Shown: positions 1 to 64,000 of the stretch, one piece after another | How the letters are laid out: the number at the start of each line of letters is the position of its first letter | How positions within the stretch are numbered: position 1 is the first letter of the stretch | From: Sacculina carcini | Taxonomy: Eukaryota; Arthropoda; Thecostraca; Sacculinidae | Direction of reading: 5' to 3' | DNA length: 64,000 nucleotides | Assembly (NCBI GenBank): GCA_916048095.2 | Contig: OU696583.1 | Location: 5,471,322 to 5,535,321, forward strand | The notes under the pieces: generated by a model | What the model was told of the DNA's origin: nothing | Database searches by the model: none | Seen by the model: the letters and a program-made list of their open reading frames with translations, nothing else | Program-made: the position numbers and the translations under genes

Positions 1-2143
1 GCCTGCCGCGACGAGCGTCTTCGCGATCAGTTAGTGATGGGGACAGCCGACTCTGCCGCCCTGCACCAACTCCTGCAGGTCGCACACAAAGACCTGATGA
101 TGAAAAAGGCAACTCAGGCCACTGGTGGGCAGAATCAGTCAAACGACTGAGTCTGCCCACCAGGACGCTGCAGCCATGCGGCACACCGGGCCCGATGTGG
201 CTGATTCTTCTGCTCCCCGGGCACTACGCGGCACTACGCGCGCGTCTGTCGCTCATCGCAGCCCGGTACCCGCCGTCGTAGAGATAATTTTCTCCGCGAC
301 GTCGCCGATGTTGCCGATGAAGTTGATGATGATGAGAACACACTAGATATGTGCCCGTATATCGGTGATGTATTTGATGGCCAAAAACATACGCGCTTAA
401 CCGCCGTTGACATTGCCGTTTCTGTAGGCGGTCGCGCGCCGCGCTAGGTCAAGTGGCGATGCGACTCTGGCGCCGATGTGTCTCTTATTGACGCTGGGGC
501 TGCGCAGCAGCTCGGAGTGGCCGCCAGTAGCTTGCGCCCTACCTCGTCGCGCCTGCGTGTTGCCAACGGTCAGTTACTGCGGTGTCTGAGCACGTGCGAG
601 GCAGTCTTGCGACTCGGTGATGCATCCTGCCGCTCCACTCTGTACGCGGTGCCCTCAGTGCGCTGTGCTCTGCTCTGTTGGCGAAACGCAATGGAGCTGC
701 GTCCACTGCACCGCGCATTCCCTCGGCAGATGTCTCGCGAACAGCACCTGCAGCAGGTGACCGCTAGACCGGCAGCCACACCTCCACAATGCCCGCGCTG
801 GACCAACACAGTTCAGCCAACAGCGGCGGACCGTCGTGCGCACAGCGAGCAGCTTATATCGGCCTTCCTTCGTGTGTTCTCCACGGACGGTCCTCTCCGG
901 AAGAGGAAAGGCGGGGCAATGTGGATCGATGTGCGTGATGACGCGGTGCCGTACAACGTGCCGGCTCCCCCCTCCGTACCGTTCTGTCATCACGCCCAGG
1001 CACAGAACTGTGCAACGCGCACGGCAAACTTTCTTCTGACCGGGCCTGAACAACGAAATCGCCACTGCCGTAGCATCGTGCCGAAAATGTCTGCAGTACA
1101 AAGACTGCCAGCAAAAAGAGCCATACCTGACGGAACCGCACCCGACACGTCCTTTCGAATCGGTGTCCGCGAATTTTTTCCAACACGCAGGGAAGACCTA
1201 CCTCGTGTACGCGGACCGGTTCTCCAACTGGCCACTAGTGTTCGACTGTGGCCGTGACACCTCGGCTCACCAGCTGGTGAAACTGCTCCGATATGTGTTC
1301 GCCATGACGGGGGTTCCGACCATACTGTCGTCAGACGGCGGTCCACAGTTCACGGCGCGCCACACCGCCGAATTTCTGCGACTTTGGCACATACGCCATC
1401 GCGTCTCCAGTCCGCACTTCCCGTCTTCGAATGGGTACGCTGAGTCCGCCGTGAAACGGGTGAAGCGGCTCATTCAGAAGGCGGCGCACGACGGGAACAT
1501 CGACACAGACGCCTTTGTCGCCGGTCTGTTGGAGCTGTGCAACGCGCCTGGTGCCGACGGTCGCTTTTGTACGGCCGCCCCGTGTCGTCCGCCGTTCCCG
1601 CGCGTCCACGCTCGTTCCTGCCGCAGTGGCAGCCGCCCACCGCTGAGTGCGACCAGCGAGCGGTGACCATGCACAACAAGCAGGTCGCCCAATTCAACCG
1701 GTCGGCTAAGGCGTTGCCGCCGTTGCTGCCCGGCCCTACGGTGGCTCTCCAGGACCCGACATCCGGTCGCTGGGACCGGACTGGCGTGGTCGCCATGACT
1801 GGCCGTCGCCGCCTGTACGCTGTGCGCCTACCGCACGGCGGTCTCTACTGGAGCAACCGCAGGCACCTACGGCCCGCAGCCAACACACCCTCGCCCGAGG
1901 TACAGTCGCCGCTAGAAGTGCAGCCGCCGCCATCTGTTGGTACGGCGCCGCTACCGTCGCAGGAGACCAGCAGCAGACCCGCACCACGGCCGCGGCCGCC
2001 GGGGGAGAATGTGGGCGGCACATCAGATGCCTCACAAATACCGCAACTCCGCCGGAGCGCCCGACCACGCAGACCACCGTCGCATCTGAGCGCTTACGTC
2101 TGCAGAGCCAACAGCGCCCCTCCACCACTTGGAAGGGGAGATT
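1..2143 (+). mobile_element. Ty3/gypsy LTR retrotransposon fossil, broken
   Basis: Remains of a gag-pol region entering from the left window edge. An aspartic protease core (CDSGADVS) is visible near 463-486. Integrase core sequence lies around 1160-1640, including the DDE-type stretch SSDGGPQF and the downstream NGYAESAVKRVK. A basic C-terminal tail with RRSARPRRP is near 2045-2080. A purine tract (GGAAGGGGAG, 2131-2140) follows, where a 3' LTR would begin. The integrase resembles the Mag-like group, as does the element at 45049-49633. It is broken several times and incomplete, so it is an old copy. It sits upstream of the PIX exon at 2698, presumably in an intron. Confidence 0.85.
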
Positions 2144-2697
2144 TAGTGTGTGGCTACACTGCCAGAGGGCGTGAGTGTATCAGGTGTGGGTGCCGCTAAC
2201 GCCGTCAGCCAGTGTGTGTGCGGCTCGTGGCGGTGTATTATTGTATTGCTCGTGTATTGTTATTGTTATTGCCATTGCCATTTAATATATCGTACACTAT
2301 GGTCTAGTAATTCATTAATTTCAGAGCTGGCGTTTTTTATATTCCGTCATTCCGTTGTGCTAGTGCATGTATACTTACAACCAAGGGTCGGTGTAAAATG
2401 AAACGTGACAAAACAAATTAATATTTGCTGTCTATCAATACGTTCAGATGTGCATGCAACCATGCACGGTGTTATTATGTACACACAGATTAGTATTATG
2501 GAACCAATTGAAATTCTGCCCTATAAGAATGAATTTTGGCAAAATTGTTTCTCTTGAATTTGAATTTTTTATTTTTGAATTTTCTTAAAAGCTTTTGAAT
2601 ATTTATCTTAGTTATGTTCAATAGTAGGTTAAATAGTTAATTAGTGAATTCAATGCATTTTGTTACTCTGCCGCGGGTGTGGTGTTATTGGTGACAG
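2144..2697 (+). other. Non-coding: possible LTR remnant, then AT-rich intron end
   Basis: The first part starts TGTGTGGC after the purine tract of the fossil and may be its 3' LTR, but no second LTR is in the window for comparison. The remainder (about 2400-2690) is AT-rich and without coding signal. It ends in the splice acceptor GTGACAG at 2691-2697. I read it as the 3' end of an intron of the PIX gene. Confidence 0.5.
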
Positions 2698-2882
2698 GCG
2701 GTGCGTGCGGCGAGCGCATGTTTGTCGAGTGTGGCTCTAGTGAGGAGCAAGCGGCGTGGCTGCACCATATCGGCCGACATGTGCCTGCAGTGCCGGCCGC
2801 CGCGTGTATCGCTTCGTCTCCGTCACAACAACAACAACCAGAACAACAACAAAACCAGCGGGCCGGACGCGACCAGTACAGT
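2698..2882 (+). CDS. PIX (ARHGEF7-like) exon: end of PH domain
   Basis: Exon of a PIX-family guanine nucleotide exchange factor, which activates Rac/Cdc42 at focal complexes in partnership with GIT and PAK. It encodes the last strand and C-terminal helix of the PH domain: ERMFVECGSSEEQAAWLHHI aligns by memory with the vertebrate ERILVSCNNQQDLQEWVEHL. A Ser/Gln-rich stretch follows. The acceptor AG is at 2696-2697 (phase 1). The strong donor GTGAGT begins at 2883 in phase 0, the phase needed by the exon at 8742. The SH3, DH and earlier PH exons are left of the window. The same exon can also be read past the donor into the long frame ending at 7607. Confidence 0.8.
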
Positions 2883-5800
2883 GTGAGTATGACGAGTGTG
2901 GGTGCGAGTGGTGGTGGCAGCAGACGCCGGCGCTTGTGGTGGCGGCCGTGGTGGCGTCGTTCTTTTGGTGGCGCTTCTGCGGCGGCGTGTCAGCGTCGTC
3001 GCCAGCACGCGGCGATGTCACGCTCCGCCCGATCCTGCTCTCTGACCGACAGCGTTCAGCAGCTGAACGGCACGGTGGCTTGCAGCGGCGCCAGTCTCCC
3101 GCTGCCGTCGGCCAGCCAGTGGTTGCAGATTAGCGCTGTTTCTGGCGGCGGTGGTGGTAGTGGCAGCAGTGGTAGTGGTGGTTTTTTGACGGCGCGCGAG
3201 TGGAGTCGCTGCACTACGACGGGAGAACGGCGACGACGACGGTACATGTGGATGTGGGTGGGCGGACGGCGAGCCACGGTGGCTGAGCAGTGCCCGGCTT
3301 CCACCTCCGCCTACGTCTGTACTGACGCGGTTGCCAGGAGGCAGCGTCGACGGCAGTTTGAGCAGCTGCAGCGCTGGATCAGCGAGGGCGAGACTCCGTT
3401 CTACCGCGACCGCTGTCGGTCTGTCGTCGGCTCGGCGGCCACCTCTCCTGCTTTGCTGGACGTCGCTTCATCTGTCGTTGCCAGCGTCGCCGAATTCGCC
3501 ATATCCGCCGATACGTCAGATCGTCGCGAATTGGCTGCTTTGTCGCCGACGGCACTGTGTCCCATCAGTGCGTGCAGTGAGCGTGTGTTGTGCGCTCTTG
3601 ACCTGGCCTCTGTGACCTCATGTCACCTGCCAACGCTGACACAGTCCAGCAAGTCACATAGTGTCCCGGGCACGTGTGATTGGTCGTGCGCACTGAAAAC
3701 ATACGACAGTCAATTAGATGATTGTTCGACTCCGGAGCGCGCATTTCACTTTCCTGCCACGATGCGTCCAACTCCCGTTGCTGGTCCTAGTAGCTCTTCT
3801 TTCGTTGAGCAGATGCAGTGTGAAGAGCGCACAGAACACGAACCCCAGCGCCCCTGTACCAATCACTACGTACAGACACTGCATCTGGTGAATCAACCGC
3901 AACAAGACGACGCATCCAACGAGCCGCTGAGTTGTGTGTGTGCGTGCGACCAGCAGAGCTTCCACTCGCGAGACTCAGGCTTGGCCGACGTGTTTCTCGC
4001 GGCCGAAGCGTGTCCGCAGCATCGTGCCGAAGACGCGGCAGTATGTGGCAGCACGCATGTTGACTGGGGCGGCTCTCAGTCGGCCGTAAATGATGTGGAC
4101 GCGTGGCAGGCGGGCGGTGTCGGCTCCACGCGCCGGTCTGGCCGGCCTGTGTCGCGCCGTGCGTCCACCAACTCGCTTCCGTCCAGCGCGCGAGTGCCGT
4201 ACGGCGGACCTCCGGCGGCGGGACAGCGACGCAGAGGGACCGACCAAGGTGCGTCTGGCGGTGGCGGCACACACAAAGAAGTGCGTTTCTCGGGCCGCTC
4301 GACCAGTTTCAAGTCGCATATGGTGGCGCATTGGTGGAAAAAGACCTCGGTGTGTCCATTCAGTTGGGCCGGCTGTCCTGAAGCGCGTGATAAGACTGCG
4401 GCGACCGCGCGTGTAAGACCGCCAGCACCGCCGGCGCCGCCACCGCTCCCCCGGCTCCCTCCGCCACGACGTCCCGCAGTCAGGGCTGTGTCACGTGCCT
4501 CACAGACCAGTCTGTCGTCCACGGACGACCCAACGCTAGGCTGGCACGCGCTGTCACGGTCGGAGCCGCGCGACGTGTCCGTGTGTGCGACCGCCGGCAG
4601 TGGCAGCAGCGGTGACAACAAGGCATGGTCGAGCGCCGGTGTACCAACGCGCTCCATCAGTCTGTGTTCGGTGCAGTTACGGACGCGTGTGTGCGCCGCG
4701 AGTGCGGACACTCGCAGTAGCAGTCATCTGGAGATTGGTCGGCTGAGTCGGTCGTCGTTGGATCTGGATCGGTTTCCGACGCCTCCGCTGCCGTTCAGAG
4801 ATCAGTCTCCAGTGTCGTCATGGACATCGCCACCGCCCGCCATTCACCAATCTCACGACGGCTGCCCCACTCATCGTTGTCAGTCTGCCGCGGCCACGCT
4901 AAGTCGATCCCTTAACATTGACACCTCTTTCCCGGTGACGGTATCTCGGGTCGTGCAGCCAGTAATGGAGCCGGTGTGTGAATGCTCGTCGTTAGCTCAG
5001 ATCGACGCTGCTCTTCCCGTCGACACCCGTTCGTCGAGTTTCACTGACACTGCGCGTCCGTCCGACGCAGCCGGTCGCGCTGCCGCCTACTTGTTCTGCT
5101 ACGACGCCGCGTCGGTGATGAACACTTCGAGGCCGTTCTCGTTTGTACCCGTGCGCTGTGCGGAGAAGCGCGATGCGTCGCCTGTCACTGCGTCGGCTTC
5201 TGTCCAGCCGGCGTCCAATAGGACGCGCACAAGTGCCACCCAGAGTCGCCCGCGTTCGGCGATAATAGCTGGCAGCTTGGGCATTGCGTCGGCCGACAAA
5301 TTGTCACACGACGCGGCGTCCGTGCATATTTCGGCCGATGGAGACTGGCCCTGTTTTGTCCGTCAACACAGCGATATCGTCACAGCCAGCAGTGCGGCAG
5401 TGCGGTCGCCGATATATTGCGATGATACTAACTCATCAACGGGCGTGTCTGCATCTGTGACGCGCAAGTTACGCGACGTCTCGCTGGCCGACTCAAACAC
5501 TGATGTCATTTGTCGGCCGAAATGTCAGTCAACAGCGAGTGACCATGATGACGTCACCAGTGCAGTGTCCGCCGGTGCCGGCGTGCTACCCGTGTCGCGC
5601 CAGTCATCTACAGCAGGCACGTCTGCCCGGCCTGTGGACGACACGGACAATAATTCGAGTGACAGTTGGAGGAGCCACTCGACGCCTGGTTCTCAGGACT
5701 CGCATTCTCGCTCCAACAGTCGCGAACGATCCGAGTGTACTGTATCTCTGACCGCCGCTATCCAGGCTAGTTTCTCTCCTCAAACGGGTACAACGGCGCC

Positions 5801-7607
5801 TGACACAGTGGTTTTGCGTGATAATTCACCTGACAGTCGTGCTGGCCAGTGTATGTTGACTATGTCTTCTGAGGCCCGAGTGTGTATTAACACTGCTTGT
5901 GACTCCCTTCCAAGGCAGACATTTCACGTCAACCGTTCATCTGCGACATCTGGTGCTGTTGTTAGTGGCTATGGTGGTGCTGATGGTTCATGCGAGCGCC
6001 ACGTCATTTCTCCGTCTCTCATTGCGCAGCGACGTCGCAGTTTGCCTCTCTGGTCGCTCGACTCGATCCCGTTCGCCGACGACAGCGATGACAGCGGCGG
6101 CGGAGGTACGGCCGAGCTGGTGATGCCGAGACGTCGTTCGCTTGTGCTTGATCCCAGTGTGTACCGTCGCTCTCCGTCGCCACGCTGTCTGTCGCACTAT
6201 CGCGAGGAGCGCATGGTGCCGACCGCGCGAGCTGTTGTGCCGGCCGCCATGGTGGAGGCGGCCGGACGTAACCAGCGAGCACCGTGCACGATTGTCGAAG
6301 AATGTGAGGCTGAACAGCAGGATGAACAGAAGGAGCCTGGAGAATCGGCTAGTGGACCTGTTCAAGCTGCATTGACTGTCCCGTTGCGATATCGCGTGGT
6401 GAGTCGTCGTGCGTCGATTCCCGCCCGCTTGGGCGTGACTTCGGCTGTGGGCGAATTAGGCACGTCTGCGAGAACAACACAACTGGCGGCACAGAGACCC
6501 CGCTGCACGATTCGGCGACTGAGTGTTGGCGCGGCCAGCGGTATCCCGGCAGCCATTGGAGAAGTGGATGTAGAGGTAGAGCCACCGTCGCCTCTTGAGC
6601 ACACAGCTCCTCCGGTCGCCGGCGGCTGCACGAGACGACGAACGCCGGCTTGCATTCAACGCCACGGTCACGTGCGTGGCTCTTCGTCGCCGCAGTCGTC
6701 AACCACCGCCGGTTCTACGAGCTGTACGAGCTCGGATGACGCGGAGCGCACCCCAAAGGTGCGGTCCGCTGCGGCCGATGCTGCCGTGTGGCCGGTGTCG
6801 TGCTCAGTGGCCAGTGGAGACAGTGATCTGGATGAGGCAGGTGAAGAACAGACCGAGTGTGATGTTGTCCATTCACGACAAACAGTCGTCAACTTGCGCA
6901 GACTTCGTGCCGTTATGGACCGTACAGGTATCGGTAGCTGCTCTTTGGACGCTCTCACTGTAACAGCAAGTGATGCTGGTGGTCGGGCCGCATCGAGTCG
7001 TGGTGCTGTTGGTCATCATCGTTCGCTGAGTCTGTGTCAATCTTCATCGACGGGCACTGCAGAAGCAGTATCGGCTGATCTCGTTTCAATGTCTGATGGA
7101 GGAGGTGGACTAAACGACGATCTTACTCTGTTGGATGGAGATGGTGATGTGCAGGACGTAGCAGACCGAGAGATGTCTGCATCCGGCCAGTCGTCTTTGG
7201 TCAAGAATCGCGAAGATATTTACAATGACGTAATACAGGGGTTCGAAGCAGGCATGCTTGTGGTGGCTTCTGAATGTCGCAAGAATGAGCCGGTTGATGC
7301 GGAAATCGTTGGGCAGCTTCATCAGGAACTTCTTGCTGGGAATGCTGATGTTGATTCTGATGAGGCTCCTTCAGAATCGAAGTGTCTGCGCAAAGAATCG
7401 GCTGATGAGACAATTGAATTCGTTGCGGATGTACCGTGTGGAGAAGATCCACAAGAAGTTGCTGTTGCGAAGGCGCGTCCCACTCCAGTGTTCAGCGATC
7501 ACTCGGACTATGAGGCGGTCGAACAAGTGGTTGGACCAGACGAGTCAACGGCTGAACTGAGTCAGCCACCAGAAAATCTAACACAAACCGCTGAGAATGA
7601 ACAATGA
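2698..7607 (+). CDS. PIX alternative giant exon with long disordered tail
   Basis: If the donor at 2883 is not used, the PH exon stays open to a TGA at 7605-7607, adding about 1,570 residues. A 4.9-kb stop-free frame among frames with ordinary stop density argues that it is translated. The product is Ser-, Arg-, Ala- and Thr-rich with no recognisable fold. It carries repeated basophilic-kinase/14-3-3-like motifs (SRRASTNS, RRRSLPLW, RRRSLVLD, SRRASIPA, RRLSVGAA) and proline runs near 4430-4480. The C-terminal 150 residues turn acidic (NREDIYNDVIQGFEAGM, DVDSDEAPSES). Two readings fit: a retained terminal exon replacing the GIT-binding and coiled-coil end, or a long exon joined to 8742 through an internal phase-0 donor such as GTGAGT at 6399. 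No homologue of the tail is known to me. Confidence 0.65.
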
Positions 7608-7879
7608 GATATTCGCAAGTGCGAAGATTGATGGTTCAGTTACAGGATAGTGAGGTTATAATCGTTGTCTTCATCAGGGACGTTTTCAATGGTGCCAACA
7701 GGTAGCTACACTACATCGACATGAAGTAGTTGAAACGACGGACATTAATACAAATACTCCGCAAACAACGAAGATGCAAATTCGCTGTCATTTGTCAATG
7801 CAATAAGACCGAACTATTCAAGTCATCGTGCTTTCCATCGCCTTCCAGGCGGCTCATCATCAGTATATGATCCTGTATC

Positions 7880-7931
<52 letters not shown>

Positions 7932-8741
7932 GGCTCGGCTATTCGTGTGATAATTGTTTGTTTATCTTGCTCGTGAGTGTTGACTGTTTTTGAAGATTGG
8001 TGGCAGTGGTGAGATCTCAGCTCGCTCCACTTCATAATCATCAAAGTGCAACAACAAAGGTCATTTAACCGTGCCTGTGTAAAGGTCATCGACCTCGGCC
8101 GCCATGAGGCAAGATTTGACCTGCCGATTGATGCATTTGTGTGTGTGTGTGTTGCGTGCCTGTGTATGTGAGAATTTTTGTGCTTTTAGTGGGCCGCCTA
8201 TTATTTTTGTTTGCTGCTTTGTAGAAACGGATGGTGTATTTTGTTGGTATTTTAGTTTTTTGCCAGTGGAACTTGTCGATGTTGCCGGTGACCTTGTGTT
8301 TGTGTTTCAACCCTTGCTTTGCTTTGCATCGCATGTTTATAGTACCGTCCGCAGCCTGAATTGTTTGTTTCATGCGTTCAACACACACTGCTTGATCACA
8401 CCAACGTTCTGTTTGGTATATTTTGTGCATTTTGATTTGGCGATGAGGATTTTTCGTAGTGTGCATTTTATGTTGCACTTTTCAGACGCCATTTGTCATT
8501 GAGCGTCCCGTCATTTTAAGCATGCCGATCTTTTTTTTCAAATATTCATCAACACTGTCAGTCAGCCCGCTGTAGCAGTTTGCTTGAAAAAGTCGCCCTT
8601 TATTTTTTGTCTCTCACATGACTAGTTGTGTCATCAATGTTAGTTGTATTTGTTATTCGTGTGCACCTATGAATATGCAAATGTCTGTTATGACGGTCTC
8701 GTTTGCGGCAGCTCGTATGACAACATGTGGGTGTGTGTCAG
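7608..8741 (+). other. PIX intron or 3' UTR with TG microsatellite
   Basis: No coding exon was recognised here. A (TG)n run occupies about 7886-7930. If the giant exon is terminal, the first part is its 3' UTR; otherwise it is intron. The interval ends in the acceptor GTGTGTGTCAG at 8731-8741. Confidence 0.6.
7886..7930. repeat. (TG)n microsatellite
   Basis: Nearly pure TG dinucleotide run with one early interruption. Confidence 0.95.
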
Positions 8742-8913
8742 GTGGCGCCCGTGCCTCCGCCTCACAACGTGCCTACATGCCACGTGGCCCCACGAGTGTG
8801 GTCGGCGGCGCAGCTACGTCCCACGCCGCCGCTCAAGCCCTCCCTGGCGCCGACACGCGACGATGTCGGCAGAAAAAGCAGCCGACACATGGCCTACCGC
8901 CACAAGAAACGAG
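8742..8913 (+). CDS. PIX exon: proline-rich linker
   Basis: Fifty-seven codons plus one base, phase 0 in and phase 1 out. The peptide includes VWSAAQLRPTPPLKPSLAP, which matches vertebrate beta-PIX (PWSLSCLRPAPPLRPSAAL, recalled) in the linker between the PH domain and the GIT-binding segment. A basic patch HMAYRHKKR sits where beta-PIX has KKLLPKRK. In family members this linker holds the basic/proline region. Acceptor: TCAG at 8738-8741. The inferred donor GAG/GTGCCC at 8914 is weak, but it gives the right phase and joins KKR directly to VDNSFLDQ of the next exon. A donor a little further on is possible. Confidence 0.75.
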
Positions 8914-9285
8914 GTGCCCTCCGCCACCACTCACGCGCCCATCTATGCCTACATGCGTTGTTTTCACACTCCACTGTCAGTTGTTGCTCAAACGCTAGAA
9001 CTCGAGGCATTTGTCAGAGGGTTTTGTTTGGTGACCACTGTATGCACCCAGGTTCAGTGGGGTCTACATGTTCGTGCTCCTTTCATATGGATTACTTCAC
9101 TTCGTTCTTTTTCACTGGCCAATATTTGTGCCCTGTTTTCTTTATCTTCCGCTGTTTGGCGTCCTCGGCGCACGTCATCAGATAGCATACAATGCTCACG
9201 TTCGAATAACTTTGCGAGATTATCTAAAATATTTCAGAAATGCACACAATGTAATTTATCTTAATTTGTGTGTTTGTGCATTCAG

Positions 9286-9411
9286 TTGACAACTCGTTTT
9301 TGGATCAGTCGTTTGAGGACGACGCTCTGTTGTTGCGAGTTATTGAGTCGTTTTTCATCACGGCCTCGTCGTCATCGTCGGCGGTCAAGCATCGGCACAC
9401 GGTGCACTCTT
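9286..9411 (+). CDS. PIX exon: GIT-binding helix
   Basis: A 126-base exon, phase 1 at both ends, with acceptor ATTCAG before 9286 and a good donor GTAAGC at 9412. It encodes QSFEDDALLLRVIESFF, matching the GIT-binding segment of beta-PIX (ALEEDAQILKVIEAYC, recalled), which docks PIX onto GIT scaffold proteins. A short Ser run and KHRHTVHS follow, where beta-PIX has KTRQTLNS. The acidic pair, the hydrophobic spacing L-L-x-V-I-E and the aromatic residues after it are kept, so binding to GIT is a reasonable inference. It lies 372 bases after the linker exon and 1.25 kb before the last exon. Confidence 0.85.
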
Positions 9412-9624
9412 GTAAGCGGTCACTCACGCCCGTGCTGTGCTTGTATGCTGTGTAACCTGTGTCTTCTACTTGTATCCTCCACTGTTTATATCTTGGCAGC
9501 TCCAGTTCATATTCACAACCCGCCAAACGTCTGCCGAAGTTTCATATTCTGACGACATTTCCACACGATCAATGGCACACGCACAGGCACACACACATAC
9601 ACATACAGCATTTATTCAATGTCA

Positions 9625-10330
9625 ATAAATGGCATGTCATGGAAATTGGTAGAGGCAAAAGAAGACTGTCCAGGGTGTATGAATTGGGAAACGAAGTATT
9701 GAAAAGAGTATCCGAGGAAAAAGATTTGGGAATTGTTATTGAAGAAACACTCGGCTGAGAAACATATAGGAAGGATTGCTGCAGTAGCATACGCGTCAAT
9801 GAAAAGACTGAGGTTGGCGTCTAACTATTTGGATGCCGATATGCTAAGAGAGATTATTGTTTATATTATATGACCGAAGTTGGAGTATGCAGCTGTGGTG
9901 TGGTGTCCACATAAGGCCAAAGACAAAAGGAAACTTAAGATAATACAGAGAGTGGCGAAAAGGATGGTGGAAGAGCTGAAGGAATCGAGCTATGAGGAAA
10001 GATTAGCTAGACTTTGTCTGCCGACTCTGGAGAAGTGGAGATTGAGAGGTGACTTGATCAACGTGTATAAAAATAAGATCAGGATGGAGAAGATTGACAG
10101 AGATGATTGATTAGAGTGGGGTGGATCAGATAGAAAAGGACATGACAGTAAATTGAGAAAGACGAGGTGTGTTAGCAATGTGAAATTGTTCAGCTTGCCT
10201 AGTAGGTGTGTGGACGCATGGAACGGCTTGAGTGTACAAATAGTGAATGCAGAGTGTATTGGGAAATTCAAAGAGAGGCTGGATATAGCTGGATATTGAC
10301 AAGAAACAGGACAGCTCGAGGTTAGCCCAT
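9625..10330 (+). mobile_element. CR1-like LINE fragment in PIX intron, 5' truncated
   Basis: C-terminal part of a non-LTR reverse transcriptase: KWHVMEIGRGKRRLS, EKDLGIVIEETL, then KLEYAAVVWCPHKAKDKRKL and LPTLEKWRLRGDLINVYK. This is the thumb/C-terminal region typical of CR1-group LINEs. It is broken by a frameshift near 9755 and an in-frame TGA near 9872, so it is inactive. It lies in the sense direction in the intron between 9411 and 10665 and ends in an AC-rich tail. The same family appears at 31846-33924, covering the preceding part of the RT. Confidence 0.85.
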
Positions 10331-10365
10331 TTCCTGTAGCTACAAAAATGTGAGTACACAGACAC

Positions 10366-10420
10366 ATACACAGTGTGTATTACACACACACAGTGTGTAT
10401 TACACACACACACACACACA
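10366..10420. repeat. AC-rich tandem tail of LINE
   Basis: Two or three copies of a roughly 20-base unit containing CAGTGTGTATTACACACACA, grading into pure AC. This type of microsatellite tail is common at CR1/L2 3' ends. Confidence 0.8.
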
Positions 10421-10664
10421 TGATTCTCAATAAAAGTGACTGTGTTTTGTTAATGACAACAAATGTTTGATTGGTTGGATTCTCAAGTATTGTGTGTAAC
10501 CCAGTTATGTGGCATTTGACAAGTATGTTAGTTTATGTGTAGAACGAGCTTGATTTGGTTCGCTGTTCATGCCATAATTACATAAATGTATCATGTGTGA
10601 GTGTGTATGATGCTGGTGTATTTGTGCGTGTGTGTATGATGTTGGTGTGTGTGTGTGTGTGTAG

Positions 10665-10987
10665 CAGCATTATCAGAGGCGTGTCACAGCGCTATAATAG
10701 AAGAAGCCCCTCTTGCCCCAGCCCCACCACCCCCACCATCATCATCAGTCGACACTGCCACCATCACGTCTTCGCATCACCCGCCATCACCCCTCGTACA
10801 CCAACAGCAGCAGGCTGATATTGCAGCCGCTGTTCCGCTGTCAGACCAGCTGGCAGCGCTGAGAGAGCAGTGTTGTCAGATGCAGCGTGCGCTGGTCGAC
10901 GAGACGCGACGTCGTCGCCGACTGCAGCGCCTGGTGCTCACTCATCTGCTGCCTGCTGCGCTACACGGCGAGCTAATGTCCGACTAG
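10665..10987 (+). CDS. PIX last exon: coiled coil and C terminus
   Basis: Final exon with stop TAG at 10985-10987, entered in phase 1 after the acceptor AG at 10663-10664. The acceptor is preceded by a GT run rather than a pyrimidine tract. A Pro/Ser/His linker is followed by LSDQLAALREQCCQMQRALV and DETRRRRRLQRLV. These match the C-terminal trimerising coiled coil of beta-PIX (SLVDTVYALKDEVQELRQ and LEEEQRARKDLEKLV, recalled), including the L-x6-L heptads and the basic cluster before LxxLV. Vertebrate beta-PIX ends in DETNL, which binds Shank/Scribble PDZ domains. This protein ends in HGELMSD, so that motif is absent. Confidence 0.88.
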
Positions 10988-12739
10988 ATGCCCAACCGAC
11001 GCACACACATGCACATACACACATAAACATGCACGTACATACACTGCCGTATCTTTTTCTTGGTATGAAGTTCGTGAGCTCACTCGGCGCACAAATTGCT
11101 TCGTTTTTATATGTTTGATGTATGTGTGTGTATGTGTAGCTGGGTGTATTTGGATTGTTTTGATCGTTCAGTTTCAGGCAATGTCCTCTGTCAGCCAGCG
11201 ATGTTTGTGCTGGTATGTTTTGTCCGGGAAAACCACATCGAGTCATATGGACGGTTAATTTCAGCATAGTTTTTTTCATTTCAGCTGGTCGTTTTTTCCG
11301 AGGCACATTGTTTTTATCAAACATTGTGACGGTCACTATTTGCCTACTGTTCTCTCCCCTCTCTCTGTGTATGCATGTTTTTGTGGTGTGTGCCTGTGTG
11401 TATAATTGTGTCTGTGTATGTTTGTGTGTCTGTGTGTGTGTGTATATGATTGTGTCTGTGTATGTTTGTGTGTCTCTGTGTGTGTGTGTGTGTGTGTGTG
11501 TATAATTGTGTCTGTGTATGTTTGTGTGTCTCTGTGTGTGTGTGTGTGTATAATTGTATCTGTGTATGTGTGTGTGTGTGTGTGTGTCTTTGTGTGTGTA
11601 TGTTGTGGAGTGTGTCTGTCACTTCAACACTGGCCGAGCCAATGTGTGTCTTCCATTGCCCACTGGTGTTATGTCCCTGTCACCATGCGTGCGTGTGTGT
11701 GTGCTTTTTTGTTTTCTTGTCAATCGTTATCTTCTTGTGCCCTGTTGGGCCATTTGATCCCACATTGTCCCCAGATTCGGTCAGTACCCGCGTATTTACG
11801 TCTCGAAACACTAATATTTTTCTTATTGTGCGTGTGTGTGTATGTATGTGGGTGAGACATTATTGCAGATTGTTGCTTATATCGCCCTTGTTCCTGTTCA
11901 ATGTTCGATGTATCGTGTGAATGAACCAAGATTTTATCCCGATTTTTCGTATCGTCTATGCAACTCTATTGACAATGGTATTGTTTTGGAATGTATTTTG
12001 TTGTTATTGGCGCTTTTAAGCGCGCACCAGCCAGTTTAGACTATATGGCGCGCGGAATGCATTTTGTGTCAGTGTGTATATGTGTATGTGTAAGCATGTG
12101 TGTGCGTTGGTTTCCTGGCTTTGCGGCGTTGTAATCGTAATGTGGTCACTGGGGCGTGACCTTGTGTCTTGGACTTTGCCCTTAATCCATGTTGTTGCGT
12201 TGATCGAAGCCTCGATCATGTCAGTGGCCAATCTTGATGTCCTCTCTCGCTTACCTGCATGTGTATTTGTGGGCGTCAACGGGTTTGTCGTTGACACTAT
12301 AATATAGACACTAGTTGATCCGGTGATAACTTCGTGCGGGACACTAGGCACTCACCGGACGGTTGAACTGTTACAGTATATTTTACGGGGAAAATTGTTC
12401 ACTGTTGTTTTTGGAGGTGTGTCAGTCTGAGATTAGAGCAGAACCACAAAATGTATTATTGGTGGGGAAAAGTCACTTGTGACTCGGAGAAAAGTCACAT
12501 GGATGGTATATTTTATTATTGTTATGATGATTATTATTATTGAAATGAATGAACAGATTGAAATGTGAAGAGTGCGAACGTTGATTTCATTCCCCATGGA
12601 CCTTTATCATCAGGAGGCAGATATACGAGCATTAGAAAATACAAGCTCATTGTAAAATGTATAAAAGTATAACGCACAAACAGCGGTCACGGTATATATA
12701 TATTCACCTAAAACTACACAAAATACATTTATAAGAAAG
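10988..12739 (+). other. PIX 3' UTR / intergenic, TG-rich
   Basis: No further coding exon was recognised. A TG-rich minisatellite lies at about 11380-11610. No clear AATAAA was seen, so the transcript end is unknown. The stretch ends at the target-site copy GAAAG (12735-12739) of the TRIM insertion. Confidence 0.6.
11380..11610. repeat. TG-rich minisatellite
   Basis: About four imperfect copies of a 44-70 base unit built on TATAATTGTGTCTGTGTATG followed by TG runs. Apparent open frames through it (Cys/Val or His/Thr repeats) are by-products of the repeat. Confidence 0.9.
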
Positions 12740-13350
12740 TGTAACAAAACTGAAGAGACTAAAATATATTACAGACAGGCGCGCGTGGGCATCACCGCCC
12801 CACGCGCGCCTACAAGACGTCACACTCCGATCGCACCACAAACACAACTCCAAGCTCACACCGTGAAACACGGGAGCACACACACACACACGCACAGTCC
12901 TCACCCGCCGTAACAACCAATCAGCGGCGAGCCGGTCAATCACTCGCCGCCGCGGGGCATGCATACTCGACAAACACATACACACACACACACACCGAAA
13001 CAACTGCACACACTCACCGACACAGCTATACACACTCGCTCACACACTCTCGCACGCAATATACAATTCAACCATACACGATCACATATAGACACACTAA
13101 CACGTTCACGCACACACAATCTTTCACACACACACACACACTCTCTCAACAACAACAACAAAACATGTATTTCATATAGCGCTCTAATTATCATAGGCGC
13201 GAGGAACGGCTAGCTATAAAATGTATACAATGTGGAATAAACAAAACAGTATCGCATAAACAAAAATATAAGCAGCGATATACTATGAAGGAACAATTGA
13301 AAATAACTATGGATGAAAAAAAAAATCAAACAGTTATTCACACAATATAA

Positions 13351-16300
13351 TTATTCATCAGAGGAGACACCGAGAAGATATGTACAAAGAGAAGTGGAAA
13401 AAGACCTGTAAGAGAGAGAAGATCGAATTTTAAGAGGAAGTTCATTGAACAAACGAGGTCCAGAGAAAAAAAGAGATTTCGAAGACCAGGTGGAGTCGTT
13501 GAGAGCACGGGGACAGAAGAGACTACGTGATAGTGAGCGGCCCGGACGATCAGAAACAGTAAGAAGAGAACGGAGATAAGGAGGAGCAGTGTCGGAGTGG
13601 ATAATCTTGAAGATGATGCAGCAAACCTTGTGATGGATTCGCTGCCGTGCAGGAAGCCATCCAAGTTGGCGGATGAATTTCGAGGTGGGAGTTCTCGGTG
13701 GAAGAAGAAAAACAAAACGGCAAGATTGGTTTATAATTTTCTGAAGCGAGCGTATATTTTTACAAGAAACATGAAGATAAAGAGAGTTACAATAGTCTAA
13801 CCTGGAGAAAATTAAGGACTGTACAAGTGTGATTGCTGTAGCATTATCAAGGAATCGACGGATAGGATAAAGTTGGCGGAGAATAAGACGACAGGAGCGA
13901 GTCACACGTGATATGTTAATTGAGAAAGAGAGATTGTGATCAAAATGTACACCAAGATCACGAACACACTGAGATAGGGGTAATGGAATTATTGGAGGAG
14001 ATAATTTGGGAGGATGAAACAATATATTCAGACTTGGAATGGTTCAAAAGTAGATGGCGTGATGAAGCCCAGGATGTAATATTATTCAAAACCGCAGAAA
14101 TGCAATTTTCTGAAAATTTTGAGATAGGAAAGTACAGCTGTAGATCATCCGCATAAATGTGGTAAGAAATAGGAAAACGATGAAGAATTGGACAGAGAGA
14201 AGACATATACAAATTGAACAATAACGGACCCAATATTGATCCCTGAGGTACGCCACTGGAAAGTTTTACAGAACTCGAAAAAGTGGAATTAGAGCGAACA
14301 GAATAAGAACGATTAGAAAAGTATGACTTCATCAATGAAAGAGCCGTAGAAGAGAGTCCAATAGCGGCAAGGTCGTCACACAAAATTGCATGATCGACGA
14401 GGTCAAATGCCGAAGAGAGATCCAGCAGAACAAGCAGAACAGAGTCACCAGAGGCAAAATGATTGAAGATATCGTTCAATAGGTGCAAAAGGAGAGATTC
14501 AGTGGAACGATTAGATACAAAGCCAGATTGAAAAGGATCGAGAACGGTGTTTATCAAAGGTGATAATTGCTCGTGTATGGCCGACTCCAGCAGCTTGGCA
14601 GTGAAGCTCAGAACGGAAACAGGGCGGTAATTACCAGGACAGTTAGGGTCAAGAGTGGGTTTTTTCAGTATTGGTGTGACAATAGCAGATTTATCAGCAA
14701 AAAATAAACCATGTAGAAAAGAAGAATTGATGAGATGGGAAAAAATGGGGGAAAGGAGGTGAATGGAGTCAGACAAAGCAGAGAAATTAATCGGATCGAG
14801 AGGACAACGAGAAATTTTAAGTTTTTTAATAAGGCGAGAAGTATGAGCTACCGAGATATGGGAGAAACTAGACAGAGTGGAGGATGAAGTAGTATGAGTG
14901 AGAACTGTAGTGGTTGTAGGAAGTAGGGCACGAACCGAATTTAGTTTTTGAGGGAAGAATTGAGCAAAAGTAGAAGCCGAAATAGGATTGGGAGAGGAGC
15001 TGCCAACTGTCAACTGTTTTAGAGTGGACCACTGACGCGAAGGAGAACGAGCACAGTCTGCAAGGCGTGACTTATAAAAATCGGCTTTGGCCGTGGTCAG
15101 TGTAGGAAGAAACGAATGTCGAGCAGAGCAAAAAGAGTCCCAGTCACTAGGCGACCGAGAGCGACGCCACCTACGCTCAAGACGGCGGGACGAAGTTCGC
15201 ATATGAACTAATTCCGACGAAAGCCACGGAGGGGGACGGGTTTGTGAGCGAACACGACGAGTGATCAGTGGAAATAATCGTTCATTGATCTCACTGAGAG
15301 AAGATGACAGAAAATCAAACACAAATTTGGGATGAAAGCCGTGGTAGGTAATGGGAGGCAAAAGAGAGGAGATCAAAGATTGAAAAATTATAGGACAGAA
15401 CGACCTGTAATCACGTGCGGAAAAGATGTAGGGCCCCTTGAATGGTGCGGGAGGAGAATAGTATAATTGGCAAGAAAGGAGAGAATGATCGGAAAAAGTA
15501 TTGTCGGGAGGAAATGTGAGTGTATCATAAAGACGAAACTTGCTCAAAGTCGAAGGGTAAATGATAATGTCGAGAACATGGCCAGCTGTGTGAGTAGGAG
15601 TGGAATTTGATATCACCAAGTTATGAGAATTAAGAAGTGAAAGAAAATCGGACGCAAAAGGATTAGCCAGAGGATTGTCGAGCCAGAAATTAAAGTCGCC
15701 GACAATTATGAAGTTATCCAAAAAGAATTGAGAGAATTTAAATATAAGAGAATCAAACTCGTCAAGAAACATGGGTGTAGTACCAGTGTAGCGACTGCGC
15801 CGCGTTCGCGACTGCGCCGTGTGTTTGATTATTACATTGTTATTTTATCTGTGTACCATATAGTTTATTTCATCATATCTTCTTATGTGTGTCTCATGTT
15901 TGATTGTAAATATCATGCCACAAATCTTGGCATGCATATTGTGTGACACTGTCACTGTGCTCGATACCCCGCGTTTTCCTTCTTCTTGCTGGCGCGCTCG
16001 TAGCATACACATCGTGTCTTCTCGCTCTCGTGTGATATTAAACTCGCATCAATTCCTAGTGTTTTCCACGCTAAACTGGTGACCCCGACGTGATCTTGTT
16101 TTAGTTTTTGTTTTTTGATTTCGTGAGTCATGCCCAACGACACCGCCGCTTTCCCGCACTTAACAGACGGCGAGCCAGTGCAACGCGAAGATGAAGGCGA
16201 CAACGGCCGACCTGCCACATCATTCCGGCTGCCGCCTTTCTCGCCCGAGGAGCCAGAACTCTGGCTCACACAGGTGAGCTGCGCGTTTGCCGTTTCGGGA

Positions 16301-19300
16301 ATCACTTCACCCGTCAGGCAGTTCCAGTTCTTAGTGGCCAATCTGCCGATGGATGTGGCCACAGAGCTGAAAGACGTCATCAGGGGGCCGCCGAATTTTC
16401 AACTTTTGTGCGAGAAGCTGACGACGCGCATGGCGCAGTCACGAGCGGCCCGGCTGGACGCCATGCTGCTGCACCAGCATCTGGGCGACCAGAATCCGTC
16501 GCAGCTGCTCCGCTGCATGCGAGGGGAGCTCGAAGGGGCCGGTAGCTCTTCTGTCGACACCGGGCTACTTCGAACCCTGTTTCTACAGCGGCTGCCCAAC
16601 AACGTCAAGGCGGCAATCTCTTTGCTGCCGGACACGACGTCACTCAGCGAGCTGGCGGCCGCCGCCGACCGCTTCATGGACGCCACACGCGCCGACCAGC
16701 CGCTGGTGTCCGTAGCGGCGGTGCAGTCGACGCACGAGGCAGCCCGCGGTAGCGCCAGAGCGGATCCGGCTGTGCAGCAGCTGCTCGCCGCCGTTACAGA
16801 GCTGACCGCAGCTGTGCGTGAGATGACGACGGCACGCGCACGAGAGCCGGCACCAGGAGCGTATCGTCGACAGCGCAGCCGCTCCAGAACGCGCTCACCG
16901 CCACGCACCGACGAAGCCGACGCCGGTATGTGCTATTACCATCGTGCGTTCGGCCGCGACGCCATCAACTGCCGCGCGCCGTGCAGCTTCCGGCCGACTT
17001 TAAACTAGCCGCGCTGGGGCAAGTAGCGCCCGTCTCAGCGACACAACCACAGCCGCTGTTGTTCGTCACCGACCTGACCTCCGGCCAGAGTCTGTTGGTG
17101 GACACCGGCGCCCAGGTCAGTGTGTGGCCGCGCAGCAGATTGCAACAGTCAGCCGTGGAGAGCTCCGACAGCACACCGCGGCTGCGTGCGGCGGACGGTC
17201 GACCGATCACCGCTCACAGAACGTACCGCGCCACACTGCGTCTCGCCGGCATGTCGGCCGTCACGTACAAGTGGTGCTTCGTCGTCGCCGACACTCCGAC
17301 GGCCATCCTGGGTGCCGACTTCCTCGCCAACTTCCGGCTCTCCATCGACATGGCGCAGCGGCAGCTCAGTGACGGCTCGTCTGTCGCATTTTCGACGCCA
17401 CATCCGGCCATAGCGGCGGCGTGTGGTATCATGAGTGTGAACCCCATGAACTGGGAGCACGTACTGCAGGGGTTCCCGACGATCACCGCACAGCCCGACT
17501 TCAACCGGCCGCCGGTACACAACACGGTGCACCGCATCCCGACACAGGGACAGCCGGTGTACGGCCGCGTCCGTCGCCTCGCACCGGAAAAACTCGCGGC
17601 AGTGCGGCGAGAGTTTGACAGACTGCTATCGCTGGGCATCGTCCGACGCTCGTCCAGCGCATGGTCGAGCCCGCTTCACGTGGTTCCCAAGGCGGACGGT
17701 GGTCTGCGAGTGTGCGGCGACTACCGCGCACTCAACGCCATCACCAAACCCGACCGGTACCCGGTGCCGTTTCTGCACGACAGCGTCGCCCAACTCGCCG
17801 GCTCCACCGTTTTTTCGCGGCTCGACATTGTGCGCGCATATCACCACATACCTGTCGCAGAAGAGGACGTGCCGAAGACCGCCGTGGTGACGCCGTTCGG
17901 CCTCTTTGAGTTTCGCAGGCTGTGCTTTGGCCTGCGGTCTGCCGCACAAACGTTCCAGCGTTTCCTGGACGAGGCACTTCGGGGCGTCGACGGCTGTTTT
18001 GCGTATGTAGACGACATACTCGTGGCCAGCAAGTCGGTGGAAGAGCACGAGCGACATCTGCGCGCTGTTTTGCTAGACTTCCTCGGACACCATCTGTCTC
18101 ACGCCGGGGTGGCGCCCACGGCCAAGAAAGCGGCCGAGGTACAGAGCTTTCCCGAGCCGGCCACACAGGCGCAGCTACGCCGTTTCATCGGGATGGTAAC
18201 GTTCTACCACTGGCTGATACCGCAGGCATCCCAACTGCTCGCCCCACTACACGCGCTAATCGACACGAGGACGAAGCGCTCACAGAAGCCGGTCACATGG
18301 ACGCCGGACGCCCGAGATGCTTTCTCCCGGGCCAAACGAGCACTCACCGACATCGTGCAGCTGGCCTTCCCGGTCACCGGGGCCCCACTGAGCGTGCAGG
18401 TAGACGCGTCCGCCACAGGAGTCGGTGGTGTACTGCACCAGTACGTCGACGGAGTCTGGAGGCCACTGAGCTTCCACTCGCGACAACTGACACCGACCGA
18501 GAGGCGCTACAGCACGTTCGGCAGGGAGCTGTTGGCCGCGTACAGCGCCGTGCGCCACTTCCGCCACACGCTGGAGGGCCGAACTTTCACCCTTTTCACC
18601 GACCATAAGCCGCTCACGTCAGCCATCGGTTCGGGAGCCGACACGTACTCGCCACGGGAGGTGCGCCATCTGGACTACGTGTCACAATTCACGTCGGACA
18701 TCAGACACGTTCCCGGCGAGCAAAACCCAGTGGCCGACGCCCTCTCGCGCACCGTCGGCATGCTGGTCGCTCCGACGCCGCCGTTCGACGATTTTTCAGC
18801 GCTGGCCGACGCGCAACAGGAGGACGCCGACACGCTACAGCTGGTGCAGGCCGCTGACGGGGATCACTCCCTGAAGCTGAGGCACGTGCCGCTCGACTGC
18901 GGGCGCCGTCTGTGGTGCGACTACTCGACCGGCCGGTGTCGTCCAGTGCTGCCGACGGCACTGCGGCGGCCGTTCTTCAACCTGCTCCACGACCTCGCAC
19001 ACCCGGGCGTAGCCGCCAGTCAGAAGATGGTAGCCGAGCGGTTCGTGTGGCGCGGACTAAAAAAAGATGTCCAGAGCTGGGTTCGAACATGCCTTCAGTG
19101 TCAACGCGCCAAGACACACCGACACACGCGTGCAGCACCACATGCCTTCCGCCCTCCATCCAGCCGATTCGCCGACCTCCATATCGACTTGGTGGGTCCC
19201 CTGCCGACCTCAGACGGGTTCACGCATATGCTGACGATCATCGACCGCTACACGCGATGGATCGAAGCAATTCCGCTGGCTCGCACCACAGCCGAGGATG

Positions 19301-21116
19301 TCGCGAAGGCGTTGCTGCGACAGTGGATCGCACGTTTCGGGGTGCCCGACTCGATCGTGAGCGATCAAGGTCCGCAATTCGAGTCGCGGTTGTGGTCCTC
19401 ATTGATGACGCTTCTGGGTGTCAAGAAGAAGCGCACCACAGCGTACCACCCTCAGGCGAACGGCCTCGTTGAGCGGGCCCACCGGCAGCTCAAGGCCAGT
19501 TTGCGCGCGACCTGCAACAACAACAACTGGACCGACCGTCTCCCGCTGGTGCTGCTCGGCATACGCTCGGCCGTCAAGACCGACATCGGGTGCTCCAGTG
19601 CGGAACTGGTTTACGGCGAGCCGCTTCGTTTGCCAGGTGAATTGGTGACACCTTCCGCTGCACCGGAATTGTCACCCATCACGTTTTGTGAGCGACTCAA
19701 AGCTGCCATGCATGAGCTTCGCCCGACGCCGCCACGCCAGACACAACACCAGTCACACGTGCCGCACGCCCTTCGTTCGTGCACGCACGTCTTTGTTCGT
19801 GCCGACGGCCACTCAGGTCTGTCGCCGGTCTACCGCGGACCATTCAGTGTTGCCGAACGCGACGAGAAAACGCTGGCCATCCGAAGCGGCGCCCGTCAAA
19901 CCCGCGTGAGCATTGACCGCTGTATTCCGGCTCACCTGGAACTTACGCCGGGTGAAGACGGGCAATCCCCACACATCAACCGACCACCGACACACTATGA
20001 GAGTCCAGGGTCAGACGCGCCAAAGTCCATTCTACGGAGAACCCGTCCGACGGCGTCAACCGTAAAAACGGTGGTGTTCGTCAACGCCCCGGTGGTACAC
20101 TGGATACCGTCACGCCCCGTCCACCAGCAACGGCGCGTCGCGTGTCGGGGACGAAATTTCTACCTCCCACTGCAGCTGAACGTCGCGACACCGTCACCGA
20201 CATCCACCGACGCCATCGACCACTCGGCGCCTGCGACGCCGCAGAGCGCCTCGGACTCTACAGCGCCGGCGCCACCGCTAGTCAGAGACACCGTCGTTCA
20301 TTACACGCGTTCCGGCCGCGCAGTGCAACTGCCGGCCCGCTACAGATAGGGGGGAGGTGGTGTAGCGACTGCGCCGCGTTCGCGACTGCGCCGTGTGTTT
20401 GATTATTACATTGTTATTTTATCTGTGTACCATATAGTTTATTTCATCATATCTTCTTATGTGTGTCTCATGTTTGATTGTAAATATCATGCCACAAATC
20501 TTGGCATGCATATTGTGTGACACTGTCACTGTGCTCGATACCCCGTGTTTTCCTTCTTCTTGCTGGCGCGCTCGTAGCATACACATCGTGTCTTCTCGCT
20601 CTCGTGTGATATTAAACTCGCATCAATTCCTAGTGTTTTCCACGCTAAACCAGGGTGATTTGGGCGATATACAATTAAAATTCCCAATTTTGGCATGGAG
20701 GGTAAATATAAAGATAGCGGCAAGAATTCAAAAGCTTGTGAAGTAAATTGAGCGACAGCAAGTATAGAAAATGAAAGAGTTGACTTATATACTATACTTA
20801 AACCGCCACCGGAGGATTTGACAGACCCGGAAGAAGAGCGAGGAGCATGCAGTACGCTGTAAGTAGCAGGGAGATTAGCTGAGAAAGAACCGAAATCAGT
20901 ATCCAGGAGCCATGTTTCGACCAGGCATAGAAAAGCAAAGTTATGAGACAGTAAAAGCTCGGAGATATATGGACACTTATTCCTAGCCGAGCGTATGTTG
21001 AGTAAGCCCAGCAGGCTGTTGTGCGAATAATCAGGATCAGCAGACTTGCAGAACAGTTGCACAGGAAAACCATTTGTAGAAGATAACGGTGTGGTGGGAA
21101 TATCAGCTGAAGACAT
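13351..21116 (-). pseudogene. L2-like LINE ORF2: endonuclease-reverse transcriptase
   Basis: The N-terminal endonuclease part lies at 21116-20652 (LLNIRSARNK, LCLVETWLLD, VYRPNHPG). The rest, 15786-13351, continues with the endonuclease end (FIIVGDFNFWLDNP, SDHSLLSCQL) and a full RT: NYRPVSVLSFTAKLLE, LVLLDLSSAFDLVDH, GVPQGSILGPLLFNLY, the catalytic YADD and the C-terminal LDYCNSLY. There is no RNase H domain, as in L2/CR1 types. Besides the inserted LTR element there is one frameshift near 14000 between HLLLNHSKSEY and VRDLGVHFDHN, so the copy is dead but recent. Confidence 0.85.
15787..20649 (+). mobile_element. CsRn1-type Ty3/gypsy retrotransposon, looks whole
   Basis: LTRs at 15787-16075 and 20361-20649 (289 bases each, about one difference by eye, so young), with the 4-base target copy CCAG at 15783-15786 and 20650-20653. 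The primer site TGGTGACCCCGACGTGAT (16077) pairs with the 3' end of tRNA-Trp, the CsRn1 hallmark. Gag is 16130-17008 with the unusual CHCC knuckle (CYYHRAFGRDAINCRAPC). Pol is an overlapping frame to 20349 with protease (LLVDTGAQVSVWP), RT (FAYVDDILVAS), RNase H, and integrase with an HHCC finger and SDQGPQF. Gag-to-pol overlap implies the frameshift or reinitiation usual for the family. A purine tract GGGGGGAGG precedes the 3' LTR. It splits an L2 LINE. Confidence 0.93.
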
Positions 21117-21119
21117 TAG

Positions 21120-22265
21120 TCATTGGTCACATGACGAACGCAGTGGAGATACCGAAACGGACTGATCAACGCTACATTGCTCAGCTAACAGCGTCCGACT
21201 ACGCAGGGCGTTTCGGACAGCGACGAGTGAGGGACACTGGGGCGAGAACGATGAGTGATCATGCGGACGATTAGACTGACGACAGTTGACACAGCACACT
21301 GAGGACTTATCTGGACAGTCCTTTGACAGATGAGACCCCGCGCAAATGCCACAACACGTATGATTTCTTGGGGAGCAGCGGGATGACGTGTGTCCAAGAC
21401 GAGCACAGCGGTGACATCGTGCCACCCAGAAGCGGTCATACACAGGGCATGACGTCAGATCGACGAATAGACGATCACCAGCCCTCTTGATGGACTGGCG
21501 GACCGCCGGCGACACTGATAGAACTCCGAGACCAGCACCAGCGCGCGTCTTTGAAATGAAGAGTACCTTCAAGTCCGCTGGCGAGGCATCAGCTAAAACC
21601 GAATTTTTCAGCCGAATAGATGTTGCAAGACTCTCCGGCGTCGAGTCAAGTGGGATATTGACCACTGTGACTTTCGGCTGCAGCATAGGAGCAGGGATAG
21701 CGACCTTCACGTCATGCATGTTATTGCGAACAGATGCAGCCACCCGGTCCACCTGTTCCTGAGAGCCACACTTCAGCACGATTTTGTTGTCAGAAGATCT
21801 TGCTGCGAGAATAGGCTCAGTCTTCAGGACCGATCTGAGCTCGTCCTGGTGAATTTTGTGTTCGCCGGCACGCACGACTACGGTATACGATCGTTTCACG
21901 GGTGCGTGGGTGCGGTGTGGGGCGAGACACTCTGTTACGCTGGCTGGTTTACCGCAGGTGTGTAGACCGATGGTCGTTTCCATGGTCGTCACTGACGTCT
22001 TTATGTCAGTGAGCTGGCTGCATATTTCCGACAATTTCTCCGCTGGAGGAGACTGCTTAAATGAGCAAAATTCATTCTTGCAAGTTGGGCAGATCCAGAA
22101 CAAGCGATGCTTTTTAATTGCATTCAATGCAGGGGTGGATAGAGCAGCGCAAGATGCGTGGAACGACTCACTACAACCCTGGCACTGTATATACGCCCCT
22201 GATTTGAGCGAGTCACCACAGTGACAAACACGGTCGGCAGAGGGAGGAGCAGCAGCAGAGGGCAT
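21120..22265 (-). CDS. L2-like LINE ORF1: PHD-like and zinc-knuckle protein
   Basis: A 381-residue RNA-binding-type ORF1 protein. The N terminus has a PHD-like Cys/His finger (CHCGDSLKSGAYIQCQGC, then FHASC and WICPTC). The C terminus has zinc knuckles (CHRCARLGHTSSRC, CGICAGSHLSKDC, then CVNC). The middle, about residues 120-270, looks like an RNA-recognition-type fold (VVVRAGEHKIHQDELRS). Such ORF1 proteins coat LINE RNA for target-primed insertion. The stop TGA is followed after three bases (CTA) by the ATG of ORF2, which suggests stop-and-restart translation. The frame is unbroken. Confidence 0.8.
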   Translation of the reverse strand: MPSAAAPPSADRVCHCGDSLKSGAYIQCQGCSESFHASCAALSTPALNAIKKHRLFWICPTCKNEFCSFKQSPPAEKLSEICSQLTDIKTSVTTMETTIGLHTCGKPASVTECLAPHRTHAPVKRSYTVVVRAGEHKIHQDELRSVLKTEPILAARSSDNKIVLKCGSQEQVDRVAASVRNNMHDVKVAIPAPMLQPKVTVVNIPLDSTPESLATSIRLKNSVLADASPADLKVLFISKTRAGAGLGVLSVSPAVRQSIKRAGDRLFVDLTSCPVYDRFWVARCHRCARLGHTSSRCSPRNHTCCGICAGSHLSKDCPDKSSVCCVNCRQSNRPHDHSSFSPQCPSLVAVRNALRSRTLLAEQCSVDQSVSVSPLRSSCDQ

Positions 22266-23081
22266 GGCTCATCCCTTGTCCGAACAGGGGAAGCACACAC
22301 AAGATCAACACAAAGATAAGAGAACCCACGAAAACACAACCACACACGGCGACGACTGAAACACGACCACGACTCTCTCACTGCACACGATCACACCACA
22401 CCTCCATCTGTTTTAAAGAAACATAAATCAACAAAAGAACAGACAATTAAAAAACGCGAACCAAGCAAACCAGGAACCAATAAAAAAACCTAACGCGACG
22501 ACGGCCTCCACCAGACGCACACACCGTGGCTGCGGCGAAGCACAACACGTCAGGCCCCAGCGTCCATCGCGCTCCCGCCTCCGCCCGTGCTCTTCAGTGC
22601 TTCGCCGCAGCCTGCCGTCTTCTTCATCACCGGCTGCCGCGACAGGGCACAACACCTCGGCCCCAGCACCCACCGTGCTCCCGCCGACACCCGTGCTATT
22701 CAGTACCCCGTCGCAGACAGCCGTGACTCCGCCGCACACGCAAGCCGCACCGTCGTCGTCGTTCGTCATTTCTCCTTCGGCCTCAGCAGCTCCTTTCTCT
22801 CACATGCCCTCCAGCATCAGCAGCCTCCACCAGCGACCTTCTATCTGCCCGGCGACGAGTCCAACACCAGTGCAGGCGGGACGACGAGCAACCCTCGGCC
22901 ACAGCTCCCCCGCAGCTTCCTGCCGGCACCATGCTCTCCTGCCGTCCCCCTGCACACCAACCTGACACGCCGCCGAGCACCTCCACCACGTCCTCCAGGC
23001 CGCTGCAAATACTGGAGGGCACTATCTCCGCTGCTGAAGCCGGGTCGCAGATAAACATTATTTCCAAATAAAAAACAAAAG

Positions 23082-23093
23082 GCCGAAATAGCT
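23082..23093 (-). other. Primer-binding site matching tRNA-Phe 5' end (TRIM C)
   Basis: Plus strand reads GCCGAAATAGCT, identical to nucleotides 1-12 of metazoan tRNA-Phe and touching the LTR end. On the element's own strand it is therefore complementary to the tRNA 5' end. Confidence 0.75.
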
Positions 23094-23524
23094 TGTAAAA
23101 GAAGCCAGAAACTAAAATATATTACAGACAGGCGCGCGTGGGCATCACCGCCCCACGCGCGCCTACAAGACGTCACACTCCGATCGCACCACAAACACAA
23201 CTCCAAGCTCACACCGTGAAACACGGGAGCACACACACACACACACGCACAGTCCTCACCCGCCGTAACAACCAATCAGCGGCGAGCCGGTCAATCACTC
23301 GCCGCCGCGGGGCATGCATACTCGACAAACACATACACACACACACTCCGAAACAACTGCACACACTCACCGACACAGCTATACACACTCGCTCACACAC
23401 TCTCGCACGCAATATACAATTCAACCATACACGATCACATATAGACACACTAACACGTTCACGCACACACAATCTTTCACACACACACACTCTCTCTCAC
23501 TGCACACGATCACACCACAGAAAG

Positions 23525-24050
23525 TTTTGAGATTTCATACAATCATGCATTGTTTGACTGCAGTCTTTGGTCATTTTAGATATATTCTTATCCCAGTGGT
23601 TCCCTCTCGACCCGACCTGGTTTCATTTGATCGAAGTATCGATTGAAGCAATGCAAGACACGTCAGTTTACTGCTGAGTGATTAATTGATGTCAGACCAA
23701 TTTCACAATGCCGCTCAGAATGGGTGTCAATAGATACAATCCTATATTAATTTGAATTTCTTATAACCATGGCTCAATAGAATGCATTCGTTATTTGCTC
23801 GGTATCGTTTCGCGTTGGCTGTTGATTGATAGGGCTGTCAAAAGTTAATATAGTTACTTTTTCATCTAATGGTCACTTTTTCATAAACTGCCTAAAACTG
23901 TATGAAAAAGTTGTGTACGATAATTATTTGAAAGTTTTTAGGTTATCATAAGTTACAATTTTTGCTTTGGGTTACTTTTTATCGACAGGTTATCTTGTTA
24001 TTTGTCACTTTTCCTCATATTTTCGTAAGTTTTTGCAGATAAAAGGTACA
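23525..24050. other. AT-rich stretch with no gene; possible TIR end
   Basis: No coding signal. At 23831 the sequence TAGGGCTGTCAAAAGTTA is followed by repeats of TTACTTTTTCAT. Its mirror form, TTACTTTTCGACAGCCCTA, occurs at 42451-42469. This may be one end of an undescribed inverted-repeat transposon, but no complete copy is in the window. Confidence 0.4.
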
Positions 24051-24425
24051 TGTATTATGTATATTGTGTATTGCATGGTATTGTGTCTTGTACTATATAT
24101 AATTGTGTGTGCGTGCATGTGTATTTGTGTGCGTACGTGGGAGTGTGATTTTGTGTACGTTGTTGTATGCGCGCGCGGAGGAAGCTGCGTCACACAAGCG
24201 CGAGCGATGAGTGCATGCATGCGCGGGTGGTATCCGCCCGGAGTCAACGGTCACTCGTGCATGTTGGGCAGTGCGTTACTGGTGAAGTGAGAGTGTGGTG
24301 TTTTGTGCAGTGGTTTAGTGTTGTTCGGTGGAGAGAGTAGTATTTAGTGCATTGTGTTGCGGTGTGATTGTGTGGAATTGTGCTTTCTTGTTCTTTTTTA
24401 TTTTCCGTGCTTGCATTCGAATACA

Positions 24426-24437
24426 AGCTAACCGGCC
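24426..24437 (+). other. Primer-binding site matching tRNA-Ile 5' end (element E)
   Basis: AGCTAACCGGCC directly follows the 5' LTR. Its reverse complement GGCCGGTTAGCT equals nucleotides 1-12 of tRNA-Ile(AAU) as I recall it from vertebrates. The same 12 bases occupy the same place in TRIM B. Confidence 0.7.
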
Positions 24438-27400
24438 CTTCGAAAAATGGAGTCTTCATGTGGTTTCGACGCTCGCGTGATACCAGAATTTGATGGTCAG
24501 AGTGACATTGTGGAATGGTGGACTCGCACGGAGATGATGTGTCAGCTCAGAGGCGTCGATGTGATGAGCGTAGTGCCACTACGTCTCTCAAAAGGCGCGT
24601 TTGTTGTGTGGTCCCAACTGCCGGATGAACTTCGCCGTTGTGCGAAAGGGACTCGCAGCGCTTTGTTCTCGGCATTTGGAGTGGACAGATTCCGTGTATA
24701 CGCCCTGTTCACCAGTCGTCGTCTGCAAGAAGGTGAGTCGCCTGACGTATATTTGGCAGACTTAAAAAGCTTGCAGTTTCATTCGGTGGCGTATCCGATA
24801 ATCTGCTGATATGTGCATTTGTAAATGGCCTACCCGAGCACGTGGCGACCAGTATTCGTGCAAGCACAGTGTCAGAGTCTCTGTCGTTGAGTGATATTAC
24901 GAGCAGAACTCGCATGGTGTTGCAAACGACAAAAAGCCCGCCGAACTGTCTAGCCGCCAATGCCGGGTCGCTTTCACCTCGAAAATGCTACATTTGCAAT
25001 CAGACTGGTCATTTGAGAGAGTGCCCCAAAAGGTTATATCGGATGCGATGTTACAATTGTTCCCAGTTGGGTCACATGGCGAAGGACTGTCAGGGAAACG
25101 AGGAAGGAGAGGGTTCGTCAGCGCCAGCACCCTCTCCTCAGTGAGCAATGAGGCGCTTCATTCAGTCACTGTTTTTATTGATCAACGTGAGTCTTGTGTG
25201 CTTGTTGATACCGGTTGTTCTCGCTGTATTGTGTGGAGTGGAGTTTGTAGAGAATGGACACCAGTAACGACTCATGTGAATACCTTGGGTGGCATGAGCT
25301 TTGACTATTCGGGTATTGGTGAATGTTGTGTGAGTGTCGAGAAACAGTCAGTTGTTGTAAAAGCCCTTGTTGTGCAGCACAAGCCGATTGGATATGATGC
25401 GATTCTGAGAATGAACGCCATATCAGCGCTGGGGGGTGTTTGTGTAAGAGCTGGCGGTAGGGTGCATTTTCAAGTGAGTGCCAAGGCCGCATACTGTGCT
25501 GCGGCTGGTGATATTGTTGAGTCAAAACCTGGGCATGAGGCACGGTTTGATGCAGTTAAAAACATGTGGACTTGCAAGTGGAAGTGGCTTGACGACCACG
25601 AGCCTCATCGTTTGACAAACGAAACTGCACAATATCATGTGAGGCAACACGCCAAGGAGGCATTCGACAGAGAGATCAATGAGTGGATCAGCAACAAATG
25701 GTTGATTCCCTATGATGAGAGTTTACATGGGCCTGCCCGTTGTTTGATTCCACTGATGGCAGTAACCCAAAAGAACAAGAACAAAGTGAGACCGGTCCTC
25801 GATTTCCGAGAATTAAATAAACACATTGACACTCGGTCTGCAGATGCTGACGTATGCAATGAGAAGCTGAGGGAATGTCGGATGAATGGAGACAATGTGT
25901 TTATCATGGACCTCAAGAAAGCCTACCTGCAGATATCAGTTGACAGTTCATTGTGGCCTTTCCAGACGGTGAAGTTCAATGGTGTGTTGTACTGCTTGAC
26001 CAGGCTTGGATTCGGGTTGAGTGAGGCGCCCATTATCATGCATACGGTGGTCGACTCGGTGATGGCACAGAACGACCAGATAAGACGAGGGACATCGGCC
26101 TATGTTGACGATGTTCTCATTGACGGAAACATTGTGTCACCCGAAGCGGTGAAGGAGCACTTTGCCAAGTACGGCCTTGAATCGAAAGAGATTCAAAAAC
26201 TCTCTGACGGAACCCGAGTGCTCGGCTTACACGTGTTTTCATCAGAGTCTGGCAAGCTGATGTGGAAAAGGGACAATGCCGTGGGTGAGTTTCCGGAACA
26301 GCTCACGAGACGAGTCGTGTTTTCACTATGCAGCACTGTAGTGTCGCATTATCCTGTCGGTGGCTGGCTGCGAGTTGCCGCTTCGTACATCAAGCGACTT
26401 GCATCCGAAGCGACAAACAGCTGGGACGAACCGATTTGTGACTAGGCACTCCAGAGTCATGTGAACGAAGTGATGTCGAGACTACAGCATAGCGATCCCG
26501 TGAGAGGCGTGTGGAAGATCGATGGTGATTCGGCGAATGTATGGGTAGACGCCAGCAACATTGCCATTGGTGCGTTGGTTGAGGTAAATGGCGAGACAGT
26601 GGAGGATGCTTGCTGGTTGAGAAGGGACAGCCACTACATAAACCTCAGTGAGCTAGAAGCCGTGATAAAGGGGCTTGGACTGGCGATCGAGCTGAAATTT
26701 CGAAAAATTCGGTTTTTCACAGATTCATCCACGGTGCATTTATGGCTCAGATGACTTCTAACGGCAAAAGAACGTGTCAGGACAACTGCCTGTAGTGAGT
26801 TGCTGATCAGGCGCCGACTAGAGATCATCGGTGGATTGTTGGACGAGTACAACTTGACTGTTGAAGTAATGAAGGTGGCGTCTGAGAGGAATAAAGCAGA
26901 TTACCTGACTCATGTGCCTGATCACTGGTTGAAACAGGACAAATCAGTGTGTGCCGCAGGTGCTGAACCGACTGACGTGCGTTCTCGCATCAGGCAGATT
27001 CACCACGACGCCGGACATCCGGGCATCCACCGAACGCGGTACTTTTGCCGGAGGAAAAAGCTTTACGTGAGCAAGCGGGAAGTCGCAGATGTTGTGAGGT
27101 CGTGTGACATCTGCAATTGGATTTGCCCGGCGTCAGTGAAATGGAGACACGGGAAACTGAGCGTGAATCAAAACTGGCACCGACTGGCAGCAGAGTTTGT
27201 GCATGTGCGTAATTTATTCTATGTGTCTGTCATCGATTGTGGTCCTTCGAGGTTTCCTCTCTGGCGCAAGGTTCGCAGTCGCAGCAGCGATGAAGTGGCG
27301 GACATTTTCGATGATATTTTTAGTGAGCGTGGACCCCCAAATGAGGTACTTCTGGACAACAACACGTCTTTTCGTGGATAGTCTTTTGTGCGGGCGATGG

Positions 27401-28355
27401 AACGTTGGGGTGTGAGCATTCGCTATCGGTGTGCTTTTCGCCCAGAAGGAAACGGCATAGCGGAGAGGTCGCATCGGACTGTCAAGACCATTGTGGCGAG
27501 GAAACAGTGCAGTGTGAGAGAGGCTGTGATGCTGCACAATTTGACGCCAATGGATGCCGCCGGTCGCAGACCTGTTGATGGTGTGTATCGATACAGAGTA
27601 CGAATGCGTGAAGAACTCCCGCGACAGCGCAGCACATCTGTTCGTGGCTGCGATTATGAGGTCGGCGATCCTGTCTGGATGAGGCAGCCCGGAGACCGGT
27701 GTGATGCTGTCGGTCGCAGGGGTACCGTCACAAGTGTCGTGTCAGACCTCGTTGTCGCCGTCGATGGCATCAACAGCACGTGGGTGATGTCAGACCACGG
27801 GCGGAGACGGAGAACGGTGGCTGCACGAACGGATTGGACGAGGCGAGCGGTGACGTGGCGGACGATGGCGAGCCTGCCGTCATGGTGTACGGTGAGAGGA
27901 CTGCCGGGACTGATCCGGCGAGTAGCGGTCAGCAGCAGACGCGATCACAGCGACAGAGTCAGCGTCCGGCGCGGTTCAATGATTATGTTGTGTATAATTC
28001 TAATCGGGCATAGTGATTCTTAGAATCAGGGGGATATGTATTATGTATATTGTGTATTGCATGGTATTGTGTCTTGTACTATATATAATTGTGTGTGCGT
28101 GCATGTGTATTTGTGTGCGTACGTGGGAGTGTGATTTTGTGTACGTTGTTGTACGCGCGCGCGGAGGTAGCTGCGTCACACAAGCGCGAGCGATGAGTGC
28201 ATGCATGCGCGGGTGGTATCCGCCCGGAGTCAACGGTCGCTCGTGCATGTTGGGCAGTAGGGCTGGGCAGGAACCGGTTCCGGAACCGGTTCTGACGGTT
28301 CTGCTACGTGGGTATTGGAACCGGGTCCGAGACTCGGAACCGGTTCTGGAACCGG

Positions 28356-28684
28356 GTCCACACGGATCCGAGTCCACACGGTTCCGATTCTTGGACCCGG
28401 GTCCACACGGATCCGAGTCCACACGGTTCCGATTCTCGGACTCGGGTCCACACGGATCCGAGTCCACACGGTTACGATTCTCGGACCCGGGTCCACACGG
28501 ATCCGAGTCCACACGGTTCCGATTCTTGGACCCGGGTCCACACGGATCCGAGTCCACACGGTTCCGATTCTTGGACCCGGGTCCACACGGATCCGAGTCC
28601 ACACGGTTCCGATTCTTGGACCCGGGTCCAAACGGATCCGAGTCCACACGGTTCCGATTCTCGGACCCGGGTCCACACGGATCT
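28356..28684 (+). repeat. 45-base minisatellite inside hAT
   Basis: About seven tandem copies of a 45-base unit made of two related halves (CACACGGATCCGAGTC and CACACGGTTCCGATTC) plus TTGGACCCGGGTC. The unit resembles the subterminal GGAACCGGTTCC motifs of the transposon, so it probably grew from them. Because 45 is a multiple of three, several frames stay open; these are not genes. Confidence 0.93.
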
Positions 28685-30182
28685 TAGTATCAGGACTGAC
28701 AGGAAAATGTATGCGCATTGCGCACACACTACACTAGGGTGCGTTTTAGAATTAACGCTAATATGAAATTGCGGTGAATGCGGTTTTTCACGTGTATTTA
28801 AAAAATGCGTATTATATTGTCTTCTTTTTTCTGAAATACATGTACATTATTTGCAAGTAAGTCTGTGCGGGCAGAGCCATATTACACGAGGTATAATACT
28901 AAATTTAATACATATTATTTATTACGCTTATTTTATTAAATATATTATTAATATATTATTTTTTGGCGTATGATTACCGGAATTTGATTAAATAACCGCA
29001 TTTTCAGCTAATTTGAGCGAAAAAGTATCGCATGAATGTTGATACAACATTTTTATAAATCTGCGTGAAAACTGCATCCTTTCCATGGTGACTTCAATTA
29101 CAATTCAACAATCAAACAAACAAACAACAATAATTTTAAAATCAAAAGCAGCCAATTAAACGCTACACGATCGCAATTTCACGACAAAATGGATGTTTCA
29201 ACTTGACTTCGGGAAAAGGTTTTCTCATTGAATCCAATAAAATATACATTTTCGGAATCAGCATGCAAAAATGTATCTACCGCAACTTGGTACTAGTTAA
29301 ACTTTTGGAAAAGTAAAGAATCCACACATTCTAATGCACACAAGCATACATGACCAAAGCTGTGATCACGGCACATCGATCACATTTGACGTGTCGCCCA
29401 CAAAGAATGTAAAAGCCCATACAGGTGTGAACCAGGCGAGAAAGGTGCCTCCTAAGTTTGTGTTTATCGAACGAAATGTACGTGAAAATCCTGGATGGAA
29501 GTCAGATTGTGTGGACATTGATGAATCCTGTCATATTTGTGTGGAAGCCGTGTTTTCACTCAGAATCTGTTATGACTGAAATCAGCAGGCTGCCTTGGTT
29601 GTACGCGGCTAAGGACAAATAATTTGTCAGTCAAACTGCCAGCGCCAACATCTCAACTAGTGTTTGAGCTGTTTTGTTGAATCTAGTGATGTCCACCGTG
29701 TACACTTGAGTGGTGAGTAAAAATTGTTTTCGCCTTATTTTTATACATTATCATGCATAATTGTTTAATATTATAAATTGTTTGTACTTATTAAAATGGC
29801 GTTTTTATCAATTTCCCTCTTATTTTTTAGTTTCAATTTATTCTTGTAGTGCTCCAACATTAGTAGCGTAGCAGAGGGCCTTAGTGACCTTGCGATTATT
29901 ACGAAAATGTTCACAATATTCATCACTGAATCTAATAATTCACACTCAATGAGGTCGTTAAGGGGAAAATCACTCTTTTATTGAACTCGGCGTATATTTT
30001 ATCATTTAAGCATTTAGTCATATTAATAACTAACATACTTCTTCCCAAATGTAACTTTATTTTAACCCGAGAACGCCCATTATATCGCTAATATGGAATT
30101 GTTGTGAAATTGCCAATATGCCTCGATATAGAACTATTCAAATTCATATTTTTCATATTTTCCATTTCACTTCTCCCGAGAA

Positions 30183-30386
30183 GTGAATCCATTATCATGG
30201 TGGAGGGACCGAGCGTTGTTACTGCCTCGACTACATGAAGTGGCGACAAAATATTTGTGCACACCGGCATCTTCCGTTCCATCTGAACGTTTATTTTCAA
30301 AAGCCGGTGAATGGATATCACACAGACGGAACAGTCTCAAAGAAGAAAACATAAATATGATTCTCTTTTTGAATAAAAATGTGTAA
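30183..30386 (+). pseudogene. hAT transposase C-terminal dimerisation fragment
   Basis: A 67-codon remnant of the hATC domain. It shows the WW near the start (NPLSWWRDRALLLPRL), the conserved VATKYLCTPASSVPSERLFS and AGEWISHRRNSL, and ends LFLNKN. The catalytic RNase H-like core and BED finger are missing. The second copy at 61396-61599 is one residue different (SNAG for SKAG). Confidence 0.9.
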
Positions 30387-31198
30387 TATATACGCGTTTT
30401 GTGTATGTGTGTGTGAACGTGTGCGTTACGGAATAAGCGAACGTTTTCGGGCAATAGCCGAAATCAAATTATTGTTTGTTTGAGATATTATGTAACAGGT
30501 GATACACAAACATTGTTTATATTTGAAAGTACATTGACTATTTAGCACATTTTTGCAGCATTAGCCACATTATTGTGTCAGCATTGTATGCATTTTTCTG
30601 TTGTTAAATATAGAGATGTTAATGCCTTGTACATGTCTTCATTGAATATTAAAGCTTTTCTTCAAATTACAGGGCCGTAGTCAAGAGTTATATGCTTCAC
30701 TCAACCAAAAAAACAAAATGAGGATCCCCCACCAAAATGAAATAATGAAATGTTGAATTTAATTTTGTGAGAATACCCACTATAATGAAACTAATAGAAC
30801 TTTGACTTTGAATAAAATTTTGAATTTATATAAACATTTGTTAATTTCCCAGTCACACGTTCATCTATGCCAACTCTCTTTTGTGTCTTCTCCCTTTGGG
30901 TGATCTCTAAACATGCGCACAGAAAATATATTTTTTCATCCAAGCGGAACCGGTTCCGGAACCGGTTCCAACGGTTCCACTGCCCTACGGATCCGGAACC
31001 GTGAGTATCAATTTTCACGGTTCCTGCCCAGCCCTATTGGGCAGTGCGTTACTGGTGAAGTGAGAGTGTGGTGTTTTGTGCAGTGGTTTAGTGTTGTTCG
31101 GTGGAGAGAGTAGTATTTAGTGCATTGTGTTGCGGTGTGATTTTGTGGAATTGTGCTTTCTTGTTCTTTTTTATTTTCCGTGCTTGCATTCAAATACA

Positions 31199-31845
31199 GT
31201 ACAACAACGGTATGAATCGGGATCAAATAGGAAAAGAGATGGACTGTCAAGTCTGAAGATCAAGAAACGTCAAAATGTTGGTTGTTAAGATTTAGCAATT
31301 GATATTCACCTTAATATATGTGCTACTTGATATTTATGATGTTTTTGGGTACGCAGTAACAGGGCAGGAACCGTAAACATTGATACTCACGGTTCCGGAT
31401 CCGTAAGTCAGACGAACCGTTGGAACCGGTTCCGCTTGGACAAAAAGTGATATTTTCTGTGCGCATAGGTTGGGACCCCTCAATGTTTAGAAGGCACCCA
31501 AGGGGAGAAGACACAAAAGAGAGCTGGCATAGATGAACGTGTTGCTGTGAAAATGTTGTCAAATAGTTTCATAAATTCAAAATTATATGGTTAATTCAAC
31601 GTTTCATCAATATAATTTTTGTGCGGCTTCTCACATTGGTTTTTGGGTGAATGAAGCTGTAACACGCAGCTTTTGAAACCGATTATATTTCCACACAACC
31701 AGTAACACTCACATTTACACACCAAACACTCCCACTCGCACAGCACACATATATCCACTCCCCTTCACTTCATGCTACATTACGCCAAACTACATCAGGT
31801 GTCATCTTGCACGCACACTCAACAACTTCCATACTCATACAGTCC
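31199..31845. other. Non-coding flank with inverted hAT fragment
   Basis: From about 31356 to 31555 the sequence is the reverse complement of the right end of the hAT transposon, starting at a TIR relic (CAGGGCAGGAACCGT) and including CGGAACC motifs and the CTCTTTTGTGTCTTCTCC block. The rest has no gene signal. Confidence 0.75.
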
Positions 31846-32073
31846 ATGAAAGATTATTTGAGCGGACGCAAAATGAGAACATTTGTGAGAGGTGCCAAAT
31901 CGACGTGGAGAGAAGTCACAAGTGGCGTCCCTCAAGGATCAGTGCTTGGACCGATAATGTTCCTGGTGTACATAAATCAAATGACGGAGAGAATAGGCAG
32001 TTACGTGAACATGTTTGCAGATGATGCGAAAATTATGAGAAGAGTGAAAGATCGGACCAGCTGCCAAGAATTG

Positions 32074-33616
32074 TGTAGTTCTAGGTTTTCGTTGTGTGTG
32101 GGCTTATGCTTCTTGTGTTTGCTGGCGTGGTGCTTTGCGCATTGTGTATGTATGTTTGTGTGCGAGTGTGTGTGCATGTACATGTATTGCAGCGAGGAGT
32201 GTGCAAGATTGCAAGTGTCGAGTGTCAGGTGTCGTTGTGGCGTTGGTTCGCTCTGCATGTGTATGTGAGTGTGAGTGCGCGTATGCAATGGTGTCCTTGG
32301 ATTGTCCTCTGAGTTCGTGGAGGGAGTCGTGTTCGGGCGTGTTTGCTGTGCGGTGTTGTCTTGTAGGCGCGCGAGGGATGTCGCTGTCCCACGCGCGCCT
32401 GTCTCTTAATATATCTTTTTCAGTTTTGTTTTGTCAAGTTACAAGCTATTTCGGCCTTTTCAGTGATTTGTTTTTTGTGGTTTTTATGGATAGGCGGTTT
32501 GATTTTGCTTCGGAATAGTGTAGTTTAGTGTAGATTGTTGTAGTTGCTTCGGGAAAGTGTCATGGAATTGATGAATTGACAATGACTTCAGCAGCGGCGG
32601 TGGTACTGACCCTTGGGCATCAGTGGCAAAGTGGAAGACAGAGGTTGTGTTCGGCGGCGTGGCAAGAGGGTGTGCAGGGGGACGGCAGTGGAGCATGGTG
32701 CCGGCAAGGAGGCAGTCGGGGAGCTGCGCCGAGGTTGCTCGTCGTCCCGCCTGCATTGGTGATGGCTACGTCGCAGAACTGGTGAAACAGTCGGTGGAAG
32801 CTGCTGGTGCTCAAGGAGGTAGGCAAGGAGCTGCTGAAGTCGCAGAAGGCGTCGTGGCCCGGAAGGCAAGACGGCTTGTCGAAGGTGGATCACGGCCGGC
32901 TGCGACAGGGTGCTGAAGAGCACAGGTGACGGCGGGAGCACGGTGGGTGCTGGGGCCAAGGTGTTGTGCCCTGTCGCGGCGGCCGGTGATGAAGAAGACG
33001 GCAGGTTGCGGCGGAGCACTGAAGAGCACGGGCGAGGCGGGAGCGCGGGGGACGCTGGGGCCTGACGTATTGGCTTCGCCGCAACCAAGGTGTGTTTCTG
33101 GTGGAGCCGTCGAGCTGGATGGGCGGGTCGGAGCTGATTGTGTTTGGTTGTTTCTTTGTATATCTCCGTGATTGTGCTCGCTTTTTATTTTTTGTTGCTG
33201 TGTTGGCGTTTTTTCATATGTTTGTTTCTTAAGAAACAGGGGGAGGTGTAGTTCTAGGTTTTCGTTGTGTGTGGGCTTATGCTTCTTGTGTTTGCTGGCG
33301 TGGTGCTTTGCGCATTGTGTATGTATGTTTGTGTGCGAGTGTGTCTGCATGTGCATGTATTGCAGCGAGGAGTGTGCAAGATTGCAAGTGTCGAGTGTCA
33401 GGTGTCGTTGTGGCGTTGGTTCGCTCTGCATGTGTATGTGAGTGTGAGTGCGCGTATGCAATGGTGTCCTTGGATTGTCCTCTGAGTTCGTGGAGGGAGT
33501 CGTGTTCGGGCGTGTTTGCTGTGCGGTGTTGTCTTGTAGGCGCGCGTGGGATATCGCTGTCCCACGCGCGCCTGTCTCTTAATATATCTTCTTCAGTTTT
33601 GTTTTGTCAAGTTACA
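32074..33616 (+). mobile_element. TRIM family A, complete
   Basis: LTRs 32074-32443 and 33247-33616 (370 bases each, TGTAG...TTACA, about five differences). Target copy AATTG at 32069-32073 and 33617-33621. The internal 803 bases lack gag, protease, RT or integrase. They are GC-rich and related to the internal parts of families B and C (shared GGTGTTGTGCCCTGTCGCGG). A purine tract AACAGGGGGAGG precedes the 3' LTR. LTR hairpins at 32366-32399 and 33539-33572 are followed by AATATA, a possible poly(A) signal variant. Confidence 0.92.
32444..32455 (+). other. Primer-binding site matching tRNA-Phe 5' end (TRIM A)
   Basis: AGCTATTTCGGC abuts the LTR. The reverse complement GCCGAAATAGCT is nucleotides 1-12 of tRNA-Phe. 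No TGG-starting site matching a tRNA 3' end is present here. Confidence 0.8.
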
Positions 33617-33924
33617 AATTGCAAGAGGATCTAGACAGGCTATGTGAGTGGAGTAGAGAATGGGACATGGAGTTTAATGCCAGCAAGTGCCACGTTATGG
33701 AATTTGATAAAGGAAAACTCAGACCATCGAGATGTTATATGTTGGGCGAGCACAAACTGCAGAAGGTAACTGCCGAAAGAGATTTGGGTGTAACTATTGA
33801 GGATGATCTGTCGCCGGAGAGGCATATAGCCAGAGTAGTGAATGCGGCGTATGGAACCATAAATAATATAAGTGTCTCATTTAACTTCATGGATGAGGAA
33901 GTGGTAAAAAAATTGATAACAGAT

Positions 33925-36900
33925 TGTAGTGTGAAGTGGAGATGCTTGCGCATTAAGGCATTTGTATCAGCTGACTGTTTGCGGTGCAGTGTGTTGAGGC
34001 GTGGCTTATAGCCTGCGCGTGCGGGTAGCCTGCGTGTACGTGTGTGCGAGCGTGCATGTATGCTTGTGTGTGAACTTGCAGGCGTTGATGACGTATTGGC
34101 GTATTGTTTTCTGATTGGTTGATTATTGGATGAATGTACAAACGATCGCCTGCATCGGGCGATTCTCAACGCGTGAACTGGAGAGTGAATGTTGGGGAGT
34201 GTTTGTGAAGCGTGCGGCGGTGTTGCGTTGTGTTGAAATGGGATTTACGGCGGTCGCGGTGGTTTATTGAGTGGTTCGTTCACTCACGGGTTATTGTTAC
34301 CCGGTGGTTTATTGAGTCGTTTGTTCACTCACGGGTTACTGTTATCTTTTGTTATTATCTAAGTATTTATATTCGTTCAGTCATTCCGAGTTTATTCGAG
34401 ACTGTAATTACACGTTTCCTAATTTCTGGTTGTCTACCGAGACATGACGGAGAACGAAGCAACAATGACGGTTGCGGGGAATGCGGAACTACAAGCTATT
34501 TCGGCCGCAAGTAATGTGGCTTTCGACCTGAGGCTGGTGCCGGAGTATGACGGCAAAAAGGACCCCACAGAATGGCTCAGCAAAGTTCGGAAAATGTGTC
34601 GACTCCGAGGCGTGCGCGATGTGGCCCAAGTTGTTGGGATGAGAGTTACAGGTGATGCATATGCTGTCGTGGACTGCCTCCCCGATGTGGAACAGCTGGA
34701 CCTTGAAAAAGTGGAGCAAGCTCTTCAGACCGCGTTTGGCATGGATACTTTCGGAGCGTACGACGCTTTTGTGGGGCGAAGATTGAGCGAAGGTGAGTGT
34801 GTCGATGTGTTGCTGTCCAACCTGCGCAGACTGGGAGCCAGGTGCAATATAACCGACCCAGTCTCAATAAAATGTGCTTTCGTCTCAGGGATCCCACAGA
34901 CGGTGCGACATGTCCTCAGGGCGAACGCCAAACTCGACGCTATGACGCTGACCGAAGTCGTGGACAGGACAAGGGTGATTTTGTCAGAAGCGACCCACAC
35001 CGTTAACACTGGACTGGCTGCTCGTTCGACAACGCGTGATTACGACCAGCAGATAAAACCCTTCAAGTGTTTCTTGTGTAACCAAGCCGGGCATTCCGCG
35101 CGTTATTGCTCTCGCCGAAAAAATGGCCCTGGAAAAGGGAGAACTGGGCCCACGTGTTTCAAGTGTGGTGAAATCGGGCATATCTGTTCACGCTGTCCGG
35201 AAAACGGCCAAGGAGGGGAGACGTAGGTGCCAGTCTCTTCTCCTCTACCGAAACGGCGCCGATGGTCACCACTCGTGTGTTAGTCAACGACGTTCAGTGC
35301 CTTGCGTTAGTTGACACTGGATGTACTAGGAGTATAATATCGGAGTCGTTGTGCAGAGGGCTGGCGGAATTTCATGGTGAGTCGTTGTTGACTATTAGCG
35401 GAGCTCAGATGATATGTCAGGGTAGTTGGCCAGCGCAGATCGCGGTGGACGGAGGCAAGGCATTCGAGCTCAGCGTGCTGGTGGTGAAGCACCGGCCAGC
35501 CGGTTTTGATTTCATTCTCGGACTTGACGGTATTGTGGCAATGGGTGGCATGATGTTGGACTCGAGGCGGAAACTGACGTGGGGAGTAGAAGATGCACTT
35601 GCTCAGCGGGAACTGTGTGCTGCGGCAGCAGCGAATGGGAAAGGTGTGGGTGGTGGATGTGAGCTTGAGGGCAAAGACTTTGTGGCATATTTCGATGCAA
35701 ATAAAAACTCGTGGAGAGTGAAGTGGAAGTGGTCGCAACGTCCGAGTGTGCTGACGAACCGGACGGCTGAATATGCGATTGCTCCACATGCCCGCGATGA
35801 GTACCGGTCAGAGCTACAATCTTGGATTGACGCCGGATGGCTCGTTGAATACGATGAACGCGCTCATGGGCCAGTAAGAGGACTCATCCCACTCATGGCA
35901 GTCAGCCAAAAGAATAAATCCAAAGTCAGGCCGGTGATGGACTTTCGCCAATTAAATCAATTCGTGGAAATACATACGGCGGATGCTGACGTCTGCCATC
36001 ACAAACTCAGAGAGTGGAGGAGGCGGGGCGACCGTATAGCCTTGTTGGATCTGACGCGCGCCTATCTCCAGGTTGAAGTCGAGCCTGCACTCTGGTGTTA
36101 CCAAACAGTAATAATATCTAACAAGCGATATTGTCTGACTCGGTTGGGGTTCGGGCTAAGTGCGGCTCCTATCATAATGAAAGAGATCGTCAACTTCGTG
36201 TGTAAGCAAGATCCAAATGTCGACAGAGCAGCTTCATCGTACATTGACGACATTCTTGTCGATGAGTCTGTGTTGAGCGCAGATGAAGTGAGCAAGCATA
36301 TCTCCAGATATGGGCTGACCTGTAAAACCGCATTGCGGGCCGACCCCTCATGTCGTGTACTGGGTCTGAGCGTTCGGCGACAGCAGAACGGATTGGCGTG
36401 GAGCAGGGATAATCCTATACCACCAATTAATGGGCCAATGACTCGCAGGTCGGTGTTTTCGTTGTGCGGCCGTCTGGTTGCTCATCTACCGGTGGCTGGA
36501 TGGTTAAGACCTGCTGCTTCCTGGATGAAGCGGTGTGTGAATTCTGTGACTCAAGGATGGGATGATGTCGTTGATGACCGGTCTGTGGAGAACAAAATTT
36601 CAAATGTCATTAACAGACTCAAGAATGAAGATCCAGCGCGGGGAGTATGGCGGGTGACCGGAGAAGAGGTAACTGTGTGGACTGATGCCAGCGCGATTGC
36701 TCTCGGAGTGGTGTTGGAGACTAAGGACTCGGGAGTAATCGAGGACGCATGCTGGCTTCGTCGAGATGAAGTCACTCATATCAACATGGCCGAGCTGGAC
36801 GCTGCCATCAGAGGTATCAACATGGCCGTTTCGTGGGGTATGAAGGTGATAGACCTCCGCACGGATTCTGCAACTGTTCACCATTGGATTGGTGATGCAC

Positions 36901-38849
36901 TGAGCGGTCGTACCAGGCTCCGGACAAAAGCGCATGGCGAAATGCTGATACGACGGAGAGTGTGTCTCATCAAACAGATGGTGGATGAACTCGGATTACG
37001 AGTGAAGGTGCGGCTGGTTCGATCCGCCGAAAATTTGGCAGATGCTCTCACGCGTGTGCCAACCAGTTGGCTTGTCAGCGAATCAACAGCTGTAGGCGCG
37101 GCAGCTGCGGCTCCAGCAGTCCGTGGCTCAGTCGCCGAGGATATTGTAAACATTCATGAGCGAGCAGGGCATCCAGGAATACGTCGAACATTATTTTTTG
37201 CCAAACGTGACCTCGCTAGACCTGTGAAGCGATCGGATGTACGCGAGGTGGTTCGTCGTTGTGATGTATGCAACGCTATCGATCCGGCACCGGTCAAATG
37301 GCGACACGGCGCGCTGAGCGTTGCTGATATCTGGAGTCGCCTGGCCATTGACGTTACTCATTACGACAATCAGTCGTACCTGACTGTCGTTGACTGTGGC
37401 CCTTCGCGGTTTAGCTTGTGGAGACAACTGCGTGCGGCCGACAGTTATCAGGTCATACAGCACTTGGAGAGGATATTTTTTGAGAGAGGTGCACCAGCTG
37501 AACTACTTTGCGACAACGATACAGTTTTCAGAAGTCGGTCGTTTGCGGCGCTTGCAGCACAGTGGAGCATCAAGCTTCGTTTCAGAGCGGCGTATGCTGC
37601 AAGTGGGAATGCGATTGTTGAGCGCAATCATAGGACCGTGAAAGTCATTGCTGCTAGAAAGGGTTGCAGCATCACTGAGGCTGTTCATTTATATAACGTC
37701 ACGCCTCGCGACGGAGAGACTGGAGACAGTGCACCAGCCAATTGTGTCTACAACTATAGAGTACGAGACTACGCGAGACCTCGGGTTAACCAGCCAAGAG
37801 AAGGAGAGATTTCCGGTAGTGGGCGGTCTAGATTCACGACTGTTGACGCAGTATGGGTTCGTCAGCGTGGGACCAGATGCACCGAGCGGTCGGCACAAGG
37901 AGTGGTAAGTGGTGTTGTGTCTGAGCAGGTGGTCGAGGTTGACGGTGTGCCGCGTCATGTCCGAGATCTTCGACGCAGGAACGAGCATGGCGTGGAAGCC
38001 GAGCCACCCGACGATATGTCATCAACCAACGACTCTCCGCTGTGGGTCGGTGGTCCCGTGTCCCACTCCACTTCCAATGCAGATGTGGCTGGACGAGCTT
38101 CATCGTCAGTACATGAGCGAGTCGACGCTGTTGGAGTTCATGATGATGCAGCACGTCCAGAAGTTGATGTTGATAGACGGGAACCGACGACCGTGCCAGC
38201 CGAAGGCGTTCAGAGAGGGGCGCGGGTACGGCGACCACCTCCCCGGTGTTTATGTTGTGATCTTGGAGATCAGGGTGGGGTGTAGTGTGAAGTGGAGATG
38301 CTTGCGCATTAAGGCATTTGTATCAGCTGACTGTTTGCGGTGCAGTGTGTTGAGGCGTGGCTTATAGCCTGCGCGTGCGGGTAGCCTGCGTGTGCGTGTG
38401 TGCGAGCGTGCATGTATGCTTGTGTGTGAACTTGCAGGCGTTGATGACGTATTGGCGTATTGTTTTCTTATTGGTTGATTATTGGATGAATGTACAAACG
38501 ATCGCCTGCATCGGGCGATTCTCAACGCGTGAACTGGAGAGTGAATGTTGGGGAGTGTTTGTGAAGCGTGCGGCGGTGTTGCGTTGTGTTGAAATGGGAT
38601 TTACGGTGGTCGCGGTGGTTTATTGAGTGGTTCGTTCACTCACGGGTTATTGTTACCCGGTGGTTTATTGAGTCGTTTGTTCACTCACGGGTTACTGTTA
38701 TCTTTTGTTATTATCTAAGTATTTATATTCGTTCAGTCATTCCGAGTTTATTCGAGACTGTAATTACACGTTTCCTAATTTCTGGTTGTCTACCGAGACA
38801 TGACGGAGAACGAAGCAACAATGACGGTTGCGGGGAATGCGGAACTACA
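33925..38849 (+). mobile_element. LTR element D, autonomous, looks whole
   Basis: LTRs 33925-34493 and 38281-38849 (569 bases each, about three differences, so recent). Target copy CAGAT at 33920-33924 and 38850-38854. Gag opens at 34444, inside the LTR, and runs to 35226 with two CCHC knuckles (CFLCNQAGHSARYC, CFKCGEIGHICSRC). Pol runs 35262-38285: protease (ALVDTGCTRSI), RT (SYIDDILVDE), RNase H (VWTDASAIALG), integrase (HHCC finger with CDVCN, DDE stretch CDNDTVF). The pol stop TAG is supplied by the first bases of the 3' LTR (TGTAG). Domain order is Ty3/gypsy-type, but the RT is distant from CsRn1 and Mag. Confidence 0.92.
34494..34505 (+). other. Primer-binding site matching tRNA-Phe 5' end, inside gag frame (D)
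   Basis: AGCTATTTCGGC directly after the 5' LTR, identical to TRIM A and C. It is translated as part of gag (L-Q-A-I-S-A-A), because gag begins in the LTR. Confidence 0.78.
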
Positions 38850-40067
38850 CAGATGAATAGCATTGCAAGTTGAGGGACAGCTGAATAGCATCGCTGAACA
38901 GACGCATCGTCCCCGCACTCACGGCATGTCGGAGATGCTCGTGCGACGCCGGCTAGAAGTTTTGGCTGAGCTAATTGACACCTATAAACTTCAAGTGAAA
39001 GTACGGCTAGTGGCATCTCAGGAAAATATTGCCGACGAGTTAACTTGAGTTTCTCGGGATAATTTGAAATATTCCAGGACGTCTGGTCTGTGCTGCGCGG
39101 ATTATTCGAGGATGTGGTGAATCTGCATGAGAATACCGGTCATCTTGGTGTTGACAGAACTCGCGAGTTGTTGGTGGAAAATGGGAAGTCAGTTCCGAGA
39201 GCAGTTGTAAACAGAGCCATTAGTCAATGTGAGAATTGTGCTAGAATTGACCCTGCCCCTGGAGAGAAGTGGAAGGTAGGTCAGCTGTCAACCGACAAGG
39301 TGTGGTTGCGACTGTCAATGGACATAACATACGTTAGCGGCCATCCGTATCTAACATTGATTGACTGTGCATCCAGATTCACCATTTGGAGAAAGCTTTT
39401 TAGTGAAACAGCTCGCGCCATTGTCGATACCCTAGAAAACGTGTTTTCTGAGTTTGGACCACCACACACCCTATTGTTCGACAATAGTCCAACCTTTATG
39501 AGCGCGACTATCAATCAGCTGTTGTTGTTCTGGAACGTTACCTCGCAACAATGCTGCGCGTATCGCCATCAGGGTAATGGGATGTGGGACGAGTGCACCG
39601 AACTATAAAGCGGATGGTGGAACGGTCTTCTCGTTCGGTATCAGAGATGGTGTTTTGGTACAATTCCACCACCAGCGGTGTTACCGGAGAGAAGCCATTT
39701 GTCAGTGTTTTTGGTTCGGTGCCCAGTATGCTAGGTGTTGGAAATGGAAGGCGACTTGAAAACACACAGATGAAGCAAGAATGGACGAAGAATATATGTA
39801 GGCAAGAAAATGAAAATTCGTTTTCTGCAGGTGATGCCGTGTTCTTGAAACCGTGAAATCCGTCATGCACGGCTCGCTGGACTGGTCCACACAGAATCTC
39901 GCGCGTACCCAACAGCTGGTCGGTGGATTTGGGTGATGGTGTATCTAGACACTTCAGTCACGTAAGAAGAGTGAGTGATGATTCACATATTACAATGTGG
40001 TATAACAGATTTCGCGATCGGTCTGATCTGCAAGCGCCTCTGCGTTACCGGAACTGACTTGGGGCGG
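38850..40067 (+). mobile_element. Older D/E-group pol fossil, broken
   Basis: RNase H end (SEMLVRRRLEVLAELIDTYK, SQENIADELT) and integrase (CENCARIDPAPGEKW, SMDITYVSG, FGPPHTLLFDNSPTF) homologous to element D but clearly diverged and broken in several places. A purine-rich GGGGCGG at 40061-40067 followed by TGTGAGAG suggests its 3' LTR starts at 40068. Element D sits at its left edge. Confidence 0.8.
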
Positions 40068-40544
40068 TGTGAGAGATTGTGTGCGCTGTTATACTCTGCA
40101 AATGCTTTTCAGTTGTGATTGAGTCATATGTGTGTCTATATACGTTGTATGCATGTATGTATGTGTGTGTGCATGTATGTGTGTGTGCATGTATGTGTGT
40201 GTGTGTGTGCATGCATGTGTACGTGTGGACGCACTGTGCATTGCTTGCAGAATTGTCATTTGATACGTGTATGTGTTATCTGTATGGCTGTATCCGAGTG
40301 AATGATGTGTTGTGAGAGAGGAGAGGGCAGTTGGTGTTGAGTGAGCGGAGAGTGACGTGTGTGTGTGTCTAGTGTGCAGATGTGGTGGTTTTGTTGCAGA
40401 ATACGACGTTGTAGCTTCTCTTGTGCTATCTCATTTTGTTCACTGCTTGTTTGCTTGTGTTAATAAATCACAATAATGATATTAATAATAATCATAATAT
40501 TAATAATCACAATAACAATAATTATAATAGAATTAACAGCATTA
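40068..40544. other. Possible LTR of the pol fossil, then AT-rich repeat
   Basis: TG-rich sequence with short TG/CATG repeats at 40150-40220, an AATAAA at 40461-40466, and an (AAT/AATAAT)n-like stretch at 40475-40540. No second LTR is available for comparison. No gene. Confidence 0.4.
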
Positions 40545-40768
40545 AACCGACGCACCGTAGTGTTCATGTAGTGTGCGCAGTGCGCATACTTTTCCTGCCG
40601 GTCCTGATACTAACATCCGTGTGGACCCGGGTCCGATAATCGTAACCGTGTGGAATCAAAACGTGTGGACCCGGTTCCAGAACCGGTTCCGAGTCTCGGA
40701 CCCGGTTCCAATACCCACGTAGCATAATCGTCAGAACCGGTTCCGGAACCGGTTCCTGCACAGCCCTA
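40545..40768 (-). mobile_element. hAT left-end fragment, inverted
   Basis: Reverse complement of the left end of the hAT transposon at 28258, ending in CAGCCCTA at 40768 (TIR with one change, TGTGCAGG for TGGGCAGG). It contains the GGAACCGGTTCC and GACCCGG motifs but only about one minisatellite unit, so it derives from a copy before or without the expansion. Confidence 0.85.
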
Positions 40769-41160
40769 GTACGCAGGATAGTGTCATTCCATTTTAGGAA
40801 ATGTCCACGAACCGGAGGGTGTCGTGAGATGTTTGAAGCGTTGGATAGTAGGATGTGTGAGCTCTCTATACTAGATACTGCACTGTACTTGACAGTACAC
40901 ATTTTCGAAACAGTACCCCTTATCAAAAGACTGTATATGCAGGGTGCTTACATGAGGACGGGGTAGGAAGATGAGACATGGGAAAATGGCTCCAAAACGG
41001 AGAGAGGATGGAAAAGGTGTATTTTCATCCTTCAAAACTATAAAAAGAAATTTACCTTTTTTGGGGGATCATATGTTATTTTTAGTATGTGTTCATTTTT
41101 TTGTTGATCATGTTTATTTTTTATTTCACTTTTTGGGTTACTTTTTTCAAGTTACTTTTG
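40769..41160. other. No recognised feature
   Basis: Unique-looking AT-rich sequence with T-runs. The last bases TTTTG (41156-41160) are the target copy of TRIM B. Confidence 0.5.
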
Positions 41161-42416
41161 TGTGATAGATTAGTACTGGATATTGTGTATGAATGACTAT
41201 TTTGTATGAGCGTGAGTGAAGGTGCTGTATGTGTATATGAGCGTGCGTTTGAATGGTGGATTGTTCGGTTTGCTGACTGCGCGTGCCACGTGGTGGCGTC
41301 ATGTTTTCTGGGAGTCGTTGTGTGAGCGTCGTGGAGTGTGTGTCGGTGTGCGGTGTCTTGTGGGCGCGCGTGGGGCTGCAATGCCCCTGCGCGCCCGTCT
41401 TTTAATACATCTTGTTTTTGTTCATTATGTCTGCTTTTACAAGCTAACCGGCCTGTAACAAGCCATTTCGGCTATTTCATTTCGGTTTGAATGAAGTTTT
41501 GGTGAAATTTGAATTCGTTGAAAATTTGGTTCCGGCTTCAGCAGCAGTGGTGATGCCTTCAGCACCAGGGGAGGACAGCAGCAGTGGAGGTTCTCAGTGG
41601 CGTGTCAGCAGCGTGTTGTAGGGACGGCGGTGAAGCATGATGCCGGCTGGAGGCAGCGGGGAAGCTGTGGCGGATCATGCTCACTCCGTCCGTATTGGAG
41701 CTGGACACGTCGCTGAGCTGGCGGTGGAAGCTGCTGGTGCTGGAGGGCTGGTGGAGCGAGAGCTGCTGAAGCCGGGGATCTGGAAGAAAGAAAAGCGAGA
41801 CGACGTGGTCTGTGTGGACGGCGGTCTCGGCTAGCTGCGGCAGGGTGCTGAAGAGCACTGGGGTCGAGGTGTTGTGCCCTGTCGCGGCATCCGGTGATGT
41901 AGAAGACGGCAGGCTGCGGCGGAGCACTGAAGAGCACGGGCGGAAGCGGGAGCGCGGTCGACGCTGGGGCTAGCCGTGTTGTGCTTCGCCGCAGTCATGG
42001 TGCGCGCCTGCTGGAGGTCGTGGAGTCGGAAGTCTTTGTCCTGTTCATTCCTTGTTTAATTTTATTCCGCGTTTATTTTTCGGCTTGTATTTTCAGTTCA
42101 ACTTTCAGTTTTGTTTCCTGAGAAACAGGGGGAGATGTGATAGATTAGTACTGGATATTGTGTATGAATGACTATTTTGTATGAGCGTGAGTGAAGGTGC
42201 TGTATGTGTATATGAGCGTGCGTTTGAATGGTGGATTGTTCGGTTTGCTGACTGCGCGTGCCACGTGGTGGCGTCATGTTTTCTGGGAGTCGTTGTGTGA
42301 GCGTCGTGGAGTGTGTGTCGGTGTGCGGTGTCTTGTGGGCGCGCGTGGGGCTGCAATGCCCCTGCGCGCCCGTCTTTTAATACATCTTGTTTTTGTTCAT
42401 TATGTCTGCTTTTACA
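41161..42416 (+). mobile_element. TRIM family B, complete and young
   Basis: LTRs 41161-41441 and 42136-42416 (281 bases each, identical by eye) with target copy TTTTG at 41156-41160 and 42417-42421. The internal 694 bases have no retroviral-type genes but match the internal parts of A and C (GGTGTTGTGCCCTGTCGCGG, CGGCAGGCTGCGGCGGAGCA). The LTR sequence differs from A and C apart from the GC hairpin (41362-41396, 42337-42371) and TTTTAATACATC after it. The primer site is the tRNA-Ile type, followed by a relic of the tRNA-Phe type. Confidence 0.93.
41442..41472 (+). other. Double leader: tRNA-Ile 5' site then vestigial LTR end plus tRNA-Phe site
   Basis: AGCTAACCGGCC (41442-41453) abuts the LTR and matches tRNA-Ile nucleotides 1-12. 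Immediately after comes TGTAACA (41454-41460), like the LTR end of families A and C, and AGCCATTTCGGC (41461-41472), the tRNA-Phe site with one change. Confidence 0.75.
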
Positions 42417-42676
42417 TTTTGGTCGAAAATAAAGTGATCTTTCTTATTTGTAGGTTACTTTTCGACAGCCCTATTGCTTATATAAATGCCTATATTGTCC
42501 TATTTTAAGGGTTTTCCAGGTAAATCAGAAATCAGAAATGTATTGCCACTTTATACAACAAAGTATTGGTATGGATGAAAATATACATACAAATCACACA
42601 CTGTACACACAAATGAAAATACATCATAAAAAAAAACTTGGGCTCACAGCGGAATAAGACAAGAACAAGACAAGAA
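42417..42676. other. Short non-coding spacer
   Basis: Contains TTACTTTTCGACAGCCCTA at 42451-42469, the mirror of 23831. No gene. It runs up to the tail of the L2 LINE. Confidence 0.45.
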
Positions 42677-43032
42677 CGTGTATTTGCTATAGCGCCGGTA
42701 AAACACAAGCGCGAAAAACGGTAAACATCAATTGAGATAAAGCGACAATTGTAAAGAATATGGGAGAAATGAGCAAGTAAAAGAAAGATAAGTCACAAAA
42801 CAACCGAAATTGGTAAATAGCAAGCACAAGCACAAAGGGCACAGTTCCAAAAAATCAAGTGGTATGTTCGAACAATAAAATCGACAGAGAATTATTACAG
42901 AGAACATTCACAATAGAATAAATAAAGCAGCAAGGAAGGAAAGGAAGCAGTAACTGTGCTCAAGACAGGGAAAAATAAGACAACGAGGAGAATTGAAACA
43001 ATCATGAAACGGAGAAATAGTTCAAAACAATA

Positions 43033-46000
43033 TCACAGAGAGGCGAAAGGAGAGAGAGAGTGAGAGACGGGATCAAATGAAATGTCAAAAAGGTACAGGC
43101 GAAGCAGACGGCGGAATGACCGAAATGAAGAGGCGCGGGTGATATGAGAGGGAAGAGAATTATACAAGCGAGGGGCGTAAAAGAAGAACGATTTAGAGGA
43201 CCAGGAAGATTCATTAGATGCACGAGGACAAGCGAGAGGAAGAGGGCGACGAGAGGAGTGTGAGTCAGTGGGAGACAAAAGATTAGCAAGATAAGAAGGT
43301 TGGTGAGGATCATGCAGAAGCTTGTAAATGAGACAGCAAAGGCGAAAATGAATTCGTGGGATGATAGGAAGCCAGTGGAGTTGAAAAAGCAGGTGAGACG
43401 TGTGGCGAGAAAAGGTAGGATGAAAGACAAATCGACAAGATTGGTTGATCACACGCTGAAGGATTAAGAGATGAGAACGAGGAGCACTGAAGTAAAGCGA
43501 GTTGCAGTAGACTAACCTGGGGAAAATGAGAGTATGAACAAGAGTGATGGCGGAATTTTTATCAAGACCGGGGACGTATAGGGTAGAGAGAGCGCAGAAT
43601 ATGACGACAAGTGCGGGCGACAGAAACGATATTGTCAAAGCAGGAGAGCGAAAAGACAAAGATAGAGCCGAGATTGCGAACAGCAGTTGATATAGGAAAT
43701 GGGAGAAGAGGAGTTGAAATACGAGGTGGATGGAGGACGATGAACTCAGACTTAGAAGTATTCAAGTACAGCTGCCGAGAAGCGGCCCATGAGAAAATTT
43801 CAGAAAGTATATCAGAGAGAAAGGAGGGAGTATCAGGAGTGACAGGAATGAGGAATTGGATGTCATCTGCATAGATTTTGAAAGTAATGGAATGTTTTCG
43901 AAGAACAGGGCAAAGACATATAAAGATTAAATAATAGTGGGCCAAGGACGGAACCTTGGGGAACACTAGATCGAAGAGGGAAGTGAGCAGAGGTAGAGGA
44001 ATTGACGTCAACTGAGTAAGTACGATCAGTGAGGTAAGATTCCAGAAGAGAAAGGGCGGAAGAAGATAGACCCAAACAGGAAAGATCACGAATAATAATA
44101 GGGTGACTAACAAGATCAAAAGCCGAGGACAGATCAAGTAGTACCAAGAGGACAGATTGACGGTAGGAGAAGTGTGAAAGGGTATCATTACACAAGGAAA
44201 TAAATACAGATTCAGTAGAGTGAGCAGAGCGGAAACCAGATTGACACGGGTCAAGGAATTTAGAGATGTGAGGAGAGAGTTGCAATGAAATAGCGGATTC
44301 AAGGAGTTTGGAGGGAAGACTGAGGAGAGATATAGGACGGTAATTGGTGAGAGCAGCGGGATCAAGAGTAGGTTTTTTATAATGGGTCGAACAATAGCAT
44401 GTTTGTCTGGCAAGAAAACACCATGCAGAAAAGAAGAGTTGATAAGGTGGAGAAGGTAAGGCACAAGAGAAGGAAGAGACACAGAAATAGCTCGAAAATT
44501 AATTGAGTCCGAGGGAGAGTGGGACATCTTGATTGAAGACAAAAGGTGGAGAATGTCAGGGAGAGAGACAAAAGAAAATGAAGGAAAATTTTCGGAAGTG
44601 CGAGTATGACAGAGGGAGGATCGGAAAGGAGGGATATTCTTTAGAACAGAATCAATTTTCGCAGAGAAAAAAGACGCAAACTGAGAGGCTGTAAGATCAC
44701 ACGAGGTAGAAGGAGATCGAAGACCGCAGAGAGAATTGAGAGAGGACCAAAGAGATTTAGAAGAACGGGAAAGGGAAGCAAGTTTGGATTTGTAAAAATC
44801 TTGTTTGGCAATATGTAATGCAGAAACGTACGACGACCGGGCAGAGCAAAGTAGTTCCCAATCCTGTGAAGATCGAGTTCTACTCCAGACAGTTTCGGCA
44901 CGCCGCTGAGTATGTTTAAGAGAATGAAGATGAGAGGAGAACCAAGGGGGAGAAGAAGTGAGAGGTTTAGACCGAGTGACCAAAGGAAACATAAAATCAT
45001 TTATACCTGAGAGAACATCTGAAATGGCTGGAAAAATATCGCGGAGAGTGTAACGTGTTGTCTGGTTTATTGCACACACATGACTGCTATTGATACATAC
45101 AATACTGACATACATGGCTGCAGGTGCACAGGATCGGGTTGCAACAGAGTTCTGCGAATAAGCCTGTCACACTCTACACTCTCTGACATGACGCCATACG
45201 GTACAGCACTTATACACATGCCACATCTCCTCTTCCCCCCAAAAAAACATATATGTTTTAAAACATTTCAAGTGACAAGTTGATATAAATAATGAATCAC
45301 ACACACACATATTGGTTTAACAAACATAATCATCAAGGTACGCTGGACGCCTGGTCTGACGCGACGATCTTCGTACAGGTCGTTGAAGAACCGGACTCAG
45401 CTTCGGCTCACTGATATCTTGAGCAGGAGAGCTGACGCCACTGTACAAATCTGGCTGAGTTTGACTGTCGAGCATCAGCTGCCTGCGATTCCGCCTGTAT
45501 CTTACTCCATTCACAAGGACTTCATATGAACGGTGTCCTAAATAACGTAGGCAAATACCGGAAGACCATGTTGTTGAACCCGGTAATTTCATTCGTATTG
45601 CTGAGCCGATAGACAGTGGTACCAGCGGATGATGACCCACTCTAGTGTCGTACGCCTGCTGTTGGCGCCTTTTCTGCTCTTCTAACTTCTCTCGCACACC
45701 GACTGCCGTTGCAGGTGAAAGAGAATCGCGATGTGTCGGTAGTAACGTTCTGCATCTACGCCCGAACAGTATCTGACTTGGCGAGTATTTCGTACCCTCA
45801 CTGGGTGTGTTACGCCAGATCATCAATGCCCAAAGTGGATTTTCATGAGAAGCGCTGGCTTTACGGAAGAGTTGTTTTACCGTTTTTACAGCATTTTCAG
45901 CCTTCCCGTTTGATTGGGGGTACCTCGGACTTGACGTGATATGTACTACGTCTGTTTGATGCATGAATTGTTTGAACTCATGGGACGAAAACTGTGGACC

Positions 46001-49000
46001 ATTGTCCGTGACCAATACTTCTGGCACCCCGTGACGAGCAAACTGAGTAGTTAAACACGAGACAACTGCTGCAGTTGTCACACGATGAAGGAGATCGACT
46101 TCTACATAATTACTAAAATAATCAACGGTTACAAGATAACACTTTCCGCTCAATTCAAAGAGATCTGCCGCTAATTTTTGCCACGGACGTTCCGCTATAG
46201 TGTGTGGCATCATGGGCTCAGATGGTTGCTCCTGTCTATAGGACATGCAAACAGTGCAGTTCAATATCATGTTTCTAACCTCAGACGCCATGCCCGGCCA
46301 AAACACGTTCTCTCTGGCATACCTCATGATTGACGCCAAGCCAATATGAGCGCGATGAAGCCTGGAGAGGACACCTGCCCGTAGCGACTTGGGAACCACT
46401 AGCTTACCATACTTAAACGCTAATCCGTCCTGGGACGTCATTTCTAAACGAAATGGCCAGTACTGAGCGACATCAGCAGGTAACATGGATCTACGAGACG
46501 GCCACCCCGATTTGGTGTACTCAATTACTTGTCGGAGCGAATGATCATTGTTCGTTGCCTCCTGATAGACCTGTTTACGTTCTGGAGAAACAGCTAGCCC
46601 TGAACTCAAGTTTATATTCTCAACTTCAACACTTGCCACGCTCTGAACAGTATTACTCGCGTTAGTGCTGCGACTCAAAGCATCAGCCACTGGAACACTT
46701 GCACCTGGACAATACACCAATGTGAAATTATAGCGTTGCAGCGATAACAACATTCTTTGGAGCCGGAGTGGGGCGTCACACAACGCTTTTTGTTGAATTG
46801 CAACTAACGGTTTGTGATCTGTTTGCACCAACACAGATCTGCCATAGACAAATTGATCCAGTCGGTTCATTGTAAAACTGACTGCCAGCAATTCTTTTTC
46901 TATTTGTGAATACGCACGCTCAGCTGACGTCAGTGATCTGCTGCAATAAATTACGGGGCGTCCCTCCTGTAGTAGTACTCCCCCTAGTCCTGTGCTCGAA
47001 GCATCACATTGTACAGTAGCGGGAAGCTCGGGTCGGTAATACGTGAGCACCGGGGCTCTGATCAAAATATGTTTTATCTTGTCAAATGACTTCTCACACT
47101 CCGTACTCCAATACCACTCATATTTCGCTTTCGTAAGCTGCCTAAGAGGAGCAACTACCGACGACACGTCAGGAATATATCTCGAGAGGTATGCCACCAT
47201 TCCCAAAAATCGCTTCAACTCTGCCAAACAGGTAGGTTGCGGATATTTAGCAACGGCTTCAACCTTTCTTGGACTCGGACTCATGCCACTATCATTAAAC
47301 ACATGTCCCATCCACTCTACTTCCTTCAGTTGGTATCTGAATTTCGCTGTATTCAGTTTCAAATTTCGCGAACGGGCTGTCTGGAGAAACTCAACTAGGT
47401 TTTTATCGTGGTCTGCTACTGCTTCCTCATATGTGTCCCCTTTTCCCGAGACTAGAAAGTCATCGGCTATAACTTCTACTCCTGCCAAGTCAGTGATCAT
47501 TTCGTGCATTAATCGTTGCCAAATTTCGGGTGCGCAAGATGTTCCATAAGGCAGACGACACCACCTGTACCTACCAAACGGTGTGTGAAAACAGCATAAC
47601 CTGGAAGATTGTTCTGACAATCCTACATGTAAAAACGCTGAATGTACATCAATGAGAGAGAAAACTTTCGCCTTTGAAAGTCGATACGCAACCTCATCTA
47701 CCGTTGGTGTGGGGTAATGAGCCCGTCGAATCGCCTTATTCAAAGATCTGGGATCAAGACACAACCTGATATCGCCTGAAGCCTTGGGCACAATAACTAT
47801 GTTGGATACCCATTCTGTTGGCTCGACCACTTTGGCAATTATTCCTTGATTTTCGAGGCTATTCAGCTTATCTCGAAGTTTTTCTCTCACATGTATACGC
47901 ACACGCCTAGGAGGTTCAACCACAGGAACAACCGTGGGGTCTACTTGAATTTCAAAGTCCTGGCAAATCAGCCCAACTGTATTGTCATCGAAAACATCAG
48001 CGAATTTATGCATTACGTCTTGCTTATTTCCGGCTGTCATAGGCGATTGTGTCAAACCTGACAGTGTGGTTGCAGACGGTGAATTATTCTGCGAGTTGTG
48101 TACCATGCTGGGCCCGGGCACGTAATCAAGTGGGTCACAATCGAGCACTGATATAATACCCATGCTAACCGAAGTCTGCAGACTGAGGACCGGAAAAACA
48201 TCAGCGTCCACTACATAACACAACATATTTTGCAGATTATCATTTACATGTTTCTTAACTGGGACCGATATTTTACCCACAGTGGATATGAGAGCACCGT
48301 TATACATTCGAAGCAGCATTTTTGACGGTTTTAAACTGACCATTTCAACATCACCAGAAAATTGTTTATAGGACTCAACAGAAACTACATTTAGTTGAGA
48401 CCCTGAGTCAACGAGAAATTTGATCAGTTTACCGTTCTGCGTGATCAATGTTTTGAATACTTTACTACCGACACTGCTACTCTCCATACCCACTGACAGC
48501 GAATCTTGCAGCTTATTGTCCTGCAGTGTCTGCACGTCACGTCTATGACTCATCGCTCGACTGTCTCGTGTTGCAGGGCTATCGCTCTGAGCGACCGCTC
48601 TTTCCCTGGTGGGTGCACTGCGACGCTCACCGCTCTCGCCAGCACGTGCAGCGCGACACTCGATACTGCCTGCAAAATGGTGACGGCGTCCGCAGACTCG
48701 GCAGAGGCGGTTCCACGCAGGACACTCGGACCGTCTCATTTCGTGCCTGCGCATACAAAAACGGCACTCACTTCCACCAGTTTGACGACCACCGGCTGCA
48801 GATGATGATGATGATGACGAAGTAGCAGCACACACGCCTGAAACTGGAGGATCCACGTTGGTCATGACCAGTTGATCTTGACGCGACGCCTCCTCCGTCA
48901 GCGCCGTTGAAATAGCTGAGGCCAACGTCAGGGATGAGATTTTCAACAGCGTTTGTTGCGTTGATTTGTCGTATACACCGATGCATATTCTGTCGCGAAT

Positions 49001-50522
49001 CATTTCATCAGTGTTAGTGAACTCACAGCTAGCACTGAGATTTCGCAACGCAGCGACGAACGCCGTGACGCTTTCCCCTGGCTGTTGAGCACGGTTGTAG
49101 AATTTGAACCTCTCCATAATCACGTTCTTGTGTGGCGCACAGTAATTCTCGAACTCGGCAATCAATTCGTCGAGAGTGCCGCCCTCCTCCGACCACAAAA
49201 AATGAGAAGCCACTTCTTGTGCAGCTTTTCCGGCACAATTAAAAAAAGTGCCAATTTGCATCGCCATTGGCTTGCTGGATAACTCCCTAGCGGACGCATA
49301 ATACGTCCAATCTCTTTTCCAGGTGCGCCACGTATTCGCCAACGTTGGAGAGCTGAGATCTAGCTCATCCGGCTGTCTGCACGACATAGTTACTCCACGA
49401 TACCACCAACACAATAACGATAATAATGGGACGCAGGTCCGAAACTTCTGACACCATGTAACGTGTTGTCTGGTTTATTGCACACACATGACTGCTATTG
49501 ATACATACAATACTGACATACATGGCTGCAGGTGCACAGGATCGGGTTGCAACAGAGTTCTGCGAATAAGCCTGTCACACTCTACACTCTCTGACATGAC
49601 GCCATACGGTACAGCACTTATACACATGCCACAGAGAGGGAGCCAGTAGAAGCGGTCGAGAGGAAGTAAGGAAGATAAAAGTGAAGTAAATTTAGCAGGA
49701 TCAAACTGTTTGTAATTGCGATATGAGAATGGTGGAGGACAAGCAGCACGTGAGAAAGGAAGTGAATAAAACAAGAGGCAATGGTCAGAAATATTTGGAT
49801 CAGAAGGCAATGTGAAAACATCAGGAGGAGGACGGTCTGAGGAGATAGCGGGAGCGGGAGAGAGAAATAGGTCAAGAGAGTGACCAGATATGTGAGTAGG
49901 AGAAGAATTCGAAATTGATAGACCGAGTGCCTGGAGAAGAGAAATGAAGTTCTGACAGTAAGGATTATTAGATGGGGAGTCAACCCAGAAATTGAAATCC
50001 CCTACGACGATGAAGTCACTGGAGAAACGTGAGGAGACAGCATCGATGAGGTAAGGAAATTCGTTAAGGAAAAGAGGAGATGAGCCAGGGTGATTATGAC
50101 GGTAGACTATCAAAAAACAAAATTTAGAGTAAGAAGGAACAGCAAGGGAGAGTGCAAGGAATTCAAATGAGGAGCAATCCGGAATCAGGTCATTTACAGG
50201 AGAAACAGAGAAAGACTTGGAAAATATACAGCCAACTCCACCGCCAGAAGATTTAGAATGTGAGCGAGATTTGTGCAAGAAATTGTAAGAGGAGGGAATA
50301 TTTGCAGCGAAAGAAGAAACATCAGAATCGAGAAGCCAGGTTTCAGTTAAACACAAAATAGAGAGATTGAATGATGAGATTAAATTACAGATCGGAAGAG
50401 TTTTATTTCTGCAGGAACGAATGTTAAGAAGCCCAATGGAAAGATGAGAAGGACGGGATGTTGGAGGGAAAGTAATAGGGATAGCAACAGTAGAGTAAGA
50501 GGAGTAGTGAGAAAGGGGAAGT
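43033..50522 (-). pseudogene. L2-like LINE ORF2: endonuclease-reverse transcriptase
   Basis: Endonuclease at 50520-49634 (GLLNIRSCRNK, CLTETWLLDSD, FIIVGDFNFWVD-like FIVVGDFNFW, SDHCLLFYSL), then interrupted by element H. The RT part lies at 45048-43033 with NSSFLHGVFLPDKHAI, LVLLDLSSAFDLVSH, VPQGSVLGPLLFNLY, YADD and RLVYCNSLYF. At least three frame changes (near 44375, 43870 and 43600) show it is inactive. It is older than the first LINE copy. Confidence 0.82.
45049..49633 (-). mobile_element. Mag-like Ty3/gypsy retrotransposon H, looks whole
   Basis: Short LTRs 45049-45225 and 49457-49633 (177 bases, identical by eye), target copy GAGAG at 45044-45048 and 49634-49638. The primer site reads TGGTGTCAGAAGT on the minus strand next to the LTR at 49457 and matches a tRNA-Leu 3' end for 13 bases. 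One long gag-pol frame (49414-45317, 1,365 codons) holds gag, a knuckle (CRVCGRRHHFAGSIEC), protease (LVDSGSQLNVVS), RT (VIADDFLVSG), RNase H (VQCDASSTGLGG) and integrase (LVTDNGPQFSS). It is very young. It splits the second L2 LINE. Confidence 0.93.
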
Positions 50523-50524
50523 AG

Positions 50525-51592
50525 TCAAGCCTGAGGAGAAGCAACAGGAGAATCATCAGTCGCAGTGCGGAGGCGAAGAGAATTACGTACACCGATGAAT
50601 GAAGGGCAAGAGGAGCTGAAAGACGAGTGGGAGTGAGGACGTCCTGCCTGAGCACAGTTGCGGCATTTAGCTGCCCCAGTACGATCACATTGAGAGGACC
50701 GATGAGGACCTGCACAATGTCCACAAGATTCAGGGTGATTACAGTGGATGGCCTTGTGGCCCAGACCAGCACAGCGAAAGCAGCGAGCTACCCAGAAGCG
50801 GTCGTACACCGCACACGACTGCAAGCCCACGAATAACCGGTCTCCCATAGAGCGGATCAGAGAGCGGCATTTCGGTGACAAAGAAAACACCGCATGAACG
50901 CCTGAGGTCTTGGGTTTCGTCAAGAAAAGCACATGAAGTTCAGAGGACGAAACAGCCGACATAAATGAATTTTTCCTCTTGAGGGAGGCGACTATATCTT
51001 CGGCTGAAATATCGACAGGCACATGCGCAAGCGTAATCCTAGGTTGCCGAGGAGAGTCCGCCGGAACACTGACGTCAGTATCGGGCAGCGCCGAGCGAAC
51101 GCAATCAGCGGCACGCACAGCATCAGCAGACGAATTGCAGCGCAGAACAAGCCCACCGCTGGCAGTCGGGCGAGAACTTGCAACCGGGACATCCGCGAGT
51201 GCCGGAGCCACCGACTCAGCGACCACAGGACAATAACCACGCGACTTGACAACGACAGTATAGGAGCGCACAGGGACTCTCTCAGTACCAGACAACGGAA
51301 ATGCAGAAATCGGCGGAGGAGAGCCCGAGGCAGTCACCAGCGAAGAAATTTTCGACTCTATGGAGGACAGCCGGGCACCGAAACCACCCACATTGCCGGC
51401 AATGTCAATGGCCAGCTTGGCGCGACCAATGCATGGAGAGCAAATCCAATTGATGGACTTAAGAGAGTCCAGCTTCACCCCCTGCAACGACGCGCACTTA
51501 GTGTGCGCCCATGAGTCACAGAGCGAACATGTGACACATCTCGTGGAGTCACCACCGCCGGTCTTGCATATGACGCAGATGTCCGTGGTCAT
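50525..51592 (-). CDS. L2-like LINE ORF1: PHD-like and zinc-knuckle protein
   Basis: A 355-residue protein with the same layout as the first LINE's ORF1: PHD-like finger (CVICKTGGGDSTRCVTC, HTKC, WICSPC), central RNA-binding-like part (RSYTVVVKSRG, ITLAHVPVDISAEDIVA) and C-terminal knuckles (CFRCAGLGHKAIHC, CGHCAGPHRSSQC, CRNC). The frame is open throughout. After its TGA the next codons are CTA CTT, where the other copy has CTA ATG, so the ORF2 start is not conserved here. Confidence 0.8.
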   Translation of the reverse strand: MTTDICVICKTGGGDSTRCVTCSLCDSWAHTKCASLQGVKLDSLKSINWICSPCIGRAKLAIDIAGNVGGFGARLSSIESKISSLVTASGSPPPISAFPLSGTERVPVRSYTVVVKSRGYCPVVAESVAPALADVPVASSRPTASGGLVLRCNSSADAVRAADCVRSALPDTDVSVPADSPRQPRITLAHVPVDISAEDIVASLKRKNSFMSAVSSSELHVLFLTKPKTSGVHAVFSLSPKCRSLIRSMGDRLFVGLQSCAVYDRFWVARCFRCAGLGHKAIHCNHPESCGHCAGPHRSSQCDRTGAAKCRNCAQAGRPHSHSSFSSSCPSFIGVRNSLRLRTATDDSPVASPQA

Positions 51593-51690
51593 GGCGTAGG
51601 CGATGCGAAATTCTCAATTGTGTATACGGTTGAGGGTGCGCAAGGGTCAGGTGCAACGCGCACACAAACAAATGAGCCCACACTCAACAC

Positions 51691-52033
51691 CAAAATAATT
51701 GTTGTTGTTATTTTCGTCAGGCGCTTCCTACATCATGACATCATGCAAGTAACGATATACGCCCAGACCAATTATTAAATTGAGCAATGCCAATGAACAA
51801 GAAAAAAACCGACAACAACAACAAAAGAGATGTAAAAGTGAAAGTGATGTAAAAGACACACAAGAGTCACACAAAAACACGTATACCACAGAAAAACGAA
51901 TAATATTGGTGTGGGCTCAAGAATATATGCACACATCCAAAAGATATTTATATAATTTGCTGCTGAAAGATTTATAGGAGTTGGAAGATGTAATTGAACG
52001 CGGAAGTTTATTAAACTAGCCATATTACACAGA
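51691..52033. other. Non-coding flank between L2 and duplication copy 2
   Basis: AT-rich sequence, no gene recognised. Its last bases repeat a short piece of the following sequence: GCCATATTACAC occurs at 52018-52029 and again just inside copy 2. Confidence 0.5.
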
Positions 52034-53053
52034 GCCATATTACACGAGGTATAATACTAAATTTAATACATATTATTTATTACGCTTATTTTATTAAATA
52101 TATTATTAATATATTATTTTTTGGCGTATGATTACCGGAATTTGATTAAATAACCGCATTTTCAGCTAATTTGAGCGAAAAAGTATCGCATGAATGTTGA
52201 TACAACATTTTTATAAATCTGCGTGAAAACTGCATCCTTTCCATGGTGACTTCAATTACAATTCAACAATCAAACAAACAAACAACAATAATTTTAAAAT
52301 CAAAAGCAGCCAATTAAACGCTACACGATCGCAATTTCACGACAAAATGGATGTTTCAACTTGACTTCGGGAAAAGGTTTTCTCATTGAATCCAATAAAA
52401 TATACATTTTCGGAATCAGCATGCAAAAATGTATCTACCGCAACTTGGTACTAGTTAAACTTTTGGAAAAGTAAAGAATCCACACATTCTAATGCACACA
52501 AGCATACATGACCAAAGCTGTGATCACGGCACATTGTTAACTACACTTGTTAAGTACGGTTAAACATGCATAGAAAACAATTAGTAAATCAGCTATATAT
52601 TACATTCACACATTACATAACATTAATACATAATTACAATAACGAAACAATACAATAAGATACGATACCCGCAGCGGCTGAACACGAATACGCGGGGAGC
52701 ACGAATAAGTCGCGGGAACACAATGAAGCGAGCGAACAACTCTAGCACTGTGTGACAACACGCACTATTCTCGACTGCCTTGTCCAACACCTGTAGCACC
52801 GGCCGGAATACCTTCACTCCAAGTAGGACACCGGTCACGTGACCGTCTGGAAGGTGCCGTGCGATGTCTGAGCAAACAGTCGTGTGAATTGTCGCGGGGA
52901 ATAGCGGGACTACGATCGTCGTGGGTGGTGTGAACACACAGTAGTACTTCCGCCGGCTTGCGTGGAGAATGGGCAGCGCACACAGGCGGCTCAGACAGAC
53001 AGACACAAGCACACAGGCGGCGCGGATATACAGCGCGACACAAACACGACATA

Positions 53054-53110
53054 GCCAGACGGCGATGACATAGCCAGACGGCGATGACATAGCCAGACGG
53101 CGACGTAAAC
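53054..53110. repeat. 19-base tandem repeat in LTR of G
   Basis: Three copies of GACATAGCCAGACGGCGAT-type units here; two copies in the other LTR (about 58573-58610). The whole length difference between the LTRs is this one unit. Confidence 0.9.
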
Positions 53111-56100
53111 ACACGGCGCAAATAGGTGACGAAAATATCACATCCGGTGGTGTGCACGGTGCGAACATACATACAATCATATTGCGAAGTGTGTAAATTT
53201 ATACAATGAAATGAATTTATGTAATGAAACAAACACGCAACGAATATAACGCAAACACACGCAAAACATAAACATGCAACGCATAAACTAAAATAATACA
53301 ACGACAATCAATACAAAAGAAACATGTGTGTGTGAATAAGTGTGTACGCCACAGGAGCCCCCTCCTCAGATCAGGGCGAGAAACGAACAGGTGGCCTGAT
53401 GCGTCGGCCTGATCGAGAATGAATGTGTTGTGGCGTTGCTGTGTCACCGGATAATTGTTGCTCTGCTGGACGTGTACCAGCATGTTGTTGTGGCACTGGA
53501 ACCGCGAACAATGTGCTATCTGTCTCCGGCGTTGGCTGTATATTGTTGTCAATGAAGGCTGGTCGCAGTCGGTCAATGTTGACGACATCTGAGCCATTGC
53601 GTTCAATGGTGTACGTCTTCGGTGTTCTGTTGAGCACCTTGTACGGCCCGTCGTACACCGGCTGCAATGGACGGCGATGACCGTCGTGCCGCACAAACAC
53701 GAAGTCGGCCGAATCCAGCGCAGGCAGCTTGAAGACTGCTTTGTCGACAGGTCTCGGCTGCTGTGGTCTCACGGAGCTGAAATGCTGAGAGAGCTGTCTT
53801 GCAAACTCACACGCGTTGGTTTTGTTAGTATTTGTGTGGAAAAATTCGCTAGGAAGATGAAGTTTGGCACCGTAAACAAGTTCAGCACAGGAACAATTGA
53901 GTGGTTCTTTAATACAGGCTCTGATACCTAATAGAACAATTGATAATCTGTCAACCCAATTTATGCACCCTCGTAAAGCGCTTTTCAATTGTCGGTGCAG
54001 TCTCTCGACCATTCCGTTTGCCGCAGGATGGTAAGCGGTAGTGAAACGGATATGAGCCCCTAAACGATTATTAATTTCTCGCCACAAGTTTGAAGTGAAC
54101 TGACTACCCCTGTCAGACACTATAGTAGCTGGCACACCGAAACGGGATATCCACGTGGATACGAAATATCGAGCAATAGTTTCAGCTGATACATCAGGTA
54201 TCGGACATGCCTCAGGCCATCTAGTAAAGCGATCAACAATTGTCAGAATATACTGGCAATTTTGCGAGTACGGTAGCGGACCTACTATATCTACATGGAT
54301 GTGTTCGAATCTCCGTGATGGTGGTTGAAATTGGGCAGCAGGTGACGAATTGTGTCGTGAGACCTTCGATTGTTGACACTGTAAACAAGTGCGTGTCCAA
54401 CTAGCAACGTCTTTGCGCATGTTCGGCCAAACAAACCGTTCAGCTATAAGCTTGAGCGTGGCGGTTCGACCCGGGTGAGACATATTGTGAAGTGACTGGA
54501 AAACACGCCTACGCATTGCTTCAGGCACAAAGGGGCGTGGCTTGTCTAAGGACGTGTCGCACAGGAGTTTGCGGTCGGAAATGGCGGGAAATTCAATCCA
54601 CTGCAACTTTAAACTACCCGCTGAATCGATTAAATCGGACTGGGCTTGCTGTGATTCTGCCATATCTCTGATATTAACACTTGGTAAATCACTGCAAGAA
54701 CATATTCTAGATAGAGCGTCTGAGACAACATTGTCTTTACCACTGATGTGACGCACATCTGACGTAAATTGCAGGATAAAATCCAAATGACGCTGCTCAC
54801 GTGGTGAATGATTAGCTGTGGGTGCTCTAATAGCGTGCACAATAGGTTTGTGGTCGGTGAAGATGATAAATTCACGACCCTCCAAGTATGGACGAAAATG
54901 ACGCACCGATAAGTAAACAGCAAGTACCTCGCGACCAAAAGCGCTATACATTGTTTGAGCGGAGTTGAGCTGCTTAGACCAAAAGGCTAATGGCTGCCAG
55001 ACACCGTCACTCAGTTGTTGTAGTACAGCACCTATACTTGAATTGCTGGCGTCAGTGAATAACCCAAGTTGAGCTGATTCGTTCTGATGGCAAAGGATAG
55101 TAGCTGAGCTGAGAGCGGCTTTACTCTCATCAAATGCTTGCTCTGCCTCATCTGTCCACACGACAGGCACCTTGGAGCGCTTGGCGTTATTTGTCAGCAA
55201 ACGATGGAGGGGCGCGAGAAGAGTCGCGGCGTTCGGCAAGAAACGATGATAAAAATTCACCATGCCTAAATACCTGCGCAATTGTTGGTGCGAAACAGGA
55301 CGTGGGTATTCGGTGATAGCCTTCGTTGCACCGTCATGCGGTGAGATGCCGCGTTCGGTGATTCTGTGACCTAAAAAGGTTATTTCGCGCTTGCCAAAAA
55401 CACATTTCTCGATATTAATCTTAATATCATGTGCATGTAACCGATCAAAAACTATATCTAAATGTCTCAAATGCTCGGTTTCTGATTTGCTAGCAATCAA
55501 AATATCGTCAATGTAGACGAATATGAAATCAAGTCCTCGAAGAATTGTATCCAGCAGACGCTGCATGGTTTGCGCGCTGTTACGCAAGCCAAAAGGCATT
55601 CGCAGCATTTCAAAGGATCCAAAGGGTGTACAAATGGCAGTCTTTGAAATATCTTGTGGATATACAGGCACTTGAAAGAATGCTTTCACCAGATCTATTT
55701 TGGTGAATATGTTGGTTCCGTGCAGAGCTGCTGTAAAATCTTGTAAATAGGGAATTGGATATCTATCGGGTACTGTGATATTATTGAGAGCTCTGTAGTC
55801 TCCGCATGGCCTCCATTCGCCATCTCGCGCTTTTGGCACCAAGTGTAGGGCAGACGCGTACGGACTCTGGCTAGGGCGTATTATACCTTGATCGAGCATG
55901 CGTTGGAACTCATCTTTGGCTATCTTAAGCCTGGCCGCATCAAGCTTTCGCGGGCGGCAAAAAACAGGCTTTCCTCGTGTTTGAATGCGATGAAAAACGC
56001 CATGATTAGATGTACTAGTAAATACCATTGGAGACAACAACCCAGGGTACTTTGACAGTAAATCTACATACACTTTGTCGTGCTGAGGAGCGCACACTGA

Positions 56101-57689
56101 AATATTGAGCGAGTTCCGGCGAGTTATGCCTGTGGCTTTCAAACCGGTTTCGCCGTCCACAATTTGACGTTCACGTGGGATAACGTTGATATTGTGGTGA
56201 GAGAGGAAGTCGATACCAATGATGGCTGTGTCAATATCGGCAATTATAAAGGTCCAGTGAAAATTGCGTCTGAGACCTAAAGACATGCAGGTAGAAATAC
56301 TTCCGTAGGTGTTGATGCGAGATGAATTCACAGCTTGTAGCACCAAGGGAGATTTCACTGGCTGTGAAGCAGTGGAGCTACGCACCAGTTTGCATTTGGC
56401 GGGCAATAAACTATATTGAGCGCCAGTGTCGATGAGAAAATTGCAGCCTGTTGTTGGATCGCGGATATAAAATGGTAAAGAATTGTCGCCTTGGATGGAT
56501 GATGTGAGGGGTGAAATAGGCGATCTTTCACGCCCTCCGTTCAGTTTAAATGAAACGAACAGGGTTTCACACAAGTGTGAGCTTTATCACCGAATTTCCA
56601 GTGATACCAGCAGTATTTCTTGTCTGGTGGTGCACTGTGCTCACCTGTTGTCTGTTCTCCGGATGCGGCAGATTTTCGCGGAGATTTGGTGCGTTGGGTG
56701 CGTGATTGCCGCTCTGAAGAATTTGCGCGACTACGCGACGTTCGCTGTTCGGTTGACAATCTGCTGAGCATTCGCTGAATTTCATTTAGCTGCTGTTTGA
56801 TTGTCTTTAGCTCTTCCATGTTTTGCTGAGCTTGAGTGCAAGTAGTATCAGCGGCGGCTTCAGAACACTGTACCCTGTTTATTGCTGCCTTGGCGCGTGG
56901 CATGGCAGAAATAATTCTATCTGCCGTACCTACCAGTGTGTCAAGCAGAGTGTCGTCGGGAAAAAACTGCAAGAAAGGCATTACGTCCTCAGGCATGCCC
57001 TTCAAAAATATTTGTCTCAGCAAAGGTGACTCACCGTCTTTGACATACGGCCGTGTCAATTCTTGGAGATGCCGTAGATACTGGCTGGGACGACGGTCTC
57101 CGAGCTCTTGTGATTCCAGCACTGAGCGTAGTTTCTGTTCAGTCGTCTTGCCTAAGCGAGCCTGCAGAGCCTGACAAAGCTGCGTGTAAGCATCGGCTGG
57201 CGGCTGTCGAATCATGTCGATAAATTCCATCACATGATGGGGAGGCAGAAGAGACGCTGCAGTTTGAAAACGAAGCATGTCGTCTGTTATTTGAGCCCTA
57301 GCGAAATACAGATCCAGCTGAATAACCCATATGTGTGGGTGTTCTTCTACAAAAGCAGGAGGCGGGCCCATAACGGCTGTCTGTTGGGTTTGTTTGTCAC
57401 CTGTAGACTGACGAGCGGCGGCAGATTCGCTGGTAGATATGACTTGGCTGGTAGACTGAGTGTCGCTGGCTGACTGATTGTCGCCTTTGCTGGCGTGCTT
57501 CTTTGAAGATTTAGACTGACTGTCCATCTCCAGGCTAATTCAACCAGAATCGAAAAAACGCAGTAGGTTAAGCGCAGATGTGTACCAAAACGATACGCCG
57601 TTCGCAAGTAAGTAGTACGCTCGAATGCAAGAACGCACGGTATAATACAAGATTATACAAGATATATAATACAATATTAAATAAAAACC

Positions 57690-57870
57690 AAGATGCAAGA
57701 TAAGCCAATACACGATGTAAGCCAAGACGCGATGTAGGCCAAGACGCGCAAGATAAGCCAAGACGCAACACAAGGCAATACGCGCAAGATAAGCCAAGAC
57801 GCGCAAGATAAGCCAAGACGCAACACAAGGCAATACGCGATACAAGGCAAGACGCGCAAAAATCAAGACC
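57690..57870. repeat. Minisatellite in the leader of element G
   Basis: Imperfect tandem copies of a roughly 18-32 base unit around GATAAGCCAAGACGCGCAA in the untranslated stretch between the primer site and gag. The interval 57528-58059 holds no gene; it is the element's 5' leader. Confidence 0.85.
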
Positions 57871-59849
57871 AAGATCGAGATCGAAGATCAAGACTCATGA
57901 TGTAAGATTCTAGTGTACCTGTAAAACCTGTAAAAGTTGGTTAATGCGTGAAGTAGCTGTTACTACAACCACTGTTAGTGGTCAGTTGTTAGCGAGGTCA
58001 CCACTTGTTAAACACGGTGTCCGCATATAATACAATTCAATCACGTCGGGGTCACCACTTGTTAACTACACTTGTTAAGTACGGTTAAACATGCATAGAA
58101 AACAATTAGTAAATCAGCTATATATTACATTCACACATTACATAACATTAATACATAATTACAATAACGAAACAATACAATAAGATACGATACCCGCAGC
58201 GGCTGAACACGAATACGCGGGGAGCACGAATAAGTCGCGGGAACACAATGAAGCGAGCGAACAACTCTAGCACTGTGTGACAACACGCACTATTCTCGAC
58301 TGCCTTGTCCAACACCTGTAGCACCGGCCGGAATACCTTCACTCCAAGTAGGACACCGGTCACGTGACCGTCTGGAAGGTGCCGTGCGATGTCTGAGCAA
58401 ACAGTCGTGTGAATTGTCGCGGGGAATAGCGGGACTACGATCGTCGTGGGTGGTGTGAACACACAGTAGTACTTCCGCCGGCTTGCGTGGAGAATGGGCA
58501 GCGCACACAGGCGGCTCAGACAGACAGACACAAGCACACAGGCGGCGCGGATATACAGCGCGACACAAACACGACATAGCCAGACGGCGATGACATAGCC
58601 AGACGGCGACGTAAACACACGGCGCAAATAGGTGACGAAAATATCACATCCGGTGGTGTGCACGGTGCGAACATACATACAATCATATTGCGAAGTGTGT
58701 AAATTTATACAATGAAATGAATTTATGTAATGAAACAAACACGCAACGAATATAACGCAAACACACGCAAAACATAAACATGCAACGCATAAACTAAAAT
58801 AATACAACGACAATCAATACAAAAGAAACATGTGTGTGTGAATAAGTGTGTACGCCACAACATCGATCACATTTGACGTGTCGCCCACAAAGAATGTAAA
58901 AACCCATACAGGTGTGAACCAGGCGAGAAAGGTGCCTCCTAAGTTTGTGTTTATCGAACGAAATGTACGTGAAAATCCTGGATGGAAGTCAGATTGTGTG
59001 GACATTGATGAATCCTGTCATATTTGTGTGGAAGCCGTGTTTTCACTCAGAATCTGTTATGACTGAAATCAGCAGGCTGCCTTGGTTGTACGCGGCTAAG
59101 GACAAATAATTTGTCAGTCAAACTGCCAGCGCCAACATCTCAACTAGTGTTTGAGCTGTTTTGTTGAATCTAGTGAGGTCCACCGTGTACACTTGAGTGG
59201 TGAGTAAAAATTGTTTTTGCCTTATTTTTATACATTATCATGCATAATTGTTTAATATTATAAATTGTTTGTACTTATTAAAATGGCGTTTTTATCAATT
59301 TCCCTCTTATTTTTTAGTTTCAATTTATTCTTGTAGTGCTCCAACATTAGTAGCGTAGCAGAGGGCCTTAGTGACCTTGCGATTATTACGAAAATGTTCA
59401 CAATATTCATCACTGAATCTAATAATTCACACTCAATGAGGTCGTTAAGGGGAAAATCACTCTTTTATTGAACTCGGCGTATATTTTATCATTTAAGCAT
59501 TTAGTCATATTAATAACTAACATACTTCTTCCCAAATGTAACTTTATTTTAACCCGAGAACGCCCATTATATCGCTAATATGGAATTGTTGTGAAATTGC
59601 CAATATGCCTCGATATAGAACTATTCAAATTCATATTTTTCATATTTTCCATTTCACTTCTCCCGAGAAGTGGCTCCTCTGTGGTGTAATCGTGTGTAGT
59701 GAGAGAGAGTGTGTGTGTGTGAAAGATTGTGAGTGCGTGAACGTGTTAGTGTGTCTATGTGTGATCGTGTATAGTTGAATTGTATATTGCGTGCGAGAGT
59801 GTGTGAGCGAGTGTCTATAGCTGTGTCGGTGAGTGTGTGCAGTTGTTTC

Positions 59850-59850
<1 letters not shown>

Positions 59851-59921
<71 letters not shown>
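59851..59921. repeat. (GT)n microsatellite in TRIM C LTR
   Basis: Pure GT run of about 35 units. Similar runs occur at about 60012-60053, 61043-61120 and 61211-61249. They account for most of the LTR length variation. Confidence 0.93.
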
Positions 59922-59924
<3 letters not shown>

Positions 59925-60007
59925 ATGCGTTTGTCGAGTATACATGTCCCGCGGCGGCGAGCGATTGACCGGCTCGCCGCTGATTGGTTGTTGAGGCGGG
60001 TGAGGAC

Positions 60008-60057
<50 letters not shown>

Positions 60058-60190
60058 CCCGTGTGTCACGGTGTGAGCTTGGAGTCGTGTTTGTGGTGCG
60101 ATCGGAGTGTGACGTCTTGTAGGCGCGCGTGGGGCGGTGATGCCCACGCGCGCCTGTCTGTAATATATTTGAGTTTCTGGTTTTGTTACA

Positions 60191-60202
60191 AGCTATTTCG
60201 GC
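60191..60202 (+). other. Primer-binding site matching tRNA-Phe 5' end (TRIM C)
   Basis: AGCTATTTCGGC directly after the LTR end TTACA, same as in A and D. Confidence 0.78.
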
Positions 60203-61041
60203 CTTTTAGTTTGGAAGTGGTTTTTTGTCTGCGACCCGGCTTCAGCAGCAGAGATAGTGCCCTCCAGTATTAGCAGCGGCCTGGAGGAAGTGGTGGAGGT
60301 GCTCGGCGGCGTGTCAGGTTGGTGTGCAGGGGGACGGCAGGAGGGCATGGTGCCGGCAGGAAGCAGCGGAGGAGCTGCAGCCGAGGGTTGCTCGTCGTCC
60401 CGCCTGCACTGGTGTTAGACTCGTCGCCGGGCAGATAGAAGATCGCTGGTGGAGGCTGCTGGTGCTGGAGGGCACGTGAGAGAAAGGAGCTGCTGAAGCC
60501 GGAGGAGAAATGACGAACGACGACGACGGTGCGGCTTGCGTGTGCGGCGGAGTCACGGCTGTCTGCGACGGGGTGCTGAATAGCACGGGTGTCGGCGGGA
60601 GCACGGTGGGTGCTGGGGCCGAGGTGTTGTGCCCTGTCGCGGCAGCCGGTGATGAAGAGGACGGCAGGCTGCGGCGGAGCACTGAAGAGCACGGGCGGAG
60701 GCGGGAGCGCGGTGTACGCTGGGGCCTGACGTGTGTGCTTCACCGCAGCCACGGTGTGTGCATCTGGTGGAGGCCGTCGTCTAATTAGATTTTGGTTATT
60801 GGTTCATTTTTCCTGGTTTGCTTGGTTCGCGGTTTTTTGTTGATTTATGTTTCTTTAAAAACAGGTGGAGGTGTGGTGTAATCGTGTGTAGTGAGAGAGA
60901 GTGTGTGTGTGTGAAAGATTGTGAGTGCGTGAACGTGTTAGTGTGTCTATGTGTGATCGTGTATAGTTGAATTGTATATTGCGTGCGAGAGTGTGTGAGC
61001 GAGTGTCTATAGCTGTGTCGGTGAGTGTGTGCAGTTGTTTC

Positions 61042-61122
<81 letters not shown>

Positions 61123-61205
61123 ATGCGTTTGTCGAGTATACATGTCCCGCGGCGGCGAGCGATTGACCGGCTCGCCGCTGATTGGTTGTTGAGGCGGGTG
61201 AGGAC

Positions 61206-61251
<46 letters not shown>

Positions 61252-62249
61252 CCCGTGTGTCACGGTGTGAGCTTGGAGTCGTGTTTGTGGTGCGATCGGA
61301 GTGTGACGTCTTGTAGGCGCGCGTGGGGCGGTGATGCCCACGCGCGCCTGTCTGTAATATATTTTAGATTTTTAGTTTCTGGTTTTGTTACAGAAGTGAA
61401 TCCATTATCATGGTGGAGGGACCGAGCGTTGTTACTGCCTCGACTACATGAAGTGGCGACAAAATATTTGTGCACACCGGCATCTTCCGTTCCATCTGAA
61501 CGTTTATTTTCAAATGCCGGTGAATGGATATCACACAGACGGAACAGTCTCAAAGAAGAAAACATAAATATGATTCTCTTTTTGAATAAAAATGTGTAAT
61601 ATATACGCGTTTTGTGTATGTGTGTGTGAACGTGTGCGTTACGGAATAAGCGAACGTTTTCGGGCAATAGCCGAAATCAAATTATTGTTTGTTTGAGATA
61701 TTATGTAACAGGTGATACACAAACATTGTTTATATTGGAAAGTACATTGACTATTTAGCACATTTTTGCAGCATTAGCCACATTATTGTGTCAGCATTGT
61801 ATGCATTTTTCTGTTGTTAAATATAGAGATGTTAATGCCTTGTACATGTCTTCATTGAATATTAAAGCTTTTCTTCAAATTACAGGGCCGTAGTCAAGAG
61901 TTATATGCTTCACTCAACCAAAAAAACAAAATGAGGATCCCCCACCAAAATGAAATAATGAAATGTTGAATTTAATTTTGTGAGAATACCCACTATAATG
62001 AAACTAATAGAACTTTGACTTTGAATAAAATTTTGAATTTATATAAACATTTGTTAATTTCCCAGTCACACGTTCATCTATGCCAACTCTCTTTTGTGTC
62101 TTCTCCCTTTGGGTGATCTCTAAACATGCGCACAGAAAATATATTTTTTCATCCAAGCGGAACCGGTTCCGGAACCGGTTCCAACGGTTCCACTGCCCTA
62201 CGGATCCGGAACCGTGAGTATCAATTTTCACGGTTCCTGCCCAGCCCTA

Positions 62250-62411
62250 TTGGGCAGTGCGTTACTGGTGAAGTGAGAGTGTGGTGTTTTGTGCAGTGGT
62301 TTAGTGTTGTTCGGTGGAGAGAGTAGTATTTAGTGCATTGTGTTGCGGTGTGATTTTGTGGAATTGTGCTTTCTTGTTCTTTTTTATTTTCCGTGCTTGC
62401 ATTCAAATACA
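62250..62411 (+). mobile_element. End of element E 3' LTR, duplicated copy
   Basis: Same as 31037-31198, including the hAT target copy and the LTR end CAAATACA, followed by the E target copy GTACA (62412-62416). The following stretch 62412-63058 repeats the flank at 31199-31845, including the inverted hAT piece at about 62569-62768. Confidence 0.9.
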
Positions 62412-63058
62412 GTACAACAACGGTATGAATCGGGATCAAATAGGAAAAGAGATGGACTGTCAAGTCTGAAGATCAAGAAACGTCAAAATGTTGGTTGTTA
62501 AGATTTAGCAATTGATATTCACCTTAATATATGTGCTACTTGATATTTATGATGTTTTTGGGTACGCAGTAACAGGGCAGGAACCGTAAACATTGATACT
62601 CACGGTTCCGGATCCGTAAGTCAGACGAACCGTTGGAACCGGTTCCGCTTGGACAAAAAGTGATATTTTCTGTGCGCATAGGTTGGGACCCCTCAATGTT
62701 TAGAAGGCACCCAAGGGGAGAAGACACAAAAGAGAGCTGGCATAGATGAACGTGTTGCTGTGAAAATGTTGTCAAATAGTTTCATAAATTCAAAATTATA
62801 TGGTTAATTCAACGTTTCATCAATATAATTTTTGTGCGGCTTCTCACATTGGTTTTTGGGTGAATGAAGCTGTAACACGCAGCTTTTGAAACCGATTATA
62901 TTTCCACACAACCAGTAACACTCACATTTACACACCAAACACTGCCACTCGCACAGCACACATATATCCACTCCCCTTCACTTCATGCTACATTACGCCA
63001 AACTACATCAGGTGTCATCTTGCACGCACACTCAACAACTTCCATACTCATACAGTCC

Positions 63059-63286
63059 ATGAAAGATTATTTGAGCGGACGCAAAATGAGAACATTTGTG
63101 AGAGGTGCCAAATCGACGTGGAGAGAAGTCACAAGTGGCGTCCCTCAAGGATCAGTGCTTGGACCGATAATGTTCCTGGTGTACATAAATCAAATGACGG
63201 AGAGAATAGGCAGTTACGTGAACATGTTTGCAGATGATGCGAAAATTATGAGAAGAGTGAAAGATCGGACCAGCTGCCAAGAATTG
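63059..63286 (+). mobile_element. CR1-like LINE fragment, duplicated copy
   Basis: Duplicate of 31846-32073 (YLSGRKMRTFVRG, GVPQGSVLGPIMF, FADD), again ending in AATTG before TRIM A. Confidence 0.9.
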
Positions 63287-64000
63287 TGTAGTTCTAGGTT
63301 TTCGTTGTGTGTGGGCTTATGCTTCTTGTGTTTGCTGGCGTGGTGCTTTGCGCATTGTGTATGTATGTTTGTGTGCGAGTGTGTGTGCATGTACATGTAT
63401 TGCAGCGAGGAGTGTGCAAGATTGCAAGTGTCGAGTGTCAGGTGTCGTTGTGGCGTTGGTTCGCTCTGCATGTGTATGTGAGTGTGAGTGCGCGTATGCA
63501 ATGGTGTCCTTGGATTGTCCTCTGAGTTCGTGGAGGGAGTCGTGTTCGGGCGTGTTTGCTGTGCGGTGTTGTCTTGTAGGCGCGCGAGGGATGTCGCTGT
63601 CCCACGCGCGCCTGTCTCTTAATATATCTTTTTCAGTTTTGTTTTGTCAAGTTACAAGCTATTTCGGCCTTTTCAGTGATTTGTTTTTTGTGGTTTTTAT
63701 GGATAGGCGGTTTGATTTTGCTTCGGAATAGTGTAGTTTAGTGTAGATTGTTGTAGTTGCTTCGGGAAAGTGTCATGGAATTGATGAATTGACAATGACT
63801 TCAGCAGTGGCGGTGGTACTGACCCTTGGGCATCAGTGGCAAAGTGGAAGACAGAGGTTGTGTTCGGCGGCGTGGCAAGAGGGTGTGCAGGGGGACGGCA
63901 GTGGAGCATGGTGCCGGCAAGGAGGCAGTCGGGGAGCTGCGCCGAGGTTGCTCGTCGTCCCGCCTGCATTGGTGATGGCTACGTCGCAGAACTGGTGAAA
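63287..64000 (+). mobile_element. TRIM family A, duplicated copy, cut by window end
   Basis: 5' LTR 63287-63656, primer site AGCTATTTCGGC at 63657-63668, then internal sequence to the window end. It matches 32074-32787 with one visible difference (GCAGTGGCGG for GCAGCGGCGG). Confidence 0.92.

Follow-up and report, generated by a model that had tools for sequence, protein, structure and literature searches.

Candidate primer sites complementary to the first 12 nucleotides of host tRNAs in LTR retrotransposons and TRIMs of Sacculina carcini

Three types of primer, namely tRNA 3' ends, half tRNAs and self-priming, are named in a survey of plant LTR retrotransposons (PMC6317226). The known reaction closest to the one considered here is that of Tf1, the first 11 bases of which are described as pairing next to the LTR, with RNase H cutting between bases 11 and 12 (PMC7175516), and Tj1 is reported to be self-primed like Tf1 (PMC4600332). 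The elements described below resemble Tf1 and Tj1 in that a very short 5'-terminal RNA segment would pair at an LTR-adjacent site, but the primer of Tf1 and Tj1 is their own mRNA, whereas the site here fits a host tRNA. In half-tRNA priming, reported for copia, Ty5, Osser, Bianca and fungal Helenus, a 3'-truncated tRNA likewise serves as primer (PMC10886601, PMC6317226). In those Copia elements, however, pairing involves a half tRNA or the region of the anticodon loop, whereas nucleotides 1-12 are matched here and the integrase follows the reverse transcriptase (RT); neither an anticodon-region site nor an integrase before RT, the marks of Ty1/copia half-tRNA priming, was found in the present elements.

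Canonical Ty3/gypsy elements and retroviruses share with these elements a site directly after the 5' LTR, a purine-rich tract before the 3' LTR, TG...CA termini and 5-bp target site duplications (TSDs), but the site here has no TGG start and matches the 5' rather than the 3' end of the tRNA. Animal TRIMs (PbTRIM, ta-TRIM, animal Helenus and bivalve TRIMs) are similar in being short, non-coding and thought to be moved by coding elements. The published sites of these TRIMs match tRNA 3' ends, of tRNA-Leu in PbTRIM (a D. melanogaster tRNA) and ta-TRIM and of various tRNAs in animal Helenus (PMC10886601 among the sources), and no tRNA could be assigned to the bivalve primer sites. The initial annotation of the DNA studied here had supposed that a site for a tRNA 5' end was undescribed, and none was found in the accessible portions of the full-text literature, outside subscription journals and Repbase Reports; the sites reported there correspond to tRNA 3' ends, half tRNAs or anticodon loops, self-priming, or are unassigned.

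The window analysed here is a stretch of 64,000 nt from contig OU696583.1 of the Sacculina carcini assembly GCA_916048095.2 (264 Mb, 43 contigs). The 12-mer AGCTATTTCGGC was present exactly in all four places claimed for it, as putative primer sites of the tRNA-Phe type: in the first copy of TRIM A (32444-32455, +), in the coding element D, where it also lies inside the gag frame (34494-34505, +), in TRIM C (60191-60202, +) and in a reversed copy of TRIM C (23082-23093, -). A fifth exact copy (63657-63668, +) was located within a near-identical second copy of TRIM A. When up to two mismatches were allowed, 14 matches were found in the window, compared with 3.98 ± 1.66 in shuffled sequences (largest 8). 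Genome-wide, the exact 12-mer occurs 2021 times, and the same letters reversed, used as a control, occur 5 times.

The sites follow the 5' LTRs of TRIM A (LTRs at 32074-32443 and 33247-33616, +; TSD AATTG), element D (33925-34493 and 38281-38849, +; TSD CAGAT) and TRIM C (59680-60190 and 60872-61392, +; no TSD seen). Paired LTRs with TG...CA ends are present in TRIMs A, B and C and in the coding elements D and E of the window. TRIMs A, B and C are short and non-coding and have LTRs and a primer site, as is characteristic of TRIMs; the sole TRIM A frame of 250 amino acids or more (32811-33578, -) had no Pfam match. Blocks of 505, 813 and 2609 bp, of which the 2609-bp block includes TRIM A, recur with 99.6-100% identity between 28872-32787 and 52030-64000, a pattern suggestive of a recent segmental duplication that was interrupted by the insertion of an element.

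We take AGCTATTTCGGC to be the complement of nucleotides 1-12 of animal tRNA-Phe, a highly conserved stretch that presumably reads GCCGAAATAGCT. A host tRNA-Phe gene would then be expected to show GCCGAAATAGCTC. No such gene was found in the assembly with five patterns and one BLAST search; other tRNA genes are present (Lys called, Tyr-like seen, Ile(AAT) confirmed). Two tRNA-Phe-like pieces were found, both inside retrotransposon sequence. One (L009:1501-1535, -) covers nucleotides 38-72 of tRNA-Phe (94%) and continues into the internal region of a TRIM, as part of an inverted arrangement; the other (L010:1501-1530, -) covers nucleotides 38-67 (100%) beside retrotransposon sequence. Both start just past position 37, a hypermodified base in tRNA-Phe, and the first has a mismatch at position 58, where the mature tRNA carries a methylated A. 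This is suggestive, at two loci, of copies of mature tRNA-Phe made by the RT of an element. The assignment of the 12-mer to tRNA-Phe is based on the conserved animal sequence and on these two pieces, which match the 3' half of tRNA-Phe.

A Phe-type sample was made up of the first 40 listed AGCTATTTCGGC places on contig C1, 20 retrieved with 7.2 kb and 20 with 462 bases. CA directly preceded the 12-mer in 39 of the 40 copies and ACA in 36, the exception being L038, with ACT. A genome search for LTR pairs followed by the 12-mer had been proposed, and a second LTR aligned up to the base before the 12-mer in 12 of the 20 long loci, with partner identities of 89.9-100%, 11 of them at 97% or more. 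The alignment stopped two bases before the 12-mer in L038 and fifteen before it in L042, and the partner of L048 ran past the end of the retrieved sequence. The 7.2-kb stretches of L039, L049, L051, L052 and L057 contained no visible LTR partner; in L039 (1201-1221) a partial inverse of the 12-mer comes after it (AGCTATTTCGGCCAAATAGCT), so that a hairpin could form. A canonical primer site, starting with TGG and complementary to a tRNA 3' CCA end, was not present at the LTR edge of the carriers examined. Ordinary TGG sites had also been claimed for three other elements of the window, F, G and H; they lie at the LTR edge in F and G, and in H the site is one base beyond the edge.

A second set of sites, absent from the initial annotation, matches a second tRNA. 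The 12-mer AGCTAACCGGCC adjoins the 5' LTR of the coding element E (site 24426-24437, +; LTR 24051-24425, +; 3' LTR split into 28037-28258 and 31037-31198; TSD GTACA) and is the complement of nucleotides 1-12 (GGCCGGTTAGCT) of the host tRNA-Ile(AAT). A tandem array of 45-bp units, with copies 94-96% alike in the middle register, occupies 28302-28733. Genome-wide, AGCTAACCGGCC occurs 402 times, including at least 10 places that are the start of a tRNA-Ile gene, compared with 22 for the reversed control. The counts of the two 12-mers are about 400-fold and 18-fold above their controls, and a chance origin of the 12-mers is ruled out by them. In a sample of 20 places, which like the Phe sample were all on contig C1, 18 followed ACA and 2 were tRNA-Ile genes. 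GGCCGGTTAGCTCAG occurs in the genome at ten exact places and two with one mismatch; the eight exact places other than the two in the sample were fetched, and ARAGORN called a tRNA-Ile(AAT) gene in all eight, each starting GGCCGGTTAGCTC.

Further tRNAs sharing UAGCUC, namely those for Lys, Ala/Cys and Tyr, made up a test set, and their 12-mers had 1, 1 and 2 matches after ACA in the genome (controls 0). The presence of UAGCUC in Ala and Cys tRNAs is assumed here. Not every tRNA with UAGCUC is therefore used.

The 40 Phe and 18 Ile sites fell into 21 groups by flank similarity (single linkage), two of which mix Phe and Ile sites. When each group was represented by a single site (15 Phe, 6 Ile), the two bases before the site were CA in 20 of 21, and position 13 after the site was any of three bases among the Phe groups and of all four among the Ile groups. 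The shared block thus stops at the position that would face the first nucleotide of the tRNA. At the other side, pairing ends at the LTR edge, as had been stated, the last base of the LTR being A and the tRNA continuing with C13. The 12 bases do not vary freely between copies at the LTR edge, a point on which the initial annotation had made its proposal depend; because the 12-mers were searched as exact strings, their own invariance is not evidence, and the evidence lies in the copy number, the preceding CA and the fact that conservation ceases at position 13.

The two types of site occur together in TRIM B (LTRs at 41161-41441 and 42136-42416, +; TSD TTTTG). Its sequence reads, in order, TTTTACA, the Ile 12-mer (41442-41453, +), TGTAACA and the Phe 12-mer with one change (AGCCATTTCGGC; 41461-41472, +). 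The Ile site adjoins the LTR end of the window copy, and TTTTACA is the 3' end of the LTR both in this copy and in L230 (TSD AGAAA). In three solo LTRs (L226, L227 and L228), by contrast, the LTR extends 19 nt beyond the Ile-site end to TGTAACA, the Phe position, and the flanking duplications are AAATG, CGGTA and GTAAT, respectively. The short 3' LTR end was also seen in L229, for which the duplication was not identified. The duplications of this family were read from printed flanks; TSDs of 5 bp were found for A, B, D and E in the window and for L226, L227, L228 and L230. The first base copied from the primer fixes the 3' end of an LTR. Both LTR ends occur in TRIM B, and the copies therefore record priming at either site. 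As far as sequence comparison can tell, each 12-mer would set the start of minus-strand DNA, and TRIM B is the strongest evidence for this.

The shift of the LTR end with the site also bears on the reading that the 12-mer is only a tether or packaging signal and that priming takes place elsewhere from an ordinary tRNA 3' end. For such a role speaks TGGTGCCG, which we take to be complementary to the 3'-terminal 8 nt of tRNA-Phe, CCA included, and which 6 of the 25 elements inspected contain downstream of the site: TRIM A (+241), TRIM C (+146) and D (+30) in the window, and L043, L050 and L056. It is missing in the other 19, though, and its distance from the site ranges from 30 to 1338 nt, so that no tRNA 3'-end site is found nearby at a constant place, in line with the initial annotation. 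Together with the LTR end, which adjoins the 12-mer and in TRIM B shifts along with it, this makes a pure tether very unlikely. A second contact with the tRNA through TGGTGCCG, in addition to priming at the 12-mer, is conceivable.

Self-priming of the Tf1 type, in which the RNA of the element would pair with the site through its own 5' end, would agree with the length and position of the site, the paired segment of Tf1 being given as 11 nt (PMC7175516). In L056 an 11-nt upstream match was indeed found when G-U pairs were allowed, a length reached by 1 of 60 shuffles. Yet the Watson-Crick runs within 400 nt upstream of the site were 4-6 nt in 20 of 20 elements, as in shuffled sequence, and 19 of the 20 were unremarkable with G-U pairs. 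Self-priming was rejected for the lack of a consistent self-match in this region of the 20 elements, and we consider it highly improbable.

Element D encodes a gag frame with a zinc knuckle, which starts from its first ATG within the 5' LTR (34444-35226, +), and a pol frame (35172-38285, +) with protease, RT, DUF7047, RNase H and integrase. The matches of the protease and RT were below the Pfam curated cut-off and those of the other domains above it. The integrase follows RT-RNase H, which is the order of Ty3/gypsy elements (Metaviridae). Solved RT structures matched the D-type RT weakly (best E 0.0013). The RNase H in the pol frame of D matches RVT_3, and those of F, G and H fit RT_RNaseH models instead.

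Element E retains a piece with RT and DUF7047 (25567-26445, +) that is 47% identical to D. With the RT of D as query, matches of 41-66% identity were obtained in 11 of the 20 long loci and in E, and none was reported for F, G or H in that search. DUF7047 was detected in all eight pieces tested (four families) as well as in D and E, and was not found in F, G and H. The coding carriers thus appear, from their sequences, to share one RT clade with DUF7047. A literature search returned no paper on DUF7047 or PF23088. There were 797 protein relatives of the D RT piece, and the named ones among the matches listed (120 of 797) came from Amphibalanus, Petrolisthes, Trichuris and Trichinella.

The gag frame of D, having opened in the 5' LTR, continues across the primer site (34444-34505), which is thereby also coding (A-I-S-A), and QAISA is read across the site in the gag frames of D and L048. 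Among 23 Gag relatives, 9 had LQAISA near the start, between flanks that were unlike, one (P0137) had KLFRP, which corresponds to the same DNA in another frame, and 13 had neither; this count is biased, as all three rows of the alignment used as query hold QAISA, the 7996 candidates sharing most words were scored, and proteins rather than DNA were compared. The site is apparently translated within the Gag frames of relatives from other sources. DNA of these relatives in other genomes was not found in two protein scans of viral contigs and one scan of genome contigs; in the scan of viral contigs for CAAGCTATTTCGGC, at least 120 stretches matched.

The reading of A-I-S-A inside gag in D and L048 could mean that the 12-mer is kept for Gag coding, or that it is a motif shared by chance and unconnected with tRNA. 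The chance of either is close to negligible. The TRIMs keep the 12-mer without a coding frame of a known domain, on which ground Gag coding was rejected as the cause, and a chance motif is at odds with the genome counts and with an Ile set that fits the start of a second tRNA.

L060 is a mosaic. Within the 250 bases upstream of its site it matches an LTR of the L044 type (98%, 154 nt) and then the final 105 nt of the LTR of TRIM C (97%), and after the 12-mer it matches the internal region of L044 (98% over 198 nt). Such a mosaic is expected if strong-stop DNA made from TRIM C RNA jumped to the RNA of a coding element, and suggests that TRIM C and the coding element share particles. The Gag starts of L056 (Phe) and L204 (Ile) are alike and their 12-mers differ, which we read, from these sequences, as a probable primer switch. 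Such switches would be possible because both 12-mers start with AGCTA, which pairs with the shared nucleotides 8-12 of the two tRNAs.

The initial proposal, a primer from the tRNA 5' end with its 3' end at nucleotide 12, has withstood the sequence tests applied and is extended by the Ile set, TRIM B, the L060 mosaic and the site in the Gag frame. The 12-mer is very probably a minus-strand primer site, the primer being nucleotides 1-12 of a tRNA, mostly tRNA-Phe and in some elements tRNA-Ile(AAT), in a clade of coding LTR retrotransposons and the TRIMs that they would mobilise. Its role as the putative start point of minus-strand DNA is well supported, and nucleotides 1-12 as the likely primer are strongly supported for tRNA-Ile, checked against host genes, and for tRNA-Phe, by sequence.

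In the proposed mechanism, an intact tRNA would anneal through its 5' end, and its acceptor and D stems would be displaced in the process; the predicted energies of the 12-nt duplexes are -18.7 and -23.1 kcal/mol. An RNase would then cut between U12 and C13. A cut between nucleotides 12 and 13 is required because the primer needs a 3' OH at U12, which lies in the D stem of the intact tRNA, and cleavage after U12 may be inferred on this basis. We know of no enzyme that cuts tRNA after nucleotide 12. The most likely candidate would be the RNase H of the element, acting on the RNA duplex as in Tf1. The freed 12-nt RNA, ending in GCCGAAAUAGCU-3' or GGCCGGUUAGCU-3', would be extended, and plus-strand DNA would copy the 12 nt and run off at the tRNA 5' end, so that an exact 12-nt site would be rebuilt in each cycle.

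The primer might also derive from a longer, pre-existing 5' tRNA fragment, such as an anticodon-cleaved half, which would be trimmed to nucleotide 12 on the template, and the element would then make no first RNase H cut. Precedents are the 3'-truncated tRNAs reported to prime copia and its relatives (PMC10886601) and the 5' tRNA-Phe halves of about 35 nt described in flies (PMC7038984). The paired block, by contrast, is nucleotides 1-12 and not the 3' end of a half, with no sequence sign of nucleotides 33-37, and we regard this origin of the primer as unlikely.

For the wider family, we lean, by a small degree, towards the view that the whole DUF7047-RT clade, including the relatives in barnacle, porcelain crab, Trichinella and Trichuris, primes from the 5' 12 nt of an intact host tRNA, cut in place from the RNA-RNA duplex by its own RNase H; the use of tRNA-Phe would be old, with repeated switches to tRNA-Ile. 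If this is true, a 5'-terminal 12-nt tRNA primer would be a fourth type of primer, in which cutting like that of Tf1 is tied to a host tRNA, and a tRNA cut after nucleotide 12 is predicted. It may also help to explain elements without a recognisable primer site, as 5'-end sites may be missed because the usual search targets the complement of the tRNA 3' end. Ordinary elements are reported to be targeted by tRNA 3'-end fragments (PMC7472051); in such a tRNA-fragment defence, 3' fragments would miss the sites described here, and 5' fragments would match them.
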